From positions 5,022,001 through 5,086,000 of the forward strand of contig NZ_CP014304.1 in assembly GCF_001562275.1 (NCBI RefSeq): a stretch of DNA of 64,000 nt. The letters run 5' to 3'. The stretch is from Hymenobacter sp. PAMC 26628. Its GTDB lineage: Bacteria; Bacteroidota; Bacteroidia; Cytophagales; Hymenobacteraceae. Under the pieces are notes generated by a model, which did no database searches, was not told where the DNA came from, and saw only the letters and a list, made by a program, of their open reading frames with translations. The position numbers and the translations under genes were made by a program. Position 1 is the stretch's first letter. Every line of letters starts with the position of its first letter. Shown here piece by piece: positions 1 through 64,000 of the stretch.

Positions 1-1014
1 TTTGTGGTGGTGGCCCGCGCCATGGAAAAGGCCCGGTTGCAGCGCCGCGTCGCCGACCTAGAAAAGCAAGTGGGCGCGCAGTTCGGGTTCGATTCCCTGC
101 TTGGTTCGTCCGCGGCTTTGGCCAAGGCCCGGGCCTTGGCGGAGCGGGTGGCCCCCACCGAAGCGGCCGTGCTGCTGGAAGGGCCCACGGGGGCGGGCAA
201 GGAGTTGTTTGCGCAAGCCATTCATTACGCCAGCCCGCGCCGCACCAAGCCATTCGTGGCCCTGAACTGCAGCGCTTTCCCCAAGGATTTGTTGGAATCG
301 GAGCTGTTTGGGTACCGCAAAGGGGCCTTCACCGGCGCGGCGGTGGACAAAAAAGGGTTGTTTGAGGAAGCCAGCGGCGGCACCTTGTTCCTCGACGAAA
401 TCGGGGAACTCGAAGTGGGGGCGCAGGCCAAGCTGCTGCGGGCCCTGGAAACGCAGGAGTTCACCAAGCTCGGCGACACCAAGCCCACCCGGGTGAACGT
501 GCGCATCGTGGCCGCCACCAACCGCAACCTCAAGCAGGAGGCCGACCAGGGCCATTTTCGGCCCGACTTGTACTACCGCCTCTCAATTTTTGTGGTGCCC
601 GTGCCGCCGCTTAACGCCCGGCGCGACGACATCGAGCCGCTGGCCACCCACTTCTTGCAGCTCTACGCCGCCAAGCTGCGCAAGCGCCTGACGGGCATGG
701 ACCCGGAGTTTGTGCAGCTGTTGCTGCACTACGACTGGCGGGGCAACGTGCGCGAACTCAAGAACGTGCTGGAACGCGCCGTGATTCTGGCCGACGAGGA
801 AATTCTGACGGTGGACACCCTGCCGGCGGAGTTTCAGGCCGTGCCTTTCGCGGCCACGGAGCCCGACCCGGCCGGCCGCTCTCTGCGGGGCGTCGAGAAG
901 CGCCAAGTTGAGCTGGTGCTCCAGGAAACCGCCGGCAACAAGGCCGAAGCTGCCCGCCAGCTGGGCATCAGCGTGAAGACGCTGTACCGCAAAATTCTAG
1001 AATATGCCCTGTAG
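1..1014 (+). CDS. Sigma-54-dependent NtrC-family response regulator, 5' end outside window
   Basis: The reading frame is open from base 1, so the receiver domain lies to the left of the window. What is visible is the AAA+ enhancer-binding core: Walker A GPTGAGKE, the sigma-54 contact loop GAFTGA, Walker B LFLDEIGEL, and a C-terminal Fis-type helix-turn-helix (NKAEAARQLGISVKTLYRKI). Proteins of this family remodel RNA polymerase-sigma54 at -24/-12 promoters after phosphorylation. A histidine kinase starts 212 bp downstream on the same strand and is the likely partner. Bases 148-584 match, in inverted orientation, the regulator at 28416-29780, including silent positions. A role in potassium or envelope control is inferred from the neighbours only. 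Confidence 0.9.
   Translation, partial: FVVVARAMEKARLQRRVADLEKQVGAQFGFDSLLGSSAALAKARALAERVAPTEAAVLLEGPTGAGKELFAQAIHYASPRRTKPFVALNCSAFPKDLLESELFGYRKGAFTGAAVDKKGLFEEASGGTLFLDEIGELEVGAQAKLLRALETQEFTKLGDTKPTRVNVRIVAATNRNLKQEADQGHFRPDLYYRLSIFVVPVPPLNARRDDIEPLATHFLQLYAAKLRKRLTGMDPEFVQLLLHYDWRGNVRELKNVLERAVILADEEILTVDTLPAEFQAVPFAATEPDPAGRSLRGVEKRQVELVLQETAGNKAEAARQLGISVKTLYRKILEYAL
148..584 (+). repeat. 437-bp tract shared with 28858-29294 (inverted)
   Basis: This part of the AAA+ domain matches the minus-strand regulator at 28858-29294. Identity begins at GTGGCCCCCACCG and ends at TACTACCGCCTCTC, and the sequences diverge at once on both sides. Overlapping non-coding frames also translate identically in both copies, so wobble bases are conserved too. 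That indicates recent gene conversion or recombination rather than protein-level selection alone. Confidence 0.85.
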
Positions 1015-1226
1015 CGGCCTTCCCTGAAGGCCCCGCGCTGCATCTTTTTGACCGACCACCGGGACAAAATGATACGGTTGCCGGGTGCGGACGTTCGCAT
1101 TCGACGGAGCGTATTTACTATAGATAATTGATGGTTATGGTATTGCAATAAATAACAGCTAACTAGTACGCTTCGGCCTGCTAATGGTAAGCCTGTTTTT
1201 CGAAGACTGGTTGGTTCTCGGCCGTT

Positions 1227-2990
1227 ATGAACATCAAATCCAAAATTACCTTGGGCTTTTTGGCCCTGCTCGGGCTGCTCATCGTGTTGGGCAGCTATGC
1301 GCACTACACCGTGCAGCAGCTGGACCGCAATGCCCGCTCCGTGCTGCAGGATAACTTCTACTCCGTGCAACTGGGCGAAGACATGCTGCGGGCGCTGGAC
1401 CTCGCCGAAGCGCACCCCGCGGCTTCGGAAGGCCTACCCCGCTTCCGCGAGGACCTGACCCGCGAAGCCGGCAACATCACTGAGCCGGGCGAGTGGCCCC
1501 TAGTGGATAGCCTCACCCACAGTCTGGTGCTGTTTCAGCCATTGCGCAGCGCCGAAACCCTGGCCCTGCTGCGGCAGCAAACCCACCGCATGGTGCACTT
1601 GAACCTACAGGCCGTCACCCACAAAAACGAGCAAGCCAACCGCGCAGCCGTGGCAGCCGGCCGCACCCTGCTCGTGCTCATCGTGCTCAGCATCATGATT
1701 GCCCTGGGCTTTGTGCTGAGCGTGCCCGAAGCGGCGGTGAGCGGGCTGCGGAAACTATCGGCCAGCATCGCTCACGTCACGCAAGGAGACTTTTCGGCCA
1801 CCATTCCGGTGGAAAGCCGCGACGAGTTCGGGCAGGTGGCCACGTCGTTTAACCAGTTACTGGTACACGTCAACGACGTGCGCACCCGCAACCTGGGCGG
1901 GCTCGTGACCGAGCGCAACCGCGTAGCCAGCATTGTGCAGACCCTGGACGAGGCCCTGCTGATGCTCGACGAAGACCGGCGCGTGCTGGTGGCTAACCCG
2001 CCAGCCTGCGCCTTACTGGAGCTGAGCGAAAACCAGGTGGTGGGCGCCTCCGCGGATGACCTGGCCACGCGCAACCCGCTCATGCAGCAGCTGCTGCCGT
2101 ATGTGCTCGCCCCCGCCCGGCAGCGCGGGGCCAACCCTATTCCCTTCACGTTGCAGCGCCCGGACGAGGAGCTGCACTACCGGCTGGTGGTGCACGACGC
2201 CGTATCGTTCAACGCCCCGCTCGACAAGATGGAATTCGTGGGCACCATCCTGGCCCTGCACGACGTGTCGGACTTTAAGAAGCTCGACCAAGCCAAATCG
2301 GACTTCCTGGCCACCGTGTCGCACGAGCTCAAGACGCCGCTCTCCACCATCAACTTTCACCTCAAGCTGCTGCAGGACCAGCGGGTAGGGCCCATCAATG
2401 CAGAGCAGCAGCAGATTGTGGCCACGCTCAAGCAGGAAAACCAGCGCCTGCTCAGGCTCACGACCAATTTGCTGGACGTGGCGCGCCTGGAGTCCGGTGC
2501 CATCCCGCTCAACCTGCGCTCGACTTCGCTGGCCGAGCTGGTGGGCTACGCCACCGGGCCCATGCAGCTGCAGCTGGCCCCTAAGGGCCTTTCGCTCGAC
2601 GTCGACCTGGGCGCGGACCTGCCGGCTGTGCGGGCCGATCTCGAAAAGACGGCCTGGGTGCTGCTCAACCTGCTGGCCAACGCCGTGCGCTATTCTCCCG
2701 ACCGGGGCCAGGTCAAGCTCAGCGCGGCCCTGACCGAGCAGGGCGATGCCGTGCGGGTAAGCGTGCAGGACCACGGCCCCGGCATCGCCCCGGAATACCA
2801 GCAGCGCATTTTTCAGCGGTTCGCGCAAGTGCCCGACGCCGCCGCCCCGCACCGCGGCGGGTCGGGCCTGGGCCTGAGCATTTCGCGCGAGTTCATTACC
2901 AGCCAAGGCGGCCAACTCGGGGTGAGCAGTACCCCCGGCACCGGCAGCACCTTCTTTTTCACCTTACCTCTTGCCCACGCGGCCGCTTAA
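1227..2990 (+). CDS. Membrane sensor histidine kinase (HAMP-PAS-HisKA-HATPase)
   Basis: A 587-residue inner-membrane kinase. The order is TM1 (about 8-28), an extracytoplasmic segment with the motif NITEPGEWPLVDSL, TM2 (about 147-165), HAMP (about 165-215), a PAS-like domain (about 235-350), the phosphoacceptor box SHELKTPLS with H366, N box NLLANAVRYS, and G boxes DHGPGIAP and GGSGLGLS. Its sensor segment resembles those of the kinase at 14385-16160 and of the kinase-less protein at 13414-14238. It follows a sigma-54 regulator and precedes kup by 28 bp, so it probably phosphorylates that regulator and may be cotranscribed with kup. The ligand is unknown. Confidence 0.88.
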   Translation: MNIKSKITLGFLALLGLLIVLGSYAHYTVQQLDRNARSVLQDNFYSVQLGEDMLRALDLAEAHPAASEGLPRFREDLTREAGNITEPGEWPLVDSLTHSLVLFQPLRSAETLALLRQQTHRMVHLNLQAVTHKNEQANRAAVAAGRTLLVLIVLSIMIALGFVLSVPEAAVSGLRKLSASIAHVTQGDFSATIPVESRDEFGQVATSFNQLLVHVNDVRTRNLGGLVTERNRVASIVQTLDEALLMLDEDRRVLVANPPACALLELSENQVVGASADDLATRNPLMQQLLPYVLAPARQRGANPIPFTLQRPDEELHYRLVVHDAVSFNAPLDKMEFVGTILALHDVSDFKKLDQAKSDFLATVSHELKTPLSTINFHLKLLQDQRVGPINAEQQQIVATLKQENQRLLRLTTNLLDVARLESGAIPLNLRSTSLAELVGYATGPMQLQLAPKGLSLDVDLGADLPAVRADLEKTAWVLLNLLANAVRYSPDRGQVKLSAALTEQGDAVRVSVQDHGPGIAPEYQQRIFQRFAQVPDAAAPHRGGSGLGLSISREFITSQGGQLGVSSTPGTGSTFFFTLPLAHAAA

Positions 2991-3018
2991 CAAGCCCCGC
3001 TATACCTTCCCTTAATTT

Positions 3019-5055
3019 ATGGCTTCTCCTGCGCTTTCGAGTACCAGCATCCACACCCGCAGCATCACGGCGGCGGGCCTGCTGGTCACGCTTGGCATTA
3101 TTTTCGGCGACATTGGCACCTCGCCGCTCTACGTCTTCCAAACCATCATCGGGCCCCGGCCGGTGAGCGAGCTGCTGGTGTACGGCGGCGTGTCGGCCGT
3201 TTTCTGGACGCTCACGCTGCAAACCAGTATCAAGTACATCCTGCTGACGCTGGAGGCCGACAACCACGGCGAGGGCGGCATTTTCTCGCTGTTTTCGCTG
3301 GTGAAGAGCCGAGGCCGGTGGCTGCTGTGGCCGGCCATCATTGGGGCCGGCACGCTGCTGGCCGACGGCATTATCACGCCTCCAATATCGGTGACCTCGG
3401 CCATCGAGGGCCTAAAAATCCTGTACCCGGCGCTGAATCAGGAAACCATCGTCATCGTCGTCATTGCCATCATCAGCTTGTTGTTTGCGTTTCAGCAATT
3501 TGGTACCAAGGTGGTCGGAGCCGCTTTCGGGCCGATAATGCTGGTGTGGTTTTCGGTGATTGGCACGCTGGGCATCCTTCAAATCATGCACCACCCCGGC
3601 GTGTTGGCCGCGCTCAACCCCATGTACGCCATCCGGCTACTGGTCGAGTATCCGCGGGGCTTCTGGCTGCTGGGGGCCGTGTTTCTCTGCACCACCGGGG
3701 CCGAGGCCCTGTACTCGGACCTGGGCCACTGCGGCCGCAAGAATATCCGCACGTCGTGGGTTTTTGTGAAAACCACGCTCGTGCTTAACTACCTGGGCCA
3801 GGCCGCCTGGACGATGGGCCACGTGGGCGCGCCACTGGCCAGCAACCAAAACCCATTTTTCATGATTGCTCCGCAGTGGGGCCTGGTGCCGCTCATCGTC
3901 CTGGCCACGGCGGCCACCATCATCGCCTCGCAGGCCCTCATCTCGGGCTCCTACACGCTCATTTCGGAGGCCGTGAGCCTGCGCTTCTGGCCCAAGGTGC
4001 GGGTGCTGTTTCCCACCGACCAGCGCGGGCAGATTTACGTGCCCAGCATCAACTGGCTCTTGTGGTTTGGCTGCGTGTGCGTGCAACTCTGGTTTAAAAC
4101 GTCGGAGGCCATGACGGCGGCTTACGGCTTCTCCATCACGGTGGCCATGCTGATGACCAGCATCTTGCTCTCGCAGTACCTGCGCGGCGTGAAGCACTGG
4201 GCCCTGCCGGTGGTGGTGGGCATCATGCTGGTGTTCTTCACCGTTGAGACGTCGTTTCTCATCGCCAACATCACCAAGCTGCTGAACCGGCTCGGCATCC
4301 TGGTTTTCGAGTGGGGATTGATTTTCATGATGTACGTCGGATTTAGAGGCCGCGAAATCAAAAACCGTTTGCTCAAAACGGCGCCGGTGGCCGAGAGCTT
4401 GCCCACGCTGCAAGAATTGAGCACGGACCCGTCGGTGGCCAAGTACGCCTCTAACCTAGTGTACCTTACCCACAGCAAAGCCGCCGGCGAATTGGAAAGC
4501 GAAATTCTGTACTCCATCATCCGCAAGCAGCCCAAGCGGGCCGACCGCTACTGGTTCATCAACATGAGCATCCTCACCGACCCGTACTCCACGCGTTACA
4601 TGGTCGAGGAACTGGTGCCGGGCGTAGCCTACAAAATCAACTTCAAGTTGGGCTTTCGGGTGCAGCCCCGCCTCAACATGCTGTTTCGGCGGGTGCTGGA
4701 AGAGATGAGCGCCAAGGGCGAAATCGACATCACCTCGCGCTACGACTCTCTGGCCCACCACCACATTCCCGGCGATTTTCGCTTTGTGGTGTTGGAAAAA
4801 GTGCTTAGTTACGACAACGAATTGAACTGGCAAGAGCGGTTCATTATGAATGGTTACTTCTTCATCAACCGCGTCGCCATCTCTGACCAAGCGCTATTTG
4901 GCCTCGATACCAGCGACGTGGCCATTGAAAAGGTGCCGCTCACCATCAAGCCCGCCGCGCATACCTCCGATCTGCTGCGCGACGCGCCCGAACAGGACCA
5001 AGACCCCGTGCCCGATTTTGCCGTGGCAGATGAGTCGCTGCCCAATAAGGTGTAG
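3019..5055 (+). CDS. kup: Kup/HAK family potassium uptake transporter (copy 1)
   Basis: A 678-residue inner-membrane protein with about 12 hydrophobic segments followed by a C-terminal cytoplasmic domain, the usual Kup layout. The N-terminal family signature is FGDIGTSPLYV, followed by ADNHGEGGIFSL and ADGIITPPISV. Kup proteins import K+ by H+ symport. It starts 28 bp after the histidine kinase stop, so the two probably form one transcript. A second Kup is encoded convergently at 5135-7114, and a shared hairpin separates the two stops. Confidence 0.93.
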   Translation: MASPALSSTSIHTRSITAAGLLVTLGIIFGDIGTSPLYVFQTIIGPRPVSELLVYGGVSAVFWTLTLQTSIKYILLTLEADNHGEGGIFSLFSLVKSRGRWLLWPAIIGAGTLLADGIITPPISVTSAIEGLKILYPALNQETIVIVVIAIISLLFAFQQFGTKVVGAAFGPIMLVWFSVIGTLGILQIMHHPGVLAALNPMYAIRLLVEYPRGFWLLGAVFLCTTGAEALYSDLGHCGRKNIRTSWVFVKTTLVLNYLGQAAWTMGHVGAPLASNQNPFFMIAPQWGLVPLIVLATAATIIASQALISGSYTLISEAVSLRFWPKVRVLFPTDQRGQIYVPSINWLLWFGCVCVQLWFKTSEAMTAAYGFSITVAMLMTSILLSQYLRGVKHWALPVVVGIMLVFFTVETSFLIANITKLLNRLGILVFEWGLIFMMYVGFRGREIKNRLLKTAPVAESLPTLQELSTDPSVAKYASNLVYLTHSKAAGELESEILYSIIRKQPKRADRYWFINMSILTDPYSTRYMVEELVPGVAYKINFKLGFRVQPRLNMLFRRVLEEMSAKGEIDITSRYDSLAHHHIPGDFRFVVLEKVLSYDNELNWQERFIMNGYFFINRVAISDQALFGLDTSDVAIEKVPLTIKPAAHTSDLLRDAPEQDQDPVPDFAVADESLPNKV

Positions 5056-5073
5056 GGACTTATCGACTGAATT

Positions 5074-5114
5074 AAAACGGTTCTGCTAAGTTTGCCAAAG
5101 CAGGGCCGTTTTAT
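5074..5114. terminator. Bidirectional intrinsic terminator between two kup genes
   Basis: AAAACGGTTCTGCT pairs with AGCAGGGCCGTTTT across an 11-base loop, needing only two G-U pairs, and is flanked by A/T runs. It sits in the 79-bp gap between two convergent stop codons, so it can serve both transcripts. Confidence 0.75.
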
Positions 5115-5134
5115 AACACTTGCTGATTGACGTT

Positions 5135-7114
5135 TTATGCGTCCCGCACCAGCTCCAACTCGGGGCGCAGGGGCATTTGCAGCGGCACGTTTTCCACGGT
5201 GAAGGTGCTGTTGTCGAGGCCAAAGCTTTCCTGGTCCGACACGCCCAGCCACTTCAGCCAGCCGTGCAGGCGCAGGGCCATGCGCTTCCAGCCGCGCAGG
5301 AAGTGCTGGTAGGGCACGGTTTTGTTGAGCAGCACAAACTGGAAGTCGCCCACCACGTCCTGTTCGCGCAAGCTTTCGTAGCGCGAGGTGATGTCGATTT
5401 CCTTGTTTTTGACCAGGTCGCCCACAATTTGGCGGAACATGTAGTTGATGGCGGGGTCGACGCGGAAGCCCAGTCGGATGTCGATGCGCACCAGCTCCTG
5501 CGGCAGTACGTGCGTGACGTGGTAGGAGCGGGTGTAGGGGTCGTCGGTGGTGTCGACGTGCACGAGGTAGTACACGTCGGCGCGCTTGGGGCGCTTTTTG
5601 AAGATGGAGTGGGCGATGCCGTTTTCGAGCTGCGAGCTGTCGGCCGACTTGGTGAGGTACACCAGGTGGGTGGCGAATTTGGGCACCGACTCATCGTTGC
5701 TCAGCTCCTGGAGCAGCGGCAGGTAGTCGGCCAGCGGTACCAGTTCGGTGAGGTCGTTGCGGATGCGCTGGCCCTGAATCCAGGCCACCATCACGGTCAG
5801 CAGCAGCACGCTCAGCAGGACGCTCAGCCAGCCGCCGTGGGTGAATTTGGCCAGGTTGGCCACCAGGAAAGAGCCTTCCACGGTGAAGTATACGCCGAGC
5901 AGCAGGAAAATCCAGACGGGGCTGGTACGGCGCAGGCGCAGGTAAAAGGCCAGCAGAACGGTGGTCATGAGCATGGTGATGGTGACAGCCAGACCGAAGG
6001 CCGCTTCCATCTTGCCCGACTCCCGGAACAGCAGCACCACCCCGATGCAGCCGGCGCACAGCAGCCAGTTGAGCGAGGCCACATAGGCCTGCCCGCGCAA
6101 TTCAGTGGGATAAGAAATGCGCACCTTGGGCCAGAAGTGCAGCCGCAGCGCCTCAATGACGAGCGTGAACGAGCCCGAAATCAGGGCCTGCGAGGCAATG
6201 ATGGTGGCCAGCGTGCATAGGACGATGGCCGGCAGCAGCAGCGCCGGCGGTATCATCAGGAAAAACAGATTCTGCTCGCCCAGCGGCGCGCCCAGGTGGC
6301 GCAGCAGCCAGGACCCCTGCCCCAGGTAGTTGAGCACGAGGCAGATTTTGACGAACGTCCACGACACGTAGATGTTGGGCCGGCCCACGTGGCCCATATC
6401 GGCGTAGAGCGCCTCGGCCCCGGTGCTGCACAGGAATATCGAGCCCAGTAGCCAGAACGCGCCCGGCACCCGCGTCACCATGTGCACGGCGTAGTACGGG
6501 TTCAGCGCCCGCAGAATGCTGAAATCATGAATCAGCTCTTTGAAACCGAGCACGGCCAGCATGGAGAAGAAGAGCACCATCACCGGTCCGAAAAACTTGC
6601 CGATGATGGCCGTGCCGAACTGCTGAAACGCAAACAGGCCCACCAGAATGACGATGACGATGGGCACCGTGTTCAGGTCGGGCTTGAGGATGCGCAGGCC
6701 CTCAATGGCCGAGGCCACCGAGATGGGCGGCGTGATGATGCCGTCGGCCAGCAGGGCCGCCGCGCCGATGATGGCGGCCAGGTACAGCCACTTCACCCGC
6801 AGCCGCCGCAGCCGGGCAAACAGGGCCAGGATGCCGCCCTCGCCATTATTATCGGCTTTTAGCGCAATGAAGACGTATTTGACGGTGGTGAGCAGCGTGA
6901 GCGTCCAGAGAATGGCGGAAATGGTGCCGAGCACCACGTCCTCCGTCACGGGCCGGCTCACGAACACGCCGCGCACGGTGTAGAGCGGCGAAGTACCAAT
7001 GTCGCCGTACACGATGCCGAGGGCAATGAGCGTACCGGCGGCGGAGGCGCGGGAAAGCGGGTTGGCGTGGGCCGATGGGACCGCCGCGGTCAGGGCGGGA
7101 ATGCTAGTTGGCAT
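5135..7114 (-). CDS. kup: Kup/HAK family potassium uptake transporter (copy 2)
   Basis: A 659-residue paralogue of the protein at 3019-5055. It has the signature YGDIGTSPLYTV, ADNNGEGGILAL and ADGIITPPISV, about 12 membrane segments, and a C-terminal domain aligned with copy 1 (KRPKRADVYYLVHV against KQPKRADRYWFINM). Predicted function is K+/H+ symport. The ATG at 7114 gives a normal-length N-terminus. It is transcribed divergently from the porin at 7475 across a 360-bp region carrying a 15-bp palindrome that recurs near kdp. Two tandem Kup copies suggest different affinities or different control. Confidence 0.93.
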   Translation of the reverse strand: MPTSIPALTAAVPSAHANPLSRASAAGTLIALGIVYGDIGTSPLYTVRGVFVSRPVTEDVVLGTISAILWTLTLLTTVKYVFIALKADNNGEGGILALFARLRRLRVKWLYLAAIIGAAALLADGIITPPISVASAIEGLRILKPDLNTVPIVIVILVGLFAFQQFGTAIIGKFFGPVMVLFFSMLAVLGFKELIHDFSILRALNPYYAVHMVTRVPGAFWLLGSIFLCSTGAEALYADMGHVGRPNIYVSWTFVKICLVLNYLGQGSWLLRHLGAPLGEQNLFFLMIPPALLLPAIVLCTLATIIASQALISGSFTLVIEALRLHFWPKVRISYPTELRGQAYVASLNWLLCAGCIGVVLLFRESGKMEAAFGLAVTITMLMTTVLLAFYLRLRRTSPVWIFLLLGVYFTVEGSFLVANLAKFTHGGWLSVLLSVLLLTVMVAWIQGQRIRNDLTELVPLADYLPLLQELSNDESVPKFATHLVYLTKSADSSQLENGIAHSIFKKRPKRADVYYLVHVDTTDDPYTRSYHVTHVLPQELVRIDIRLGFRVDPAINYMFRQIVGDLVKNKEIDITSRYESLREQDVVGDFQFVLLNKTVPYQHFLRGWKRMALRLHGWLKWLGVSDQESFGLDNSTFTVENVPLQMPLRPELELVRDA

Positions 7115-7474
7115 AGAGGCGAAAATGGGCCCGGTTGCAGGAGCAGCGGCTCGTGGTGCGGATGGCGAGCGGACGCCAACATGGGTACGCGAGAACTAAA
7201 GTTGGGTTTGCGGTATTCTCGGTCATTTTTAGAATATCCGGGCGGCCAACCTGGCAGTAGGCGAGAAGTAACGCGCGAAAGTAGCGCACTAGCGTTTTGA
7301 ACCAAGCCCCTAGCGAAACGCTAGCGGGCAAGACGCCTGCCCGCCGGATAGTGGCCTTTCAACGGCTTTTAGCGGGGCTGGTACAGTCGTTGGTGAGCGT
7401 AGTGGAAGAATAGAAAACGCCGTCTCCGCCTCGGAAAACCGGCATCCCGTTCCACTCAATCATTCCCTGTTTTC
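7115..7474. other. Divergent intergenic region kup / porin
   Basis: 360 bp without a convincing gene. It holds the palindrome CTAGCGAAACGCTAG at 7310-7324 with a matching half-site CTAGCGTTT at 7289-7297. The same motif occurs three more times around the DUF-like gene beside kdpF. A hairpin GCGGGCAAGACGCCTGCCCGC follows at about 7324-7344. Promoters for both flanking genes are expected here, but none matches a consensus well enough to call. Confidence 0.5.
7310..7324. promoter_or_regulatory. Palindrome CTAGCGAAACGCTAG, possible operator
   Basis: A 15-bp palindrome with 6-bp arms and AAA centre. The same sequence is at 27384-27398, and 14-base versions are at 27363-27376 and 27930-27943. All lie in intergenic DNA beside potassium genes in this window. 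It could be a protein-binding site or a small dispersed repeat. Confidence 0.4.
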
Positions 7475-8833
7475 ATGAAAGCAGTTATTACCGGTGCCCT
7501 GCTGTTGGGCGCCACCCTTGCTTCCGGCCAGGCATCCCCCATTGGCACGGGCGGCGGCAACCCACCCTCTCCAACCGCTTCCGACACCGCCCGCACCGCC
7601 AACGGCCGGGCCTTGCCGCAACCCCTGCCCGCGCTGCCGTTTCCGAGCGGGGAATGGATTGGCCCCGTCATCGGTGCCCCCGACCGCACATCGGTCTACC
7701 CGCTGCAAAAGGCCCTGGGCGGCCAGGCCAGTAGCCGCTACCGGGTATACGGCTGGGTCAATCCGTCGTTTTCGGCCAGCACCTCGAAGAACTCCAACAT
7801 TCCGGTGGCCTACAACATTCAACCCAACAAGCTGGTGCTGGACCAGGCCGTGCTGCGCTTCGAGCGCCCGATGAACACGGTGCAGACTGACCACGTGGAC
7901 TGGGGGTTTCGCTCCACGTTCATGTACGGCATCGACTACCGCTACACCCTGGCCAAGGGCCTGGTGAGCGACCCGCTGCTGAAGAAAAACAACCTGTACG
8001 GCTTCGACCCTATCGAGCAGTATGTCACGCTCTACGTGCCGAAAGTGGCCCAGGGCCTGACCTTGCGGGTGGGCCGCTACATCTCGCCGCCCGACATCGA
8101 GGCCCAGCTCGCGCCCGACAACTACCTGTTCAGCCACTCGCTCACGTTCAGCTACGACCCGTTCACTTTCACCGGCGCGCTGGCCGCGCTGCGCCTCTCG
8201 CCCCAGGTGACCGTGGAGCTGGGTGCCCACGCCGGCAACGAGCTGGTGCCCTGGAGCGAATCGGCCAAGCTCAACGGCCAGGCTTTCGTGCGCTGGGTGG
8301 CCCGCAACAACAACAATTCCGTTTTCGGCGGCATCAATTCGCTGGGCGAGGGCAGCTACTCGAAGGACCACGACAACGTGCAGATGGTAGTGGCTACCTG
8401 GGGCCACCGCTTCGGCCCCCGCGTGCACATGATGACCGAGGCCTACTACCTCTGGCAGTACGACGCGCTGGCCGGCGGCACCGTCATCGACGGGCCGGAT
8501 CAGCCCTGGGCCGGCTCCGGCGCGGGCGCCCTCATTCCGGGCCGCTCCAACTCGGTGGCGGCCGTCAATTACCTCCAGGTGCTGCTGTCCCCGACCAGCT
8601 ACCTGTCCGTCCGCAACGATGTGCTGAACGACATCGACGGGCAACGCACGGGCAATAAAACGGTGTATTCGAGCCACACCATCGGCTACATCAAGCACTT
8701 CGCGGGCGGCCTATTTACGTTCCGGCCCGAGGTGCGCTACGACCACGCCTACGCGGACGGGCTGCGGGCCTACGACAAGGGCACCCGCCGCGACCAGCTC
8801 ATCGGGGCGCTGGATTTGATTGCGCATTTCTAA
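7475..8833 (+). CDS. OmpL-like outer membrane beta-barrel porin (BBP2 type)
   Basis: 452 residues with a cleavable signal peptide (MKAVITGALLLGATLASG) and a small-residue-rich linker. A long run of amphipathic strands follows, with the alternating aromatic pattern of an outer membrane barrel and a C-terminal LIAHF. It aligns over its full length with the protein at 20528-21883; shared segments include NTVQTDHVDWGF, DIEAQ-APDNYL-SHSL and YYLWQYDA / YYIWQYDA. The likely role is passive uptake of small solutes or ions. The gene lies 51 bp upstream of the divergent kdpA, suggesting cotranscription with kdpA-kdpC. Substrate specificity is inferred only from this context. Confidence 0.78.
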   Translation: MKAVITGALLLGATLASGQASPIGTGGGNPPSPTASDTARTANGRALPQPLPALPFPSGEWIGPVIGAPDRTSVYPLQKALGGQASSRYRVYGWVNPSFSASTSKNSNIPVAYNIQPNKLVLDQAVLRFERPMNTVQTDHVDWGFRSTFMYGIDYRYTLAKGLVSDPLLKKNNLYGFDPIEQYVTLYVPKVAQGLTLRVGRYISPPDIEAQLAPDNYLFSHSLTFSYDPFTFTGALAALRLSPQVTVELGAHAGNELVPWSESAKLNGQAFVRWVARNNNNSVFGGINSLGEGSYSKDHDNVQMVVATWGHRFGPRVHMMTEAYYLWQYDALAGGTVIDGPDQPWAGSGAGALIPGRSNSVAAVNYLQVLLSPTSYLSVRNDVLNDIDGQRTGNKTVYSSHTIGYIKHFAGGLFTFRPEVRYDHAYADGLRAYDKGTRRDQLIGALDLIAHF

Positions 8834-8884
8834 TCCGAGTAACCTCACCCCCGCGCCGGGCCTTTGTACATTCTTTCAACGCAT

Positions 8885-10597
8885 ATGCTTCTCAACATCT
8901 TCACCGCTGCCCTGCTCTTCGGCCTGGCCGTGCTGCTGGCCTGGCCCCTGGGCTGCTACATGGCCCGCGTGTACGCCGGCGAGCGCACCTGGCTGCACTT
9001 TCTTACCCCGCTGGAACGGGGCTTTTACCGCCTCGCCCGCCTCAACCCGGAGCAGGGCATGACCTGGCAGCGGTACACGCTGGCGCTGCTGGGCGTGAAC
9101 GCCGTGTGGCTGGTCTGGGCCGTGCTGGTGCTGCTGGTGCAGGACAAGCTCCCCTTCTGGAACCCGGACCACATTCCGGCCATGAGCTTCCCGCAGGCCC
9201 TGCACACGGGCGTGAGCTTCCTCACCAGCACCAACGCCCAGCACTATTCGGGCGAAACCGGGGCCTCGTACTTCGCTCAGATGGCGGTGTTCACGTTCCT
9301 GCAGTTCGTGAGCGCGGGTACCAGCCTGGCCGCTGGCATTGCCGTGGTGCGGGCCCTGGGCGGGCGCGAATCGACCAACGTGGGCAACTTCTACCAGGAT
9401 TTGGTGCGCTCCTGCGTGCTGATTCTGCTGCCGCTGTGCCTGGTGTTCTCGGTGCTGTTTCTGCTCACGGGCGTGCCGATGACGTTTGAGGGCGCGGCGG
9501 CCTACACCTCGCTCGAAGGCGCGGCCGGCACGGTGGCGCGGGGGCCGGTGGCGGCCCTGCTCGCTATCAAAGAGCTGGGCTCGAACGGGGCCGGCTTTTT
9601 CGGGCCGAACTGCGCGCACCCGTTCGAAACGCCCAACTTCGCGGCTTTCGCCCTGCACCACGTGGCTGTGCTGCTCACGCCGATGGCCTTCGTGTTTATG
9701 CTGGGCTACTACCTGCGGCAGCCGCGGTTTGCGCGCATGGTGTTCGGGGTGATGACGGCCGGACTGCTGCTGCTGTTAGTGCCGGCCGTCGCCGCCGAAA
9801 TGCACGGCACGCCCTTCCTGAATGCGCTGGGCCTCGACCCGGCGGCGGCCGGCAACCTGGAGGGCAAGGAAATCCGCTTCGGCGTGTTCCATACCGCGTT
9901 CTATAATGCCTTCAACATGGCCATTCCGGCTGGTACGCTGGCGGGCGCGCAGGACAGCTTCGCACCCCTGGCCGGGGCCCCGTTCATGCTTCTGATGCAG
10001 ATTGACGCCTTTTTTGGCGGCCTGGGCACGGGCTTCCTCAATTTCCTCATCTACCTCGTCATCGCCGCCTTCGTGGGCAGCCTGATGGTGGGCCGCACCC
10101 CCGAGCTGCTGGGCAAGAAGGTGGAAGCCCGCGAGATGCAGCTGGCCACGCTGGTGGCCGTGGCGCAGCCGGTAGTGGTGCTGGCCTGCACCGCGGTGGC
10201 CGCCTGGGTGTATCAGCGCACCCCCGACGCCGCCAACTCGCTGAAGTGGCTCGGTAATCCTGGCAGCCACGGCTTCACGGCCATGCTCTACGAGTTTGTT
10301 TCGGCCGCCGCGGGCAACGGCTCGGGCTACGGCTCGCTGGGCAGCAACACCCCGTTCTGGAACCTGGTGCCCTGCCTGGCCATGCTCAGCGGGCGCTTCG
10401 TGCCCATCATCGGGGCGCTGGTGCTGGGCGCGGGCCTGCGGGCCAAGCCCTACACGCCGCCAAGCGTGGGCGGCATCCGGCTCGAAAGCTTCACGTTTGC
10501 CGTGCTGCTGGTCGTGGTCATCGGCATTCTGGGGGCGCTGCTGTTTTTCCCGGCGCTGGCGCTGGGGCCCCTAGCCGAGTTTTTCGCCAATCGTTAA
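8885..10597 (+). CDS. kdpA: Divergent KdpA-like potassium channel subunit
   Basis: 570 residues from the ATG at 8885, chosen because MLLNIFTAALLF starts the first membrane helix; a TTG 21 bases earlier is in frame but unlikely. KdpA is the pore subunit of the high-affinity K+-ATPase KdpFABC. Pore-loop signatures are present: TNAQHYSGE, SNGAGFFGPNCAHPFE, and AGNGSGYGSLGSNTPFWN. The third loop is odd. Where KdpA proteins have a TTVTSNG-VNAMHDS type sequence, this protein reads FNMAIPAGTLAGAQDS, so only the glycine and the DS are kept. It precedes kdpC directly, and no kdpB or kdpF lies nearby. It may pair with the KdpB at 22614-24659 or have a separate role. Confidence 0.88.
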   Translation: MLLNIFTAALLFGLAVLLAWPLGCYMARVYAGERTWLHFLTPLERGFYRLARLNPEQGMTWQRYTLALLGVNAVWLVWAVLVLLVQDKLPFWNPDHIPAMSFPQALHTGVSFLTSTNAQHYSGETGASYFAQMAVFTFLQFVSAGTSLAAGIAVVRALGGRESTNVGNFYQDLVRSCVLILLPLCLVFSVLFLLTGVPMTFEGAAAYTSLEGAAGTVARGPVAALLAIKELGSNGAGFFGPNCAHPFETPNFAAFALHHVAVLLTPMAFVFMLGYYLRQPRFARMVFGVMTAGLLLLLVPAVAAEMHGTPFLNALGLDPAAAGNLEGKEIRFGVFHTAFYNAFNMAIPAGTLAGAQDSFAPLAGAPFMLLMQIDAFFGGLGTGFLNFLIYLVIAAFVGSLMVGRTPELLGKKVEAREMQLATLVAVAQPVVVLACTAVAAWVYQRTPDAANSLKWLGNPGSHGFTAMLYEFVSAAAGNGSGYGSLGSNTPFWNLVPCLAMLSGRFVPIIGALVLGAGLRAKPYTPPSVGGIRLESFTFAVLLVVVIGILGALLFFPALALGPLAEFFANR

Positions 10598-10627
10598 TCC
10601 GTTTTACCCTTTCTTTCTGTTACGCTC

Positions 10628-11191
10628 ATGATTCATTTGCTGCGTCCCGTGCTGCTAAGCGGCTTGTTGCTGCTCACGTTTGGCTTTGTGTTTCCGGGGG
10701 TGCTGTGGGCCATCGGCCGGCTGGTGCCGGGTACGGCGGCGGGTTCGCCGGTGGTCGTGCGGGGCCGGGTGGTGGGCTTCGAGCGCATCGGCCAGAAGTT
10801 CACGCAGGCCCGCTATTTCCACGGGCGCCCCTCGGCCGTGGACTACAACGCGGCCGCCACCGGTGCTTCCAACGCCGGCCCGTCCAACCCCGATTTTCAG
10901 GCTGCAGTGCGGGCCCGGCTCGACACCTTGCTGCGTCAAAACCCGGTTCTGCACCGCGGGCAGGTGCCTACGGAGCTGGTCACGGCCTCCGCTTCCGGCA
11001 TCGACCCCGACCTTTCGCCGGCGGGCGCCTACGCGCAGGTGGCCCGAGTGGCCGCCGCCCGAAAGCTCCCGCCCGCGGAGGTGAAAACACTGGTGGATGC
11101 CTTAGTGGAGCAGCCGTGGCTGGGCTTTATGGGACCCGCCCACGTGAACGTGATCCGGCTGAACCTGGCGATGGACGCGCAACGGCCCTAG
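10628..11191 (+). CDS. kdpC: KdpC subunit (partner of the divergent KdpA)
   Basis: 187 residues with one N-terminal membrane helix (about 5-30) and a periplasmic domain. Family signatures are RYFHGRPSAVDYN, GPSNPDF and SASGIDPDLSPAGAYAQ. KdpC stabilises the KdpFABC complex. The gene starts 31 bp after kdpA, so the pair is probably cotranscribed, but kdpB, which normally separates them, is absent. The stop codon overlaps that of the minus-strand esterase-like gene inside a CTAG. A second kdpC is at 22038-22598. Confidence 0.9.
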   Translation: MIHLLRPVLLSGLLLLTFGFVFPGVLWAIGRLVPGTAAGSPVVVRGRVVGFERIGQKFTQARYFHGRPSAVDYNAAATGASNAGPSNPDFQAAVRARLDTLLRQNPVLHRGQVPTELVTASASGIDPDLSPAGAYAQVARVAAARKLPPAEVKTLVDALVEQPWLGFMGPAHVNVIRLNLAMDAQRP

Positions 11192-11835
11192 CGGCCCCGC
11201 CGGCCGCTGGCTTCGCCGCCCGCGCCGAGGGCGGCCAGGGTCAGCGGGCCTTCGTCGGCGTAGCTGAGGCGGGCGGTTTGGCCGGCGTCGAGCAGGTCCT
11301 GCACCAAGGCGCGGCCGTCGGTGGTGGTGGCCACCACCACGATGGGCCGCGCCGGCAGGGCCGCAAACAGCGCCCGCCGGTCGATTTCGGGCGGCAGCAC
11401 GGCCGCGTACAGAATCAGCCGCTCGAACACCAGGTGGTTTTCGGCCAGCCAGCCCACGGCCGCCGCCGCGCCGTGCCCGTAGCCGAGCACCGTGACGGGC
11501 GTGCCCGCCGGGCAGTGCGCCCGGATGGCGTCGGTGAGGCCGTCGAGGTAGGCGGTCACGTCGGCCAAATCCTCGTCCACCGAATGCGGGGCAAACCACA
11601 CGCCGAGGGCATCGAAGGACCGGTCGGAGGTTTCGGGGCGGGCGTGGCGCGAGAGGGCTTCGGGCAGAATAAGCAGGCGCTCGGGCGTGTCGAGGTTCAC
11701 GAGCTGGGCGGCCAGGGCGGCCACGGGCTGGTCGTGCCCGTGCAGGCACACCCACAGGTGCTGGATGCCGGGCCCCTGCTCGCCGAGGCTGTAGTAATGG
11801 GCCGTGCGGGGCGTAACAAAGGTGTAAGGCAGCAT
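11188..11835 (-). CDS. Alpha/beta-hydrolase-like protein, nucleophile serine not apparent
   Basis: 215 residues with the fold of small carboxylesterases/phospholipases: an early LWVCLHGHDQ strand and oxyanion region, then a nucleophile elbow where GxSxG is expected. Here the elbow reads VLGYGHGAAAA, with glycine in the serine position. Otherwise the length and strand order fit the family. Either the enzyme is inactive or another residue acts. The gene converges on kdpC with a 4-bp overlap and shows no operon with the antiporter further right (225-bp gap containing a palindrome). Confidence 0.6.
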   Translation of the reverse strand: MLPYTFVTPRTAHYYSLGEQGPGIQHLWVCLHGHDQPVAALAAQLVNLDTPERLLILPEALSRHARPETSDRSFDALGVWFAPHSVDEDLADVTAYLDGLTDAIRAHCPAGTPVTVLGYGHGAAAAVGWLAENHLVFERLILYAAVLPPEIDRRALFAALPARPIVVVATTTDGRALVQDLLDAGQTARLSYADEGPLTLAALGAGGEASGRRGR

Positions 11836-11926
11836 TATCTTTTAGTGGTCAATGATTAGTGGTCAGTGATAACGATTAGTGCCCGGCTCGTGGCCGGCTC
11901 GTGGCCGTCATGCTCATCTGGCGTCC

Positions 11927-12012
11927 GCGTAGTCGAAGCATCTCTACCGCGCAACTAATTCAATCGTTGTTGTTGCTTGATTACTCTTGGGGTAGGCACG
12001 CTTCGACTGCGC
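11927..12012. repeat. Imperfect intergenic palindrome
   Basis: Arms 11927-11948 and 11991-12012 are inverted repeats of 22 bp with four mismatches. The left arm core GTCGAAGCATCTCTACC is almost the same as GTCGAAGCAGCTCTACC in the palindrome at 14279-14372, so both belong to one dispersed family. The rest of the gap 11836-12060 shows no gene. Confidence 0.6.
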
Positions 12013-12060
12013 TCTGCATGAGGGAACGGCCTTATTTATTCCTTTCTCATTTTCCATCTC

Positions 12061-13314
12061 TCATTGCTGCTTGCTCAGGCCGCGCTGCAGCCGCGTGGCC
12101 AGCGGGCCGATGGTGAGGCCCTGCCCGAGGATGGAAAACACGACCACCACGTAGGTGATACCCACCAGCAGCTCGCGCGGCATGGTGGGCGGCAGGCTCA
12201 GGGCCAGCGCCACGGAGATGCCCCCGCGCAGGCCGCCCCAGGTGAGCATGGCCAGGCTGAACTCGGAAAAAGCCCGCCGCCGCCGCAGAAAACTCAGCGG
12301 GATGCTCACCGACACGAGCCGGGCCAGCAGCACCAGTGCCACCACGGCCAGCCCTGCCGCCACGTACTGCCCGCTGATGCGCAGTACCAGCATTTCCAGG
12401 CCCATGAGCACGAACAGCAGGGCGTTGAGCACCATGTCAATCAGCTCCCAGAACTTGTCCACGTAGTCCTCCGTCTCGTCGGACATGGCCCGGCGGCCCT
12501 GCTGGCTGCCCACGATGAGGCCGGCCACGACCATGGCCAGTGGCCCCGACGTATGCAGCCGCGCCGCCAAAGCCGAGCCCCCCGTCACGATGGCCAGCGT
12601 GAGCAGCACTTCGACCTTGTAGTTGTTCACGTTACGCAGTAGCCGGAAGCCCGCGTAGCCGAGCAACGCGCCCAGCCCCAGCCCACCCGCCGCCTCGCGC
12701 AGCAGCAGGGCCAGGGCCTGAACGGGGTCGAAGGCCGCGGGCCCGGCCACGGCTACCGACAGCACCGTGGCAAACAGCACCACGCCCACCCCGTCGTTGA
12801 ACAGCGACTCGCCCACGATTTCCGTTTCCAGGGCTTTGGGCAGGCCGGCTTTGGTGAGGATGCCGAGCACGGCCACCGGGTCGGTGGGCGAAATGAGGCT
12901 GCCAAACAACAGGCAGTAAATAAAATCGAGCGGCAGCCGGAACAGCGGCAGCACCAAATACAGCCCGCAGGCCACCATCAGGGTTGAAATGAGGGTGCCC
13001 AGCGTGGCCAGCAGCACCACCGGCGTGCGCTGCCGCCCCAGGCTGCGCGTGTCGAGCTGCATGGCCCCCGAAAACAGCAGAAAGCTCAGCATGTACTGCA
13101 TCAGCACGGTATGAAAGTCGATGGTGCGCACCATCTCCACCACCCGTAGCACGGCCGGCACGCCCAGCCGCCCCAACCCCACCAGCCCCAGCGACGAGAG
13201 TAAGGTCAGCGCCATCAGCCCGATGGTGGGCGGCAGGCGCAGGAACCGGTGGTTGAGGTAGGCGAAAAAAGCCGCCACCACCAGCAGCAGCGAAAACGTG
13301 GAGTACAGCTCCAT
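12061..13314 (-). CDS. CPA1-family cation/proton antiporter (NhaP-like)
   Basis: 417 residues, about 12 membrane helices. Diagnostic motifs are SPTDPVAVLGI (transport-site Asp in helix 5) and GESLFNDGVGVVLF (helix 6). There is only a short C-terminal tail and no TrkA-C domain. Members exchange Na+ or K+ for H+ across the inner membrane. In a locus dominated by K+ uptake it probably supplies an efflux or pH-balancing arm. It is on the same strand as, and 99 bp after, the HAMP sensor. Confidence 0.88.
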   Translation of the reverse strand: MELYSTFSLLLVVAAFFAYLNHRFLRLPPTIGLMALTLLSSLGLVGLGRLGVPAVLRVVEMVRTIDFHTVLMQYMLSFLLFSGAMQLDTRSLGRQRTPVVLLATLGTLISTLMVACGLYLVLPLFRLPLDFIYCLLFGSLISPTDPVAVLGILTKAGLPKALETEIVGESLFNDGVGVVLFATVLSVAVAGPAAFDPVQALALLLREAAGGLGLGALLGYAGFRLLRNVNNYKVEVLLTLAIVTGGSALAARLHTSGPLAMVVAGLIVGSQQGRRAMSDETEDYVDKFWELIDMVLNALLFVLMGLEMLVLRISGQYVAAGLAVVALVLLARLVSVSIPLSFLRRRRAFSEFSLAMLTWGGLRGGISVALALSLPPTMPRELLVGITYVVVVFSILGQGLTIGPLATRLQRGLSKQQ

Positions 13315-13413
13315 AAGCAGGTCGGCGGAGTAACTATTTTGCGAGCAGTCCAGCGCCCGAAGCAGGATGCTTGACGGCCCGTTTAAGGCTAGAAATAGGC
13401 TTTTTTAAAGCCC

Positions 13414-14238
13414 TTACACGCCCGGGCGCCCATCCGCATTCGGGGCCGGAGCCGCTGCCGCGCCGGGCCGCCGGTGCACGGTCGTGCGTTCCAGGGCGCC
13501 GTCGGTTTCGAGGCGGGGCGTGCCATCGGGGGTTTCGTAGTTTTCCAGCTTTTGGGCCATGTCGTTGAAGGCCGTGGCGACCCCAGCAAATTCCTGGTAG
13601 GCGGGCACGGGCAGGCGCTGGCTGTAATCGCCGGCCGCCAAGCGGCGAATGCCGGCGGTGAGCTCTTCCACCGGCTTCGTCACGTAGTCGGGAAACGAGA
13701 AGATGAACGAAAATGTAGCCAGGATGCCCAACGCCGCTAGCAAGCCCAGCGTGGTGATGGTGCGGTTGGCAATTTGCCGGGTGCGCTGGCTTTGCTGCTC
13801 GATGGCGTGCAGGTTCAGGGCCGCCACGCGGGCCGACTGGCGGCGTAGCTGTTGGTAGGCAACCTGCGCCACCGCCGAAGCCGGGGCCGCTGCCACCAGC
13901 TGCCGGAAACCGGTGGCCAGCGAATCGGCCAGCGGCCCCTCCCCGGGCTCGGTAATGTTGCGCTGCTCAGCCATCAGAGACTGCTCAAATGCCAGGCGTG
14001 CCCGAGCGGCGGCCGGATTTGCATTAGCACCGGCGCTCAGGCGGGCGTCACGCAGGTCGGCCAACGCGTCGGCCAGCTCCCGGGCATAGGCCACCGAGCG
14101 ATAGTTGTTGCGCAGCGTAGCCTCAGCGCTGCGCGAAATCTGGTACAGAAAATACGTCCCAACCCCGCTCAGCAGCAGGATTATCAGGAACAGAAAGCCC
14201 AGACCGAGCGTGAGCTTGGATTTGATGGTGGCTTGCAT
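13414..14238 (-). CDS. Kinase-less membrane sensor with HAMP domain
   Basis: 274 residues: TM1 (about 10-32), an extracytoplasmic helical domain with NITEPGEGPLADSL, TM2 (about 160-182), HAMP (about 182-235), and then an unstructured Pro/Ala-rich tail. The sensor half aligns with those of the histidine kinases at 1227-2990 and 14385-16160, which share the NITE-GE motif. PAS, HisKA and ATPase domains are missing, and the protein ends in a clean stop with no kinase remnant downstream. It could modulate the neighbouring kinase by heterodimerisation, or be a truncated paralogue. Confidence 0.7.
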   Translation of the reverse strand: MQATIKSKLTLGLGFLFLIILLLSGVGTYFLYQISRSAEATLRNNYRSVAYARELADALADLRDARLSAGANANPAAARARLAFEQSLMAEQRNITEPGEGPLADSLATGFRQLVAAAPASAVAQVAYQQLRRQSARVAALNLHAIEQQSQRTRQIANRTITTLGLLAALGILATFSFIFSFPDYVTKPVEELTAGIRRLAAGDYSQRLPVPAYQEFAGVATAFNDMAQKLENYETPDGTPRLETDGALERTTVHRRPGAAAAPAPNADGRPGV

Positions 14239-14278
14239 GGCAATGAGGGATTAAAGGGTAGAATTAGTAAAGTGAGTA

Positions 14279-14372
14279 GGGCGTGCTGAGCTTGTCGAAG
14301 CAGCTCTACCACTTCGCCGAGCCCGTTGGATTACTTGCGCGGGAGAGCTGCTTCGACAAGCTCAGCACGCCC
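14279..14372. repeat. Perfect 29-bp inverted repeat between sensor genes
   Basis: Arms at 14279-14307 and 14344-14372 are perfect inverted repeats (outer sequence GGGCGTGCTGAGCTTGTCGA), followed on the plus side by a T run. It lies between the HAMP sensor start and the kinase stop on the minus strand and may cut or process the transcript. It is related to the palindrome at 11927-12012. Confidence 0.75.
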
Positions 14373-14384
14373 ATTTTTTTGGCG

Positions 14385-16160
14385 CTACCCGGCCACCGGC
14401 AGGGTAAAGTGAAACGTGCTGCCGCTGCCCAGCTCGCTTTCGACCCACAGCCGCCCGCCCTGCGTGGTGATGAACTCGCGGGCAATGCTCAGGCCCAGGC
14501 CCGAGCCGCCGCGGTAGCCAGCCTTGTCGGGCAGTTGGGCGAAGCGCTGGAAGATTTTGTCGTGGTGCTCGGCCGCAATGCCCGGCCCGCGGTCCTGCAC
14601 GCTCACCTGCACGAAGGTACCCGCCACGGCGGCGCGCACGGTTAGGCATTCGCCGCGGGGCGAGTAGCGGATGGCGTTGGCCAGCAGGTTGATGAGCACC
14701 CAGGTGGTTTTCTCCACGTCGGCGCGCACGGTGGGCAGGTCCGGGGCTAGTTGCAGGTCAAGGCGCAACTGCTTGTCGTCGAGTTGGGGCTGCACGGTGG
14801 CGGTGGCGAAGCCCATTACTTCGGCCAGGGGGGTAGGGCGCACTTCGAGCTGGATGCCCGTGCCGGCATCGAGGCGCGAGACGTCGAGCAGCTCGCCTAC
14901 CATGCGCTGCAGGCGCTGCGTTTCCTGGCGGATGTGGCCCGTGATGCGCTGCCGCTCGTCGGCGGGCAGGCGCTCGTCCTGCAGCAGCTTGGTGTTGAGG
15001 TTGATGCTGGACAGCGGCGTCTTCAACTCGTGCGACACCGTAGCTAGGAAATTCGACTTCACTTGGTCGAGCTTCTTGTAGTCCGATACGTTGCGCAGGG
15101 TTAGAATTTGGCCCACGAATTCGTTCTTGTTCAGCGCTTCGTTGAACGAAACCAGCTCCTGCACCGCGAGGCGGTAGTATGCTTCCTCGCCTTGCTGCAC
15201 AATGCGCAGCAGCGGGGCATCGGCCACGGCCTGCTCGCGGCGAGCCGCCTGCACCTCCAGCGGGCGCAGGATTTCCTGCATTAGGTCGTTTTCCTGCGCC
15301 ACGGCGGCGGCGGACTGGCCCACGAGCTGCTCCACCGGCCGACTGAGCAGGGCACAGGCCACCGGGTTGGCCAGGATGATGCAGCGGTGCTCATCCAATA
15401 ACAGCAGGCCTTCATCGAGCCCGCTCACGATGCTGGCCGCCCGGTTGCGCTCGGTTATCAGTTCCGCCAGCGTCGAGCTGCGGTACTCCTGCAGCTGCAC
15501 CAGCATCTGGTTGAAGGCCCGGGCCACCCGCCCGTATTCGTTGCTGTGCTCAATGGGAATGGTGGCCGTGAAGTTGTTGTCCGTGGCGTGCTCCAGGCTC
15601 TGGGTGAGCTTGCGCAGGGGCCCCACGGCGGCTTCGGGCACGCTCAGCACAAACATCAGGCCCAGCAGCAGGCTCATCACCACAAAGGCCACCAGGTAGC
15701 GCCCGGCCTGGGTGGCGTTCACGTTGGCCAGCTCGTTTTTGCGGGTCAGGGCGGCGGTGTTCAGGGCCACCATGCGGTAGGTTTGCCGGCGCAGCAGGTC
15801 CAGCGTGGGGGCGCGGGCGGCGGCGGGGGCCCCGGCATCGAGCAGGCGCTGGAAATCCGACTGGTTCTGAATCAAGCTGTCCACTAGCTCCTTTTCGCCC
15901 GTCTCCGTGATGTTGCCGGCCTCGCGCACTAGGCTTTGGCGGAAGCGCGGTAGGCCCGTGGGCACGTTGGGCGTGGTTTCCATCTGGTCGAGGGCCCGTT
16001 GCATCTGCTGGCCCAGCTCCACGGAGTAGAAGTTCTCCTTGAGCACGTCGCGCGAGCCGCGGTCCAGCCGGTGCACGGTGTAGTAGGCGTAGCCGCCCAA
16101 GCCCAGCAGCAAAGCCAGCATCGCCACGAAGCCGAGCGTAATAAGGGTTTTTAGGTTCAC
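14385..16160 (-). CDS. Membrane sensor histidine kinase (HAMP-PAS-HisKA-HATPase), Kdp-associated
   Basis: 591 residues from a GTG start (VNLKTLITLG). Layout: TM1 about 6-27, extracytoplasmic sensor with NITETGEKELVDSL, TM2 about 150-170, HAMP, PAS-like domain, SHELKTPLS with H377, N box NLLANAIRYS, G boxes DRGPGIAAE and GGSGLGLS. It is a full-length paralogue of 1227-2990. The gene starts 19 bp after a free-standing KdpD sensor module, and the two likely replace a single KdpD: sensing in one polypeptide and kinase in the other. The target is probably one of the sigma-54 regulators in the window, since no KdpE is seen. Confidence 0.87.
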   Translation of the reverse strand: MNLKTLITLGFVAMLALLLGLGGYAYYTVHRLDRGSRDVLKENFYSVELGQQMQRALDQMETTPNVPTGLPRFRQSLVREAGNITETGEKELVDSLIQNQSDFQRLLDAGAPAAARAPTLDLLRRQTYRMVALNTAALTRKNELANVNATQAGRYLVAFVVMSLLLGLMFVLSVPEAAVGPLRKLTQSLEHATDNNFTATIPIEHSNEYGRVARAFNQMLVQLQEYRSSTLAELITERNRAASIVSGLDEGLLLLDEHRCIILANPVACALLSRPVEQLVGQSAAAVAQENDLMQEILRPLEVQAARREQAVADAPLLRIVQQGEEAYYRLAVQELVSFNEALNKNEFVGQILTLRNVSDYKKLDQVKSNFLATVSHELKTPLSSINLNTKLLQDERLPADERQRITGHIRQETQRLQRMVGELLDVSRLDAGTGIQLEVRPTPLAEVMGFATATVQPQLDDKQLRLDLQLAPDLPTVRADVEKTTWVLINLLANAIRYSPRGECLTVRAAVAGTFVQVSVQDRGPGIAAEHHDKIFQRFAQLPDKAGYRGGSGLGLSIAREFITTQGGRLWVESELGSGSTFHFTLPVAG

Positions 16161-16179
16161 GTCGGGTTGCGCTCAGCGC

Positions 16180-17349
16180 TCAATAGGTTACTAAGTAGAT
16201 GTCGAGGTCGGTGCGGTCCTGCGCCACGGCCCGGAGGAGGTCATTGGTCACCCCGCGTCGGGAGAATTGCTCCCACAACCCTTTTTCGCCCGTGACGCCG
16301 CAGACGAGCAGGGTAGCGTTTTTCTCGGCCGCTACCCGCCGGATGGCCCCCACGATGTCGTCGTCCTTCACGCGCAGGATTTGGGCCCCCAGCTCGGTGG
16401 CCAGTTGGAGGTTGTTGAGGAGGTGGCGCTGCGCGGCCAGCCCGATGCGGTCGGCGCTCTCGCGGCCGGTTTGCACGTACAGCACGTACCAGGCGGCGGC
16501 CCCGAAGCGGTCGGCCAGGCGCGAGGTCTTGCGGATGATTTCCTTGGCCGCCGCGTCGTTGGAGTTGATGCAGGCCAGCAGGCGGTCGTCGTTGCGGCGG
16601 CTGGGCAGCACGGAGGGGGCCCCGCCGCCGCTGGTCTCCACCTGGTGGCCCAGCAGCTGGGCCACTTCGCGCACGGCCAGGCGCCGCAGCTGCAGCAGGT
16701 TTTCGGCCTGGAAGAAGTTGGCCAGCGCCGTGGGCACCTTGGCCGCGTCGTAAATCTTGCCTTCCTCCAGGCGGGCGCGCAGCTCGCCCACGGTCAGGTC
16801 CACGTTCACCACCTCGTCGGCCAGCTTGAGGAGCCGGTCGGGGACGCGCTCGGTCACGTCGGTGCCGGTGATTTTCAGCACCTGGTCGTGCAGGCTTTCC
16901 AGGTGCTGCACGTTCACGGCCGTTATCACCGAAATGCCTTTCTGCACCAACTCCTCCACGTCTTGCCAGCGCTTTTCGTGGCGCGAGCCGGGCACGTTGG
17001 AGTGGGCCAGCTCGTCCACAATCACCACCTGCGGGCGCTGCTTCTCGATGGCGTCGAGGTCCATCTCGGCCAGGGCCCGGCCCTTGTAGAACACGTGCTT
17101 GCGGGGCAGCAGCGGCACGCCGCGCAGCTCGGCCTCGGTGCCGGCGCGGCCGTGGGTTTCCACGTAGCCCAGCAGCACGTGCACGCCGTGCTGGTGCAGC
17201 TCGTGCGCCTCTTGCAGCATGCGGAAGGTTTTGCCCACGCCGGCGGCCAGGCCCAGGTAAATCTTGAGCGTGCCGCGCCGCTTGCCCTGCACGAGGCGCA
17301 GGAACCGCTCGGCGGAAGAGTCGCGTTGGTCTTGCTCAAGCTCGGTCAC
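16180..17349 (-). CDS. kdpD: KdpD N-terminal sensor module, no kinase domain
   Basis: 389 residues from GTG at 17349. It contains the KdpD domain (about 20-230) with Walker A GLAAGVGKT and the conserved DELAHSNVPGSRHEKRWQDV, followed by a USP-like domain (about 240-385). Full KdpD proteins continue with four membrane helices, GAF and kinase domains, about 900 residues in all; none of that is present. The USP region is where nucleotides and regulators such as c-di-AMP act in some KdpD proteins. It lies between an outer membrane barrel gene (12 bp) and a separate kinase (19 bp), suggesting a split K+ sensor. Confidence 0.88.
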   Translation of the reverse strand: MTELEQDQRDSSAERFLRLVQGKRRGTLKIYLGLAAGVGKTFRMLQEAHELHQHGVHVLLGYVETHGRAGTEAELRGVPLLPRKHVFYKGRALAEMDLDAIEKQRPQVVIVDELAHSNVPGSRHEKRWQDVEELVQKGISVITAVNVQHLESLHDQVLKITGTDVTERVPDRLLKLADEVVNVDLTVGELRARLEEGKIYDAAKVPTALANFFQAENLLQLRRLAVREVAQLLGHQVETSGGGAPSVLPSRRNDDRLLACINSNDAAAKEIIRKTSRLADRFGAAAWYVLYVQTGRESADRIGLAAQRHLLNNLQLATELGAQILRVKDDDIVGAIRRVAAEKNATLLVCGVTGEKGLWEQFSRRGVTNDLLRAVAQDRTDLDIYLVTY

Positions 17350-17361
17350 GGGGCAGGTTGG

Positions 17362-18528
17362 CTAGAAGGTTAGGCCAAGCAGCACGGTTACGGCAGCGTT
17401 GGTGCGGCGGGGTACCTTATTCAGGGCAAACACTTCGTTGCGGTCCACAAACTGCTTGCCTTCGGCGCGCAGAATCACGCGGGGCACGGGGAAGTAGTCG
17501 AAGCCCAGGGAGTAGCCCGCGGTATTGAGGCCGCCCGCGCGGGTGGGGGCCAGTACGCCGGCCGGGTCGTGGAAGTACTCAACGCGGCCCACCACGCCGG
17601 CGCGCGCCCACAGGCGGCGGCGCACGATGAGCGAGCCGCCCTGCCAAGCATCGTGCCCGCCCGTATTGTGCGCGCGGGCCTGGATGCCGGCGTCGAAAGC
17701 CGCGGCCATTTTCCACTTGGGCGAGGGGTCATACGTCACGTAAAAATCGTGGAAGTAGCGCAGCTGCCGGCCCACCGAATCGGGCTGGTTGTAGCCCTCG
17801 CCCACGAAGGTGCTGGAGTTGAGCAGCCATTTCGACGAGGGCCGGAACTGGATTTGGGAGCCCACGGCCTCGTTCTGGTTGCGGTCCCGAATCACCTGCC
17901 AGCCGTTCAGCACCAAGGCTGAAAACAGCCACTTCTTGCCCTGGTCATAGGTGAGCTTGGCCCCGGCCTCGTAGTAAGGCGAGTTGTCGGCCATGATGGA
18001 GCGCGTCAGCGTGAGGTCATCGCGCGAAATCGGCCCTTCCAGCCCGATGTGCGAGAGGAAGATACCGGCATCCAGCCACAGGTGTTTGGCCAGCTTCACT
18101 CCGCCCCAGGCTTCGTAGATGTTCTTGAAAATCTGTGGTTCGGCGGCGTAGTTGGCGTCGGGGTAGGTGCCGGTTTGAATAGCAAAGGTGCCGCGCAGCC
18201 GCTCGCTGGTGTAGCGGGCGCCCAGCAGGGCAATGTTGATGGCAATCTGGTTGTGCAGGTTTTCGGAATAGATGAAGCCTGGCCGCGCTAGGCTGGCGGG
18301 GTTGTTGAAATCGTAGCCGTAGTATACTCCCACGTAACCAAAAAACACGGGCTTGGGGTCGGCCAAAGCGGTATCGCCAGCCGCTGCGGCGGTGGGCGCG
18401 GCCGTGGTAGCGGTGGGCGCAGCGGGCGGGCCAGTAGTGGTCGTGGTGGTCGGGGCCGCTTGGGCGTGGGCGAAGTTCTGGAGCCCAATAAGTCCAAGAA
18501 GCTCAGCGGTCAGCATAATGGTTTTCAT
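17362..18528 (-). CDS. Outer membrane beta-barrel protein, OmpL-like porin
   Basis: 388 residues from the ATG at 18528, which begins a signal peptide (MKTIMLTAELLGLIG); upstream in-frame codons look non-coding. After a Thr/Pro/Ala-rich linker comes a barrel with many alternating aromatic strands (FFGYVGVYYGYDF, WKMAAAFDAGIQA) and a terminal LLGLTF, typical of outer membrane insertion. It lies 12 bp upstream of the KdpD module and downstream of two further barrels, in what looks like one transcript. The likely role is a diffusion channel, with substrate unknown. Confidence 0.72.
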   Translation of the reverse strand: MKTIMLTAELLGLIGLQNFAHAQAAPTTTTTTGPPAAPTATTAAPTAAAAGDTALADPKPVFFGYVGVYYGYDFNNPASLARPGFIYSENLHNQIAINIALLGARYTSERLRGTFAIQTGTYPDANYAAEPQIFKNIYEAWGGVKLAKHLWLDAGIFLSHIGLEGPISRDDLTLTRSIMADNSPYYEAGAKLTYDQGKKWLFSALVLNGWQVIRDRNQNEAVGSQIQFRPSSKWLLNSSTFVGEGYNQPDSVGRQLRYFHDFYVTYDPSPKWKMAAAFDAGIQARAHNTGGHDAWQGGSLIVRRRLWARAGVVGRVEYFHDPAGVLAPTRAGGLNTAGYSLGFDYFPVPRVILRAEGKQFVDRNEVFALNKVPRRTNAAVTVLLGLTF

Positions 18529-18676
18529 GGCGGAAAGGTCAATAAGAAACCATAAAACGGCCGGCCCACTTTGGGCCGGCCGTTCATTGAAATTCAGTTC
18601 GGGTGTGAAGCCATCAACGGCCACGCAGGCGGTTCACGATTCCTTGCTCTCGACCATAATTCCATGTGGTCATGTT

Positions 18677-20131
18677 TTAGAATCGGAAGATAGTGGAGAA
18701 AATGATGCGGTTTTCGTCCTTCACCAGGTCGGCCACGTAGCCCGTGGGGTCGCCGATGGGCGCGTTCCAGCCGTTGGGCGAGGTCACGCCGCCGTGGCCC
18801 GAGAAGTAGGGCACCGAGGTGTGACGCGTCACGTACTCCAAGCCGAAGGTCAGGTAGTCGTTGGGCATGTACTGCACGTTGGCCGAGGCGTCCCAGCCTT
18901 TGAACTCGTCGCCGGGATTTTGGGTGAGAATGCCGGTGCCGGTGGGCAGCAGGGCCAGGTAGCGGCCCGGGTTCGAGATAACGCCGCCACCAAACGTGGT
19001 GGCGAAGTGCTGCGACTTGCCAAACCAGAAGCGGTTGTAGAACATGGCGCTCAAGAAGTTCTGGGCCGGCTTGGCGGCAGTGCCGTTGAAGCCCGTTACG
19101 AGGCCGTCGCCGCCCTCAAAGCCCAGGTCGCCGGTGAGCGAAAAGGCCGCCTTGCTGATGCCGTGGCGGCCGGGGGCGTTGAAGTAGCGAATCACGGCCG
19201 AGTTGTCGGTGTGGAAGCGGTAGCGCTTCGAATCCAGGGCCGTGTCGTGGCCGTAGTACGACGAGGCCAGGATGGACACCGACTCCTTGGGGCGCCACTG
19301 GAGCTGGAAGCCCACGCCCGGCGACTCGTTGAACATGCCGTAGGTCTGCCAGCCGTTCACGAGCCACAATTCCACTTTCAGCTTATCGGTGGGGAAGAGC
19401 TGCACCCGCGAGCCGGTGAAGAACCACGGCGTGTTGTCGGACGTGTAGGAAGGCTGGTAGTTCCAGTTCTCGAAGTTGTTGTAGGAGAGCAGGCCCACGT
19501 ACGACTTGAAAATACCAAAGTCGACGTTGATGCCGTGCATCTTGTTGATGTGGAAACCGGCGTAGCCCTCGGTCACGAAGCGCAGCGCGGTATAGAGGTC
19601 GAACTGGCCCCGCAAGGGCGTGTTGTCGTTGCGCGGAATACCCGTGGCGCGGGTGCCGAATTGCAGGAACAGCTTGGCCCGCGCCCCGGTCTTGGGGTCG
19701 TGAAACTCGCCGCCCGTCTCGATGTAGGAGATGTTGAACTCGTTTGAGCGGAACGTGGCCGTCGAGCCCGAGTTGGTGTGGTCAATCGGCCGCGCAAACG
19801 AGTAGTTGTAGTTGCAGTCGATGGTGGTGCCGCCGGTGAAGTACTTGCTGTCGAGCAGCGCCTTTTTCTGGCGGTTGGCACCCTGCACCCACGAGAAGTC
19901 GCCCCAGGCAAAGGGCTCCGTGTACTTGCCGGTATCGGTTTTGGCCACCGTCAGGTCGTTGGAAATAATGGTGTTGCCACCCTTAGCGGAAGCGGTCAGG
20001 CTGTCGCGCAGCTCACGGCGGAGCTGGCTAATGATTTGCTGACGGTCGTCCGGCGAGAGTTGAATGGTGGTTTGGGCGTGGCCCGCGAGGCTGCCCAGCA
20101 GCAGCGTAGCGGCTGGTAGGATTTTTTTCAT
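18677..20131 (-). CDS. OmpL-like outer membrane beta-barrel porin (BBP2 type)
   Basis: 484 residues from ATG 20131, with signal peptide MKKILPAATLLLGSLAGHAQ. A short helical stretch (SPDDRQQIISQLRRELRDSL) precedes the barrel and may trimerise or contact peptidoglycan. Barrel features include WGDFSWVQGANRQ, VDFGIFKSYVGLLSYNNFEN and a terminal aromatic residue in IIFSTIFRF. It is one of four such barrels in the locus, here on the kdp strand. Function as a general or cation porin is inferred from family and context. Confidence 0.78.
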   Translation of the reverse strand: MKKILPAATLLLGSLAGHAQTTIQLSPDDRQQIISQLRRELRDSLTASAKGGNTIISNDLTVAKTDTGKYTEPFAWGDFSWVQGANRQKKALLDSKYFTGGTTIDCNYNYSFARPIDHTNSGSTATFRSNEFNISYIETGGEFHDPKTGARAKLFLQFGTRATGIPRNDNTPLRGQFDLYTALRFVTEGYAGFHINKMHGINVDFGIFKSYVGLLSYNNFENWNYQPSYTSDNTPWFFTGSRVQLFPTDKLKVELWLVNGWQTYGMFNESPGVGFQLQWRPKESVSILASSYYGHDTALDSKRYRFHTDNSAVIRYFNAPGRHGISKAAFSLTGDLGFEGGDGLVTGFNGTAAKPAQNFLSAMFYNRFWFGKSQHFATTFGGGVISNPGRYLALLPTGTGILTQNPGDEFKGWDASANVQYMPNDYLTFGLEYVTRHTSVPYFSGHGGVTSPNGWNAPIGDPTGYVADLVKDENRIIFSTIFRF

Positions 20132-20248
20132 GGTGGTAACTAAAAATTGGTGGGTGGGAGGCGCGGCCGGCCATAGCAGGCATCGGCGCACCAGAGATGA
20201 AAAAGTTAGGGGTTAAAAAAGAGTGCGAATAGGGATAAACAGTTGTTT

Positions 20249-20416
20249 TCAGTAGCTCAGTAAGGGGCGGTTAGCGGCGGCCGAATCGGCGGTGGTTTTG
20301 GCCGGTGCCGACGATTGGTTGGTAGCGGGGTTTTGGGCAGTGGCCGTTTCGGTGGTCTGGGCCAGGGCCGAGCCGCTGGCCGCCAGGAATAAAAGCGTAG
20401 CTGAAATATTTTTCAT
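20249..20416 (-). CDS. Small secreted low-complexity peptide
   Basis: 55 residues from ATG 20416: signal peptide MKNISATLLFLAASGSALAQ followed by about 35 Thr/Ala/Ser/Pro residues. It resembles the N-terminal signal plus linker found on the neighbouring barrels but has no barrel behind it. It could be a real small envelope protein or the remnant of a porin gene. Nothing else recognisable. Confidence 0.5.
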   Translation of the reverse strand: MKNISATLLFLAASGSALAQTTETATAQNPATNQSSAPAKTTADSAAANRPLLSY

Positions 20417-20527
20417 GAAATGGGTTGGAGTGGGAATTCCAGGGATTGAGGGTAAAAGCAAAAGGGTAGAAAATCAGGCGCGTATGTGGCCCGGAAAAAG
20501 GCGGAGTAAGAAGGGGTTGGTGAAGTA

Positions 20528-21883
20528 TTAAAACCGGATAATCAAGTCCATCGCGCCCATAAACTGGTCGCGGCGGCTGCCGTTGTCATACGGCGTTGCG
20601 TCGGCGGCGTAGGCGCGTTCGTAGCGCACCTCGGGCCGGATGCGCACCAGGGAGTTGAAATTGTGAATTAGCCCGAGGGTGTGGCTGGTATAGGTGGTGG
20701 CGTAGGAGGTGCGGTTGCCCTGCGGGTCGAGTAGCAGGTCGTTGCGCAGCGACACGTAGTCTTTAGGGCTGAGCTGCACCTGGAAGTAGTTCACGAAGCC
20801 CACGGCGTTGGAACGGCCGGGCTGCAGGCTGCCTTCGCCCACGCCGGGGTAGAAGCGCCGGGGCGGGCCGTCGATGGCCGTGCCGCCCACGGCAGCGTCG
20901 TACTGCCAGATGTAGTACCCCTCCGTCATGGTATGCACTTTGGGGCTGAAGCGGTGGCCCCAGGTGGCCACCGCCATTTGCAGGTTGTCGTGCCCGGCGC
21001 TATACTCACCGCTGCCAATGGAGTTGATGCCAGCGTACACCGAGTTGGCGTTGTTGCGCGACACCCAGCGGAACATGGCCAGCCCGTTGAGATGGGCCGA
21101 GTTGCTCCACACGGCCACGTCGTTGCCGCCGTGCAGGCCCAGCTCAATCTGCCAGTATGGGCTCAGCCGGATAGTGGCCTGCGCCCCGCTGAAGGTGTAA
21201 GGGTCCACGGCAAACATCAGCGAGTGCGAATACAAGTAGTTGTCGGGGGCCCACTGGGCCTCAATGTCGGCCGGCGAGATGAAGCGTCCCACCTTCAGCA
21301 GCAGGCCCTGCGCCACATGGGGCAGGTAGAGCATGGCATACACCTGGGTGGGATCGTAGCCGTAGAGGTTGTTGCGCTGGAGTAGCTGGTCGCTGAAAAT
21401 GCCCTTGGCGATGGTGTAGCGGTAGTCGATGCCGTAAATATTATCGACCAGAAAGCCCCAGTCCACATGGTCGGTTTGCACGGTATTGGGCTGGCGCTCC
21501 AGGCGCAGAATAATCTGGTCAAGCACGACCGTGTTGGGCACGATGTTGTAGGCCGTGGGAGCGTTCGAATCGTGCGAAGTACTCAAATTGCCGCCCACCG
21601 AGGCCCAGCCATACACCTTGAAGCGCTTGCCGGCCAGGCCCAGGGCCTTTTGCAGCGGGTAGTCGGGCGCTTCGGCGGGCAGGCCCACCACCGGTGCCCC
21701 GTCCCATTCCGTCACCGGAAACGGGCCTGAGAGGGGCGAGGGCAGGCAGCGGCCGTTGCTGCCGTCCACGGTGGGCCGGCCGGCGGGCGCGGGGCGGCGG
21801 GCGGTGGTGGTGTCGGCCTGGGCCAGTACCCCGAAAGGCAGGGCCGCGAGGCCCATCAGGCAAATGAGTACACGAGCATTCAT
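20528..21883 (-). CDS. OmpL-like outer membrane beta-barrel porin, paralogue of 7475-8833
   Basis: 451 residues with signal peptide MNARVLICLMGLAALPFGVL. It aligns end to end with the porin beside the divergent kdpA (ATWGHRFSPKVHTMTEGYY against ATWGHRFGPRVHMMTEAYY) and ends in MDLIIRF. It starts 154 bp after kdpC. Each kdpA/kdpC set therefore has its own copy of this porin, which suggests a functional link, such as outer membrane K+ entry, though this is inferred. Confidence 0.78.
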   Translation of the reverse strand: MNARVLICLMGLAALPFGVLAQADTTTARRPAPAGRPTVDGSNGRCLPSPLSGPFPVTEWDGAPVVGLPAEAPDYPLQKALGLAGKRFKVYGWASVGGNLSTSHDSNAPTAYNIVPNTVVLDQIILRLERQPNTVQTDHVDWGFLVDNIYGIDYRYTIAKGIFSDQLLQRNNLYGYDPTQVYAMLYLPHVAQGLLLKVGRFISPADIEAQWAPDNYLYSHSLMFAVDPYTFSGAQATIRLSPYWQIELGLHGGNDVAVWSNSAHLNGLAMFRWVSRNNANSVYAGINSIGSGEYSAGHDNLQMAVATWGHRFSPKVHTMTEGYYIWQYDAAVGGTAIDGPPRRFYPGVGEGSLQPGRSNAVGFVNYFQVQLSPKDYVSLRNDLLLDPQGNRTSYATTYTSHTLGLIHNFNSLVRIRPEVRYERAYAADATPYDNGSRRDQFMGAMDLIIRF

Positions 21884-22037
21884 GACAAATTCTACATTAA
21901 ATGGGTTGCGATGAAGGGTGTGGAAATTCAGGTTGGTGAGTGCAGGCCGGCGTTGGTGTGTTCTAAAAAGTGTGAGCTAACACCATTGACGTGGTTGAGG
22001 AATCCATTCCATCCATGCGGATAATGCCGGGCCAATG

Positions 22038-22598
22038 CTACTTGCCAGCCAGCGCATCCAGCGCCAGGTTCAGCTTTAGCACGTTCACCCGGTCGGGGCC
22101 GATGGGGTTGGTTTCAATCTGCTGCTGCACCAGGGCCTGCACCTGGGCCGGGGCCAGGCGGCGGGCGGCGGCCACCCGCGCCACCTGCACCAGGGCCCCC
22201 TGGGGCGAGAGGTGCGGGTCGAGGCCCGAGCCGCTGGCGGTAATCAGCTCGGCGGGCACGTCGGCGGCTTTCACACCGGGATTCTGGAGCAGAAAGGTAT
22301 CCAACCGGGCCTTCACCACGGCCAGGTATTCGGGGTTGCTGGGGCCTTTGTTCGAGCCCGAGCTGGCATCGGCGTGGTAGTCGGCCGCCGAAGGGCGCGA
22401 GTTGAAGTATGCGGGCTTGTCGAACTTCTGGCCCACGTTGGCGAAGCCGACCACGCGGCCGTCGCGGCTGATTTGGACGCCTTCGCCGCGGCCGGGGGCC
22501 ACTTGGGCCACGGCCCACACCAGGGCTGGGTAGAGGACGCACACCAGCACCAGCATAGCCAGGGAGAGCCGGAGGGCGGAAATAAGTTGGGTTTTCAT
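22038..22598 (-). CDS. kdpC: KdpC subunit of the K+-transporting ATPase
   Basis: 186 residues with one N-terminal membrane helix and a periplasmic domain. Signatures: AYFNSRPSAADYHAD, NKGPSNPEYL and GSGLDPHLSPQGALVQ. It lies 15 bp after kdpB in the normal B-C order. It assembles with KdpF, A and B into the high-affinity K+ pump. It is clearly related to, but distinct from, KdpC at 10628-11191. Confidence 0.94.
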   Translation of the reverse strand: MKTQLISALRLSLAMLVLVCVLYPALVWAVAQVAPGRGEGVQISRDGRVVGFANVGQKFDKPAYFNSRPSAADYHADASSGSNKGPSNPEYLAVVKARLDTFLLQNPGVKAADVPAELITASGSGLDPHLSPQGALVQVARVAAARRLAPAQVQALVQQQIETNPIGPDRVNVLKLNLALDALAGK

Positions 22599-22613
22599 GG
22601 AAATGCAAAAGAT

Positions 22614-24659
22614 TTAGAGGAAGGCCCCGACAATCAGGTCAATGACTTTGATGCCGATAAAGGGCACGATGACCCCGCCCAGGCCATAAATCAGCAGGTT
22701 GCGACGCAGCAAGGCCGACGCCCCGATGGGCGTGTAGCTCACGCCTTTCAAGGCCAGCGGCACCAGGGCCGGGATGATGAGGGCGTTGAAAATAACCGCG
22801 CTCAGGATGGCCGACTGCGGCGACTTCAAGCCCATGATGTTCAGGGCCCCCAGGGCGGGGATGGCCACCATGAACAGGGCCGGCACGATGGCGAAGTACT
22901 TGGCCACGTCGTTGGCGATGGAAAACGTGGTGAGCGTGCCGCGCGTCATCAGCAGCTGCTTGCCAATCTCCACCACTTCGATGAGCTTGGTGGGGTCGTT
23001 GTCGAGGTCCACCATGTTGCCGGCTTCCTTGGCGGCCTGGGTGCCGCTGTTCATGGCCACGCCCACGTCGGCCTGGGCCAGGGCGGGGGCGTCGTTGGTG
23101 CCGTCGCCCATCATGGCCACCAGCTTGCCGGCCTGCTGCTCGGCGCGGATGTACTGCATCTTGTCCTCGGGCTTGGCCTCGGCGATGAAGTCGTCCACCC
23201 CCGCTTTCTGGGCGATGAAGCGGGCGGTGAGCGGATTGTCGCCGGTCACCATCACGGTCTTGATGCCCATTTTGCGCAGGCGCTCGAACCGCTCCTGGAT
23301 GCCGGGCTTGATGATGTCCTGCAGTTCCACCACGCCCAGCACCCGGTCGTTCTCGCTGAGCACCAGCGGGGTGCCGCCGTTGCTGGCCACCGCCGTCACG
23401 CGGTCGGCCGTTTCGGTCGGAAACTCGTTGCCGGCCGCGTTCGAAAGCACCCGGATGGCGTCGGAAGCGCCCTTGCGGATGCGCGTGCCATCGGCCAGCG
23501 TCACGCCCGAGCTGCGGGTTTCGGCCGTGAACTTGATAAGCTCGGCCCCATCCAGGCGGCGGCGTAGCTGCGCGGGGTCCACCTTGTTGTCGCGGGCCAG
23601 CTCCACAATGCTTTTGCCTTCGGGAGTTTCATCGGTGAGCGAACTTAAGGTGGCAAACTCCACGAACTGGCCCATGGCCACGCCGGGAGCGGGCCAAAAA
23701 TGGGTTGCCTTGCGGTTGCCAATGGTAATGGTGCCGGTCTTATCAAGCAGCAGCACGTCGATGTCGCCGGCCGTTTCCACGGCTTTGCCGCTTTTGGTGA
23801 TGACGTTGGCGCGCAGGGCCCTATCCATGCCGGCGATGCCGATGGCCGAGAGCAGCCCGCCGATGGTGGTTGGAATCAGGCACACAAACAGGGCGATGTA
23901 GGCCGACACGGCCAGGGGCGTTTTGGCGTATTCGGCAAACGGCGCCAGCGTCACGCACACAATCACGAACACGAGCGTGAAGCCGGCCAGCAGGATGGTG
24001 AGGGCAATTTCGTTGGGCGTTTTCTGCCGCGAGGCCCCCTCCACCAGGGCAATCATCTTGTCGAGGAACGACTCGCCGGGGGCCGTCGTGACCTGCACCA
24101 CGATGCGGTCGGAGAGCACCTTGGTGCCGCCCGTGACCGACGACTTATCGCCGCCCGCCTCGCGGATGACCGGGGCCGACTCGCCGGTGATGGCCGACTC
24201 GTCGATGGTGGCCAGGCCCTCGATGATCTCGCCGTCGGTGGGGATGATTTCCCCGGCTTCGACCACGAACACCTGGCCTTTCTGGAGCTGGGCCGAACTC
24301 ACGGCCACCATCTGCCCGTCGGGTTGGCGCACGTTGGCGGGGGTGTCCTGGCGGGTTTTGCGGAGCGAGTCGGCCTGGGCCTTGCCGCGGGCCTCGGCAA
24401 TGGCCTCGGCGAAGTTGGCGAAGAGCAAGGTCAGGAACAGCACCACGAACACCGTGGCGTTGTAGCCGAAGCTGCCCTGTTTGGGGTCGGGGTTGACGAG
24501 CAGGCCGAGCGTGACGAAGAGCATCACCACGGTGCCGATTTCCACGGTGAACATCACCGGGTTGCGGAACATGGTGCGCGGGTCGAGCTTCACGAACGCC
24601 TGGCCAATGGCTTCGCGGACGAGGGCGGGTTGAAAAAGGGATTGGGACTGGGTAGCCAT
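22614..24659 (-). CDS. kdpB: KdpB, catalytic P-type ATPase subunit
   Basis: 681 residues from ATG 24659 ([18 protein letters not shown]). The frame is open further upstream, but that part overlaps the ynfA-like gene and lacks KdpB character. P-type signatures are all present: TGES in the actuator domain, DKTGTIT with the phosphorylated D306, and [16 protein letters not shown] in the hinge. KdpB hydrolyses ATP to energise K+ import through KdpA. It is the only kdpB in the window although there are two kdpA and two kdpC genes. It is flanked by the ynfA-like gene (41 bp upstream) and kdpC (15 bp downstream). Confidence 0.95.
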
Positions 24660-24700
24660 GAGAAAAGAAAAACGGCAAGACAAAAGCGAAAAAACGGGCG

Positions 24701-25012
24701 CTATCCCCGGCGGGCGTACATAATGACGCAGGAACCAACCAGGCAAATGGCCGCCCCAACCCACTCGTAGCGGTCGGGCGGGCGCTGGTCGACCCACAGG
24801 CCCCACAGCAGCGAAATCACAATGAACACGCCGCCGTACGCGGCGTAGGTGCGGGCGAAGGTGGCCGGCTGGTAGGGCGGGATGACGCCGTAGAGGGCCA
24901 GCCCCACGAAGCCCAGCGCACCCACCCACCACGGCCGGTGCTCGCGCAGCCACTGCCACACCAGGTAGCCGCCCCCGATTTCGAGCAGGGCCGCCAGCAG
25001 GAAGTAGAGCAT
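24701..25012 (-). CDS. YnfA/UPF0060 family small membrane protein
   Basis: 103 residues from ATG 25012 ([20 protein letters not shown]), the usual start for this family; an ATG 33 bases earlier is less likely. It has four predicted membrane helices and the conserved segments [23 protein letters not shown] and [14 protein letters not shown]. The family is distantly related to small multidrug resistance transporters, and its substrate is unknown. Its position between kdpA and kdpB, on the same strand, is unusual, because these two genes are normally adjacent. Confidence 0.88.
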
Positions 25013-25084
25013 GGATTTGGTGAGGGCCACGGAGTAGAGAAACAAGGGCCAGCGGCCAATCGAAAGAGTTTAATTGGCCTAGTG

Positions 25085-25160
25085 CCTACGAACAGGCCAC
25101 GTCAGGGCCTCGCTCGTAGGGCTTAAGGAAGGCAGTGCTCCATTTTAGCGGAGTACTGCC
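25085..25160 (-). promoter_or_regulatory. Structured intercistronic region between kdpA and ynfA-like gene
   Basis: Two hairpins lie in the 154-bp gap. CCTACGA ... TCGTAGG (25085-25120 region) encloses complementary AGGCC / GGGCCT. A second hairpin, GGCAGTGCTCC / GGAGTACTGCC (25131-25160), has an 8-base loop and one wobble. No T run follows, so these more likely process or attenuate the transcript than terminate it. Confidence 0.5.
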
Positions 25161-25166
25161 CGGACG

Positions 25167-26867
25167 TTAATACAGCGTGAAGTGCTCGGCCAGGGGCCCC
25201 AGGGCCAGGGCCGGGAAAAAAGCTAGCGCGGCGATGATCCAAATCACGAAGAAGACCATCACGCCGAAGGTGGCCGTGTCGACGCGCAGGGTGCCGGCGC
25301 TTTCGGGGATGAACTTCTTGCGGGCCAACAGCCCGGCGATGGCCACCGGCCCGATGATGGGCAGGTAGCGCGCCAGCAGCATCACGATGCCCGTGCTGAT
25401 GTTCCACCAGGGCGTGTTGTCGCCGAGGCCCTCGAAGCCCGAGCCGTTGTTGGCGGCCGAGGAGGTGTACTCGTAGAGCATTTCGGAGAAGCCGTGGTAG
25501 CCGGGGTTATTTAGCCAGGAGGCGTATTCGGTGGGATGGCCAGCGTAGCCGTGCGCGGCCAGGGCGGTGCCGGCCAGGATGAGCAGCGGGTGCAGCAGGG
25601 CGATGAGGATGGCAATTTTCATTTCGCGGGCCTCGATTTTCTTGCCCAAAAATTCCGGGGTGCGCCCCACCATCAGCCCCGAGATGAACACGGCCACGAT
25701 GATGAAGACAAAGAAGTTGAGGAAGCCCACCCCCACCCCGCCGTAGAAGGCGTTGGTCATCATGCCCAGCAGCGCGTTCATGCCCGAGAGGGGCGTGAGC
25801 GAGTCGTGCATGGCATTGACGGAGCCGTTGCTGGTGACGGTGGTCTGAATGGCCCACAGCGCCGAAGCGGCCGCACCAAAGCGCACCTCCTTGCCTTCCA
25901 TTGAGCCCAGAGACTGATTAACCCCCAGGTGCGTAATGGCCGGGTTGCCGTGCATTTCCAGGGCCACGGTGGGCACTTGCAGCAGCAGGTAGCCGGCCGT
26001 CATCACCCCAAATACCATCCAGCCCAGCCGGGGCCGGCCCAGGTAGAAGCCGAAGGCCAGCGCCATGGCAATGGGAATGAGCACGATGGCCCCGTTCTCC
26101 ACGGCGTTGGTGAAATACGTCGGGTTTTCGAGCGGGTGGGCCGAGTTGACGCCGAAGAAGCCGCCGCCGTTGGTGCCGATCTGCTTAATACCAATCAGGG
26201 CCGCGGCGGGGCCCCGGCTCACGTTCACCGAGTCGCCCTGCACCGTCACAATCGGGGCTTTGGCGGCCCAGTTCATGGGCGTGCCTTGGAATACCAGCAC
26301 CAGTGCCACGGCCAACGAAAGCGGCAGCAGCACGCGGGTGATGCTCTTGACGAAGTAGTTGTAGAAGTTGCCGAGCTTGTCGTTGCTGCCTTCCTTCAGG
26401 GCATTGAACACGACCACGCAGGCGGCCATGCCGGTGGCGGCCGTCACGAACTGCAGGAACATCAGGCAGAATACCTGCGAGAAGTACGTGGCGCCCGACT
26501 CGCCGGAGTAGTGCTGCAGGTTGCAGTTCACCAAGAAAGAAATAGCCGTGTTGAACGCTTGGTCGGGCGACATCGACGGGTTGTGGTCGGGGTTGAGCGG
26601 CAGGCTGCCTTGGGTGCAGAGCACGAGCATGGCCCAGAAGAACCACACCAGGTTGATGGTAAGCAGCGCCACCAGGTGCTGCTGCCAGGTCATGCCCCGG
26701 TTGGCGTCGATACCGCCAGCGCGGAACAGCAGCCGCTCCAGGGGCCCGAGGAAATCAGTCCAGCTTTTATCGCCGCGGTAAATGGTAGCCAGGTAGCGGC
26801 CCAGCGGAATGGCCAGCAGCACCGTGCTGGCGAAGATGAGCAGGATGCCGAGTAGGTCTTTGTTCAT
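25167..26867 (-). CDS. kdpA: KdpA, potassium-translocating subunit
   Basis: 566 residues with about ten membrane helices and four pore loops in canonical form: NCNLQHYSGES, GTNGGGFFGVNSAHPLENP, TTVTSNGSVNAMHDSL, and SSAANNGSGFEGLGDNTPWWN. The C-terminal MVGRTPEFLGKKIEAREMK is typical. It forms the selective K+ pathway of KdpFABC. kdpF lies 128 bp upstream, separated by a palindromic repeat. Compared with the KdpA at 8885-10597, all selectivity-filter regions here look standard. Confidence 0.95.
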   Translation of the reverse strand: MNKDLLGILLIFASTVLLAIPLGRYLATIYRGDKSWTDFLGPLERLLFRAGGIDANRGMTWQQHLVALLTINLVWFFWAMLVLCTQGSLPLNPDHNPSMSPDQAFNTAISFLVNCNLQHYSGESGATYFSQVFCLMFLQFVTAATGMAACVVVFNALKEGSNDKLGNFYNYFVKSITRVLLPLSLAVALVLVFQGTPMNWAAKAPIVTVQGDSVNVSRGPAAALIGIKQIGTNGGGFFGVNSAHPLENPTYFTNAVENGAIVLIPIAMALAFGFYLGRPRLGWMVFGVMTAGYLLLQVPTVALEMHGNPAITHLGVNQSLGSMEGKEVRFGAAASALWAIQTTVTSNGSVNAMHDSLTPLSGMNALLGMMTNAFYGGVGVGFLNFFVFIIVAVFISGLMVGRTPEFLGKKIEAREMKIAILIALLHPLLILAGTALAAHGYAGHPTEYASWLNNPGYHGFSEMLYEYTSSAANNGSGFEGLGDNTPWWNISTGIVMLLARYLPIIGPVAIAGLLARKKFIPESAGTLRVDTATFGVMVFFVIWIIAALAFFPALALGPLAEHFTLY

Positions 26868-26896
26868 GGAAATTGGAATTTCAGCAGGCCGTCATG

Positions 26897-26979
26897 TCGA
26901 GCGCCGCCGAGACATCTCGCTCGCTATCGTTGCATTGATTGAAGTAGTCTAACACGCGAGATGTCTCGGCGGCGCTCGA
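26897..26979. repeat. Perfect 24-bp inverted repeat between kdpF and kdpA
   Basis: Arms 26897-26920 and 26956-26979 (outer sequence TCGAGCGCCGCCGAGACATC) are perfect inverted repeats around a 35-base loop. It is a REP-like dispersed palindrome placed between kdpF and kdpA, where it can affect transcript stability or stoichiometry. Confidence 0.75.
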
Positions 26980-26995
26980 TATAACCGTTGTGTTT

Positions 26996-27076
26996 TCAGA
27001 ATTTTTCCGGTTTCAGCAGCACGTAGCACAGGTAGCCGAACGTGGCGAGGGCGAGCAGCAACAGGGCAAGCATCAT
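26996..27076 (-). CDS. kdpF: KdpF small subunit
   Basis: 26 residues from the first of two adjacent ATGs, too short for routine gene calling: MMLALLLLALATFGYLCYVL followed by LKPEKF. One membrane helix ending in the typical YxLLxPEKF of KdpF. It stabilises the KdpABC complex in the membrane. It is located upstream of kdpA on the same strand, as expected. Confidence 0.88.
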   Translation of the reverse strand: MMLALLLLALATFGYLCYVLLKPEKF

Positions 27077-27105
27077 GGTAGCGGGGGCAAAAGCGGGGGA
27101 AGAAA

Positions 27106-27201
27106 TCAGATGCGGTCGAAGAAATCGACCGAGCGGTAAAAGAGCCAGAAGCCGGCTAGGCCCACGGCAGTCAGCAGCGGAATCATCAGAATGGGTATCA
27201 T
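27106..27201 (-). CDS. 31-residue membrane peptide upstream of kdpF
   Basis: An ORF of 31 codons beginning MIPILMIPLLTAVGLAGFWL and ending FYRSVDFFDRI: one hydrophobic helix followed by a charged amphipathic tail. It lies 29 bp before kdpF on the same strand, so it would be the first gene of the operon. I do not recognise a family. It could be a second KdpF-like accessory peptide or a leader. The hydrophobic profile and tight spacing favour it being real. Confidence 0.55.
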   Translation of the reverse strand: MIPILMIPLLTAVGLAGFWLFYRSVDFFDRI

Positions 27202-27362
27202 GTGAGAAAAGCGGTTAATACCCCGAAGCCGGGTATTTGAGCCGCAGCAAGCAGTGGCCCCATTCTGCACCCGTAGCATTAAAATACTTGCAAATCCCTG
27301 ACTGACAGGCCAAAATATTTTGCACCTTGCCAGTTGACCGATGCGGGAGCCGGCGCGAACCG

Positions 27363-27398
27363 TAGCGTTTCGCTAGGGGTGAGCTAGCGAAACGCTAG
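27363..27398. promoter_or_regulatory. Paired palindromes TAGCGTTTCGCTAG / CTAGCGAAACGCTAG
   Basis: Two copies of the 14-15 bp palindrome (27363-27376 and 27384-27398) with a 7-base spacer, together a perfect 14-bp stem. It lies between the stop of the small gene at 27413 and the start of the kdp operon, so it could be a terminator for the former or an operator for kdp. Confidence 0.45.
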
Positions 27399-27412
27399 TT
27401 CGTCTCCAACCT

Positions 27413-27763
27413 TTAAGGCAGCATGTTGCCATGCGAGCGGGCATAAGCCTGGTACAGGCCCACGGGCATTAGCTGACGGGCCAGTTGGTTGCCGTAGGTG
27501 CTGCCATCGAGGTGCAGGCAGTGCAGGTACGCGGTTTCGATGGCCGCGGAGAGGTAGCGGTCGGCCCGCCGCAATAGACTGTCGGCCACGGCGAAGCAAT
27601 GGCGGAGCAGGTCAAGTTCGCCTCCGGCGACGGCCCGGCGGGTGAAGTCGGCGAAGCAGTCGAGCTGACGATACAGGCTGGTGCAGGTTTGCGGCGCGTG
27701 CAGGGCCTCGCATAGCTCGGGGAATTCGACCGTGAGCAAATCGGCCGTCTCAAGTGGGGTCAT
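27413..27763 (-). CDS. Uncharacterised small helical protein upstream of kdp operon
   Basis: 116 residues, almost all helical, with several Cys and Leu heptads (LTVEFPELCEAL, LYRQLDCFADFTRRAV, HCLHLDGSTYGNQLARQLMP). It is on the kdp strand, 211 bp before the 31-residue peptide. It resembles small Bacteroidota proteins of the DUF7674 type, which I can only suggest from memory of the pattern. Placement between the sigma-54 regulator and kdp suggests a regulatory or accessory role, but no catalytic motif is visible. Confidence 0.55.
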   Translation of the reverse strand: MTPLETADLLTVEFPELCEALHAPQTCTSLYRQLDCFADFTRRAVAGGELDLLRHCFAVADSLLRRADRYLSAAIETAYLHCLHLDGSTYGNQLARQLMPVGLYQAYARSHGNMLP

Positions 27764-28078
27764 CGGAAAAGAATGAAAAGAGTGAAGCCACTCAAGTGGC
27801 GTAGCTCCTTTGCATCAAGGCTGGTACCACGGATGCCTACTTCGGGGTCCACCATTCCTGGCTACTGAATGTCAATTCATTACCATTTGTTAGGCCACTG
27901 TGCTCGGTTGGTCGTTCTGCTCGTCACCGTAGCGTTTCGCTAGGGCGATGTGCAAAACGCTACGGTGGCCGCCCGGCGCAAGGGCTGTGAACAGCCCCTA
28001 AGCGCAATTGGCAGGATTGGCCTTGGGTTTGGGGGCTGAACGAAGCCCCTTTGCGTGAAGGACCCAACACCCTGTTCG
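27764..28078. other. Divergent intergenic region with palindromes
   Basis: 315 bp without a gene. It contains the 14-bp palindrome TAGCGTTTCGCTAG at 27930-27943, embedded in a larger inverted repeat ACCGTAGCGTTT (27926-27937) / AAACGCTACGGT (27955-27966). Promoters for the flanking divergent small genes are expected here. No clear -24/-12 sigma-54 site could be identified. Confidence 0.45.
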
Positions 28079-28390
28079 ATGCCCGACCTGCTTTCCGAGA
28101 TTACCCGCGCCGCCAAGGCATACTTTGCACAGGCCAGTTCCTTGCCGCTCAACGCCATCGACTTCAACGACTGGTTAGCGACGCTCCCAGTCGCCCGCCG
28201 GGCCGAAGTGACGGCGCGCGGGTTTGCCGCCAGTCAGGCCGAGCCCGACTTTCTGCGCTTTTGCCTGGAATGGCGGGGCCACGACATGTGGGGCTTCATG
28301 GCGGGGCGGCTTTCCATCGCGGCCTTTGAGTTGTGGGAGGCCAACGGTCAATTCAACGGCGATTTGCCCCCGCATGCCGTGGGGCGCTGA
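28079..28390 (+). CDS. Small uncharacterised protein
   Basis: 103 residues from ATG 28079 (MPDLLSEITRAAKAYFAQAS); a GTG 24 bases earlier is in frame. Predicted mostly helical and soluble, with features such as NDWLATLPVARRAEV and RFCLEWRGHDMWGF. I do not recognise the family. It is convergent with the sigma-54 regulator, its stop lying 25 bp from that gene's stop. Codon use matches the neighbours, which supports it being expressed. Confidence 0.6.
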   Translation: MPDLLSEITRAAKAYFAQASSLPLNAIDFNDWLATLPVARRAEVTARGFAASQAEPDFLRFCLEWRGHDMWGFMAGRLSIAAFELWEANGQFNGDLPPHAVGR

Positions 28391-28415
28391 GTAACCCCAT
28401 CAAACGCGGCTGGCC

Positions 28416-29780
28416 TTACAACCCAAACTCCTGAATTTTGCGGTAAAGCGTGGTGTGGGCAATGCCCAGGACCCGGGCCGCTTCGGCCTTGTTGCCGTTG
28501 CATTCCAGCAGGATGCGCTGCACGTGCTGCCGCTCGAAGTTGCGCAGCGTGCGCGGGTCGTCCGAGTCGGCATTGGCCGGACCGTGGGGCAGGGCGGCCA
28601 CCTGCACCTCAATGGGTAGGTCCTCCACGTCCAGCGGCTCGTCGGTGGGCACCAAGATGGCGGCGCGTTCGAGCACGTTTTTCAACTCCCGCACATTACC
28701 CGGCCACGGGTACGTTTCCAGGGCCCGCAGCGCGGCGGGGGTAATCGTGAGCGGGCGCTGGCGCAGCTTGGCCGCAAAGTGCTGCGCGAAATGGTCAATC
28801 AGGGCACGCACGTCACCAGGCCGCACGCTGAGCGGCGGCACGGGTATTACCACCACCGAGAGGCGGTAGTACAAGTCGGGCCGAAAATGGCCCTGGTCGG
28901 CCTCCTGCTTGAGGTTGCGGTTGGTGGCGGCCACGATGCGCACGTTCACCCGGGTGGGCTTGGTGTCGCCGAGCTTGGTGAACTCCTGCGTTTCCAGGGC
29001 CCGCAGCAGCTTGGCCTGCGCCCCCACTTCGAGTTCCCCGATTTCGTCGAGGAACAAGGTGCCGCCGCTGGCTTCCTCAAACAACCCTTTTTTGTCCACC
29101 GCCGCGCCGGTGAAGGCCCCTTTGCGGTACCCAAACAGCTCCGATTCCAACAAATCCTTGGGGAAAGCGCTGCAGTTCAGGGCCACGAATGGCTTGGTGC
29201 GGCGCGGGCTGGCGTAATGAATGGCTTGCGCAAACAACTCCTTGCCCGCCCCCGTGGGCCCTTCCAGCAGCACGGCCGCTTCGGTGGGGGCCACTTGCTG
29301 CGCCATCTTTTTGGCCTGCTCTAACACCGGTGCTTTCCCAATTAAGGCGTCGAAGCTGTACTGCTCGCCCACTTTCTTCTCCAGCGCGGCCACGCGGCGC
29401 CGGAGCCGTGCCTGTTCGGCCGCTCGGTCCACCACTACCACCATCTGCTCGTCGGCGTCGCCCTTGGTCAGATAATCGAAGGCCCCGAGCTTCATGGCTT
29501 TTACCCCATCGGCAATGGTGCCAAAGGCCGTCATTAGCACCACTTCGGCCAGCGGGGCCAGCGCCTTATAACGCGGCAGCAGGTCGAGGCCACGGCCGTC
29601 GGGCAGCTTCACATCGGATAGGATAACGCCGATGTCGTCGGCGTGCTCGCGCAGGGCATCCAATCCCCGGTGGGCATCCGGCACCTGAAGTACAACGTAG
29701 CCTTCCAGTTCCAGGGTGCGGGCCACGGCCTGACGCAACAGGGGTTCGTCGTCGATGAGCAGGATGGTTCCGGTGTGCAT
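28416..29780 (-). CDS. Sigma-54-dependent NtrC-family response regulator
   Basis: 454 residues from ATG 29780 (MHTGTILLIDDEP). The receiver domain (1-120) has the acidic pair D10/D11, phosphoacceptor D56 (VILSDVKLPDG) and the conserved Lys in DYLTKGDAD. The AAA+ domain follows with GPTGAGKE, GAFTGA and LFLDEIGEL, then a Fis-type HTH (NKAEAARVLGIAHTTLYRKI). Bases 28858-29294 match the regulator at the window's left edge. It is at the end of the kdp locus and, in the absence of KdpE, is a good candidate for its transcriptional activator. Confidence 0.92.
   Translation of the reverse strand: MHTGTILLIDDEPLLRQAVARTLELEGYVVLQVPDAHRGLDALREHADDIGVILSDVKLPDGRGLDLLPRYKALAPLAEVVLMTAFGTIADGVKAMKLGAFDYLTKGDADEQMVVVVDRAAEQARLRRRVAALEKKVGEQYSFDALIGKAPVLEQAKKMAQQVAPTEAAVLLEGPTGAGKELFAQAIHYASPRRTKPFVALNCSAFPKDLLESELFGYRKGAFTGAAVDKKGLFEEASGGTLFLDEIGELEVGAQAKLLRALETQEFTKLGDTKPTRVNVRIVAATNRNLKQEADQGHFRPDLYYRLSVVVIPVPPLSVRPGDVRALIDHFAQHFAAKLRQRPLTITPAALRALETYPWPGNVRELKNVLERAAILVPTDEPLDVEDLPIEVQVAALPHGPANADSDDPRTLRNFERQHVQRILLECNGNKAEAARVLGIAHTTLYRKIQEFGL
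28858..29294 (-). repeat. 437-bp tract shared with 148-584 (inverted)
   Basis: Second copy of the tract inside the sigma-54 regulator genes. The two copies are in inverted orientation and about 28 kb apart, bracketing the potassium locus. Recombination between them would invert the intervening DNA and exchange the receiver and DNA-binding halves of the two regulators. Confidence 0.85.
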
Positions 29781-30003
29781 CAGCAAGGTTAGGTAGGGTG
29801 CAAAGGTGCCACGCAACTGGTCAGAAAGATAGCGGTTAGACGCAGATGGGGTAAATAACCGTTGCCCTTCTAGGTCTGGTTTGTCCAAAGCAACGGGCTT
29901 TTAAACAATGGCAAGAATAATAAAAGCGACAGGTCTATTCACGAAAACTGGCATACGTGTTAACTACCTGTTCACACATAAATTCACTAGCCAGCTGATA
30001 TGG

Positions 30004-30972
30004 CTAGGTGTATAGTCCCAGCATGAGGTGGGTGGGGTCACGCATGAAGATAGTAGGGGTTAAGCGCCATTGTTGGCAAACCAATTCGTGTGGGGGTTTG
30101 CCTCGTAGCCGCTCAAGCCGTTTACCGTAGTTGTAAGCCAGTAAAAAGGCTTGCAGGTGCTCATTGAGTTGGGCCGTGGTTTGGCACTGGTACTGGTACT
30201 GGTACTGGTACTGGCGCACCGTGGCCTCTTTCCAGGTGCGGTTGAAGCGCTGCCCATTCGTCCACGGACGGGCGGGCTTGGTGAAGCGGTGCTCGATGCC
30301 GTGCTCGATGCCGCGCTCGTCGCAGACACGGTCAAAAATGTGCCGCCAGGCGTAGGCCCGGCGGGGCAGGGTGCCGGATTGGGTACCGTTGTCGGTCAAC
30401 ACTTTAGGCACTGGGTAGGGAATGGCGGCCAGCACCCGCCGCAAAAAGTCAGCGGCCAGCATTTTCGTGGCCCGGGGGTGCCATGCGGCAAAGGCCGGCT
30501 TGCTGGTGCGGTCAAGGGCGGCGAAGCGGTACACTGTACCCGCTTCGGTAGGCACTTCGGCGAAGTCGACGCGCAGGTAGCCAATCGGGTAATCCTTAAA
30601 TTTCTTTTGCTTCTCCGCGGGCTCCGGAGCCGGCAGGCGGCCGAGGCCGTGGCGTTGAAACAGGCGGTGCAGGGCCGAGCGCGCGCGCGGTGGGATGGTT
30701 TCCTGCAGGGCGTAGCGGCCGTCATCGAGCGGCGGTTGGGTCTGCTGGCGAAAAGCGCCCGCGCCCGCTTCCCGCTCGGCGGTAAGCACGGTGGAAACCG
30801 GCTTTGGCCCCGTCGGCGCGGCTGTAGTCGTGCTGCGGTTGCGCCACTTGGTCACCGTTTTCACATTGACCCCGTGGCGTTTCGCTAAGCTTTGCGCGCT
30901 TTCCGGACTTTGCTGGATGCGGCGTCGCACTGCCGGCGTTGTACGGGCGCTGCCGTGAAGTACTTGTCCCAT
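30004..30972 (-). pseudogene. IS481-type transposase, catalytic Glu deleted
   Basis: The reading frame (322 codons) is intact but probably dead. An N-terminal HTH (RIQQSPESAQSLAKRHGVN) is followed by an integrase core with first Asp in RVDFAEV and second in LTDNGTQ. The catalytic Glu normally lies in NGQVERFNRT; here the sequence is NGQRFNRT, a 6-base in-frame loss that removes it. Two in-frame expansions are also visible: RGIEHGIEH from a 12-bp duplication, and QYQYQYQYQ from GGTACT hexamer repeats. The related copy at 48536-49480 keeps the Glu but has a nonsense codon. Confidence 0.8.
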
Positions 30973-31029
30973 AAGTACTGGCGAAGTTCGGTACTGAAAA
31001 TGCCTCCACTTACATGCTGGGACTATACA
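30009..31029 (-). mobile_element. IS481-family element, copy 1
   Basis: Bounded by perfect 17-bp terminal inverted repeats TGTATAGTCCCAGCATG (30009-30025 and 31013-31029). It is 1021 bp including the transposase. No obvious target duplication remains, so flanking DNA may have been rearranged. It lies between the sigma-54 regulator and a small lipoprotein gene and marks the border between the potassium locus and the accessory region. Confidence 0.8.
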
Positions 31030-31085
31030 TGTAGCCAGCCGGCTCGCCCGGCAGGCCCTTGCCTTTTACTTAACAATGCAATGTC

Positions 31086-31484
31086 ATGAAGAATTGCTGG
31101 CCCGCGGCGTGGCTGCTGCTGGCGGCCTGTCAGCCCACCCGCACGGTGCTCATCCGCAACTACAGCGCGCAGCCGCTGACCCTGGTTTTTCCGGCGGTGC
31201 TGCCCGCCGCTTTCCGGCCCGGCACGCCCCACGCCCTGCGCTTCGCCGCCACCGGGGCCGGGCAGGACACGGTGCTCCGCTACGGTCCCACCAGCTGGTC
31301 GAAAACCGACGAAGCCCAGCTGCGGCAGGTGCTGGCCCAGAGCCGCCTGGTGGTGGGGCTGGATACCGTAGCCCTGGCCCCGCACGGCGAGCTGATTACC
31401 CGCTACCGGGTGCCGGTCAAGGAGTTCTACGTCAGAATTAACGGGCCGAAGCCCGGCGCGGAGCCAGCTGCGAAGGTGCGGTAA
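31086..31484 (+). CDS. Small lipoprotein of unknown function
   Basis: 132 residues, with signal peptide and lipobox MKNCWPAAWLLLAAC (predicted lipidated Cys15). The mature part is a beta-rich domain of about 115 residues (RTVLIRNYSAQPLTLVFPAV, GLDTVALAPHGELITRYRV) without a recognised motif. It would be anchored in the envelope. It starts 57 bp after the IS481 right end, so its original promoter may be displaced. Confidence 0.6.
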   Translation: MKNCWPAAWLLLAACQPTRTVLIRNYSAQPLTLVFPAVLPAAFRPGTPHALRFAATGAGQDTVLRYGPTSWSKTDEAQLRQVLAQSRLVVGLDTVALAPHGELITRYRVPVKEFYVRINGPKPGAEPAAKVR

Positions 31485-31532
31485 GCCGGTTCGCCTGTTG
31501 TGTTTTTTGACTTGTCTTCCCCGCTTTCGCGC

Positions 31533-31595
31533 ATGAAAAAGTCTGCTTTTTTGCTCATGGCCTGCTGCCTGACTGCCGTGCGCGGTTTTGCCTAG
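31533..31595 (+). pseudogene. 5' fragment of a DUF2147 gene (signal peptide only)
   Basis: ATG at 31533 encodes a 20-residue signal peptide, MKKSAFLLMACCLTAVRGFA, then TAG and ACG. If TAG is a mutated CAG the sequence reads FAQT, a normal signal-peptidase junction. Two bases after ACG the 69-bp palindrome begins. The fragment beyond the third palindrome starts with CAG ACG GCG GAT (QTAD) and continues as a DUF2147 domain, so this is probably the missing N-terminus of the gene at 36367-36597. Confidence 0.65.
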
Positions 31596-31597
31596 AC

Positions 31598-31666
31598 GGG
31601 TGTTGTTAAACAAAAAGGGGAAATCCGCCGAGTCGGCGGATTTCCCCTTTTTGTTTAACAACACCC
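31598..31666. terminator. 69-bp perfect palindrome, copy 1 (bidirectional terminator-like repeat)
   Basis: GGGTGTTGTTAAACAAAAAG at the outside, 34-bp arms, one central base. The stem AAAAAGGGGAAATCCGCC / GGCGGATTTCCCCTTTTT is a textbook bidirectional intrinsic terminator. The sequence recurs at 33918-33986 and 36297-36365. It lies 7 bp from the SDR stop and directly after the DUF2147 signal-peptide fragment. Confidence 0.85.
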
Positions 31667-31673
31667 AGCGATT

Positions 31674-32411
31674 TTAGATGGCCGAGGTGCCGCCGTCTAC
31701 CGCCAACTCCACCCCATTCACAAAGGTCGAGTCGGCGGAAGCCAGGAATAGCGCCACCGTCGCAATCTCCTCCGGGCGGCCCATCTTGCCCCGCGGGATG
31801 AGGGATTCGAACTGCCGCATGGTCTCCGCGTCGAACATTTGCTCCTGAATCGGAGTGGCAATCTGCCCCGGACTCAGCACGTTTACCCGAATACGCCGGT
31901 TCTTCAGCTCGTTGAGCCAGGTGCGGGCGAAGGAGCGCAGCGCCGCCTTGCTGGCCGAATACACGCTGTAATCCGGCCAGCCCTTGACCGACGCAATCGA
32001 ACCGGTCATGATGATGGAGCCGCCCTCGTTGAGTAGCGGCAGCGCTTTCTGCACCGTGAAGAGGGTGCCCCGCGTGTTCAGCCCGAAAATGCTGTCGAAG
32101 TCCTTTTCCGTGACCTGCCCCAGCTTGCGGGCTTCCCCGCCCATGCCGGCGCTGGCGAATAGCACGTCGAAATTACTCTTTTCCCGCTTTACCGTCTCGT
32201 AAAGGCGGTCCAGGTCGTCCAGGTTGGCCGCGTCGCCCTGTACGCCGGTCACGTTCTGGCCGATGGCCCGCACGGCCTCGTCCAGCCGGGCCTGGTCGCG
32301 GCCCGTGATGAAGACGTAGGCACCTTCTTTCACAAATAATTGGGCCGTGGCCAAGGCCATGCCCGACGTGCCGCCGGTAATGACGGCCACTTTTCCAGTG
32401 AGTTTTCCCAT
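31674..32411 (-). CDS. SDR-family NAD(P)-dependent oxidoreductase
   Basis: 245 residues from ATG 32411 (MGKLTGKVAVITGG). Classical short-chain dehydrogenase: cofactor motif TGGTSGMA (usually TGxxxGxG), a GDAANLDDLD segment, ASAGMGG, catalytic Ser in MTGSIASV, YSASK for Tyr/Lys, and a C-terminal FVNGVELAVDGG. It uses NAD(P)H to reduce or oxidise a carbonyl/alcohol, substrate unknown. It is cotranscribed at most with the NmrA-like gene upstream (138 bp). It is the first cargo gene inside the palindrome-bounded segment. Confidence 0.88.
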   Translation of the reverse strand: MGKLTGKVAVITGGTSGMALATAQLFVKEGAYVFITGRDQARLDEAVRAIGQNVTGVQGDAANLDDLDRLYETVKREKSNFDVLFASAGMGGEARKLGQVTEKDFDSIFGLNTRGTLFTVQKALPLLNEGGSIIMTGSIASVKGWPDYSVYSASKAALRSFARTWLNELKNRRIRVNVLSPGQIATPIQEQMFDAETMRQFESLIPRGKMGRPEEIATVALFLASADSTFVNGVELAVDGGTSAI

Positions 32412-32549
32412 GTTGTTGCGTTGATTAGTTGGATGGAGTGGTTCTTTTTCTTTGAATGACTGCCGAGCTGCGCCGGGCAAGCAGCGTGTTCCCTCACCTG
32501 GTAGGGCCGGTGCCGGCTCGGCCAGCCGCGACCAGGTAAGAGCCGCGAT

Positions 32550-33410
32550 TTAGTGCGCCTGGTAGGCCACGGCGAATTCCTGGGCAAACTCGGCCAGCTT
32601 CACGGTGCCCAGCGGGGGATTGGCGCGATGAAAATTGGCCAGCGCCGTGCCGTCGTGCATCGTTGCCTCCATGTCCACCAAACTTTGCGCGAACGTCGCC
32701 GGCATTCCCATCCCTTTGTACTGGGCCAGCATCTGCTCCGGGGAAATAACCGTCCAGTGGAGCGCGGGGACCCCGATGGCGGCTCCCAGGAGGCGGGCCG
32801 CTTCGTTGCACGTCATTTCGTCGCTGCCCACGTAGCGAATCGAGCTCGGGGCGGCGGAAACCAATTCCTCGGCGGCCACGGCCGCAATGTCCTGGGGCGA
32901 GACAAAGACGAGCCGGTCGTCGCCGCCATACGTCGCCGTGAGCTGGCCGGTCTGCCGGATGGCCGGCAGGGACATATAAAAGTTGCTGTAAAAATAGGCC
33001 GGACGCAGAAACGTGACGGCGACATTTGTTAGCGGCGCAAACACGTCTTCCACGCTCGATGACGGCACCAAATCAGCGGCCCAACCGCTCAGTAACACCG
33101 CCCGTTTGATACCCGTGTGCTGAATGGCCTGCACGTAATTCGTGGCGATTTCGCGCAGATACGCCGATTGGTCCTGCGCGGTGAAGCTGAAGGGAATCAT
33201 GGCGTACAGGGCCTCTGCCCCCGTGAACGTTTGCCGCAAGAAGGCGGCATCGGTCAAGGACCCAATTGCGGCGGCGGCCCCCAGGCGATTGATTTGCGCT
33301 ACTTTGGCCGGGTCGCTGCTGATGACCGTGACGCGGTGCCCGTTGCGGACCAGCGTCTCGGTAAGGGGACCGCTGACGTTTCCAAGCGAGCCGGTGACAA
33401 TTATGTTCAT
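32550..33410 (-). CDS. NmrA-like NAD(P)-binding protein
   Basis: 286 residues from ATG 33410 (MNIIVTGSLGNVSGPLTETL). It has an atypical short-chain reductase Rossmann fold with glycine motif TGSLGNVSG and lacks the YxxxK catalytic pair of classical SDRs. The central part resembles NmrA/quinone-reductase-like proteins (ALYAMIPFSF, GIKRAVLLSGWAADL). It may be a redox sensor or a quinone or enone reductase. It is divergent from the HxlR regulator 169 bp away, with a palindrome between, so it is probably that regulator's target. Confidence 0.82.
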   Translation of the reverse strand: MNIIVTGSLGNVSGPLTETLVRNGHRVTVISSDPAKVAQINRLGAAAAIGSLTDAAFLRQTFTGAEALYAMIPFSFTAQDQSAYLREIATNYVQAIQHTGIKRAVLLSGWAADLVPSSSVEDVFAPLTNVAVTFLRPAYFYSNFYMSLPAIRQTGQLTATYGGDDRLVFVSPQDIAAVAAEELVSAAPSSIRYVGSDEMTCNEAARLLGAAIGVPALHWTVISPEQMLAQYKGMGMPATFAQSLVDMEATMHDGTALANFHRANPPLGTVKLAEFAQEFAVAYQAH

Positions 33411-33496
33411 GTTAGGTAAGTTGGGTTGGCAAAAGCCCGACGCCGGAAGGAGTAAGCTTTTCTCGATTGGTTTCATAAGGAAACTAACAAAAGACA

Positions 33497-33513
33497 CTTT
33501 TAGTTACTAAAAG
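33497..33513. promoter_or_regulatory. Probable HxlR operator CTTTTAGTTACTAAAAG
   Basis: A 17-bp perfect palindrome in the divergent promoter region between the NmrA-like gene and the HxlR gene. HxlR/MarR-type regulators commonly bind such AT-rich dyads next to their own gene. Assignment is by position. Confidence 0.55.
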
Positions 33514-33579
33514 CAGTTATTTTCTCGTACAAGCTGGTTACCTCCCCGCAACCATTGTCTTTTTCCCAACCCTGTTCCC

Positions 33580-33915
33580 ATGCGTGACGCCGCTTTTCAC
33601 ACCTCTACCTGCTCCATGACCCGCACAATGGGCGTACTGGGCAGCAAATGGAAACCCATTATCATCGTGATGCTAACCCAGCGGCTGCGTTTCGGGCAGC
33701 TCGCGCAGCATATGCCGCTCATCTCGCGCAAGGTGCTCACCGAGCAGCTCAAGGAACTGGAGGAAGACGGTATCGTGCGCCGCGAAGCCTTCGCCGAACT
33801 GCCGCCCCGCGTCGAATACTCGCTCACGGCGCACGGGCTGGCCCTGCTGCCCATCCTCGACCAGCTCTGCACCTGGCACAGCACCCCGCCCGCGGCCGTG
33901 GCGGACAGCTTATAA
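33580..33915 (+). CDS. HxlR-family transcriptional regulator
   Basis: 111 residues forming one winged-helix HxlR domain: N-terminal Cys (STCSMTRTMGVLGSKW), recognition region RFGQLAQHMPLISRKVLTEQ, and wing IVRREAFAELPPRVEYSLT. HxlR proteins sense electrophiles or formaldehyde, often through that Cys, and repress neighbouring redox genes. It is divergent from the NmrA-like gene and followed at once by the second palindromic terminator, whose flanking CTTATAAG overlaps the gene's last codon and stop. Confidence 0.88.
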   Translation: MRDAAFHTSTCSMTRTMGVLGSKWKPIIIVMLTQRLRFGQLAQHMPLISRKVLTEQLKELEEDGIVRREAFAELPPRVEYSLTAHGLALLPILDQLCTWHSTPPAAVADSL

Positions 33916-33917
33916 GT

Positions 33918-33986
33918 GGGTGTTGTTAAACAAAAAGGGGAAATCCGCCGACTCGGCGGATTTCCCCTTTTTGTTTAACAACACCC
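33918..33986. terminator. 69-bp palindrome, copy 2, with direct 8-bp flanks
   Basis: Same sequence as copy 1 except for the central base. It is flanked on both sides by CTTATAAG (33909-33916 and 33988-33995), which reads as an 8-bp target duplication around a 71-bp element TGGGTG...CACCCA. It sits just after the HxlR stop and should terminate its transcript. Confidence 0.8.
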
Positions 33987-34304
33987 ACTTATAAGCGGCC
34001 TCTCGGGAAAGTAGTGATTTTGGCCTCCCGGCGCGGCGGGCTACTGGGGTGGTACTTTGCCGTGCTCAGCGTTTGGTGTAGAATCTCACCGGCTCGTCGG
34101 TTACCTGGGAAAGCATCAGTTCGCTGGCGACGTAGCGGGCGTATACGGCCTCGGCAACGGGGCCCGGCGCTGCGCCCTGGGCCTATGACAAAAGTTATGC
34201 ACTCGGCTGACTTTTGTCATAGGCCCCAGAATAACTGCCGCTGACCTTTGTTAAAATTTTGGGGTTCTCGTTACAACGGGGCAAATCCCCCTTGTCCCCT
34301 GCCT
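33987..34304. other. Gene-poor stretch with remnant and short inverted repeat
   Basis: 318 bp. A minus-strand frame from about 34178 to the stop at 34066 reads like a protein C-terminus (VAEAVYARYVASELMLSQ, then VTDEPVRFYTKR) but has no start. It abuts an inverted repeat GGGCCTATGACAAAAGT (34179-34195) / ACTTTTGTCATAGGCCC (34210-34226). This looks like gene debris next to a small palindromic insertion. Confidence 0.4.
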
Positions 34305-35255
34305 ATGAATCCTACTCAAACAGCCCCCGTGCCGAGCAGCCGCCGCGACGGAACCGTCAGCGCCCCTATGACCGTTATTTCCGCGAGTCCGGTGGTGCTG
34401 GCCGCACCGGGCCGGGGCGAGGACTTACAAGTGCGCGTGTCGGCCCCCGCGACCGGGCGCGACCTACCAATCATTGTCTTCTCGCACGGCAACGGGAACT
34501 CCCTGGACGGCTACGCCCCGCTGGTCGAGTTCTGGGCGGCGCACGGCTTCGTCGTAATGCAGCCCACCCACCTGGACTCGCGGATGCTCGGCCTGCGGCC
34601 CGAAGACCCCCGGACTCCCCGCATCTGGCAGTTCCGCGTGGAGGACCTCCAGCGCATCCTCGACCACCTCGACTTGCTGGAGGCCGCCGTGCCGGGGCTG
34701 GCGGGCCGCCTCGACCGCAGCCGCATCGCCGCGGTCGGGCACTCCTGGGGCGCGCAGACGGTGAGCCTGCTGCTGGGCGCGCGCGTGCTGGAGCCGGGGG
34801 GCGGCCTGGGCGCGGACATGACCGACGCGCGCATCCAGGTGGGGGTGCTGCTTTCCGCGGGCGGGGGCGATTTAACGCCGTCCGCGGCGCAGCAGTACCC
34901 GTTCATGAACCGCAGCTTTGCCCAGATGACGACCCCGGCCCTCGTGGTGGCGGGAGATAAAGACATCTCCCACCTGACTGCTCGGGGGCCCGACTGGTTC
35001 ACCGACCCGTATTTCCTAAGTCCGGCCGGCAAGTGCCTGGTGACGTTGTTCGGGGGTGAGCACCTGCTGGGCGGAATTTCCGGGTTCCGGGTGACGGAAA
35101 CGTCGGACGAGAACCCGGCGCGCGTGGCGGCGGTCCAGCAGCTCACCGGGGCCTACCTGCGCAGCGCATTCTACCCCGACGACCCCGCCTGGCCCGCCGC
35201 CCAGGCCGCGTTGCGGGATAGCCCCCAGCCGTTGGGGAAGGTAGTGTGCAAATGA
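34305..35255 (+). CDS. Alpha/beta hydrolase (dienelactone-hydrolase/chlorophyllase-like)
   Basis: 316 residues from ATG 34305 (MNPTQTAPVPSSRRDG). Hydrolase fold with oxyanion segment VFSHGNGNS and nucleophile elbow GHSWG (Ser147). A probable acid lies in VVAGDKDISH and a probable His in FGGEHLLGG. No clear signal peptide. It hydrolyses an ester or related bond; substrate unknown. The aldo/keto reductase gene follows 147 bp downstream on the same strand and a terminator follows that. Confidence 0.78.
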   Translation: MNPTQTAPVPSSRRDGTVSAPMTVISASPVVLAAPGRGEDLQVRVSAPATGRDLPIIVFSHGNGNSLDGYAPLVEFWAAHGFVVMQPTHLDSRMLGLRPEDPRTPRIWQFRVEDLQRILDHLDLLEAAVPGLAGRLDRSRIAAVGHSWGAQTVSLLLGARVLEPGGGLGADMTDARIQVGVLLSAGGGDLTPSAAQQYPFMNRSFAQMTTPALVVAGDKDISHLTARGPDWFTDPYFLSPAGKCLVTLFGGEHLLGGISGFRVTETSDENPARVAAVQQLTGAYLRSAFYPDDPAWPAAQAALRDSPQPLGKVVCK

Positions 35256-35402
35256 GCGCGGGGCAGCGCCCGCTGAGCTTACTCCCCCTCCCGCCGCAAT
35301 TGATAGCACTCAAACCGGAATTTGGCTAAAGCGCCCCGCGGCCGGGGCCCTGACCTTTGTCCCTCGCCAGGGCGGCAACTCGTTTCTTAAACTACTCATC
35401 TC

Positions 35403-36269
35403 ATGGACAACGTATTGGCTGCGAAAACCACGACCCCCTTTCTGCTAGGAGGCGACTTGCCGGTTAACCGGCTCGGCTACGGCGCGATGCGCATCACCGG
35501 GCCCGGCCTCTGGGGTCCCCCGGCCGACCGGCCGGCCATCCTGGCGCTTCTGCGCCGGGTAGCGGAGCTGGGCATCACCTTCATCGACACGGCCGATATG
35601 TACGGTCCCTTCGAGGGGGAAAAACTGATTGCCGAAGCCCTGCACCCCTACCCGGCCGGGCTGGTGATTGGCACCAAGGGCGGGGTCGTCACCTTTGCCC
35701 CCGGCCGGGAGGGTACGCTGCTCGACGGCACGCCGCAGCACCTGCACGAGGCCCTACATGGCAGCCTGCGCCGCCTCAAACTGGAACGGATTGACCTCTA
35801 CCAACTGCACCGCCTCGACCCGCGGGTGCCGGCTGAGCGCACGTTTGCCTTTCTGGCCGAAGCCCAAAACAAGGGCCTGGTGCGGCACCTGGGCCTGTCG
35901 GAAGCAAATGTCGAAGATATCAAGCTGGCCCAGCAGCATTTTTCGGTGGCCTCGGTTCAGAACCGTTACAGTCTCTTCGACCGGGCGGCGGAGCCCGTGC
36001 TGGCTTACTGCCGCGAACAGGGCATTGCCTTCATTCCGTACTTCCCTATCGGCGGGGGCCAAGTGCAGGAAACGGACCGCGTGCAGCAAGTAGCCGCCCG
36101 GCACCAGGTGTCGGTGCGGCAGCTCGCCCTGAGCTGGCTGCTGCACCACGCGCCCAACATCCTGCCCATTCCGGGCACCACCAGCTTGGCCCACTTGGAA
36201 GAGAATATGCGGGCCGCCGCTGTGCAGCTGACCGCGCAGGACATGCAGGAATTAGATGCCCTGAGCTAG
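35403..36269 (+). CDS. Aldo/keto reductase
   Basis: 288 residues with a TIM-barrel AKR. Catalytic tetrad elements are Asp in FIDTADMYGPFEGE (Asp with Tyr), Lys in VIGTKGG and His in DLYQLHRLDP. NADPH-binding region IPGTTSLAHLEENM near the C-terminus. It resembles the pyridoxal-reductase/oxidoreductase branch. It reduces aldehydes or ketones with NADPH, physiological substrate unknown. The stop is 27 bp before the third palindrome. It is the last cargo gene of the bounded segment. Confidence 0.88.
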   Translation: MDNVLAAKTTTPFLLGGDLPVNRLGYGAMRITGPGLWGPPADRPAILALLRRVAELGITFIDTADMYGPFEGEKLIAEALHPYPAGLVIGTKGGVVTFAPGREGTLLDGTPQHLHEALHGSLRRLKLERIDLYQLHRLDPRVPAERTFAFLAEAQNKGLVRHLGLSEANVEDIKLAQQHFSVASVQNRYSLFDRAAEPVLAYCREQGIAFIPYFPIGGGQVQETDRVQQVAARHQVSVRQLALSWLLHHAPNILPIPGTTSLAHLEENMRAAAVQLTAQDMQELDALS

Positions 36270-36296
36270 CCGTTCGTTTCTAGAGCGGCCAGAGTT

Positions 36297-36365
36297 GGGT
36301 GTTGTTAAACAAAAAGGGGAAATCCGCCAACTCGGCGGATTTCCCCTTTTTGTTTAACAACACCC
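36297..36365. terminator. 69-bp palindrome, copy 3
   Basis: Same repeat as copies 1 and 2 with one mismatched pair near the centre (CCGCCAACTCGGCGG). It terminates the aldo/keto reductase transcript and is followed directly by the DUF2147 domain fragment, beginning CAGACGGCGG. Confidence 0.85.
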
Positions 36366-36366
36366 C

Positions 36367-36597
36367 CAGACGGCGGATAAGGCCCTCGGGGTCTGGCTCA
36401 GTGAGGACCGGAACAGTAAAATCGAGCTGTTCAAAGCCGGCAGCACCTACTCCGGCCGGCTGCTCTGGGCCACGGATATGTACGGGCCGGAGGGCAAGAC
36501 CTCCCAAAAAGACGACCAGAACGTCGAAGTCAGTCTGCGCGGCCGCGAGCGCAAAAACCTAGTCATCATCTCCGGCCTCACCTACGGCCTTGGTTAA
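36367..36597 (+). pseudogene. 3' fragment of a DUF2147 gene
   Basis: 76 codons without a start: QTADKALGVWLSEDRNSKIE, LFKAGSTYSGRLLW and onward to a stop after SGLTYGLG. It matches the first half of the intact DUF2147 protein at 37843-38349 (ADKVLGRWVSQ, FKSGGTYSGTLLAG, LSGLEYRDG) but ends early, so the C-terminal half is also lost. Its N-terminal signal peptide appears to be at 31533-31595, on the other side of the palindrome-bounded cargo. Confidence 0.7.
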
Positions 36598-36808
36598 AAG
36601 TTTGGTCCAAAAGTTAATCGGTAAGCTTGCCGCACTATACTTATCGATGGGTGCACAGGACCACGCTATACGGGCGTGAATAGTTATAGCAGGACACTCG
36701 TACACAGCACGAAGTGGACTTTTGGACAAACAATAATTGGACTTTTTAACAAAGTTAAGGCTGTTTTTTCGCCGGACCTTTGTATCGTACCTGCTAAACG
36801 ATACACTG

Positions 36809-37846
36809 ATGAAAAATCCGGCAACAGTTTTGGTAACGGGCGGCACCGGCTTTGTGGGCGCGCAGTGCATCCTGGCCTTGTTGCACCAGGGCTACCGCGT
36901 CCGAACCACGCTGCGCTCCCTGGCCAGCCAAGCCAGCGTCTTGGAAACGCTGAAGACCGGCGGCACTACGCCGGGCCACCAACTGGAATTTGTGGAAGCC
37001 GACCTGACCAGCGATAAGAACTGGGCCGAGGCCCTGCAAGGCTGCGCCTACGTGCTGCACGTGGCCTCGCCCCTCTCGTTTGCTACCCCCACTGACGAAA
37101 GCGCCCACCTCAAGCCCGCCGTGGAAGGCACGCTGCGGGTGCTAAAGGCCGCTCGCGACGCGGGCGTGAAGCGGGTGGTGCTCACGTCCAGCTTTGGTGC
37201 CGTGGGCTTTAGCCACACCGACCGCACGACCGAAACGACGGAGGTGGACTGGACCGACCCGCAGCTGAAAGGGTTGTCAACGTATGAAAAATCAAAAGGG
37301 CTAGCCGAACGGGCCGCCTGGGAGTTTATCAAAAACGAAGGCGGTGCGCTCGAACTAAGCGTTATCAATCCGGTGGCCATCCTGGGCCCGTCCTTGGGCA
37401 GCCACACGTCCGGCAGCTTCGACATCATCCGGCACTTGGTAGATGGCTCGCTGAAGGCGGTGCCGAACATTCCGTTGAATGTGGTCGATGTGCGCGACGT
37501 TGCCGATTTGCACGTGCGGGCCATGACCACGCCGGCGGCCAACGGGCAGCGCTTCATCGCCTCGGCCGACGGACAGATTTCGATGCCCGAGATTGCGCAG
37601 CTTCTCCAGCGAAAGCTGCCTGAACTGGCCGAAAAGGTGGCGACGAAAACAGTGCCCGATTGGGTTATCCGGTTCGCGTCGTTGTTTAATGCACAAGCCA
37701 AAACGGGGGCCATGTTTTTGCAGGTAAACCGCCGGGTCAGCACTGCCAAAGCCAAGCAGCTATTAGGCTGGAAGCCGCTGGCCACCAACGAGCAGGCGAT
37801 TCTAGCGGCTGCGGAAAGCCTGATTAAGTACCAGCTCATCGAATGA
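36809..37846 (+). CDS. NAD-dependent epimerase/dihydroflavonol-reductase-like protein
   Basis: 345 residues from ATG 36809 (MKNPATVLVTGGTGFVG). Extended SDR with TGGTGFVG, HVASPLSF, catalytic Ser in LTSSFGAVG and Tyr-x3-Lys in YEKSKGLAE. It belongs near the dihydroflavonol/aldehyde reductase group that uses NADPH on aldehydes or ketones. The stop overlaps the next start as ATGA, so it is translationally coupled to the DUF2147 protein, and an AraC gene follows. Upstream 36598-36808 holds no other gene. Confidence 0.87.
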   Translation: MKNPATVLVTGGTGFVGAQCILALLHQGYRVRTTLRSLASQASVLETLKTGGTTPGHQLEFVEADLTSDKNWAEALQGCAYVLHVASPLSFATPTDESAHLKPAVEGTLRVLKAARDAGVKRVVLTSSFGAVGFSHTDRTTETTEVDWTDPQLKGLSTYEKSKGLAERAAWEFIKNEGGALELSVINPVAILGPSLGSHTSGSFDIIRHLVDGSLKAVPNIPLNVVDVRDVADLHVRAMTTPAANGQRFIASADGQISMPEIAQLLQRKLPELAEKVATKTVPDWVIRFASLFNAQAKTGAMFLQVNRRVSTAKAKQLLGWKPLATNEQAILAAAESLIKYQLIE

Positions 37847-38349
37847 GCGACGCCGCCAGCCACGTAAGCGTTGTTGTACGGGCGAAGACCCTCTTGTTTA
37901 ACCTGCTTGCTTGCTTCTTTTTAACCGCAAATAGTATGGCGCAGACGCTGGACACGGGCAAACCCCCGGAAGCCGATAAGGTCCTCGGCCGGTGGGTGAG
38001 CCAGGCCCAAGACTCCCAAACAGAAATCTTCAAATCCGGCGGCACCTACTCCGGGACGCTGCTGGCCGGCTGGGGCAATAACCTGTACGAAAAAGATGGT
38101 AAAACCTTGAAAAAGGACACCAAAAACCCGGATGCGGCCTTGCGCAGCCAGACGCTGCTAAATGCGGTGATTCTGTCCGGCCTGGAATACCGGGACGGAG
38201 AATACCAAAACGGTCGCTGCTACGACGCGCGAACGGGCAAAACCTTTGGCTGCACCATGCGGATGCGGGGAGAGGGGCTGGAAATCAGAATTTACTGGAA
38301 GTTCTCGCTGCTCGGCGTGACGAAGAAATGGACCAGAATACCAGGCTGA
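37843..38349 (+). CDS. DUF2147 secreted protein
   Basis: 168 residues with a signal peptide (hydrophobic LLFNLLACFFLTANSMAQT). The DUF2147 domain is recognised from ADKVLGRWVSQ, GGTYSGTLLAG, LNAVILSGLEY and CYDARTGKTFGCTM. The family is small, beta-rich, periplasmic or exported, and of unknown function. The start overlaps the reductase stop (ATGA) and the end overlaps the AraC start by 22 bp, so the three genes form one operon. Confidence 0.82.
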   Translation: MSDAASHVSVVVRAKTLLFNLLACFFLTANSMAQTLDTGKPPEADKVLGRWVSQAQDSQTEIFKSGGTYSGTLLAGWGNNLYEKDGKTLKKDTKNPDAALRSQTLLNAVILSGLEYRDGEYQNGRCYDARTGKTFGCTMRMRGEGLEIRIYWKFSLLGVTKKWTRIPG

Positions 38350-39146
38350 GCGCAGCCGGGGGCCCCGCGCAGCGGGTCAGCACGTCCATCGCGCCGGAGC
38401 AATTCGTGCCCGACCACCTGTTTTTGTATATTTTAGCCGGCGAGCTGCGAGTGTACGATGGCAGCCAGCGCCTAACGCTCCGAACGGGCGATTACTACCT
38501 GGTGCGCAAAAACCGCCTGGTGCGCTACGACCCGGCAAGCGCGGGTGCCGACTGCGAAATGACGTTCTTCTGTTTTGAGGAAAAATTTCTTCAATCGTTT
38601 CAGGCGAAGCACCAAACAGCGGCGAAAAAAACCAGGCACTCCGACACCTTCGTGCCGATAAACCAGCAGGAAATCATCCCCGCTTTTATTCGTTCGCTCC
38701 CGCACTACTGGGACGCTTCCGGGAAAATAGCCGACGTATTCGCCGACGTGAAATACGAAGAACTCCTACTGATTCTGTTGCAAAATCAGCCGGAACTCGC
38801 GGACATCCTGTTCGACTATGGACTACCGGGGAAAATCAGCTTGGATAAGTTCATGAACCGGAATTTTACCTTCAATGTCGGCCTGCCGCGATTCGCTTTT
38901 CTAACGGGGCGCAGCCTATCGGCTTTCAAACGGGACTTTCAAGCGATTTTCAACCAAACCCCCAGCCGCTGGCTGGTGCAAAAACGCTTGCAGGAAGCGT
39001 ATTTTCTGCTTGCTGAAAAAAACCAAAAGCCTTCGGAGATTTATTTTGACCTGGGCTTTAAGGATTTATCTCATTTCTCGTTTGCCTTCAAAAACAGGTT
39101 CGGTCTGGCCCCGTCTGCGCTTATCAAAAAGAAGCATATGAAGTAG
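38328..39146 (+). CDS. AraC-family transcriptional regulator
   Basis: 272 residues. N-terminal cupin-like sensing domain (FLYILAGELRVYDGSQRLTL, RTGDYYLVRKNRLVRY) and two C-terminal HTH motifs (FLTGRSLSAFKRDFQAIFNQ; LGFKDLSHFSFAFKNRFG). It likely senses a small molecule and regulates the reductase-DUF2147 operon in which it is the last gene. The start at 38328 overlaps the previous gene. Function is inferred from architecture. Confidence 0.85.
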   Translation: MDQNTRLSAAGGPAQRVSTSIAPEQFVPDHLFLYILAGELRVYDGSQRLTLRTGDYYLVRKNRLVRYDPASAGADCEMTFFCFEEKFLQSFQAKHQTAAKKTRHSDTFVPINQQEIIPAFIRSLPHYWDASGKIADVFADVKYEELLLILLQNQPELADILFDYGLPGKISLDKFMNRNFTFNVGLPRFAFLTGRSLSAFKRDFQAIFNQTPSRWLVQKRLQEAYFLLAEKNQKPSEIYFDLGFKDLSHFSFAFKNRFGLAPSALIKKKHMK

Positions 39147-39326
39147 CGCTGGACGAGTAGTAGATGCCCATTAACCGTAAGTATGTTAGCTACTCAGCTT
39201 GACTTGGCTAGTAAGCAGCTGCCTTCCCGGCTTCCAGTTTTCGGTGGGCGGAAAGGTAACTCCTGGTAAAGCGTTTTGGCCACAAGTCCGGACGGTTGGC
39301 TTTCTTTCTCCACCGCATTCTTTCTT

Positions 39327-40069
39327 ATGAATTTAGCTAACAACACCATCTTGCTCACGGGCGGAGCCACGGGCATTGGCCTGGCTCTGGCCAAGCGCCT
39401 GCAAGCCGCCGGCAGCCAGGTCATTGCCGTGGGCCGCCGGGCCGATAAGCTTTACGAGGCGCAGCAACAGGTGCCCGGCCTGCTCACCTACCAGGCTGAC
39501 CTGGCCCAGCCCGCCGAGCGGGTGGCCCTGGCCGAATGGGTGCAACGGGAACATCCGGCCCTAAACGTGCTGATTAATAATGCCGGTATCCAGAACCGCG
39601 TCGCCGTGGCGGAGTTAGCGGCCTCGCCCGGGGCCTGGGAAAACGCGCGCGCCGAACTCGCCATCAACCTCGACGCGCCGATTCACCTCACAGCGCTCCT
39701 GCTGAAGCACCTACAGGACCGGCCGGGGGCCACGGTGCTCAACGTGTCTTCGGGCCTAGCGTTCGTACCCTTGGCCATGGTGCCCATCTATTGCGCGACG
39801 AAGGCTGCCCGCACTCCTTTACGCTCTCGCTGCGCTACGAGGCCGCTAAGCTGGGGGTGACCGTGGTCGAATTGGTGCCGCCCGCCGTGCAAACCAACCT
39901 GGGCGGCCCCGACGTGCCACCGATGGGAGAACCGCTGGACGAGTTCAGCGACAGTGTACTCGCGCGCATTGCGGCGGGCGAGTTGGAAGTGGGCTATGGT
40001 AGCGCCGAAACCCGTCGCGTCGCGAGCCGTCAGGAACTGGATGCCTATTTCCAGCGGTTGAATCCCTAG
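39327..40069 (+). pseudogene. SDR oxidoreductase with frameshift
   Basis: From ATG 39327 (MNLANNTILLTGGATGIGLA) the frame carries a full SDR N-terminal half: NINNAG-type motif LINNAGIQN, LNVSSGLAFVP, and catalytic YCATKAA. One base is missing near 39808-39815, so the frame changes to HSFTLSLRYEAAKLGV and ends LDAYFQRLNP. Joined across the shift it makes about 247 residues and resembles DltE-like oxidoreductases. Either a recent pseudogene or a sequencing error in GCTGCCCGCAC. Remnants of IS481-type ends follow the stop. Confidence 0.75.
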
Positions 40070-40071
40070 CC

Positions 40072-40119
40072 GTATAGTCCCGGACTATACACCCTCACTC
40101 TTTGGGACTACACATCTAG
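40072..40119. mobile_element. IS481-end remnants
   Basis: GTATAGTCCCGGACTATAC is two IS481-type tips fused head to head. A few bases on, TTTGGGACTACACATCTAG resembles the right end of copy 2 (TCTGGGACTTTACACCTAG). No transposase lies between them. This looks like a deletion scar or a tip-only derivative of the same IS, between the SDR pseudogene and the EthD gene. Confidence 0.6.
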
Positions 40120-40472
40120 TGGGCTACCCCCTCAAATACCGGGTTTTCGGCCAGCACTAAAAAACCGCACCCATGCAGGTCGAGGAATTTGGCCTCGTCC
40201 GGGCGGATGATTTCCATATAGCGTGGGGCGGTAAATACTTTGGCGATATCCTCCGCGGAGTCAAACCACAGCTCCGTGGTGCCATCGTAGGCGGGGGCCG
40301 GTAGGCCGGGCAAATCGAGGGGCTGGGTGTGGCCTTGCACGTAGCGACGCACGTACTGCTGCACTTCCGGCAGCGACATAAAAAGCGGGGCGTGCTGCGT
40401 TTTATGGTACTGCACGAACTCCTCGTGGCTAAGGTCGGCGCGCTTGCGCAACAGGATGGTGAATTTTATCAT
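40116..40472 (-). CDS. EthD-domain protein
   Basis: 118 residues forming one EthD dimeric alpha+beta barrel domain: IKFTILLRKRADLSHEEF, then YHKTQHAPLF, AYDGTTELWF and DEAKFLDLHG. EthD was named from an ether-degradation cluster; the biochemical role of most members is not known. Next on the same strand, upstream, is an SDR gene (54 bp), so they may be cotranscribed. Confidence 0.85.
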   Translation of the reverse strand: MIKFTILLRKRADLSHEEFVQYHKTQHAPLFMSLPEVQQYVRRYVQGHTQPLDLPGLPAPAYDGTTELWFDSAEDIAKVFTAPRYMEIIRPDEAKFLDLHGCGFLVLAENPVFEGVAH

Positions 40473-40526
40473 GGTCAGGAATTAGGTCTGGGTTGAAGAG
40501 AAATGAGAGGAGGCCCGGCCAACTGG

Positions 40527-41324
40527 TTACTGGGCAGTGGGCCGCGACACCAGCGTGGCAATGGCCAGCAGCAACCGCCGCGAGGGCATCAAGCCGGCGC
40601 TGAACGAGAGCAGCTTGCCGCGCAGACCCGGCACCACGTTAAGCTGGCCGCGCAGCAGCCCGCGGTAGCCCGCCCGCGCCACCCGGGCCGGGTCCAGCAA
40701 CGAGCCTTGGGCATCGGCCGAGCGGCCCATGTTGGCGCGGGCCACGAAGCCGGTTTTCGTCACGCCGGGGTTGAGCACGGTGGCGCTGACTCCCGTACCG
40801 CGTAGTTCGGCGTGCAGGGCCTCGGTGAAGTGCATCACGTAGCTCTTGGAAGCGGCGTAGGCGGCCAGCCGGGGCACGGGTTGAAACGCGGCCAGCGAGC
40901 CCACGTTCAGGATGCGCCCCCGCCGACGCTGCACCATCTCCTTGACGAACAAAGTGGTGAGCGTAGTAAGGGCGCCCACGTTCAGGGCCAGCATGTTCTC
41001 GTATACGGCTGGGTCAGCTTCCGCGACCGGACGGTAGTCGCCATAGCCGGCGTTGTTCACCAGATAATCAACCTGGAAGTGCTGCGTCTGGCACCAGTCG
41101 TAAAGGGCGGTGGCCTGGCCGGGCTGCGACAAGTCCAGGGCCCTGTAAGCGACCTGGATGCCGTACAACTGCTCAAATTCTTCCTGTATCAGGCGCAGCT
41201 TGTCTTCCTGTCGGGCCACCAGCACCAGACTGGTGCCGTCTTGGGCGAAGAGCTTGGCCAACTCATAGCCGATGCCGCCGGAAGCGCCCGTGATGAGCGC
41301 CCGGGTCGAAGTTGTTTGATTCAT
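40527..41324 (-). CDS. SDR-family oxidoreductase
   Basis: 265 residues. TGASGGIGYEL cofactor motif, VNNAGYGD, catalytic Ser in NVGSLAAFQ, and YAASKSYV for Tyr/Lys. The C-terminal hydrophobic stretch (LLSFSAGLMPSRRLLLAIAT) may be a membrane-associated segment, as in the DltE/YqjQ-like group. It is paralogous to 60405-61205. The same strand carries EthD downstream and, divided by 94 bp, the Crp-type regulator upstream. Confidence 0.87.
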   Translation of the reverse strand: MNQTTSTRALITGASGGIGYELAKLFAQDGTSLVLVARQEDKLRLIQEEFEQLYGIQVAYRALDLSQPGQATALYDWCQTQHFQVDYLVNNAGYGDYRPVAEADPAVYENMLALNVGALTTLTTLFVKEMVQRRRGRILNVGSLAAFQPVPRLAAYAASKSYVMHFTEALHAELRGTGVSATVLNPGVTKTGFVARANMGRSADAQGSLLDPARVARAGYRGLLRGQLNVVPGLRGKLLSFSAGLMPSRRLLLAIATLVSRPTAQ

Positions 41325-41418
41325 AGCGAGGGAATGGGTGGTGCGGTTGCTTGCACAAAGGTCCTGCCGCCCGCTAGCCGGAATCGTTGACGTTGGTTAA
41401 GACCGACGCAAAAGATTT

Positions 41419-41994
41419 TTATTTCTGACTGAGCCGGTGCCGGATGCGGCTCAGGGACTCAGGCTGCACCCCCAGATAAGAAGCCAGGTGCGCTTGCGAG
41501 ACCTGCGTCAAAAGCTCGGGCTGGTGTTGCTGCAGGTGCTGGTAGCGCTGGGTAGGGGTTAGAAATTGCAGCAGCTCCACGCGTTCGTTGAGCTGTTGGT
41601 ACACGCGCTCGGCCATCAGGCGCCCGAAGTGGTCCCAGGCCGCTGACTCCCGGTAGAGCCGCTGCACCAGCGCGTAGGGTAAGACCAGGACCTCCGCGGG
41701 CTGCAAGGCCTGCCAGAAGTATCGGGAAGGCTGTTGCGTTAAAAAGCTTTGGTAGTCCGTTAGAAACCCCGCGGCCCCGGCAAAGCGGCAATTGACCTCG
41801 TGCCCATCCGGCCCTACATAGTACATGCGCAGCAAGCCTGTATTGACAAAGTAAACGGCCTCGCACACCCGGCCCGCTTCCAGCACGTGGGTGCCTTTAG
41901 GGACCTTCTGGGCCCTTAGATACGGGGTCAACAGCGCAAAATCCGGCTCCGGCACCGGGCTGAGCGACTGAATAAACGTGCGAAGTAGCTCCAT
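41419..41994 (-). CDS. Crp/Fnr-family transcriptional regulator
   Basis: 191 residues from ATG 41994 (MELLRTFIQSLSPVPEPDFA); an ATG at 42060 lies within a MITE and is not favoured. A cyclic-nucleotide-binding fold (VPKGTHVLEAGRVCEAVYFV, GLLRMYYVGPDGHEVNCRF) is followed by a short winged helix with recognition helix SQAHLASYLGVQPESLSRIR. This subgroup in Bacteroidota usually lacks cAMP-binding residues and a known ligand. It probably regulates the SDR/EthD genes downstream. Confidence 0.85.
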   Translation of the reverse strand: MELLRTFIQSLSPVPEPDFALLTPYLRAQKVPKGTHVLEAGRVCEAVYFVNTGLLRMYYVGPDGHEVNCRFAGAAGFLTDYQSFLTQQPSRYFWQALQPAEVLVLPYALVQRLYRESAAWDHFGRLMAERVYQQLNERVELLQFLTPTQRYQHLQQHQPELLTQVSQAHLASYLGVQPESLSRIRHRLSQK

Positions 41995-42034
41995 TCTCCT
42001 GCAAGATAACCATCCGGGCTGCAGAGTGGTGGAA

Positions 42035-42139
42035 AGCATCAAAAAGTGTGGGGCAGTCAATTTCTAGGTTCAACGGGAAGATTCTTTGATGTCACGAAAC
42101 CCAACTGAAACAGAGAATTGCCCCACACTTTTTGATGCT
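42035..42139. mobile_element. MITE-like palindromic repeat, copy A
   Basis: Terminal inverted repeats AGCATCAAAAAGTGTGGGGC (left) and its complement (right) enclose about 60 bp of non-coding DNA. Related copies are at 56501-56611 and 61321-61429, and a half-copy is at 42205-42227. It has no ORF, so it would depend on a transposase elsewhere. It lies upstream of the Crp-type gene and may carry or alter its promoter. Confidence 0.75.
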
Positions 42140-42204
42140 CTCCAAGGTTAAACAGAATCGGTCGACGTTGTGCTGGCAGTGGTCAATAGCTTACTGCCAG
42201 CCAC

Positions 42205-42227
42205 TGCCCCACACTTTTTGATGCTCT
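42205..42227. repeat. Half-copy of the MITE end
   Basis: TGCCCCACACTTTTTGATGCTCT matches the right end of copy A 66 bp away. The intervening DNA contains a small inverted repeat (GGCAGTGG / CCACTGCC). It is probably a partial or internally deleted second insertion. Confidence 0.65.
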
Positions 42228-42289
42228 GATAAGAAAAGCAAATAGCTAGCGGCACGCATTCACCCCGCAAACCCTCGCTGAATAAACAA

Positions 42290-43243
42290 TTACCCGCCAC
42301 TGGATTCCGGCGCGAAAACGACTGCTGCTTCGAGCCGGGGCACGGGTACGCCGAGCCGCCGGGCTTCGGCCAGCACATCGCGGCAGGTGCGGGCTTGTTC
42401 TTCCCCGTTGGTGTAGCTTTCCACCATCGCGCGCAGCGGCGGGCTAACCTTGAACAGCAGCCAAAGCAGCCCGCTGCCCACCCGCGGCGGCCTCTGGTAC
42501 AACGCCACGTCGGCCGCCCGCGCCTTCAGGTCGACGCCCCGCGCCGCGAGCACCGGCAGCAGTTCGCGCACGGTGCGAATGGCCTCCCGGCGCTGGGCCG
42601 CCGAGGCCAGCACGCGACCCGGCGACCCGGCCCGCCATGCCTGCGCGAAAAGCCCGGCATTGATGGCGAAATGCGTCCAGAGCCAGCCCCGAAAATCCCG
42701 GTCCTCCGCCACCTGGAAACCGCTCTGCTGAAACAGCTCCCGCACGGCCACTTCGCGGGCCGTGGGCGTGGTACCGAAAGTGCCGAATCGGACCTTGCCA
42801 AACAACGAGCCGGTCAGCACGCCGTCGGCCCCCACGGCCCCGCCGGCCTGCGGAAAGCCCCAGGCCAGTTGGTCGGCGGGCAGCGCCGCCGCCGCCACCT
42901 GCGGGTCATGCCAAAAATTGCCGAATACCAGCACCGTGGCCCGGCCCGCACGCGGCCCCAGAAATTCTGTGGCTTCCGTAAACTGGTAATGCTGTACGCT
43001 AACGACGATTAGGTCGTAGTCATGGTCGGTGGGCAGGTCTTCGCGCAGGCGCAGCGGCCAGTCCTCCGCCACTGGTACGCCCTTAGCCTTGGCACGGGCA
43101 TCCAGCAGTTTGAGGGATTGCGACGGCCCGTAGTAGGCAGCCCGCCCCGGCCGGACGTAGAAATCCACGGAGTGGCCTGCTTTCTCCAAAGCCCAGCCGT
43201 AAAGGACCGCGATAATGCCGCGGCCAAACATCAGAATTTTCAT
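42290..43243 (-). CDS. Ketopantoate reductase-like (ApbA/PanE) protein
   Basis: 317 residues. An N-terminal Rossmann domain with a degenerate glycine motif MKILMFGRGIIAVLYGWALE (family GxGxxG), VVSVQHYQ and a substrate-domain region WTHFAINAGL. PanE reduces ketopantoate with NADPH in pantothenate synthesis, but many paralogues act on other substrates. The isolated position next to a TetR gene suggests an accessory reductase. The TetR gene lies 127 bp upstream on the same strand. Confidence 0.8.
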   Translation of the reverse strand: MKILMFGRGIIAVLYGWALEKAGHSVDFYVRPGRAAYYGPSQSLKLLDARAKAKGVPVAEDWPLRLREDLPTDHDYDLIVVSVQHYQFTEATEFLGPRAGRATVLVFGNFWHDPQVAAAALPADQLAWGFPQAGGAVGADGVLTGSLFGKVRFGTFGTTPTAREVAVRELFQQSGFQVAEDRDFRGWLWTHFAINAGLFAQAWRAGSPGRVLASAAQRREAIRTVRELLPVLAARGVDLKARAADVALYQRPPRVGSGLLWLLFKVSPPLRAMVESYTNGEEQARTCRDVLAEARRLGVPVPRLEAAVVFAPESSGG

Positions 43244-43370
43244 GGCAATGGTTAAGAGAAAATGATTGTTGAAAAAAAGCGCAGAAAATATTAATTACCA
43301 ATAAACTGGAAGTCAACTGTATAATTTATGATAATTAAAAATACACTGTTCATAAAAAAGGATAAAAAAA

Positions 43371-43994
43371 CTATAGCCCGGTTTGTAAAACCTGATTAAA
43401 AAGCGTTAGGGCTCCTTCAATTAGCGCGTGGCGGCGGTCTTCGGGGAAAATCACCAAGCGCTTGCTCAGCCACAAGGATGCCAAGCCGTGGACCTGGCTC
43501 CAAACCATGAGGGCGGCGGTTTCAGCATTTGCCTGCTTGAAGAGGCCTGCGTCGATTCCCTGCTGTACGGCGCCAGCCACCTGGTCGAAAGCCGCCCGGC
43601 CCCCGGCCCACGGCACCAGCGCGTCGCAGGCAGCTTCGGCTTCCATGGGGGCCGTCATCATAAACATCAGTTCGTACAACTCCGGGTGCTCCAACGCAAA
43701 ACGCAGGTACTGCCGACCCAGGGCCAACAGCCGCTCGGAAGCGTTACCAGACGGAGAAACCGCGCGGAATGCCTGCGCCAGTTGCCCAAAAGCTTGGCTT
43801 TGGAGGGCAAATAATAACTCGTTCTTGTCCTTGAAATAGAGGTAGATGGTGGCGGGGCTGTACTCAATGGCTTCTGCAATATTGCGCATACTTACCTTAT
43901 CAAACCCATGCTCTGTAAACAGATGCTGCGCCGCTGTCAGGATAGCCTGACGGCGTTCGGTTTTATCCCGCTCTTTGCGTTCAGCAATGCCCAC
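43371..43994 (-). CDS. TetR-family transcriptional regulator
   Basis: 207 residues from GTG 43994 (VGIAERKERDKTERRQ), where TetR homology begins; longer in-frame extensions are non-homologous. N-terminal HTH (AEAIEYSPATIYLYFKDKNE) and a ligand-binding C-terminal domain (TetR_C-like, QYLRFALEHPELYELMF). It probably represses itself and the downstream ketopantoate-reductase-like gene. A palindrome TGAACATCGTTCA lies 34 bp upstream of the start. Confidence 0.87.
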   Translation of the reverse strand: MGIAERKERDKTERRQAILTAAQHLFTEHGFDKVSMRNIAEAIEYSPATIYLYFKDKNELLFALQSQAFGQLAQAFRAVSPSGNASERLLALGRQYLRFALEHPELYELMFMMTAPMEAEAACDALVPWAGGRAAFDQVAGAVQQGIDAGLFKQANAETAALMVWSQVHGLASLWLSKRLVIFPEDRRHALIEGALTLFNQVLQTGL

Positions 43995-44028
43995 GAATGA
44001 AAAAGATTTATGTACAGTGCAAATATAC

Positions 44029-44041
44029 TGAACATCGTTCA
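44029..44041. promoter_or_regulatory. Possible TetR operator TGAACATCGTTCA
   Basis: A 13-bp dyad (TGAAC-N3-GTTCA) just upstream of the TetR start codon, placed for autoregulation. Only positional evidence. Confidence 0.35.
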
Positions 44042-44306
44042 CTTCTCGGCAATTTTTTATAGTGAAAAAGTTGTACCGTCGGAGAACGGGGCACTGGCAG
44101 GCTAAACATAATTGCATATGTTCGACTGTTCGAAATAAAAAAACAGACCCATTCGCAGGATTCAATCGTCTCGAAGACAAAGCTCATAATAAGCCAAAAG
44201 GGCCTGAAATGCCCTTTCAAACAGTCGAGTGTTTAGTCGGCACCGGTACCAATTGAGTGCCTCAAATGCGTTATTTCAGCTGTTTTCGCCCATTCCGACC
44301 CGCCCG

Positions 44307-44912
44307 ATGAAGCCCATTCGCAAAGCCCGTATTCCTGTTAGCAAGCCAACCCGGTTCCCTGCCGAAAATGTAGTAGCACGCTGGGATGTCCGGCACCTAG
44401 CGGGACACTCAGAATTCGAGGAATATCACTTCATCAACTGCGACTTCAGCGAGGCCGACCTCAGTCACAAACGCTTCGCTGACTGCCGGTTTGAGCGCTG
44501 CAACCTCGCATCGGCGCGACTGGCGGACACGGCCCTGCAAAACGTGGCTTTTGATGATTGCAAGCTGCTGGGTCTGCAGTTCACGGCCTGCCGCGATATG
44601 CAGTTCGGCGTACATTTCGACCTGTGTCAGATGCGCTATGCTTCGTTCGCCGGCCGCCGGATGCCGCACACCCACTTCGTGCGATGCGGCCTCGATGAGG
44701 CCGATTTTGCCGATGCCGACCTGTCGGGTGCCGTTTTTCGGGACTGCTCGCTGGCCGGCGCAGTGTTTCAGAACACCCGCCTCGCGGCGGCTGATTTCAC
44801 CAGTGCCATTGGTTTCGTCATCGACCCCATGACCAATCCGCTGCTCGGAGCACGCTTCTCACTCCACGGCCTACTAGGCGTAGTGGCCAAGTTCGGCTTG
44901 GTAGTAGAGTAA
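44307..44912 (+). CDS. Pentapeptide-repeat protein
   Basis: 201 residues from ATG 44307 (MKPIRKARIPVSKPTRF). Repeats of the A(D/N)LxX type fold into a right-handed beta-helix: CDFSEADLSHKRFADCRF, NLASARLADTALQN, DEADFADADLSGAVFRDCSL. Such proteins can mimic DNA (Qnr/MfpA, gyrase protection), but no such function can be claimed here. Not in an obvious operon. Confidence 0.85.
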   Translation: MKPIRKARIPVSKPTRFPAENVVARWDVRHLAGHSEFEEYHFINCDFSEADLSHKRFADCRFERCNLASARLADTALQNVAFDDCKLLGLQFTACRDMQFGVHFDLCQMRYASFAGRRMPHTHFVRCGLDEADFADADLSGAVFRDCSLAGAVFQNTRLAAADFTSAIGFVIDPMTNPLLGARFSLHGLLGVVAKFGLVVE

Positions 44913-45068
44913 CCGTTTGTGTGCCGGCCCATAACACCCAACGCGCCGGTAAAGCAGATGAAAATCAAAAAAGGGGCTGCTTGCTTTTTAGTGTAGCTGC
45001 TGGGCAGTAGCGCAAGGCCACTGGCTCTACTCGCTTTGCTTGAGGGTGCGCAAATCAGGTAGGTATTT

Positions 45069-45416
45069 TTATTGGGGAACGGCCTGGCGCGCTTGGTGCT
45101 GCACGCCCCAGTCGCGCAACTGAAAAATAATAGGGTCTAGGGTGCGCGCGTAGGGCTGTACCTGGTAACTAACGGCTACTGGTGGGCCGGCCTGCACCGT
45201 GCGCTGGATAAGTTGGTGCGCTTCCAAATCCTTCAATTCCTTGGCCAGCACCTTGGCCGAAATAATCGGGATACTCGCTTTGATGTCGCCGAAGCGGGAA
45301 TGGCCGGTGTAAAGCGAAACCAGGATTTGTAGTTTCCATTTGCCATTAATGACCGATAGCGCAGCGCGCAAAGGAATTAGGGCCGAAAGGCAGTGAGTGG
45401 GCTGATGCGGCTCCAT
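45069..45416 (-). CDS. HxlR-family transcriptional regulator
   Basis: 115 residues from ATG 45416 (MEPHQPTHCLSALIPLRAAL). One HxlR winged helix: INGKWKLQILVSLYTGHSRF, IISAKVLAKELKDLEAHQLI, and the wing with VAVSYQV. A Cys near the N-terminus matches the sensing position. Two AT-rich dyads in the upstream region and a divergent DoxX-monooxygenase operon suggest it controls that operon. Confidence 0.85.
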   Translation of the reverse strand: MEPHQPTHCLSALIPLRAALSVINGKWKLQILVSLYTGHSRFGDIKASIPIISAKVLAKELKDLEAHQLIQRTVQAGPPVAVSYQVQPYARTLDPIIFQLRDWGVQHQARQAVPQ

Positions 45417-45926
45417 GATGAGAAGGCAATGTTTTCCAAAGGTAAGCATAGAGCGCAGTCAATTACCAAAAGGTAACTAGTATCCTTTTGAATTTTAAAC
45501 ACAATTTGCCATTTAATAACTTTTGGTAACCAGATTTGATTACCTTTGCCTACCCGCTTAATCACCTCCTCCCACATTATGCCGATTCTGTACCTCATTT
45601 TCAGGCGGTGTTGCCGCCTGCTGCCTCAAACTGGGCAATAGCTTAGTCGAGCCGTGCCCGCTGCCCGGTAATTGTATAGGAAGACTTAGTAAAAGACAGG
45701 AAGGCATCCGTCGGCCTTTCGTTCGGGACGATTTACGTCGAAGGGCTGCGGACTAATTCCAACTCCTAGCCCCTTACCTGCCAACCGTACCCAGCTTCCT
45801 TGAGCTAACGGACGTGAGTACCGGGCGGGCAGAAGGCAAAGTATTCCGCCCGTACAAGAAATGGCATAGCCTATAATTTTCACTCTGTACACGTTTTCTA
45901 ATCAAAAACTTACTTCATCAACCATC
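45417..45926. other. Long divergent regulatory region HxlR / DoxX
   Basis: 510 bp without a convincing gene. It includes two HxlR-type dyads (45463-45476 and 45525-45544), a Bacteroidota -7-like TACCTTTG at 45541-45548, and a hairpin CAGGCGG / CCGCCTG at 45602-45620. The rest up to 45926 shows no coding pattern. The long leader before doxX may carry regulation. Confidence 0.45.
45463..45476. promoter_or_regulatory. HxlR operator candidate TTACCAAAAGGTAA
   Basis: A 14-bp perfect palindrome 47 bp upstream of the HxlR start. A related dyad, GGTAA-N10-TTACC, is at 45525-45544, and both share GGTAA/TTACC half-sites, as expected for one dimeric regulator. Confidence 0.55.
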
Positions 45927-46295
45927 ATGTCTGCTTCTGCTCGTAACATTACTGCCTGGGTGCTGCAAGGCCTGCTTGGCCTAGCGTTCATTGCCTCCGG
46001 CGTAAAAAAATTCGCCGATTTGCCCGGTACGCTGGGGATGTTTACCAGCATCGGGCTGCCCGGTATAGTGGCCTACTTAGTGGCCGGGGGCGAAGTGCTG
46101 GGCGGCATCGGGCTGCTGGTGCCGCTCTTCACACGCGCCGCCGCGATGGGGCTGATGATTATTATGGCCGGCGCGGTGGTGATGCACGCCACCAAAATTC
46201 CGGGCGGAATGGCCAATGGTGTGCCGGCCCTCGTGCTGTTAATAGGACTGGGCGTCATCGTATGGTTGCGCCGCCCCGTGCAAGCAACGGCGTAG
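45927..46295 (+). CDS. DoxX-family membrane protein
   Basis: 122 residues with four membrane helices (first ITAWVLQGLLGLAFIASGVK, then GLPGIVAYLVAGGEVLGGIG). DoxX-like proteins are small inner-membrane proteins associated with thiol or quinone redox and are often induced by electrophilic stress. It is 16 bp upstream of a flavin monooxygenase gene, so the pair is one operon, divergent from an HxlR regulator. Confidence 0.88.
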   Translation: MSASARNITAWVLQGLLGLAFIASGVKKFADLPGTLGMFTSIGLPGIVAYLVAGGEVLGGIGLLVPLFTRAAAMGLMIIMAGAVVMHATKIPGGMANGVPALVLLIGLGVIVWLRRPVQATA

Positions 46296-46311
46296 CGCTC
46301 GGTAATAATAT

Positions 46312-47340
46312 ATGGAAATTGGCATCAGTCGCTTCGTATTTGCCGACCACGACGCGGGCGCGCCGGCCACGGGCCGGGCGCACAACCCCGTCACTAACCT
46401 GCTGGCCGAGATGGAGCTGGCCGACCAGGTAGGCATCGACATCTTTGGCGTGGGCGAACATCATACCCGCGAGTTTCTGGATGCCGCGCCCCCGCTGCTG
46501 CTGGCTGCCGGTGCGGCCCGCACGCAACGCCTGCGACTAACCAGCGCCATTACTATCCTGAGCGTGGCCGACCCGGTGCGGGTGTTTCAGGAATTTGCGA
46601 CCCTGGATTTGATTTCGCAGGGCCGGGCCGAGTTGATTGTGGGTCGCGGGGCCTACGCCGAGGCGTTTGCCCTGTTTGGCCAGGACGTGCGCGACTACGA
46701 CGCCTTATTTGAGGAGAAACTCGGGCTGCTGCTGGCCCTGCGCGACCAGGCCGAAGTGCAGTGGCGCGGACGTTTTCGCCCCCCGCTCACGGGGCAGGGC
46801 GTATACCCGCGCCCGGTGCAGGCGCAGCTGCCCATCTGGCTGGGAGTCGGTGGCACACCGGCCTCGGCCGTGCGGGCCGGCACGCTGGGCCTGCCGCTGG
46901 CACTGGGCGTGCTCGGCGGCGAGTACGCCGCCTACCGGCCCCTGCTGGACCTGTACCGCGCGGCCGGCCGCCGGGCCGGGCACCCGCCCGAGGCGCTCCG
47001 GGTCAATATCAACGCCTTGGGCTACGTGGCCGACACCACCGCGCAGGCCCAAACCGAGTTTTTCCCGCCCTACGCCACCATTTTTGGGGAATTGGGGCGC
47101 AAGGCGGGGTGGCCGCCCATCACCCCGGCCCGCTTTGCCGAACTGACCGGTCCCACCGCAGCCCTTGTGGTGGGCAGCCCGGCCGACGTAGCGCGCAAGA
47201 TTCAGTACATCGATAAGGTGCTGGGGGGCATTGCCCGTATCAGCCTGCAAATGAGTGTCGGCCCGGTGCCGCTGGCCCAGCGCCTGCGCAGCATCGAGCT
47301 GCTGGGCACGGCGGTAGGCCCCGTGCTGCGCGGCAGTTGA
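46312..47340 (+). CDS. LLM-class flavin-dependent oxidoreductase
   Basis: 342 residues of the bacterial luciferase-like monooxygenase TIM barrel: FGVGEHHTREFLDAAP, RLRLTSAITILSVADPVRVFQEFATLDLISQGR in segments, then GRGAYAEAF and LPIWLGVGGTP. It uses FMNH2 (or F420 in some members) to oxidise or reduce an unknown substrate. The association with DoxX and HxlR suggests detoxification of reactive small molecules. Confidence 0.88.
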   Translation: MEIGISRFVFADHDAGAPATGRAHNPVTNLLAEMELADQVGIDIFGVGEHHTREFLDAAPPLLLAAGAARTQRLRLTSAITILSVADPVRVFQEFATLDLISQGRAELIVGRGAYAEAFALFGQDVRDYDALFEEKLGLLLALRDQAEVQWRGRFRPPLTGQGVYPRPVQAQLPIWLGVGGTPASAVRAGTLGLPLALGVLGGEYAAYRPLLDLYRAAGRRAGHPPEALRVNINALGYVADTTAQAQTEFFPPYATIFGELGRKAGWPPITPARFAELTGPTAALVVGSPADVARKIQYIDKVLGGIARISLQMSVGPVPLAQRLRSIELLGTAVGPVLRGS

Positions 47341-47433
47341 CCCAGTCCGACCAGCATTTACCGCTGCAAATGCTGGATTTAGAATGCGTATTTGGCTCGC
47401 TAACAGGCCTTTTTATAGCAGCGAGGGAATAAA

Positions 47434-47490
47434 ATGACGCTAAGCCCCCTTCGGGGCAGTTTTGGAAGGCTTGCGCAGGCTGCGCAGCCC
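47434..47490. repeat. 57-bp inverted repeat, left copy
   Basis: ATGACGCTAAGCCCCCTTCG at one end and GGCTTGCGCAGGCTGCGCAG near the other. The same 57 bases, with one mismatch, occur in opposite orientation at 51839-51895. The pair brackets two aldo/keto reductase genes, an AraC gene and IS481 copy 2. The interval 47341-47581 holds no gene. Confidence 0.8.
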
Positions 47491-47581
47491 GAGAGATGCG
47501 GTAAAGGAGAGGCCGAGTGCGGTGAACGAGGCATCGTTCCTGCCGCGCACAGCACTATACCAGCTGATAACCAGTCTATTA

Positions 47582-48534
47582 TTACCGCCAGCCTTGCACC
47601 TGCGCGCCGCCAAACACGGGACCTTTTATCAGGCTCCACATCCGGTCGTAGAATGGGTCTTCGATGCTGGCCTCATCCAGAGAGCGCAACTGTTCGGGGC
47701 TGCGGTGCACGTCGCGCGAAGCCAGATTGCTTTGCAACTGCTCCAGCCGGCTGGCCCCCACGATGAGCGAGGTAATACCGGGCTGCGCCGAGGCCCACGC
47801 CAGGGCTACCTGGGCCAGCGGCTGCCCCTGCTGCGCGGCCACCGACCGCAGAGCCTCCAGAATCTGCCAGTTCTTGTCGGTGAATTTCATATTGCCGAAG
47901 GGGTTAGGCCCCATGAGCCGTCCTGACCCGCTGGCGGCTCCTACGCCGGCTTTAGCATATTTCCCCGCTAGAAAACCTGCCGCCAGCGGACTCCAGGGGG
48001 TAATGCCCAGGCCTAAATCCTGAGCGGCGGGTACGTATTCATTCTCGATGCGGCGGGCCACCAGCGAGTATTCAAGTTGCATGGCAATGGGGCCATGCAC
48101 GCCGTGGGCGTGCGCCAGGGTAGCGGCTTTGGTGACATACCAGGCCGGCATATCGGAAAAGCCGAAGTAACGGATTTTGCCGGCACGCACCAGGTCGCCG
48201 AGCGTCTGCAATACCTCCTCAGCGGGCGTCACCGTATCCCAGACGTGCAGCCAGTACAGGTCTATGTAGTCCGTGTTAAGCCGGCGCAGTGAGCCTTCCA
48301 GGGCTTGGTTAATGTGCTTGCGCCCGTTGCCACCGGCGTGGGGATTGCCGGGCTGGGCACAAAAACCGAACTTGGTAGCCAGTACCAGTTGGTCACGCAG
48401 GTGACGCTCAGCAATGTAGCGCCCCAATAATTCCTCACTGCGCCCGCCGGCGTACACATCGGCCGTATCAAGGAAGTTACCGCCCGCCTCCACATAGGCG
48501 TCGAAAATAGCTTGGGATACGTCGTCAGGCGAGC
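47582..48534 (-). pseudogene. Aldo/keto reductase, C-terminal part, split by IS481
   Basis: The frame from the IS border reads GSPDDVSQAIFDAYVEAGGN then FLDTADVYAGGRSEELLG, and continues through ATKFGF, DLYWLHVWD and SLIVGASRLEQLQSN to the stop. AKR catalytic residues Asp, Tyr, Lys and His are all in this part. The first about 30 residues are missing here and lie beyond the insertion at 49543-49630. An internal GTG (48493) could start a shorter protein, but it would lack the first barrel strand. Confidence 0.82.
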
Positions 48535-48535
48535 C

Positions 48536-49480
48536 CTAGTTGTATAGTCCCAGGGTGAGCTGGGTGGGGTCGCGAATAAAGATAGTAGGGTTGAGGGGCC
48601 ATTGTTGGCAGATGAATTCGTGCGGGGTTTTGCTGCGCAGGCGCTTGAGGCGCTTGGCGTGGTGATAGGCCAGCAAAAAGGCTGGCAGGTGCTCGTTGAG
48701 TTGGGCCGTCGTCTGGTAGTGGTAGCGCTGCACCGTCGCCTCTTTGAGCGTGCGGTTGAAGCGCTCGACCTGGCCGTTGGTCCAGGGATGGGCCGGCTTG
48801 GTGAAGCGGTGCTCGAGGCCGTGCTCGTCGCACACGCGGTCAAAAATATGCCGCCAGGCGTAGGCCTGATGCGGCATGTTGCCGAACTGGGTGCCATTGT
48901 CGGTCAGCACTTTAGGCACCTTGTAGGGGATGGCCGCCAGCACCCGGCGCAGGAAGTCGGCGGCCAGCATTTTGGTCGCCCGGGGCTGCAACTCGGCGAA
49001 GGCCAGCTTGCTGGTGCGGTCAAGGGCGACGAAGCGGTACACACGTCCTTCTTCGGGGTGGACTTCGGCAAAATCCACGTGCAGATACCCGATGGGCTAG
49101 TCTTTGAATTTCTTTTTCTTTTCCGCCGGTTCCGGGCCGGGCAGCCGGCTGAGGCCGTGGCGCTGGAACAGGCGGTGCAGGGCCGAGCGCGACAGATGGG
49201 GAATCGTTTCCTGCAACGCGTAGCGGCAATCATCGAGTGGCAACTGCGTGTGCTGGCGAAAGGCCACGGCAATGGCCTCCTCCTCGGCCGTGATCACCGC
49301 CGAGGCGGGTTTGGGCCCCATTGGCGCATCGGCCGTAGTGGTGCGGCTGCGCCACTTGGCGACGGTTTTGGGGTTAATCCCGTGGCGGGTGGCCAAGCTT
49401 TGTAAGCTTTCCGGACTTTGTTGGATAAGGCGCCGTACTGCCGGAGTTGTCCGGGCGCTGCCGTGAAGTACTTGTCCCAT
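48536..49480 (-). pseudogene. IS481-type transposase with in-frame amber codon
   Basis: Starts MGQVLHGSARTTPAVRRL at 49480. After AEKKKKFKD a TAG at 49097-49099 interrupts the frame; translation resumes as PIGYLHVDFAEVHPEE. Catalytic Asp (VDFAEV), Asp (LTDNGTQ) and Glu (NGQVERFNRT) are all present, so only the nonsense codon separates this copy from an intact gene. Its stop codon lies just outside the terminal repeat. Confidence 0.85.
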
Positions 49481-49536
49481 AAGTGCTGGCGAAGTTCGGT
49501 CGTAAAGACCACACCACTACTCTCTGGGACTTTACA
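48541..49536 (-). mobile_element. IS481-family element, copy 2
   Basis: 996 bp bounded by TGTATAGTCCCAG (48541) and CTGGGACTTTACA (ending 49536), imperfect inverted repeats matching copy 1. CCTAGT flanks both sides (48535-48540, 49537-49542) and may be the target duplication or an extension of the terminal repeat. It is inserted in the N-terminal part of an aldo/keto reductase gene. Confidence 0.8.
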
Positions 49537-49542
49537 CCTAGT

Positions 49543-49630
49543 GCGGGGTCCCAAATGTCATGGTGCCCAGCGCGAGCGGGCTAACAATAAGGCCGGAACG
49601 GCCCAGCGTACGAAAGGAGGTAAGGCTCAT
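49543..49630 (-). pseudogene. Aldo/keto reductase, N-terminal part (29 codons)
   Basis: ATG at 49630 reads MSLTSFRTLGRSGLIVSPLA, then LGTMTFGTPH up to the IS border. LGRSGL-VSPLALGTMTFG is the classic first strand of AKR proteins. It joins in phase with the C-terminal part at 47582-48534. Even after precise excision leaving one CCTAGT, a TAG would remain, so a point change or a small loss has also occurred. Confidence 0.8.
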
Positions 49631-49687
49631 AAGCACGAATTGGGGGTGAGAAAGCAAATGGGTAGCCAGTGGCCAGTAAGCGACCGC

Positions 49688-50620
49688 TTATTGAGCTGAG
49701 AAGCGGAAGGCGGCCGGGCTCAGTCCGGTCTTGCTTTTGAAGAGGCGGCTGAAGTACTGCGGGTACTCAAAGCCGAGCTGAAAGGCCGTTTCGTTGATGG
49801 AGAGTGAGGTGGTGAGCAGCAATTGCTTGGCTTGCTCGATAAGACTATGGTGGATATGCTGCTGGCTGGTCAGGCCCGTGAGGCTACGCAGCATGTCGCT
49901 GAGGTAGGCGGGCGACACGTGCAGGGCATCGGCGAAATACTGCACGGTGGGCAGCGGCTGCGGCCCCGGCTGAACAAAATAGCTTCGCAGCAGCCCCTCA
50001 AATCGGGTCAGCAGGTCGTGCTCAGCCCCCCGCCGGGTCAGGAACTGCCGGTGATAGAAGCGGTTGGCGTAGGTGAGCAGCACGTCCAACTGCGACACCA
50101 GAACGTCCTGACTGAAAGCGTCAACAGGGCGCTCGACTTCCGTGCGCAGACCGTGCAGTAAGCTGTCAAGCAGGCCTTCCTCCTGGGCTGAGAGGTGCAG
50201 GGCCTCGTGTACTTCGTAGGTAAAGAAGCCGTAGCCTGCTATTTTTTTGCCCAGTGGGTAGCGCCGCAGCAGGTCGGGGTGAAACACCAGCATCCAGCCG
50301 CTCACCTGCGAGGCATCCAGCGCTGCATCTACCTGAAACACCTGGCCGGGGGCCGAGAAGCCCAGTACGCCCTCCCGGAAATCGTAGGACTGGTGCCCGT
50401 AGTAAAGCGGACCGTTGAGGTTGCGCTTGAGAAAAATGGTATAGAGCTGGGGCACCACCGGGTCTAGCAACTCCGGTGACTCCCGGACGTGGGCTTGCTC
50501 GCGGGCCCGGGCCAGGTCGATGAGCGTCAGCAGGGGATGGGTTGGCGCAGGCAGGCCGTAAAAGCGGGTGTAGTCGGTGACGGTGGCCAGCACACGAAAC
50601 GCTTTGGTAGGTTGTTTCAT
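49688..50620 (-). CDS. AraC-family transcriptional regulator
   Basis: 310 residues from ATG 50620 (MKQPTKAFRVLATVTDYTRF). The N-terminal cupin-like domain includes YDFREGVLGFSAPGQVFQVD and SGWMLVFHPDLLRRYPLG. The C-terminal double HTH includes FADALHVSPAYLSDMLRSLTG and FQLGFEYPQYFSRLFKSKTG. It is closely similar to the AraC protein at 59474-60394. It lies between two aldo/keto reductase genes on the same strand and probably regulates one of them. A strong hairpin precedes it. Confidence 0.87.
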   Translation of the reverse strand: MKQPTKAFRVLATVTDYTRFYGLPAPTHPLLTLIDLARAREQAHVRESPELLDPVVPQLYTIFLKRNLNGPLYYGHQSYDFREGVLGFSAPGQVFQVDAALDASQVSGWMLVFHPDLLRRYPLGKKIAGYGFFTYEVHEALHLSAQEEGLLDSLLHGLRTEVERPVDAFSQDVLVSQLDVLLTYANRFYHRQFLTRRGAEHDLLTRFEGLLRSYFVQPGPQPLPTVQYFADALHVSPAYLSDMLRSLTGLTSQQHIHHSLIEQAKQLLLTTSLSINETAFQLGFEYPQYFSRLFKSKTGLSPAAFRFSAQ

Positions 50621-50630
50621 GGAAAGGGGA

Positions 50631-50679
50631 TGGGAGGTGAGCGAAGCCGAGGCAACGCCTCGGCTTCGCTCACCTCCCA
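50631..50679. terminator. 23-bp perfect hairpin between AKR and AraC genes
   Basis: TGGGAGGTGAGCGAAGCCGA and onward (50631-50653) pairs perfectly with 50657-50679 across a 3-base loop. It lies in the 70-bp gap between the aldo/keto reductase stop and the AraC start on the minus strand and should uncouple the two transcripts. No long T tract follows. Confidence 0.65.
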
Positions 50680-50690
50680 ACTAGAAAATA

Positions 50691-51686
50691 CTACATGCCC
50701 GGGTACGCTGCGCCCGCCACGCTGCCGACTGGCAGGATGGCGTCCAACTCGGCCAACTCGGCCGCTGTGAGGGAAATGTCGGCAGCGGCCACGTTAGCCT
50801 CCAGGTTCTTGCGCCGACGGGTGCCGGGAATGGGTACCACGCCCTGAGCCAGCACCCATGCCAGAGCCAATTGCGCAGAAGTTACGCCTTTAGCTCCGGC
50901 CAAGGTTTGTAATCTCTGTACTAGCTCCAGGTTCTTGTAGAAGTTCTCGCCTTGGTAGCGGGGGAAGAAGCGCCGGAAGTCATCGGCCGCAAAATCGTCG
51001 GGCGAGGCAAGTTCGCCCGTCAAGAAGCCCCGGCCCAGGGGCGAGTAGGCGACGAAGCCGATGCCCAATTCCCGGGCCGTGTGCAGAATGTCGTCCTCTT
51101 CGGCGCGGCGGTCAAAAAGCGAGTACTCCGTTTCCAGGGCAGTAAGCGGATGCACGGCGTGGGCCCGGCGCAGCACGTCGGCGGGGACTTCCGAGAGGCC
51201 CAGGTAGCGCACTTTGCCTTCCTCCACGAGCCGGCTCATCGCTCCTACGGTTTCTTCAATGGGGGTGCTGGGGTCGAGCCGGTGCAGATAGTAAAGGTCC
51301 ACGTAGTCGGTGCCTAAGTTGCGCAGCGAGCGTTCGATGGCTTTGCGTACGTACTCCGGCCGGCCGTTGAGGCCATTGGTCATGGTGCCGGCATCATCTA
51401 GCTCGTAGCCGAACTTGGTGGCAATGGTGTACTGCGTACGGCGGCCCACGATGGCCTTGCCCACCAGTTGCTCATTCACGAGCGGGCCATAAATATCGGC
51501 CGTGTCGAGCATCGTCACGCCGAGTTCCAGCGCACGGTGAATGGTGGCGATGCTTTCCGTTTCGTCAGCGGCCCCGTAGACGCTCATCTGCCCGCCGGCC
51601 ATGCCCGTCATGCCCATGGTGCCCAGGCCCTCGGCCGATACGTGCAGGCCCTGGCGGCCGAGCACGACTTGTTTGATACTGCTCAT
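50691..51686 (-). CDS. Aldo/keto reductase
   Basis: 331 residues of the AKR superfamily (AKR13/YajO-like branch). Motifs: [27 protein letters not shown] (Asp and Tyr), IATKFGYEL (Lys), [16 protein letters not shown] (His), and the cofactor region [21 protein letters not shown]-dependent reduction of aldehydes or ketones is expected. It is upstream of the AraC gene 49688-50620. It is one of three AKR genes in the accessory half. Confidence 0.9.
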
Positions 51687-52123
51687 CGTGTTAGGTGGTT
51701 TCTGTAAGGAAAGAAGGCACTAGTTGTACCCTCGCAAAGGTCCGGTGCCCCACCCGCGCCTGACCTATACAAAACCCGGCTTTTTGAACACAAAACCCGG
51801 CGTGCGGTAGCCAGGGAAAGGTGGAAGTACAACCCGAGGGGCTGCGCAGCCTGCGCAAGCCTTCCAAAACTGCCCCGAAGGGAGCTTAGCGTCATCCTAT
51901 GTTTGGGCCGTGGCCTAACTTGTAGGAGCCAGCAGCGACAGGAAGGAATAAGATGGATTAGCGTAAAGGGCCGTTTGAGCCCGTCTAAAATGAGAATCCC
52001 CTTTCTGTTCCAGGGCGACATTGGACAGTTCCATAAGGCCGCAGAGCCTGTATTAGGATTGAGAATTGCTGCCTGGAAAGCGCTACGGTTGCTTGTTTCT
52101 TTTTTCACTTATTCCCATGCCCC
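51687..52123. other. Intergenic region upstream of IS110 gene
   Basis: 437 bp. It contains the right copy of the 57-bp inverted repeat (51839-51895). The 230 bp after it, up to the IS110 start codon, have no ORF but several short dyads. In IS110-type elements the non-coding end next to the transposase can encode the guide (bridge) RNA, so part of this may be IS DNA; the exact left end cannot be placed. Confidence 0.4.
51839..51895. repeat. 57-bp inverted repeat, right copy
   Basis: Inverted copy of 47434-47490 with one mismatch. It contains small hairpins (CCCTTCGGGG; CTGCGCAGCCTGCGCA). It could be a dispersed intergenic repeat or the ends of a 4.4-kb composite. Confidence 0.8.
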
Positions 52124-52187
52124 ATGAATCAACCAGCACCTATTGTCGGCATTGACGTGAGCAAAGCCTCCCTGGCCGTCTGTTATC

Positions 52188-53308
52188 AACTGATGTTACG
52201 CGCTAAATTAAGGTTTGCCCCTTTCACTGCTTGCCGCCATGACCTGCACGCTGGACTTATACACGGATTATCTGATTAGCTCGACGGGTCAAACCTCGGC
52301 CACGGGTTTGTCGCGGTTGCTGGGCGGGGCGGTGAGCCACGACCAGGTGACGCGCTGGCTCAGTGGCTCGTACCTGGATTCCGAGCAGGTCTGGCGGCAA
52401 GCCAAGCCGCTGATTCGCCGGGCCGAGCAGCAGCGGCCGGCCGACGAGTTTGCGGTGCTTATCGTCGACGATTCTGTCCTGGAGAAGGCGCACACCGACC
52501 CCAGCGCCCTGATTTGTACGCACTGGGACCACGGCCAGGGCCGCTTTGTCAAGGGGCTTAACTTCGTGAGCCTGCTCTACCAGGCCGGCGCGTTGGCCGT
52601 GCCCATCGCCGTGGAACTCATCGAAAAAACCGAGGCCGTCTGGGACGCCAAAACCCAGCAAACCAAAGCCAAAAGCAAGTACACCAAGAACGAGCACCTG
52701 CGGGCCATGCTGCGCGTGGCCCAGCAGCAAGTGGCCTATCGGTACCTGCTGGCCGACAGTTGGTACGCCTCGGCCGAAAACCTGAATGCCGTGCGGGCCC
52801 TGGGCCACCACTTCGTCGTGGCGCTCGAATCCTCGCGCACGGTGGCCTTGAGCGAGGCCGCGCGGGCGCAAGGCCGGTTTCAGGCCGTCGATACCCTTGT
52901 TTTTCCCGAGGAGCAGCCCCTGCGCGTCTTTTTGCGGTCCGTCCAACCGGCGGTGCTCGTGACCAGGCAAGTCTTTACAAACAAAGACGGTTCGCAGGGC
53001 GTGCTCTACCTGGTCAGCAGCGACACGACCCTGAACCAAGCCCAGTTGGCGGCGATTTACCAGAGACGGTGGAAAGTCGAAGAATACCACAAATCCCTCA
53101 AACAGAATGCGTCGATGGGCAAGTCGCCCACCAAAACGCCCGACACCCAAGCCAATCATTTTTTTGCCGCTATTCTGGCTTACACCAAGTTAGAAGCGCT
53201 CAAACTCAAGTGCGGCATTGGGCATTTTCGCTTGAAAGCACAACTATATTTGACCGGACTCAAAGCCATGTACCAGCAATTAGCCCAATTCACCGCGTAA
53301 TATCAGTT
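52188..53308 (+). mobile_element. IS4/IS701-like element inserted in the IS110 gene
   Basis: 1121 bp bounded by AACTGATGTTACGCG (52188) and CGCGTAATATCAGTT (ending 53308), inverted repeats with one mismatch. It contains one full transposase. It interrupts the IS110 transposase after about codon 21. A clear target duplication could not be read. Confidence 0.75.
52239..53300 (+). CDS. DDE transposase, IS4/IS701-like
   Basis: 353 residues from ATG 52239 (MTCTLDLYTDYLISSTGQTS). An N-terminal HTH-like region (SHDQVTRWLSGSYLDSEQVW) precedes a DDE nuclease with Asp in LIVDDSVLEK, Asp in YLLADSWYAS and Glu in WKVEEYHKSLKQ (the YREK-like region). It appears intact and thus potentially active. The family is assigned from the motif pattern; IS4 against IS701 cannot be decided here. 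Confidence 0.75.
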   Translation: MTCTLDLYTDYLISSTGQTSATGLSRLLGGAVSHDQVTRWLSGSYLDSEQVWRQAKPLIRRAEQQRPADEFAVLIVDDSVLEKAHTDPSALICTHWDHGQGRFVKGLNFVSLLYQAGALAVPIAVELIEKTEAVWDAKTQQTKAKSKYTKNEHLRAMLRVAQQQVAYRYLLADSWYASAENLNAVRALGHHFVVALESSRTVALSEAARAQGRFQAVDTLVFPEEQPLRVFLRSVQPAVLVTRQVFTNKDGSQGVLYLVSSDTTLNQAQLAAIYQRRWKVEEYHKSLKQNASMGKSPTKTPDTQANHFFAAILAYTKLEALKLKCGIGHFRLKAQLYLTGLKAMYQQLAQFTA

Positions 53309-54810
53309 AATTAATGGCGGATAAGCTCCAGCACCTGGAAGTGAGCAATTCGAAAGCCGGCTTCCAACAGCTCATTCGCCGTTGTGGCATGGCCTGCTGC
53401 TACGTGATGGAGGCCACGGGCGTCTAGTATCTATCGTTGGCCTATTATCTGGTCGAGCACGGCGCGCAAGTAGCCGTGCTGAATCCGTTGGTGGTCCGGC
53501 GCTTTATCCAAATGCACCTGGGCAAAGGCAAAAGCGACCGCAAGGATGCCCAGTGGTTGTTGCGCTATGGGCAGCAACAGCCCTTGCCGGGCTGGCAGCC
53601 GGAGGCCCCCATCCTGGTGGAGTGCCGGCAATTAGAGCAGGTGATGGAGCAGTTTATCCGGCAGCGGACCATGGTGAGCAATTCGTTGCAAGGCTTGCAA
53701 CACCAGCCCGTGGTCAGTGCCATCGCCCGCAAACGGCTGCAACAGACGCTCAAGCTCCTCGACCAGCAAATCCAGGCGCTGGAAGCTGAACTACTGGCCT
53801 TGTTGGAGCAGCACTATGCCCGTAAAATGCCGCTGCTTTGCTCCATCCCGGGTATTGGCCGCAAGACGGCCGCCCAATTGCTGCTCTTCGCCAAGGGCTT
53901 CGCGCAAGTGGAGAACTACCGGCAGCTCATTGCCAAGGCCGGGCTGTGCCCGCGTGAGTACAGCTCGGGCAGCAGTGTACGGGGCAAGACGCGCATCACG
54001 CGCATGGGCGGAGGCTTAATCCGCAGCAAGCTCTTCATGAGCAGCTTCGCCGCCAAACAGTCGAACGCGGCCTGCAAAGCACTCTATGACCGCCTGGTGG
54101 CTAAAGGCAAGAATGGGAAAGTCGCCCTGGTGGCTGTCTGCAACAAACTGCTTAAGCAGGCTTGTGCTACCATCCAGTCGGGGATTCCCTATCAAGCAGA
54201 TTTTAGCTCAAATCTTGCCCCCAGCCCTTGACTTTTAACACAGTTCATTTTATCTGAGGTGGTCGGGTCCAAATGGACAGGGAGCTAAGGTAGGTTAAAG
54301 CGCTAGTGGAGTTCGATTTCGAGCGGGGTGCAGTAGCCCAGGGCCGAGTGCAGGCGCTGGGTGTTGTCGTAGTGGTCGAGGTATTCGGCCAGTTCCAGGC
54401 GCGCTTCTTCCAGGTCAGCAAAGCAAGCCCCGCGGGGCAGTAGCTCGGTTTTGAGCGTACTCCAGCCGCTCTCAGCCAAGGCGTTGTCATACGGATTACC
54501 GGGCCGGCTCAGGCTAGCAATGGCCTGGGTGCGGTCCAGCAGCTGAGTAAAGGCGTCGCTGGTGTACTGGCTACCGCGGTCGGCGTGCACGAGCAGGCCA
54601 GGCGGGGGCTGACAAACGGCCACGGCCCGGTTAAAAGCAGTCAAAATCAGGTCCGTGTGCAATGACTCGCTCACGTGCCAGCCCACCACGCGCCGGGAAA
54701 AGGCATCGCGCCAGCACGCCAGGTACGCCCACTGCCCCGTGGCCAGGGCCAGGTAGGTGATGTCGCCGACCCAGATTTGATTCGGGGCCGTGGCGGCGGG
54801 CCAGGTAGCT

Positions 54811-55737
54811 AACCCAAGTTGCGGCCTATAAGCCGACTTGGTCCAGGACGTGAGCAAAGATGAAAAAGGCAATTTTTAAGGCAAAGCCAGCGGCTGTCAC
54901 GGCGTGAATCTGCTTGGGAAAGCGGGCGGTGAGCTGACTGAAACAGGTTTCAATACCCTTCCGAAAATACTGTATCAGAAAGCGCTGCGCCGGATGCTGG
55001 GGCCGTTTGCTATTCTGGCGGCGGGCGGTTTGCTGCTGGCTCCCGCTAGCCTCGTTGAAGAGGTCTTCGGCCAGGTAGTCCGTGTAGCCGGCATCGGTGT
55101 AGAGGACGCTGCCGGCGGGTAAGTCCAGGGCCAGGCCGCGCCGGCCGGTCTGCTCCGACTCGGCCCCGGCGTGGATGTAAAACTCGACCGGTACGCCGTC
55201 GCTGGTGGCCACGACCTGTACCTTGAGGCCATAAAACCAGCTGCGCTTGCTGGCGCAACGGCCGTGATACGCCTTGCCCGTCAGCCGCTTACCGCGTGGA
55301 ATGCGCGTATTGTGGCACACGGCCACCGGAAACGAGTCCAGCACGTAGCGGGCTTCGGGGTGCAGCTGTTTAAGTACCTCGCCTACCAGGGCAAAGAGGG
55401 CCAGCAACGTGTCAGTGAGCGCATGCAAGCGGCGGGTGAAGCCACCCTTATCCAACCGGTTCTGGCCCCCGTGCTGCTCCATGTAGTGCTTGGCTACTAC
55501 CAGGTTGCCGCCACCAGGGCCGTCGTCAGCACCTGCGCATCGGTCAAGCGCCGACTCGAAGCCGGTGGCCGCGTATCAGCAGGGCGGGTAAAGCGTAGTA
55601 AATCATCGAGTACGCAGTACATTGCAATGGTCTGTTCGCGCATGGTCAGCAGGAGTTTGGGAGGTCAGAGACCCAAACCTAGTCTGTTCAGGCCGAACAA
55701 ACTTTTTTTATGACTCCACTACTCCGCAACTTGGGTT
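54811..55737 (-). mobile_element. IS982-family element nested in IS3 OrfB
   Basis: 927 bp with inverted ends AACCCAAGTTGCGG (54811) and CCGCAACTTGGGTT (ending 55737), like IS982 termini. Inserted between the AAANKLA and TWPAAT codons of OrfB. Its transposase is frameshifted, so the nest is probably inert. Confidence 0.8.
54826..55643 (-). pseudogene. IS982 transposase with frameshift
   Basis: Starts at 55643 (MREQTIAMYCVLDDLLRFTR) and reads to VAATW then two stops near 55495-55510. The proper frame resumes as GGNLVVAKHYMEQHGGQNRL and runs to the end at 54826. A deletion of about a dozen bases around the expected YFGGN explains the shift. IS982 hallmarks follow: YVLDSFPVAVCHNTRIPR, LTGKAYHGRCASKR, LYTDAGYTDY and a late Glu in FRKGIETCFSQL. 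Confidence 0.8.
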
Positions 55738-56102
55738 TGCTAGCTTGTTAGCAGCAGCTACGGCTTGCGGGTCGGCCTGGGTAGTGCGTGGGGGCCGCGT
55801 GCTGGTGCGAGTACTGAGCGCGCGTAAGCCGCTGGCGCTGAGCCAACCGCGCAGCCGCTGCCGGCCTACTTCATGGCCTTCGCGGCGCAGCTGGGCCCGT
55901 AGTCGGCGCTGACCGTAGCGGCCGGCGTGGGTGGTAAACACGCGCTGGGCCGCCACTTGCCAAGCAGGAAGCGCTTGCTCGGCCGCCGACGCGGGTGCCC
56001 GCTTGCACCGCGCGTGGTACCCGCTGGGACTAACGCCTAGCAGCTGGCACTGCTGCCGTACGGGCCAGCAATGGACATGTAAGGCAATGAAGGTGAAGCG
56101 TT

Positions 56103-56411
56103 TCATCGGCCCGTCGGTTGCGAAAAGATGGTCAGCGCTTTTTTTAAAATGTCGCGCTCCATTTCGGCGCGCGCCAGTTGGGCCCGCAACTGCTTGTTTT
56201 CTTGCTCCAGCGCTTCGCTACCCACTGGACGAGCGGCTTGCGCGCGGGCCGCCCGCACCCACTTGTCCAACACGGCCTCGCTCATGCCCAACGCCTGGGC
56301 GACCCGCGCCGCCATCTGCCCATCTTGGTTCACGCGGCGGACCGCCTCGCTCCGAAACGCTGCATCATACTTGGTTCGTGGCCGTTTACCGGCTGATTTT
56401 TCTGCTTCCAT
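56103..56411 (-). CDS. IS3-family OrfA (HTH) protein
   Basis: 102 residues. HTH_Tnp_1 domain (KYDAAFRSEAVRRVNQDGQM, QALGMSEAVLDKWVRA) followed by a leucine-zipper coiled coil (EALEQENKQLRAQLARAEME) ending in the family signature RDILKKAL. It binds the IS ends and joins with OrfB by frameshift. The gene is intact, although its partner OrfB is interrupted. Confidence 0.88.
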   Translation of the reverse strand: MEAEKSAGKRPRTKYDAAFRSEAVRRVNQDGQMAARVAQALGMSEAVLDKWVRAARAQAARPVGSEALEQENKQLRAQLARAEMERDILKKALTIFSQPTGR

Positions 56412-56500
56412 GACAGGGGAAAGTTACTTTCTCCGTGTCCATTCCTACCCGACCACCTCAATCCCCCCGCTGTTATAAGAAGGCCTAACAACGATTATTG

Positions 56501-56611
56501 GAGAACAAAAAAAAGGGTGGGGCAATCCTAGATTGGTAAAAATGGCCGTTTGCTGCGCTTCCGCAGGAGGCTGCCAACAAACAGGATTGCCCCACATTTT
56601 TTGATGCCCTC
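56501..56611. mobile_element. MITE-like palindromic repeat, copy B
   Basis: Ends share GTGGGGCAATCCT and its complement AGGATTGCCCCAC, with A-rich tips matching the AGCATCAAAAAGTGTGGGGC family less exactly than copies A and C. It has an internal stem (GCCGTTTG / CCAACAAAC). It lies between the IS3 element and a metallo-beta-lactamase-fold gene. Confidence 0.7.
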
Positions 56612-56652
56612 TTGTTTAATTGACCAGTTGAAACGTAGTCATTGGTTTGTCC

Positions 56653-57654
56653 TTATTGCCCCGTGCCCTTGAGGCTGTAATTAATGGGTACCCACTCGTA
56701 GCCCTGGCCGGCGGGGCGCACGTGGCCGATGCCGGGGAAGGACGTGTGGGCAAGCGCCACCCAGTAACCCAGCCGGGCCGCATCGGCGGCGGCCTGCTGG
56801 CGGGTGGCCGCCGAGCGGGCCTGGTCGGTGTCGCCGAGCAAGCTCACGGCGGGCTGGGGCAGCTGCACGGCCACCGCGTGCAGCACGTCGCCCAAAAAAG
56901 CCAGCTTCTGGCCCTGGCTGGCCAGTACGTAGCTGGTGTGGCCGGGCGTGTGGCCGGGGGCCGGCTGGGCTTGCAGGCCCGGGAAAAGCGTGATGGCCCC
57001 CGTGAAAGCCTGCACCTTGCCCGCCGCCTGGTAAGGGACAAGCGCGGCGCGGGCCGCCAGAAAGTAAGGGCGGGCCGATGCCGGGGCCTGCTGTACGCGC
57101 GCGTCACTCAGGCAATAATCCAGGTCGGCTTGGCTGACGTGCAGCGTGGCGTTGGGGAACACGCGCTGCCCACCCGTCACCAGGCCCCCGGCGTGGTCGG
57201 AGTGCAGGTGGGTGAGCAGCACATCTGTCACCTGCTCCGGCTGGTAGCCGGCTGCCCGCAGCCCGGCCAGCAAATGGCCCGTAGTGGGGCCCAGCAAATC
57301 GCCGGCCCCGGTATCGATTAGCACAAGGCGCGTCCCTAATTCCAGGAGGTAGCCGTTGTCGGAGCCTTCGACCGGCGAGGTAAGGTCGGCGCGGGCCAGC
57401 CGTCGGTCTACCTCGGCGGGGGTAGTGTGCGTCAGGATGTCGCGGAACGGGTACGGCACGGTGCCGTCGGCCAGCGCCGTGACGAGCACGGCCCCCAGCC
57501 GCATCCGGTAGTAACCGGGCTGCGCCAGCAGCGCGGGGGCGGCGGGTTGCTGGGCGGCGGCCCCGTGCGCCCAGCAGCCAGCGGCGAGCAGCAAGCCCAC
57601 CCGCCGGGCCAGAAGTCCCAGCCGGAGTCGAATTACAAACGAAGAAGTCCTCAT
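56653..57654 (-). CDS. Secreted metallo-beta-lactamase-fold hydrolase
   Basis: 333 residues from ATG 57654 (MRTSSFVIRLRLGLLARRVG), with a twin-Arg-like basic region, a hydrophobic core and a probable cleavage near AHGAAAQQ. The metal site is HLHSDH (H149, H151, D153, H154), with a later GHTPGHTSYV and FLGDVLHAV. It matches the quorum-quenching/YtnP-like MBL group. It probably hydrolyses a lactone or ester in the periplasm. The start overlaps the stop of the SnoaL-like gene (ATGA), showing coupling. Confidence 0.85.
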   Translation of the reverse strand: MRTSSFVIRLRLGLLARRVGLLLAAGCWAHGAAAQQPAAPALLAQPGYYRMRLGAVLVTALADGTVPYPFRDILTHTTPAEVDRRLARADLTSPVEGSDNGYLLELGTRLVLIDTGAGDLLGPTTGHLLAGLRAAGYQPEQVTDVLLTHLHSDHAGGLVTGGQRVFPNATLHVSQADLDYCLSDARVQQAPASARPYFLAARAALVPYQAAGKVQAFTGAITLFPGLQAQPAPGHTPGHTSYVLASQGQKLAFLGDVLHAVAVQLPQPAVSLLGDTDQARSAATRQQAAADAARLGYWVALAHTSFPGIGHVRPAGQGYEWVPINYSLKGTGQ

Positions 57655-58139
57655 GGGCGGGCGGGTACGCGGTGTAGCAGCTCCATATAGGCCAGCAGGT
57701 CGAGGTAGGCAACGGTTCGGACAATCTGGCCGCCCTTCAGGGTCATCAGCAGGCAATATGTATTGTGGTAGGGCTTACCGTCGTTGGCCGTGCCGGTGCC
57801 ATCGAAGGTGGCGATAACCTCATCACCCTCGGCGTAGAGCTGCTGGAGCCGGGGTACAAAGGGCGTGGACAGCCGCTGGAACAGGGGCGTAACCGTGGCG
57901 TCGATGAACTGCTGCTTGCTGGTGTACGTCTTCGAAAGCAGGGAGCTGCCGGTTAGCGTCCACTGCGCGTTCGGGGCAAGTAAGTCGTACAACGTGCCCT
58001 TGCCCTGGGTCCACTTGGCAAAAGTCTGCCGGATTAATTGTTTGTTCCGGGCTTCGGTAGCGGTCGGCGTTTGCGCCCGCGCCAGGGCGGGCAGGCAGAC
58101 GGCGGCCAGCGCCACCCCCCACCAAAAGGTCTTGCTCAT
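57651..58139 (-). CDS. Secreted SnoaL/NTF2-like protein
   Basis: 162 residues with signal peptide MSKTFWWGVALAAVCLPALA and cleavage near ARAQT. The mature part is a cone-shaped NTF2-like fold (IRQTFAKWTQGKGTLYDLL, NAQWTLTGSSLLSKTY, NTYCLLMTLKGGQIVRTV). Members act as isomerases, cyclases or binding proteins; activity here is unknown. It is translationally coupled to the metallo-hydrolase and followed upstream by an AraC gene on the same strand (92 bp). Confidence 0.82.
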   Translation of the reverse strand: MSKTFWWGVALAAVCLPALARAQTPTATEARNKQLIRQTFAKWTQGKGTLYDLLAPNAQWTLTGSSLLSKTYTSKQQFIDATVTPLFQRLSTPFVPRLQQLYAEGDEVIATFDGTGTANDGKPYHNTYCLLMTLKGGQIVRTVAYLDLLAYMELLHRVPARP

Positions 58140-58231
58140 ACTTTGCGGAGATTAATTGGTTCGTAATGGAGCAAAAGTACCGGCCTGCGCTACGGGTAGA
58201 GCTACAAAATCCAAGCAAAAAGCTGCGAAAA

Positions 58232-59137
58232 TCAAAGCGTCCGGCGGAAGGCGTTCGGGGTCGTGCGGGTGTGCTTGCGGAAGAAGTTGATGAAGTGCGG
58301 CAGTTCCTCGAAACCTAGGCACCAGCCGATGTCGGATACTGACCACACCGTATGCCGCAACAGGCTCCGGGCTTCCTGCATGAGGCGGGCGGCGAGCAGG
58401 GCCGATGTGGTTTGCCCGGTGGTTTCCTTCAGCGCCTTATTGAGGTGGTTGACGTGGATGGCCAGTTGGGCGGCAAACTCGACCGGGAAGCGCAGGCGCA
58501 CCCGCTGCCCCGGCGACTCAATCGGAAACTGCCGCTCCAGCAATTCCATAAACAGGGCGGCGATGCGGGTGGGGGCATTGGGGTGCTGATGCCGGGCCGC
58601 GGCCGGTTGCAGGCGCTGGGCCATGTGAATTAAATCGAGCGTCGCGTTGCGCAACACGTCGTACTTGAACAGGTAGTCGGATTCCAGCTCGGCCACCATG
58701 CTGGCAAAAACGGCATCGGCGGCCTGGTACTGCGCGTCGGTGAGCTGAAACACCACCTGCCCGCCGGGTCGGAACAGCGGGTACTCGGCCAGGGCCAGCG
58801 GCGCGTGCCGCAGCAGAAAGTCCTCGGTGAAAATGCAGAACATTCCGGTCTGCTCCTCGTCGTGCAGCTCCCAGTGATAAGGCACCAGCGGGTTGCTGAA
58901 AACCAGCGCGTTTTTTTCAACGCGCACCGACCGGTTGGCGTAGTGGTAGGTGTTGTCGCCCGAAATCAGGGTAATCTTGTAAAACTGCTGGCGGCTGAAA
59001 GAAGAGCACCGCGCCTTGCCTTCGTCCAGGTCTGCCCACCGCAGCACGTTGAAATGCCCCACCTCCTGCTGAATGGCCGTGGGCATCAGCGCCAGGTGCG
59101 CTCGGTAGAATTCTTCGATGTTCTGCGGCTTTTCCAT
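58232..59137 (-). CDS. AraC-family transcriptional regulator
   Basis: 301 residues. Cupin-like N-terminal domain (FYKITLISGDNTYHYANRSV, NALVFSNPLVPYHWELH) and C-terminal HTH pair (FAAQLAIHVNHLNKALKETTG; WCLGFEELPHFINFFRKHTR). It is upstream of the SnoaL-like and metallo-hydrolase genes on one strand and is their probable regulator. Confidence 0.87.
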   Translation of the reverse strand: MEKPQNIEEFYRAHLALMPTAIQQEVGHFNVLRWADLDEGKARCSSFSRQQFYKITLISGDNTYHYANRSVRVEKNALVFSNPLVPYHWELHDEEQTGMFCIFTEDFLLRHAPLALAEYPLFRPGGQVVFQLTDAQYQAADAVFASMVAELESDYLFKYDVLRNATLDLIHMAQRLQPAAARHQHPNAPTRIAALFMELLERQFPIESPGQRVRLRFPVEFAAQLAIHVNHLNKALKETTGQTTSALLAARLMQEARSLLRHTVWSVSDIGWCLGFEELPHFINFFRKHTRTTPNAFRRTL

Positions 59138-59473
59138 GTTCTAAAGCTACAAAAATCAAATCAACTCCTGGATTCACAGTTCCAGCACGGGTGGGCATTT
59201 CTCGCGCGCCCTCTACCTAAGGTTTTGTTAAGTAATTAGGGAAAACCCTTCAAGTCGGCAGTTATCCCCTACAATGGTTTCAGCATCAGTGTACAGGTAG
59301 CCGTAGCGCGAATTTTATAGCTCGCGGCTCCGGCCGATGACGCGAGCGGCCCGCGAACGCGAACTACAAAATTCGCGCTACCGTACGCCGGCCCCCACAC
59401 TGCTGTATTGGCTTAACAACACCCCAAGGTTCAGCATCATATTCCGGGGCTTTACACCCCTGACAGGCAGCCG
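59138..59473. other. Intergenic region with palindrome and terminator-repeat remnant
   Basis: 336 bp without a gene. It holds the palindrome GTAGCGCGAATTTTATAG (59303-59320) / CTACAAAATTCGCGCTAC (59364-59381), one mismatch, with GC-rich inner arms. CTTAACAACACCC at about 59412-59424 matches one tip of the 69-bp palindromes and may be a degraded end. Confidence 0.5.
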
Positions 59474-60394
59474 TCAGTTGAACGACTGGCGGTATTCCAG
59501 CGGGGTCTGGTTGGTTTTGTTTTTGAACAGCTTACTAAAGGACTGGGGGTACTCGAATCCCAGTTGATACGCTATTTCACTCACGGCCAGTTCGGTAGTA
59601 GTCAAAACGTGTTTGGCGTGGGCTAGCAGCTTCTCGTGAATAAGCTGCTGCGCGGTCTGCCCGGTTAACTGCTTCAGGCAGTCACTTAAGTACTTGGGCG
59701 ACAGGTGGAGCTGCTCGGCCAGTAGGCCAACGGTTGGCAGGCCTTCGAGAAGGTCTTGCTGGGTGAAATGCTGGTGTAAAAGCAATTCCACCTTGCGCAG
59801 CAGCTCGTGGTTGTTCGGTTTGCGGGTGATAAACTGCCGGTTGACGTAGCGCTGGCAGTAAGTCAGCAGCAGTTCCAGATGGAGGATAAGCACCGCTTGG
59901 CTCAGGTGGTCGAGGGGCCGGTTGGCTTCCTGCTCCACCTGCCGCAGCAGCCCTTCGATGGCGTCCTGTTCTTCCGCCGACAGCAACAGGGCTTCATTCA
60001 CGGCGTACTCAAAAAAGCCGTAGTCGTTGATTGTCTGGCTGAGCGGGTGGCCCCGTAAAAAATCGGGGTGGACCAACAGCAGCCAGCCCGCCGCCGGCAG
60101 CACGGCACCGGGCTCCAAAATGACCACCTGCTTGGGCGCAAAGAACGACATGACGCCTTCGCCAAAGTCGTAGGGGGTTTGCCCGTACTGCAGCTTGCAG
60201 GGGCAGTCCTTTTTCAAGGTAATCTGGTACAAGTCGGAAATCAGCCGCACCCGCTGCGTCACGGCGGCGGGCGGCAGGTCTTCAAAGCGCAGGATGCTGA
60301 ACAGCGGGTGCTTGAGCCGCGCCGCTACGCCCGCTAGCTGAAGCTGCGCCGCCACCGACGGCACCTGAATGGTTATGGTTTCTTCCCTGCTCAT
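59474..60394 (-). CDS. AraC-family transcriptional regulator
   Basis: 306 residues. Cupin-like domain (PYDFGEGVMSFFAPKQVVIL, GWLLLVHPDFLRGHPLSQ) and HTH pair (LAEQLHLSPKYLSDCLKQLTG; YQLGFEYPQSFSKLFKNKTN). Close in sequence and layout to the AraC protein at 49688-50620, so the two are recent paralogues or share an ancestor. It is 10 bp downstream of an SDR gene on the same strand, so it probably regulates it within one operon. Confidence 0.88.
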   Translation of the reverse strand: MSREETITIQVPSVAAQLQLAGVAARLKHPLFSILRFEDLPPAAVTQRVRLISDLYQITLKKDCPCKLQYGQTPYDFGEGVMSFFAPKQVVILEPGAVLPAAGWLLLVHPDFLRGHPLSQTINDYGFFEYAVNEALLLSAEEQDAIEGLLRQVEQEANRPLDHLSQAVLILHLELLLTYCQRYVNRQFITRKPNNHELLRKVELLLHQHFTQQDLLEGLPTVGLLAEQLHLSPKYLSDCLKQLTGQTAQQLIHEKLLAHAKHVLTTTELAVSEIAYQLGFEYPQSFSKLFKNKTNQTPLEYRQSFN

Positions 60395-60404
60395 GCGTGC
60401 TGCG

Positions 60405-61205
60405 TTATAAGCCCATTTTCTTCCGGTAGCTACCGGCCATGCTTTTGGCGGTTACGGCATTCGGTACTAGTGCCAGCAGTTTGGCCCCGAGTCGGTTCAG
60501 GCGACCCGATACGACGGCCTGTTGGCCGGTATCGAGCGCTTTGAGGGTTTCATCCGCCACCTGCTCGGGGGTTTGCGCCGCGCTGGTGTACTCCGTATTG
60601 AGGCCTTTGCCGATGTCGCCCGCAATGCCCGCGGCCTCGTTGAAATTGGTTTTGGTCAGCCCTGGGAACAGCAGCAAGACCCGAATGTTGTGCGGCTTGC
60701 ACTCCTCGGTAATGGCCTCGGTGAATGCGCGCACGAAGGCTTTGCTGGCTGCGTACGTCGCCATGTACGGGATGGGCATAAAGGCCGCCATCGAGGCCAC
60801 GTTGACGATGGTGCCGCTTCGGCGGGCCTGCATCTGGGGCAGAAACAGGTGCGTCAGGGCCACCAGGGCCGACACGTTCAACTGTAGCAACCGCAACTCC
60901 GCGTCCAGCGCCAGCGCCGAAAACTCCCCGCCCGAGCCAATCCCGGCATTGTTGATGAGCCCGGTTATTTCCAGGCCGCGCTGCTGGGTTTCGGCAAAAA
61001 TCTGGGTTGGGGCAGTAGGCAACGCCAAATCGGCCGCGATGTACTGGGCGCTGATGCCATACGTTTCGGCCAGCTGCCGACATTGCGCGGCGAGTTTGGC
61101 GGCGTTTCGGGCCACCAGCAGCAGGTTGTGCTTCCGTTCGGCAAACCGGGCGGCCAGGGCTTCCCCTATGCCGCCCGACGCGCCGGTTATCAAAGTCGTT
61201 TCCAT
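60405..61205 (-). CDS. SDR-family oxidoreductase
   Basis: 266 residues: TGASGGIGEAL, INNAGIGSGG, VASMAAFMPIPY with the catalytic Ser, and YAASKAFV for Tyr/Lys. Similar to the SDR at 40527-41324, including the C-terminal region (NRLGAKLLALVPNAVTAKSM), so DltE-like. NAD(P)H-dependent reduction or oxidation, substrate unknown. The AraC gene follows after 10 bp. Confidence 0.88.
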   Translation of the reverse strand: METTLITGASGGIGEALAARFAERKHNLLLVARNAAKLAAQCRQLAETYGISAQYIAADLALPTAPTQIFAETQQRGLEITGLINNAGIGSGGEFSALALDAELRLLQLNVSALVALTHLFLPQMQARRSGTIVNVASMAAFMPIPYMATYAASKAFVRAFTEAITEECKPHNIRVLLLFPGLTKTNFNEAAGIAGDIGKGLNTEYTSAAQTPEQVADETLKALDTGQQAVVSGRLNRLGAKLLALVPNAVTAKSMAGSYRKKMGL

Positions 61206-61621
61206 TGCTCGTGCTTGCGCTAGTTAGCTTACGGCAAAGGTGCGGCAGCTGCCCAACCGAAAAGTATCCAGGATGCGGTTTGTTGTGTCCAAACTTCGGG
61301 TTGTCGTCGGTTACAAGGGGAGAGCATCAAAAAGTGTGGGGCAGTCGGTTTCTGGATTAAGCGGTTATTTGCTCCGTTGTTGTCTGAACCGACTGCAAAA
61401 GAGGATTGCCCCACACTTTTTGATGCTCTCTGCCCAAGGGGGTAGCACAATACTAGGGACAGAAATTCCCGCTAAGAGTATAGGGTATATTTATTGCTTC
61501 GGTGCCTCCCTGGTGCCAATGAACCCTGGCCACGTTGTAGCTGGCTTATACCCCGGTGGCTCAGGCAAGGTGGGTGGCCGGAAAATCGATGGTCGGAAAT
61601 TCATTCAGTCGATTTTGCCCA
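61206..61621. other. Intergenic region containing MITE copy C
   Basis: 416 bp with no supported gene. It contains the MITE-like repeat at 61321-61429. The remainder, including AT-rich DNA around 61450-61500, shows no motif I can name. Confidence 0.45.
61321..61429. mobile_element. MITE-like palindromic repeat, copy C
   Basis: AGAGCATCAAAAAGTGTGGG at the left and CCCACACTTTTTGATGCTCT at the right, plus an inner stem (GCAGTCGGTT / AACCGACTGC). About 109 bp with no ORF. It is the cleanest copy of the family. Confidence 0.8.
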
Positions 61622-62638
61622 CTAGGCAGGTACCCGGACGCGGTTCGTGGACGTCCGGGCTGGGTCGGGTAGCTCGGCCGGGAAAGGGAGGCTAACCGGG
61701 GCGGCTGGCAGTCGCGGAGCAGGCGGCAGGGGCTGCTCGGCCCGGTTGTAGTGCCGGGGCGAGCAGCCCATGACCCGCTTGAAGGCGGTGCTGAAGGCGC
61801 TCTCGGATTCGTAGCCGAGCGCCTGCGCGATGACCGCCAGCGAGTCGCCAGCGTGGGTCAGCCGGTCGGCGGCCAGCCGCATCCGCCAGCGGGTCAGGTA
61901 CTCTAGGGGGGCTTGGCCGACCGCTTGCTTGAACTGGACGGCGAAGCTGGTGCGCGACATCCCGGCGCACGCCGCCAGCGCCTGCACCGTCCAGCGCTGC
62001 GCCGGGTCCGCGTGCAGGGCGGTGAGGGCCGCGCCCAGCCGCTTGTCGGCCAGCGCGTAGAGCCAGCCGACGCCGCCGGCGGCCCCATCGAGTAGGTGCC
62101 GCCGCAGCGCCTGCACCAGCAGCAGGGTGGCCAACTGCTGGGCCACCAGAAAGCCCCCCGGCTGCGGCGCGTGCAACTCCTGCTGCAGCCGTTCCAGCGT
62201 CCAGCGCAACACCGCCTTGTCGGCTTCCGCCCGGATGTGGACGACCGGCGGCAGCACGCCCAGCAACAGGTCGGCCTGCGCGCCCGCGAGGGTGAAATAA
62301 CCGCCCAGGCTCAGAAAATCGCCGCCGCCCTGGTACGTCACGATGCCGCCCGTGCCCCGGTTAGGAAAGAGGGTGAGCACATCCACGGGTGCCAGCGCCA
62401 AGTCACTGGCCACGCGGAAAGGCTGCCCGTGCGGCAACAGCAGGCAGTCCCCCGTCTCGACCCGAACTGGGTCGGCCACCCCCGCTACAGACAGCCAGCA
62501 CGCGCCGGCCGCCGCCGCGTAGAACTTGATGCCTTCGTGCGGGCCGAACGCGATGGACCACTCGCCCCCCGCCGAAAAGGCATTGTAGAGGTACCCGCGA
62601 ATCTTCACCAATGACAAAACATCTGAGAGGGGGTCCAT
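61622..62638 (-). CDS. AraC-family regulator with cupin_6-type sensing domain
   Basis: 338 residues. N-terminal AraC-binding cupin (GACWLSVAGVADPVRVETGD, CLLLPHGQPFRV) and C-terminal HTH pair (LAACAGMSRTSFAVQFKQAV; ALGYESESAFSTAFKRVMG, then CSPRHYNR). A Pro-rich tail follows. It is divergent from the NmrA-like gene at 62814 across 175 bp and probably controls the tandem NmrA-like genes. Confidence 0.87.
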   Translation of the reverse strand: MDPLSDVLSLVKIRGYLYNAFSAGGEWSIAFGPHEGIKFYAAAAGACWLSVAGVADPVRVETGDCLLLPHGQPFRVASDLALAPVDVLTLFPNRGTGGIVTYQGGGDFLSLGGYFTLAGAQADLLLGVLPPVVHIRAEADKAVLRWTLERLQQELHAPQPGGFLVAQQLATLLLVQALRRHLLDGAAGGVGWLYALADKRLGAALTALHADPAQRWTVQALAACAGMSRTSFAVQFKQAVGQAPLEYLTRWRMRLAADRLTHAGDSLAVIAQALGYESESAFSTAFKRVMGCSPRHYNRAEQPLPPAPRLPAAPVSLPFPAELPDPARTSTNRVRVPA

Positions 62639-62813
62639 GAGCTACTCCTATTATTTTGAACGCCCACAAAGATAATACGGACGATAACGCATAGGCCGTT
62701 CTTAGGCGGCGGGTAATTTTGCATGGCCGGGCGGTAATTGTGCGGCGGCCTAAACTCAATCAACGACTCTACTCCCGCAGCACGGCGAAGCACAACCATC
62801 TGCTACTTACTTT

Positions 62814-63725
62814 ATGAAAAAAATACTGGTTATCGGCGCGTCGGGCTTCATTGGCCGGCAGTTAACCACCGCGCTGTTGGCCGCCGGCTACGCGGTCCGC
62901 TGCCTGGCGCGGAATGTGGCAAAGGTCGCAGACCTGACCGCCGCCGGCTGCGAAATCATGCCGGGCGACATTGCGGACCTGGCATCGGTGCAGCGGGCGG
63001 CAGCAGCAGTAGAGGCCGTCTACATCTCCATCCACACCTTATCGCCCCAGCCGGGCAGCGGGGCCGGCGCGCGGTTTATGGATGTCGAAAAAACCGGCGT
63101 CCAAAACGTCATCACGGCCTGCCGCGCAGCGGGCGTGCGTCGGGTAATTTACGTTACTTCTCTGGGCATTTCTCCCGATGAGCGAAGCGAGTGGCTGCGC
63201 GAGCGTTGGCACACCGAACAGCTGCTGCTCACCAGCGGCTTGGACGCCACCGTCATCCGGCCCGGCTTCGTCATTGGCGTGGGCGGCCTCGGGTTCGACA
63301 CGGTGGTAGGCAACGCCAAGCGCCGCGTCGCCTTCAGTCTGAGCGGCGACCGGCCCAGGATGCGCACCATTGCCGTGGACGACCTGGTGTATTACCTCGT
63401 CGGCGTGCTGGACGAGCCCCGCACCTACGGGCAAGGCTACGACGTGGGCAACGACAACCTCTTATCCACCAACCAGCTGATTGACGGCACGGCCGACCTG
63501 CTGGGCCGGCCGCATCCGCTCAAGCTCCAGTTGCCGCTCGGCCTAATGGGTGCGGGTGCTCCGCTCATCGAACGGATGGGCAAGCTCGCCCGCGGCACCA
63601 TCAAGGGCATTGTGGAGGGTGTGAAGGTCGAGATGATTGGCAACCCGCTGCCGCTGCGCGCGCTTCTGCCACGGCCACCTTTGCCCTTTCGACAGGCCGT
63701 GAAGCGGGCCTTGGCCATGAGCTAG
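62814..63725 (+). CDS. NmrA-like NAD(P)-binding reductase
   Basis: 303 residues. GASGFIGRQL glycine motif, VYISIHTLSPQPGSGAGARF, and VRRVIYVTSLGISPDERSEW. Atypical SDR without a strict YxxxK pair; resembles NmrA/quinone-oxidoreductase-2-like proteins. It may reduce quinones or act as a redox-sensing protein. A hairpin follows the stop and a near-identical N-terminus starts again at 63816, so the gene is tandemly duplicated. Confidence 0.85.
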   Translation: MKKILVIGASGFIGRQLTTALLAAGYAVRCLARNVAKVADLTAAGCEIMPGDIADLASVQRAAAAVEAVYISIHTLSPQPGSGAGARFMDVEKTGVQNVITACRAAGVRRVIYVTSLGISPDERSEWLRERWHTEQLLLTSGLDATVIRPGFVIGVGGLGFDTVVGNAKRRVAFSLSGDRPRMRTIAVDDLVYYLVGVLDEPRTYGQGYDVGNDNLLSTNQLIDGTADLLGRPHPLKLQLPLGLMGAGAPLIERMGKLARGTIKGIVEGVKVEMIGNPLPLRALLPRPPLPFRQAVKRALAMS

Positions 63726-63767
63726 CGGCGCTGCCGCGCGGCGGGTACTCGAACCTTAATTCCCCAC

Positions 63768-63795
63768 GCGCTTCCTCCTGAACGGGAGGAAGCGC
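63768..63795. terminator. Hairpin between tandem NmrA-like genes
   Basis: GCGCTTCCTCC / GGAGGAAGCGC, 11-bp stem with 6-base loop, in the 90-bp gap between the tandem genes. T content downstream is low, so it may attenuate rather than fully terminate. Confidence 0.6.
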
Positions 63796-63815
63796 CTTAA
63801 CAAGCCACCTGATTT

Positions 63816-64000
63816 ATGAAAACAGTTTTGGTTATCGGCGCGTCGGGCTTTATTGGCCGGCAGCTGAGTAACGCCTTATTAGCCGCCGGCTACGCGGTTC
63901 GCTGCCTGGCGCGGGAGGTAGCGAAGGTCGAGGATCTGGCCCGCGCCGGCTGCGAGGTGATGCCGGGAGATATTTCAGACCTCGCAGCGGTGCAGCGGGC
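63816..64000 (+). CDS. NmrA-like protein, tandem paralogue, 3' end outside window
   Basis: 61 codons are visible from ATG 63816: MKTVLVIGASGFIGRQLSNA, then LLAAGYAVRCLAREVAKV. It is the same order and almost the same sequence as the protein at 62814 (MKKILVIGASGFIGRQL). The glycine motif is intact. It is the second member of a tandem duplication; whether further copies follow cannot be seen. Confidence 0.85.
   Translation, partial: MKTVLVIGASGFIGRQLSNALLAAGYAVRCLAREVAKVEDLARAGCEVMPGDISDLAAVQR

Follow-up and report, generated by a model that had tools for sequence, protein, structure and literature searches.

TrkG and TrkH both work with a shared partner, TrkA, and duplicated kdp operons are known from Anabaena (kdp1 and kdp2). 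In the Kdp pump, the tunnel route taken by the ion means that KdpA sets selectivity and that KdpB is rather promiscuous, and the KdpA substitution G232D lets Rb+ and NH4+ through with coupling (PMC12629597). A study of E. coli K-12 (PMC9898762) reports that K+ uptake by TrkG depends on Na+ and that TrkG imports Na+ as well, unlike TrkH. We found no description in open-access full text of a second KdpA of the kind reported here, which we call KdpA2.

We analysed a stretch of 64,000 nucleotides from Hymenobacter sp. PAMC 26628 (the window). It carries a unit containing kdpA2 and kdpC2 and, on the other strand, a main kdp operon:

5135..7114, minus strand: Kup potassium transporter, divergent from the porin-kdpA2-kdpC2 unit (PF02705, 507.4 bits)
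7290..7323, no strand: operator-like half-site pair and palindrome (TAGCGTTTTG ... TAGCGAAACGCTA), 5' of porin-kdpA2-kdpC2
7475..8833, plus strand: BBP2 beta-barrel porin, 5' of kdpA2 (PF07642, 105.3 bits; BLASTP)
8885..10597, plus strand: KdpA2, second KdpA with an altered selectivity filter (PF03814, TIGR00680, alignments)
10628..11191, plus strand: KdpC2, second KdpC (PF02669, TIGR00681, synteny, tree)
14385-16160: histidine kinase, separate from the KdpD-like sensor part
16180..17349, minus strand: putative KdpD-like N-terminal sensor part (named from sequence; the gene order recurs beside kdp operons)
20528..21883, minus strand: BBP2 porin of the main kdp operon (PF07642, 103.9 bits)
22038..22598, minus strand: KdpC1 of the main operon (PF02669, 211.9 bits)
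22614..24656, minus strand: KdpB (TIGR01497, about 1020.6-1020.9 bits; genome search, residue check)
25167..26867, minus strand: KdpA1, the ordinary KdpA of the main operon (PF03814, 749.1 bits; TIGR00680, 616.4 bits)
26996..27076, minus strand: KdpF-like membrane peptide of 26 residues, 5' of kdpA1 (translation; conservation in L047)
27363..27397, no strand: operator-like element with the motif found before the porin at 7290..7323 (two palindromes), 5' of kdpF-kdpA1
27930..27962, no strand: third copy of the operator-like element, farther upstream of the main operon

The earlier note had described a complete second KdpA and KdpC, adjacent to each other and beside a porin of their own, and this description is accurate. 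Both genes are intact, and both products are full-length family matches (KdpA2: PF03814, 615.6 bits, cut-off 22.6; KdpC2: PF02669, 208.7 bits, cut-off 24.1). They also exceed the threshold of the KdpA equivalog TIGR00680 (500.6 against a cut-off of 387.7) and that of TIGR00681 (161.6 against 152.55). The spacing between kdpA2 and kdpC2 is 30 bp, one less than the 31 bp given there, and the porin ends 51 bp before kdpA2. This porin is 57% identical to that of the main operon (BLASTP). KdpA2 shares 47% identity with KdpA1, and KdpC2 shares 50% with KdpC1; kdpA2-kdpC2 is therefore no recent copy. The main operon is a complete kdpA1-kdpB-kdpC1, and it holds, as the note had said, the only KdpB of the window, 11.4 kb from the pair, with TGES162, F232, P264, D300, D307, D583, K586 and N624 all intact. 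The KdpF-like peptide is named from its position 5' of kdpA1 and from what we take to be a likeness to KdpF.

Profile searches across all of the genome (5.37 Mb, 99.99% complete) recovered two KdpAs, two KdpCs and one KdpB. The sole KdpB above the TIGR01497 cut-off scores 1020.6 bits, the next P-type ATPase 195.4 bits, and no KdpB adjoins kdpA2-kdpC2 at the window locus, the one KdpB of the genome being that of the main operon. We found KdpA2 in 18 genomes: four of Hymenobacter, four of Mucilaginibacter, nine of Spirosomataceae and one of a further family. KdpB is present in all 18, and its number equals that of the ordinary KdpAs in every one (16 genomes with one of each, two genomes with two of each), so KdpA2 shows no KdpB of its own. 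A second kdpB elsewhere in the genome was what the earlier note had named as speaking against its reading; no second KdpB exceeds the family cut-off in 16 of the 18, and where there are two KdpBs (two genomes) there are two ordinary KdpAs as well. On these genome-wide counts we rejected a further kdp operon that has a KdpB to itself.

KdpA2 is rare and patchy. Five surveys recovered it in 4/200, 4/399, 5/390, 2/395 and 9/222 genomes, with most lower-scoring matches classed as ordinary by score and the filter read only in fetched loci. Any KdpA at all was found in 96/200, 126/390 and 63/395 genomes in three of the surveys, and many relatives are thus without Kdp. A scan of the whole collection with two exact peptide patterns missed KdpA2s with MQVDAFY or MQLDAFY and is therefore no proof of absence elsewhere. 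Among 463 records found by a plasmid search, none was at least 60% identical, and five were checked at the filter residues.

All 18 KdpA2s form a single clade. The first tree had 63 rows, namely 13 KdpA2s, a further changed sequence (KdpA3, discussed below), 43 ordinary KdpAs of Bacteroidota (23 for context, 20 random draws) and six outgroups; a second added five KdpA2s and 11 ordinary KdpAs, with all 18 placed by a short search. In eight of the nine Spirosomataceae kdpA2 lies directly 3' of kdpC, giving the order kdpA-kdpB-kdpC-kdpA2; seven of these have the entire operon on one contig, and the eighth is interrupted by a contig break after kdpB, ahead of kdpC. The distance from kdpA2 to the nearest kdpABC gene is at most about 11 kb in 17 of the 18 genomes. 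The kdpA2 of Mucilaginibacter frigoritolerans is isolated, without another kdp gene inside 10 kb, and KdpB is elsewhere in that genome. KdpC2 was found only in the four Hymenobacter genomes with KdpA2, and in the other 14 we saw no dedicated KdpC next to KdpA2. The kdpA-kdpC pair emphasized in the earlier note is thus a unit in Hymenobacter and not in general. In the KdpC tree the KdpC2 group has support of 80/54, and its origin is not settled by this tree. No KdpF-like reading frame was seen in the 98-300 bases preceding kdpA2 at the four of 18 loci inspected (the window, L052, L118 and L119).

The patchy occurrence raises the question of whether kdpA2-kdpC2 is a decaying remnant of a former second kdp operon. 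Loss of KdpA2 does happen: one Spirosomataceae genome (G906) has only a KdpA2-like relic of 52 residues (L120:6109-6264), with Asn at position 112, unlike all 18 KdpA2s. The note had also counted absence or decay in close relatives against its reading; most relatives do lack the pair (KdpA2 in 4 of 200 genomes of the family sample). Both kdpA2 and kdpC2 are under purifying selection in the four Hymenobacter genomes, with pairwise dN/dS of 0.08-0.30 for KdpA2 and 0.18-0.50 for KdpC2, compared with 0.09-0.41 for KdpA1 and 0.08-0.42 for KdpC1. With open frames, dN/dS well below 1, the same filter retained in four lineages and no KdpB beyond those paired to ordinary KdpAs in any of the 18 genomes, a remnant is very improbable.

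The two units of the window appear to share upstream signals. The half-site TAGCGTTTYG precedes the kdpA1 unit as well as the kdpA2 unit in three of the four Hymenobacter genomes and is missing in Hymenobacter caeli (G084); G192 and G160 have the half-site and lack the full palindrome. This palindrome, TAGCGWWWCGCTA, occurs four times in the window and not once in 400 kb sampled from the same 5.37 Mb genome (20 stretches of 20 kb), which makes it unlikely that the kdp promoter element is a dispersed genome repeat. A different, long palindrome, which lies between kdpF and kdpA1, occurs once in the same sample and may therefore be a dispersed element. Operator-like upstream sites were found at 14 of 40 loci. 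kdpA2 and its neighbours are apparently co-regulated with the main operon. A consensus search for sigma-54 sites gave three weak matches against 17.5 expected by chance, and we make no claim of sigma-54 control.

The filter of KdpA2 differs from that of ordinary KdpAs, a feature that the earlier note had not remarked on. In E. coli numbering, the window KdpA2 carries N112S, T230S, G233A, S343P, C344A and N466G, of which G233A is confined to this genome; the residues of the ordinary filter (T230, S/T343, N466, N112) are all replaced. Across the 18 KdpA2s, position 112 is Ser in 18, position 230 Ser in 17 and Ala in one, position 343 Pro in 18 and position 466 Gly in 18, so that one residue is altered in each of the four filter segments. 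In 101 ordinary KdpAs, T230, S/T343 and N466 occur throughout and N112 in 100, a constancy that is partly by definition, since the two types were separated by the filter itself (at least two of the four positions changed). The grouping of the 18 in one clade, with KdpA3 as the sole further changed sequence, is not a matter of definition. KdpAs shorter than 500 residues were left out of these residue counts. Changes at otherwise conserved columns fall in the filter loops at 6 of 18 columns and elsewhere at 8 of 107 (Fisher p 0.0057, with thresholds and loop definition chosen after the filter was seen).

By the equivalog, tested on the window protein, KdpA2 scores as an ordinary KdpA and is probably misnamed as such. 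This score and the retained filter glycines would also suit an ordinary, redundant K+ subunit that uses the shared KdpB for the same transport and is kept for gene dosage. Such redundancy has, in our estimate, only a minimal chance of being right, given about 50% divergence and the uniform replacement of otherwise invariant filter residues across the 18 sequences.

The same replacements bear on another reading, in which KdpA2 conducts no ions and serves as a decoy or regulator, drawing KdpB off KdpA1 and so lowering pump activity or altering its turnover. Otherwise fixed filter residues are replaced (S343P, N466G, N112S) while contact residues are kept, and the shared operator-like sites would permit timed expression. 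S343P removes a hydroxyl that all 101 ordinary KdpAs retain as Ser or Thr, and could mean loss of conduction. Drift, however, is what one would expect of a dead filter; the glycines of the filter (232, 345 and 468) together with N114 and Q116 are fixed in 13/13 KdpA2s, and P343-A344-G345 is identical in 18/18. We regard a decoy as quite unlikely.

An AlphaFold model of KdpA2 (mean pLDDT 73.6, 13-row alignment), in which the filter loops are too uncertain for geometry, has the KdpA fold (TM 0.86-0.88) and matches KtrB and TrkH more weakly. KdpA2 also retains the GGxGxG stretch, which we take to be part of the KdpA intramembrane loop. At the KdpB-facing positions 386, 389, 400, 538 and 541, as listed in excerpts of PMC6255902, the same residue or residue class, hydrophobic at 386, 389, 538 and 541, is found in 13/13 KdpA2s. 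In the vestibule, the 13 examined retain R493 and have an acidic residue at position 370 (Asp in the window KdpA2, which keeps R493 and R400), and R493 and R400 are present in the five KdpA2s found later. Positions 421 and 513 vary, as they do in KdpA1, and 422 is mostly Val instead of Leu. Retention of the KdpB-contact residues could reflect plain inheritance.

These observations also bear on the KdpB-independent function that the earlier note had offered as its second option. In the form considered here, KdpA2, with KdpC2, would be a passive or gated cation channel like Trk or Ktr. These proteins share a fold superfamily with KdpA, the KdpA2 model resembles KtrB and TrkH, though less closely than KdpA, one KdpA2 is isolated from other kdp genes, and KdpC2 could cap the pore. 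Nevertheless, all 18 KdpA2 genomes have KdpB although many relatives lack Kdp, the KdpB-facing residues and GGxGxG are kept, and KdpA structures are sealed toward the cytoplasm below the intramembrane loop, according to excerpts of PMC6255902. We consider a channel unlikely.

The comparative evidence favours the other option of the note, a shared KdpB: the order kdpA-kdpB-kdpC-kdpA2, KdpB in 18/18 genomes, the kept contact residues and the shared operator-like sites all argue for it. We put the probability at roughly two in three that KdpA2 is an alternative ion-selecting Kdp subunit that docks on the shared KdpB and has altered affinity or selectivity. This suggests that in some Bacteroidota one KdpB motor is common to two interchangeable ion filters. 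KdpA2 would take the place of KdpA1 on the single KdpB, and probably also on the KdpF, of the main operon; in Hymenobacter it would bring its own KdpC2, a subunit close to the filter, and the second pump would be KdpF-A2-B-C2. An ion would enter through the KdpA2 filter, pass along the inter-subunit tunnel to the KdpB binding site and be driven inward by ATP. Since each filter segment carries one change (112, 230, 343, 466), affinity or selectivity should differ from that of the standard pump, which may make this a pump that binds K+ with lower affinity or that accepts Rb+ or NH4+ in addition. What the sequences themselves show is intact genes under purifying selection, one common KdpB, a conserved change of the filter, retained contacts, and linked and apparently co-regulated genes; assembly of the complex, replacement of KdpA1, and the ion carried with its affinity are what we infer.

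KdpA3 (G1157, L141:11645-13366) occupies the corresponding place behind kdpC, has a differently changed filter and groups in the tree among the ordinary KdpAs of Bacteroidota. At conserved columns, its substitutions show no significant excess in the filter (4/18 against 13/107 elsewhere, p 0.27). We therefore dropped it as a clear repeat of the KdpA2 pattern and keep it as a single sequence with a possible parallel. Tentatively, Kdp may be modular in some Bacteroidota, with one KdpB and interchangeable filters that have arisen at least twice (the KdpA2 clade and KdpA3), and KdpA2 pumps may carry a monovalent ion other than K+ (NH4+, Rb+ or Cs+) or may serve K+ uptake in a different concentration range. 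If so, evolution has performed a natural experiment on the Kdp pump, swapping the filter subunit and keeping the ATPase. It would offer long-fixed natural filter variants instead of single laboratory mutants, and a direct test of the view that KdpA sets selectivity for ions tunnelling into a promiscuous KdpB.

Among known arrangements, Deinococcus radiodurans pMP1 likewise has kdpA and kdpC as neighbours with no kdpB between them, but its cluster includes kdpB, immediately 5' of kdpA, and its KdpA filter is ordinary. Genomes with duplicated complete kdp operons (Mucilaginibacter lappiensis, G1332) resemble KdpA2 genomes in having more than one KdpA; there each ordinary KdpA is paired with a KdpB, whereas KdpA2 is additional and unpaired. 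TrkG and TrkH, going by the study cited above, offer a likeness in being coexisting alternative channel subunits of the same superfamily with differing ion dependence. Trk, however, is no ATP-driven pump, the partner here would be the P-type ATPase KdpB, and KdpA2 is not a Trk protein. The closest system is KdpFABC itself: over its full length KdpA2 falls in the KdpA family and KdpC2 in the KdpC family, the predicted fold is that of KdpA, kdpA2 lies near the kdp operon in 17/18 genomes, and the key residues of KdpB are standard where checked. In contrast to KdpFABC, there are here two KdpAs, and in Hymenobacter also two KdpCs, per KdpB, and KdpA2 combines altered filter residues with the lack of a KdpB or KdpF of its own.

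The second kdpA and kdpC of the window (kdpA2 and kdpC2) form a unit with a porin gene. The main kdp operon, encoding the ordinary KdpA1, KdpB and KdpC1, lies on the minus strand 11 kb downstream of this unit; in its cluster, kdpC1 is followed by porins, a KdpD-like sensor part and a histidine kinase.

5135-7114: kup, divergent from the porin-kdpA2-kdpC2 unit
7475-8833, plus strand: porin gene, first of the unit
8885-10597, plus strand: kdpA2, middle gene of the unit
10628-11191, plus strand: kdpC2, last gene of the unit
22038-22598, minus strand: kdpC1, main operon
22614-24656, minus strand: kdpB, main operon
25167-26867, minus strand: kdpA1, main operon
26996-27076, minus strand: gene of a KdpF-like peptide, main operon

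KdpA2 shares 47% identity with KdpA1, and KdpC2 shares 50% with KdpC1. The whole genome (5.37 Mb, the window being C2:5022001-5086000) encodes two KdpAs, two KdpCs and one KdpB, confirming the earlier note's description of a second kdpA-kdpC pair without a kdpB of its own.

Several small features lie around the start of the main operon. A 31-residue single-helix peptide (MIPILMIPLL...FFDRI) encoded at 27106-27201 (minus strand) adjoins the KdpF-like gene, is conserved in Hymenobacter caeli (L047) and is possibly a further small Kdp subunit. A 116-residue ORF without assigned function (27413-27763, minus strand) is located between the regulator gene and kdpF, and a similar one is readable by eye in G192, another Hymenobacter genome (L043, about 3640-4000). 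Between kdpF and kdpA1 there is a near-perfect long palindrome with arms of ~29 bases (26892-26984), one arm of which has one more copy in 400 kb sampled from the same genome.

The named records closest to the window by KdpA2 are from Hymenobacter, on contigs belonging to genomes of the same genus as the window. With KdpA2 as the query, five surveys detected KdpA2-type proteins: in the window's family 4/200 genomes had one, in the Mucilaginibacter lappiensis family 4/399, in the order to which the window belongs 5/390, in the class 2/395, and in the family of a Spirosomataceae MAG 9/222; the contig of this MAG is identical in both collections searched. Many relatives in these surveys lack KdpA: any KdpA was found in 96, 296, 126, 63 and 136 genomes, respectively. 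The non-overlapping total is 18 genomes: four Hymenobacter, four Mucilaginibacter, nine Spirosomataceae and G1259. In the four of these surveys run as profile searches, KdpA2s scored 849-1019 bits versus at most 775 for all others; the 775-bit match (G924, class survey) carries an ordinary filter, and most lower-scoring matches were classed by score alone.

KdpB exceeds the cut-off in all 18 KdpA2 genomes, with one copy in 16 and two in M. lappiensis (G200) and G1332. These two genomes also carry two ordinary KdpAs each, so the number of KdpBs equals that of ordinary KdpAs in 18/18 genomes, and no KdpB beyond those matched in this way was found elsewhere in any of them. KdpA2 is the subunit left over in every tally; a missed gene is possible in G192, G1425 and G1259 (91%, 82% and 59% complete) and in the four Mucilaginibacter genomes, which have no stated completeness, the other 11 of the 14 genomes with stated values being 99-100% complete. 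The KdpBs of the window and of 11 further clusters containing KdpA2 or KdpA3 (a different extra KdpA, described below) keep TGES162, F232, P264, D300, D307, D583, K586 and N624.

The position of kdpA2 ties it to the kdp genes in all but one genome. Seven Spirosomataceae genomes share the order kdpA1-kdpB-kdpC-kdpA2-porin-kdpD on one contig (L117, L118, L119, L166-L169). The Spirosomataceae MAG also has kdpA2 directly after kdpC, the contig boundary here falling between kdpB and kdpC (L123, L054), and in the ninth genome kdpA2 is divergent from a regulator-kdpABC cluster (L170). In two Mucilaginibacter genomes kdpA2 lies between kdpC and kdpD (L055, with intervening porins, and L056); it follows the kdp cluster in M. 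lappiensis (L052) and precedes it in G1259 (L140). The kdpA2-kdpC2 pair is divergent from kdpA1 in H. caeli (L051) and ~10-11 kb from the nearest kdp operon gene in the other three Hymenobacter genomes; a KdpC beside KdpA2 additional to that of the main operon was seen only in these four of the 18 genomes. The exception is M. frigoritolerans (L053), with kdpA2 away from kdp genes; a 136-residue ORF without assigned function lies close behind it (L053:11732-12142).

A sign of the loss of a KdpA2-like gene is a 52-residue relic between kdpC and a porin gene in G906 (L120:6109-6264). Its identity to KdpA2 is 63%, and at conserved position 144 it has TSL, as KdpA2 does. The relic may derive from an earlier form, because its position 112 is Asn, versus Ser in the 18 intact proteins.

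In a tree of 63 KdpAs, in which the long-branch MAG sequence L057 has no resolved placement, 13 KdpA2s form one clade (100/100) outside a group that unites KdpA3 with 42 ordinary KdpAs from Bacteroidota (98/95). A quicker tree of 79 rows with all 18 KdpA2s again recovers a single clade (SH-aLRT 100). This placement suggests that either the split predates the families now holding KdpA2, or KdpA2 moved between families. Pairwise NG86 comparisons of four Hymenobacter genomes give dN/dS values of 0.08-0.30 for KdpA2 and 0.18-0.50 for KdpC2, with 0.09-0.41 for KdpA1, 0.08-0.42 for KdpC1 and 0.01-0.25 for KdpB.

Alignment to E. coli KdpA placed the filter segments at 112-114, 230-232, 343-345 and 466-468, which read STN, SNG, PAG and GNG in KdpA2. 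Ser112, Pro-Ala-Gly at 343-345, Gly466 and Asp at the 370 position occur in 18/18 KdpA2s, 17 of which have Ser at position 230 and one Ala; the filter glycines and N114 are retained. The 101 other KdpAs (95 from Bacteroidota and six others) invariably carry T230, N466 and either Ser or Thr at 343, and 100 of them have Asn112. This contrast holds partly by definition because the same positions were used to split KdpA2 from ordinary KdpAs; the tree provides an independent check. In 90 ordinary KdpAs, 125 columns are conserved at ≥97%; 11 or more of 13 KdpA2s show a change at 14 of these columns, 6/18 in the filter loops versus 8/107 elsewhere (Fisher p 0.0057). Among the positions reported to face KdpB in the available text of PMC6255902, R400 and L541 are present in 13/13 KdpA2s and the aromatic class at 386 and aliphatic class at 389 and 538 are kept; there is variation at 421 and 513, and most KdpA2s have V rather than L at 422. 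A predicted single-chain KdpA2 model matches solved KdpA chains with TM 0.86-0.88, its filter loops being of low confidence.

KdpA3 occurs in G1157 (98% complete, one KdpB) directly behind kdpC (L141:11645-13366), in the order kdpA1-kdpB-kdpC-KdpA3-porin-kup-kdpD. In the tree it groups with the ordinary KdpAs of Bacteroidota and not with the KdpA2 clade, and its filter differs from the KdpA2 change (N114F, T230L, S343M, N466A, N467D). It also lacks P402 and E403, and this one sequence may be drifting.

The kdpA2 unit and the main operon share an operator-like 16-base element, CCCTAGCGAAACGCTA, with three mismatch-free copies in the window versus none in 100 shuffles.

7308: CCCTAGCGAAACGCTA, before the porin-kdpA2-kdpC2 unit
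27363 and 27930: CCCTAGCGAAACGCTA, before the main kdp operon

Its core palindrome TAGCGWWWCGCTA occurs four times in the window versus 0 in the 400 kb genome sample. The half-site TAGCGTTTYG occurs six times in the window, all within the three CCCTAGCGAAACGCTA places, and three times in the 400 kb. Of 40 distinct loci in the window's family, 14 carry it (18 sites) in the 1.5 kb upstream of kdpA1, as against 0/40 in the downstream flanks. G192 and G160, both Hymenobacter, have the half-site but not the complete palindrome upstream of kdpA1 and of kdpA2 alike; at kdpA2 it lies no more than ~430 bp from the start of the gene. Neither was found before kdpA1 or kdpA2 in H. caeli (G084); its shared kdpA1/kdpA2 intergenic region (L047:12100-12400) contains several CCATWWTGGTAGG-like stretches and no TAGCGTTTYG, and these stretches are perhaps an operator of its own.

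The earlier note offered two readings of the pair, an alternative complex with the shared KdpB or a KdpB-independent function. The genetic evidence from these loci favours the first: KdpA2 would most likely serve as an alternative filter subunit on the shared KdpB. According to the available text of PMC12629597, the S3 site of the KdpA filter sets selectivity, KdpA G232D passes Rb+ and NH4+ with coupling kept, and KdpB is rather promiscuous, so that a KdpA with a different filter working on the same KdpB is mechanistically plausible. According to the same text, S4 depends in part on oxygens of two side chains; residue 230 or 343 may be among the contributors, judging by where these residues lie in the filter segments. 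Among the open-licence papers listed by the literature searches, none is about an extra KdpA, as judged by title or the opening of the abstract. Functionally, the closest parallel is offered by TrkG and TrkH of E. coli, described in the available text of PMC9898762 as related channel subunits whose ion dependence differs.
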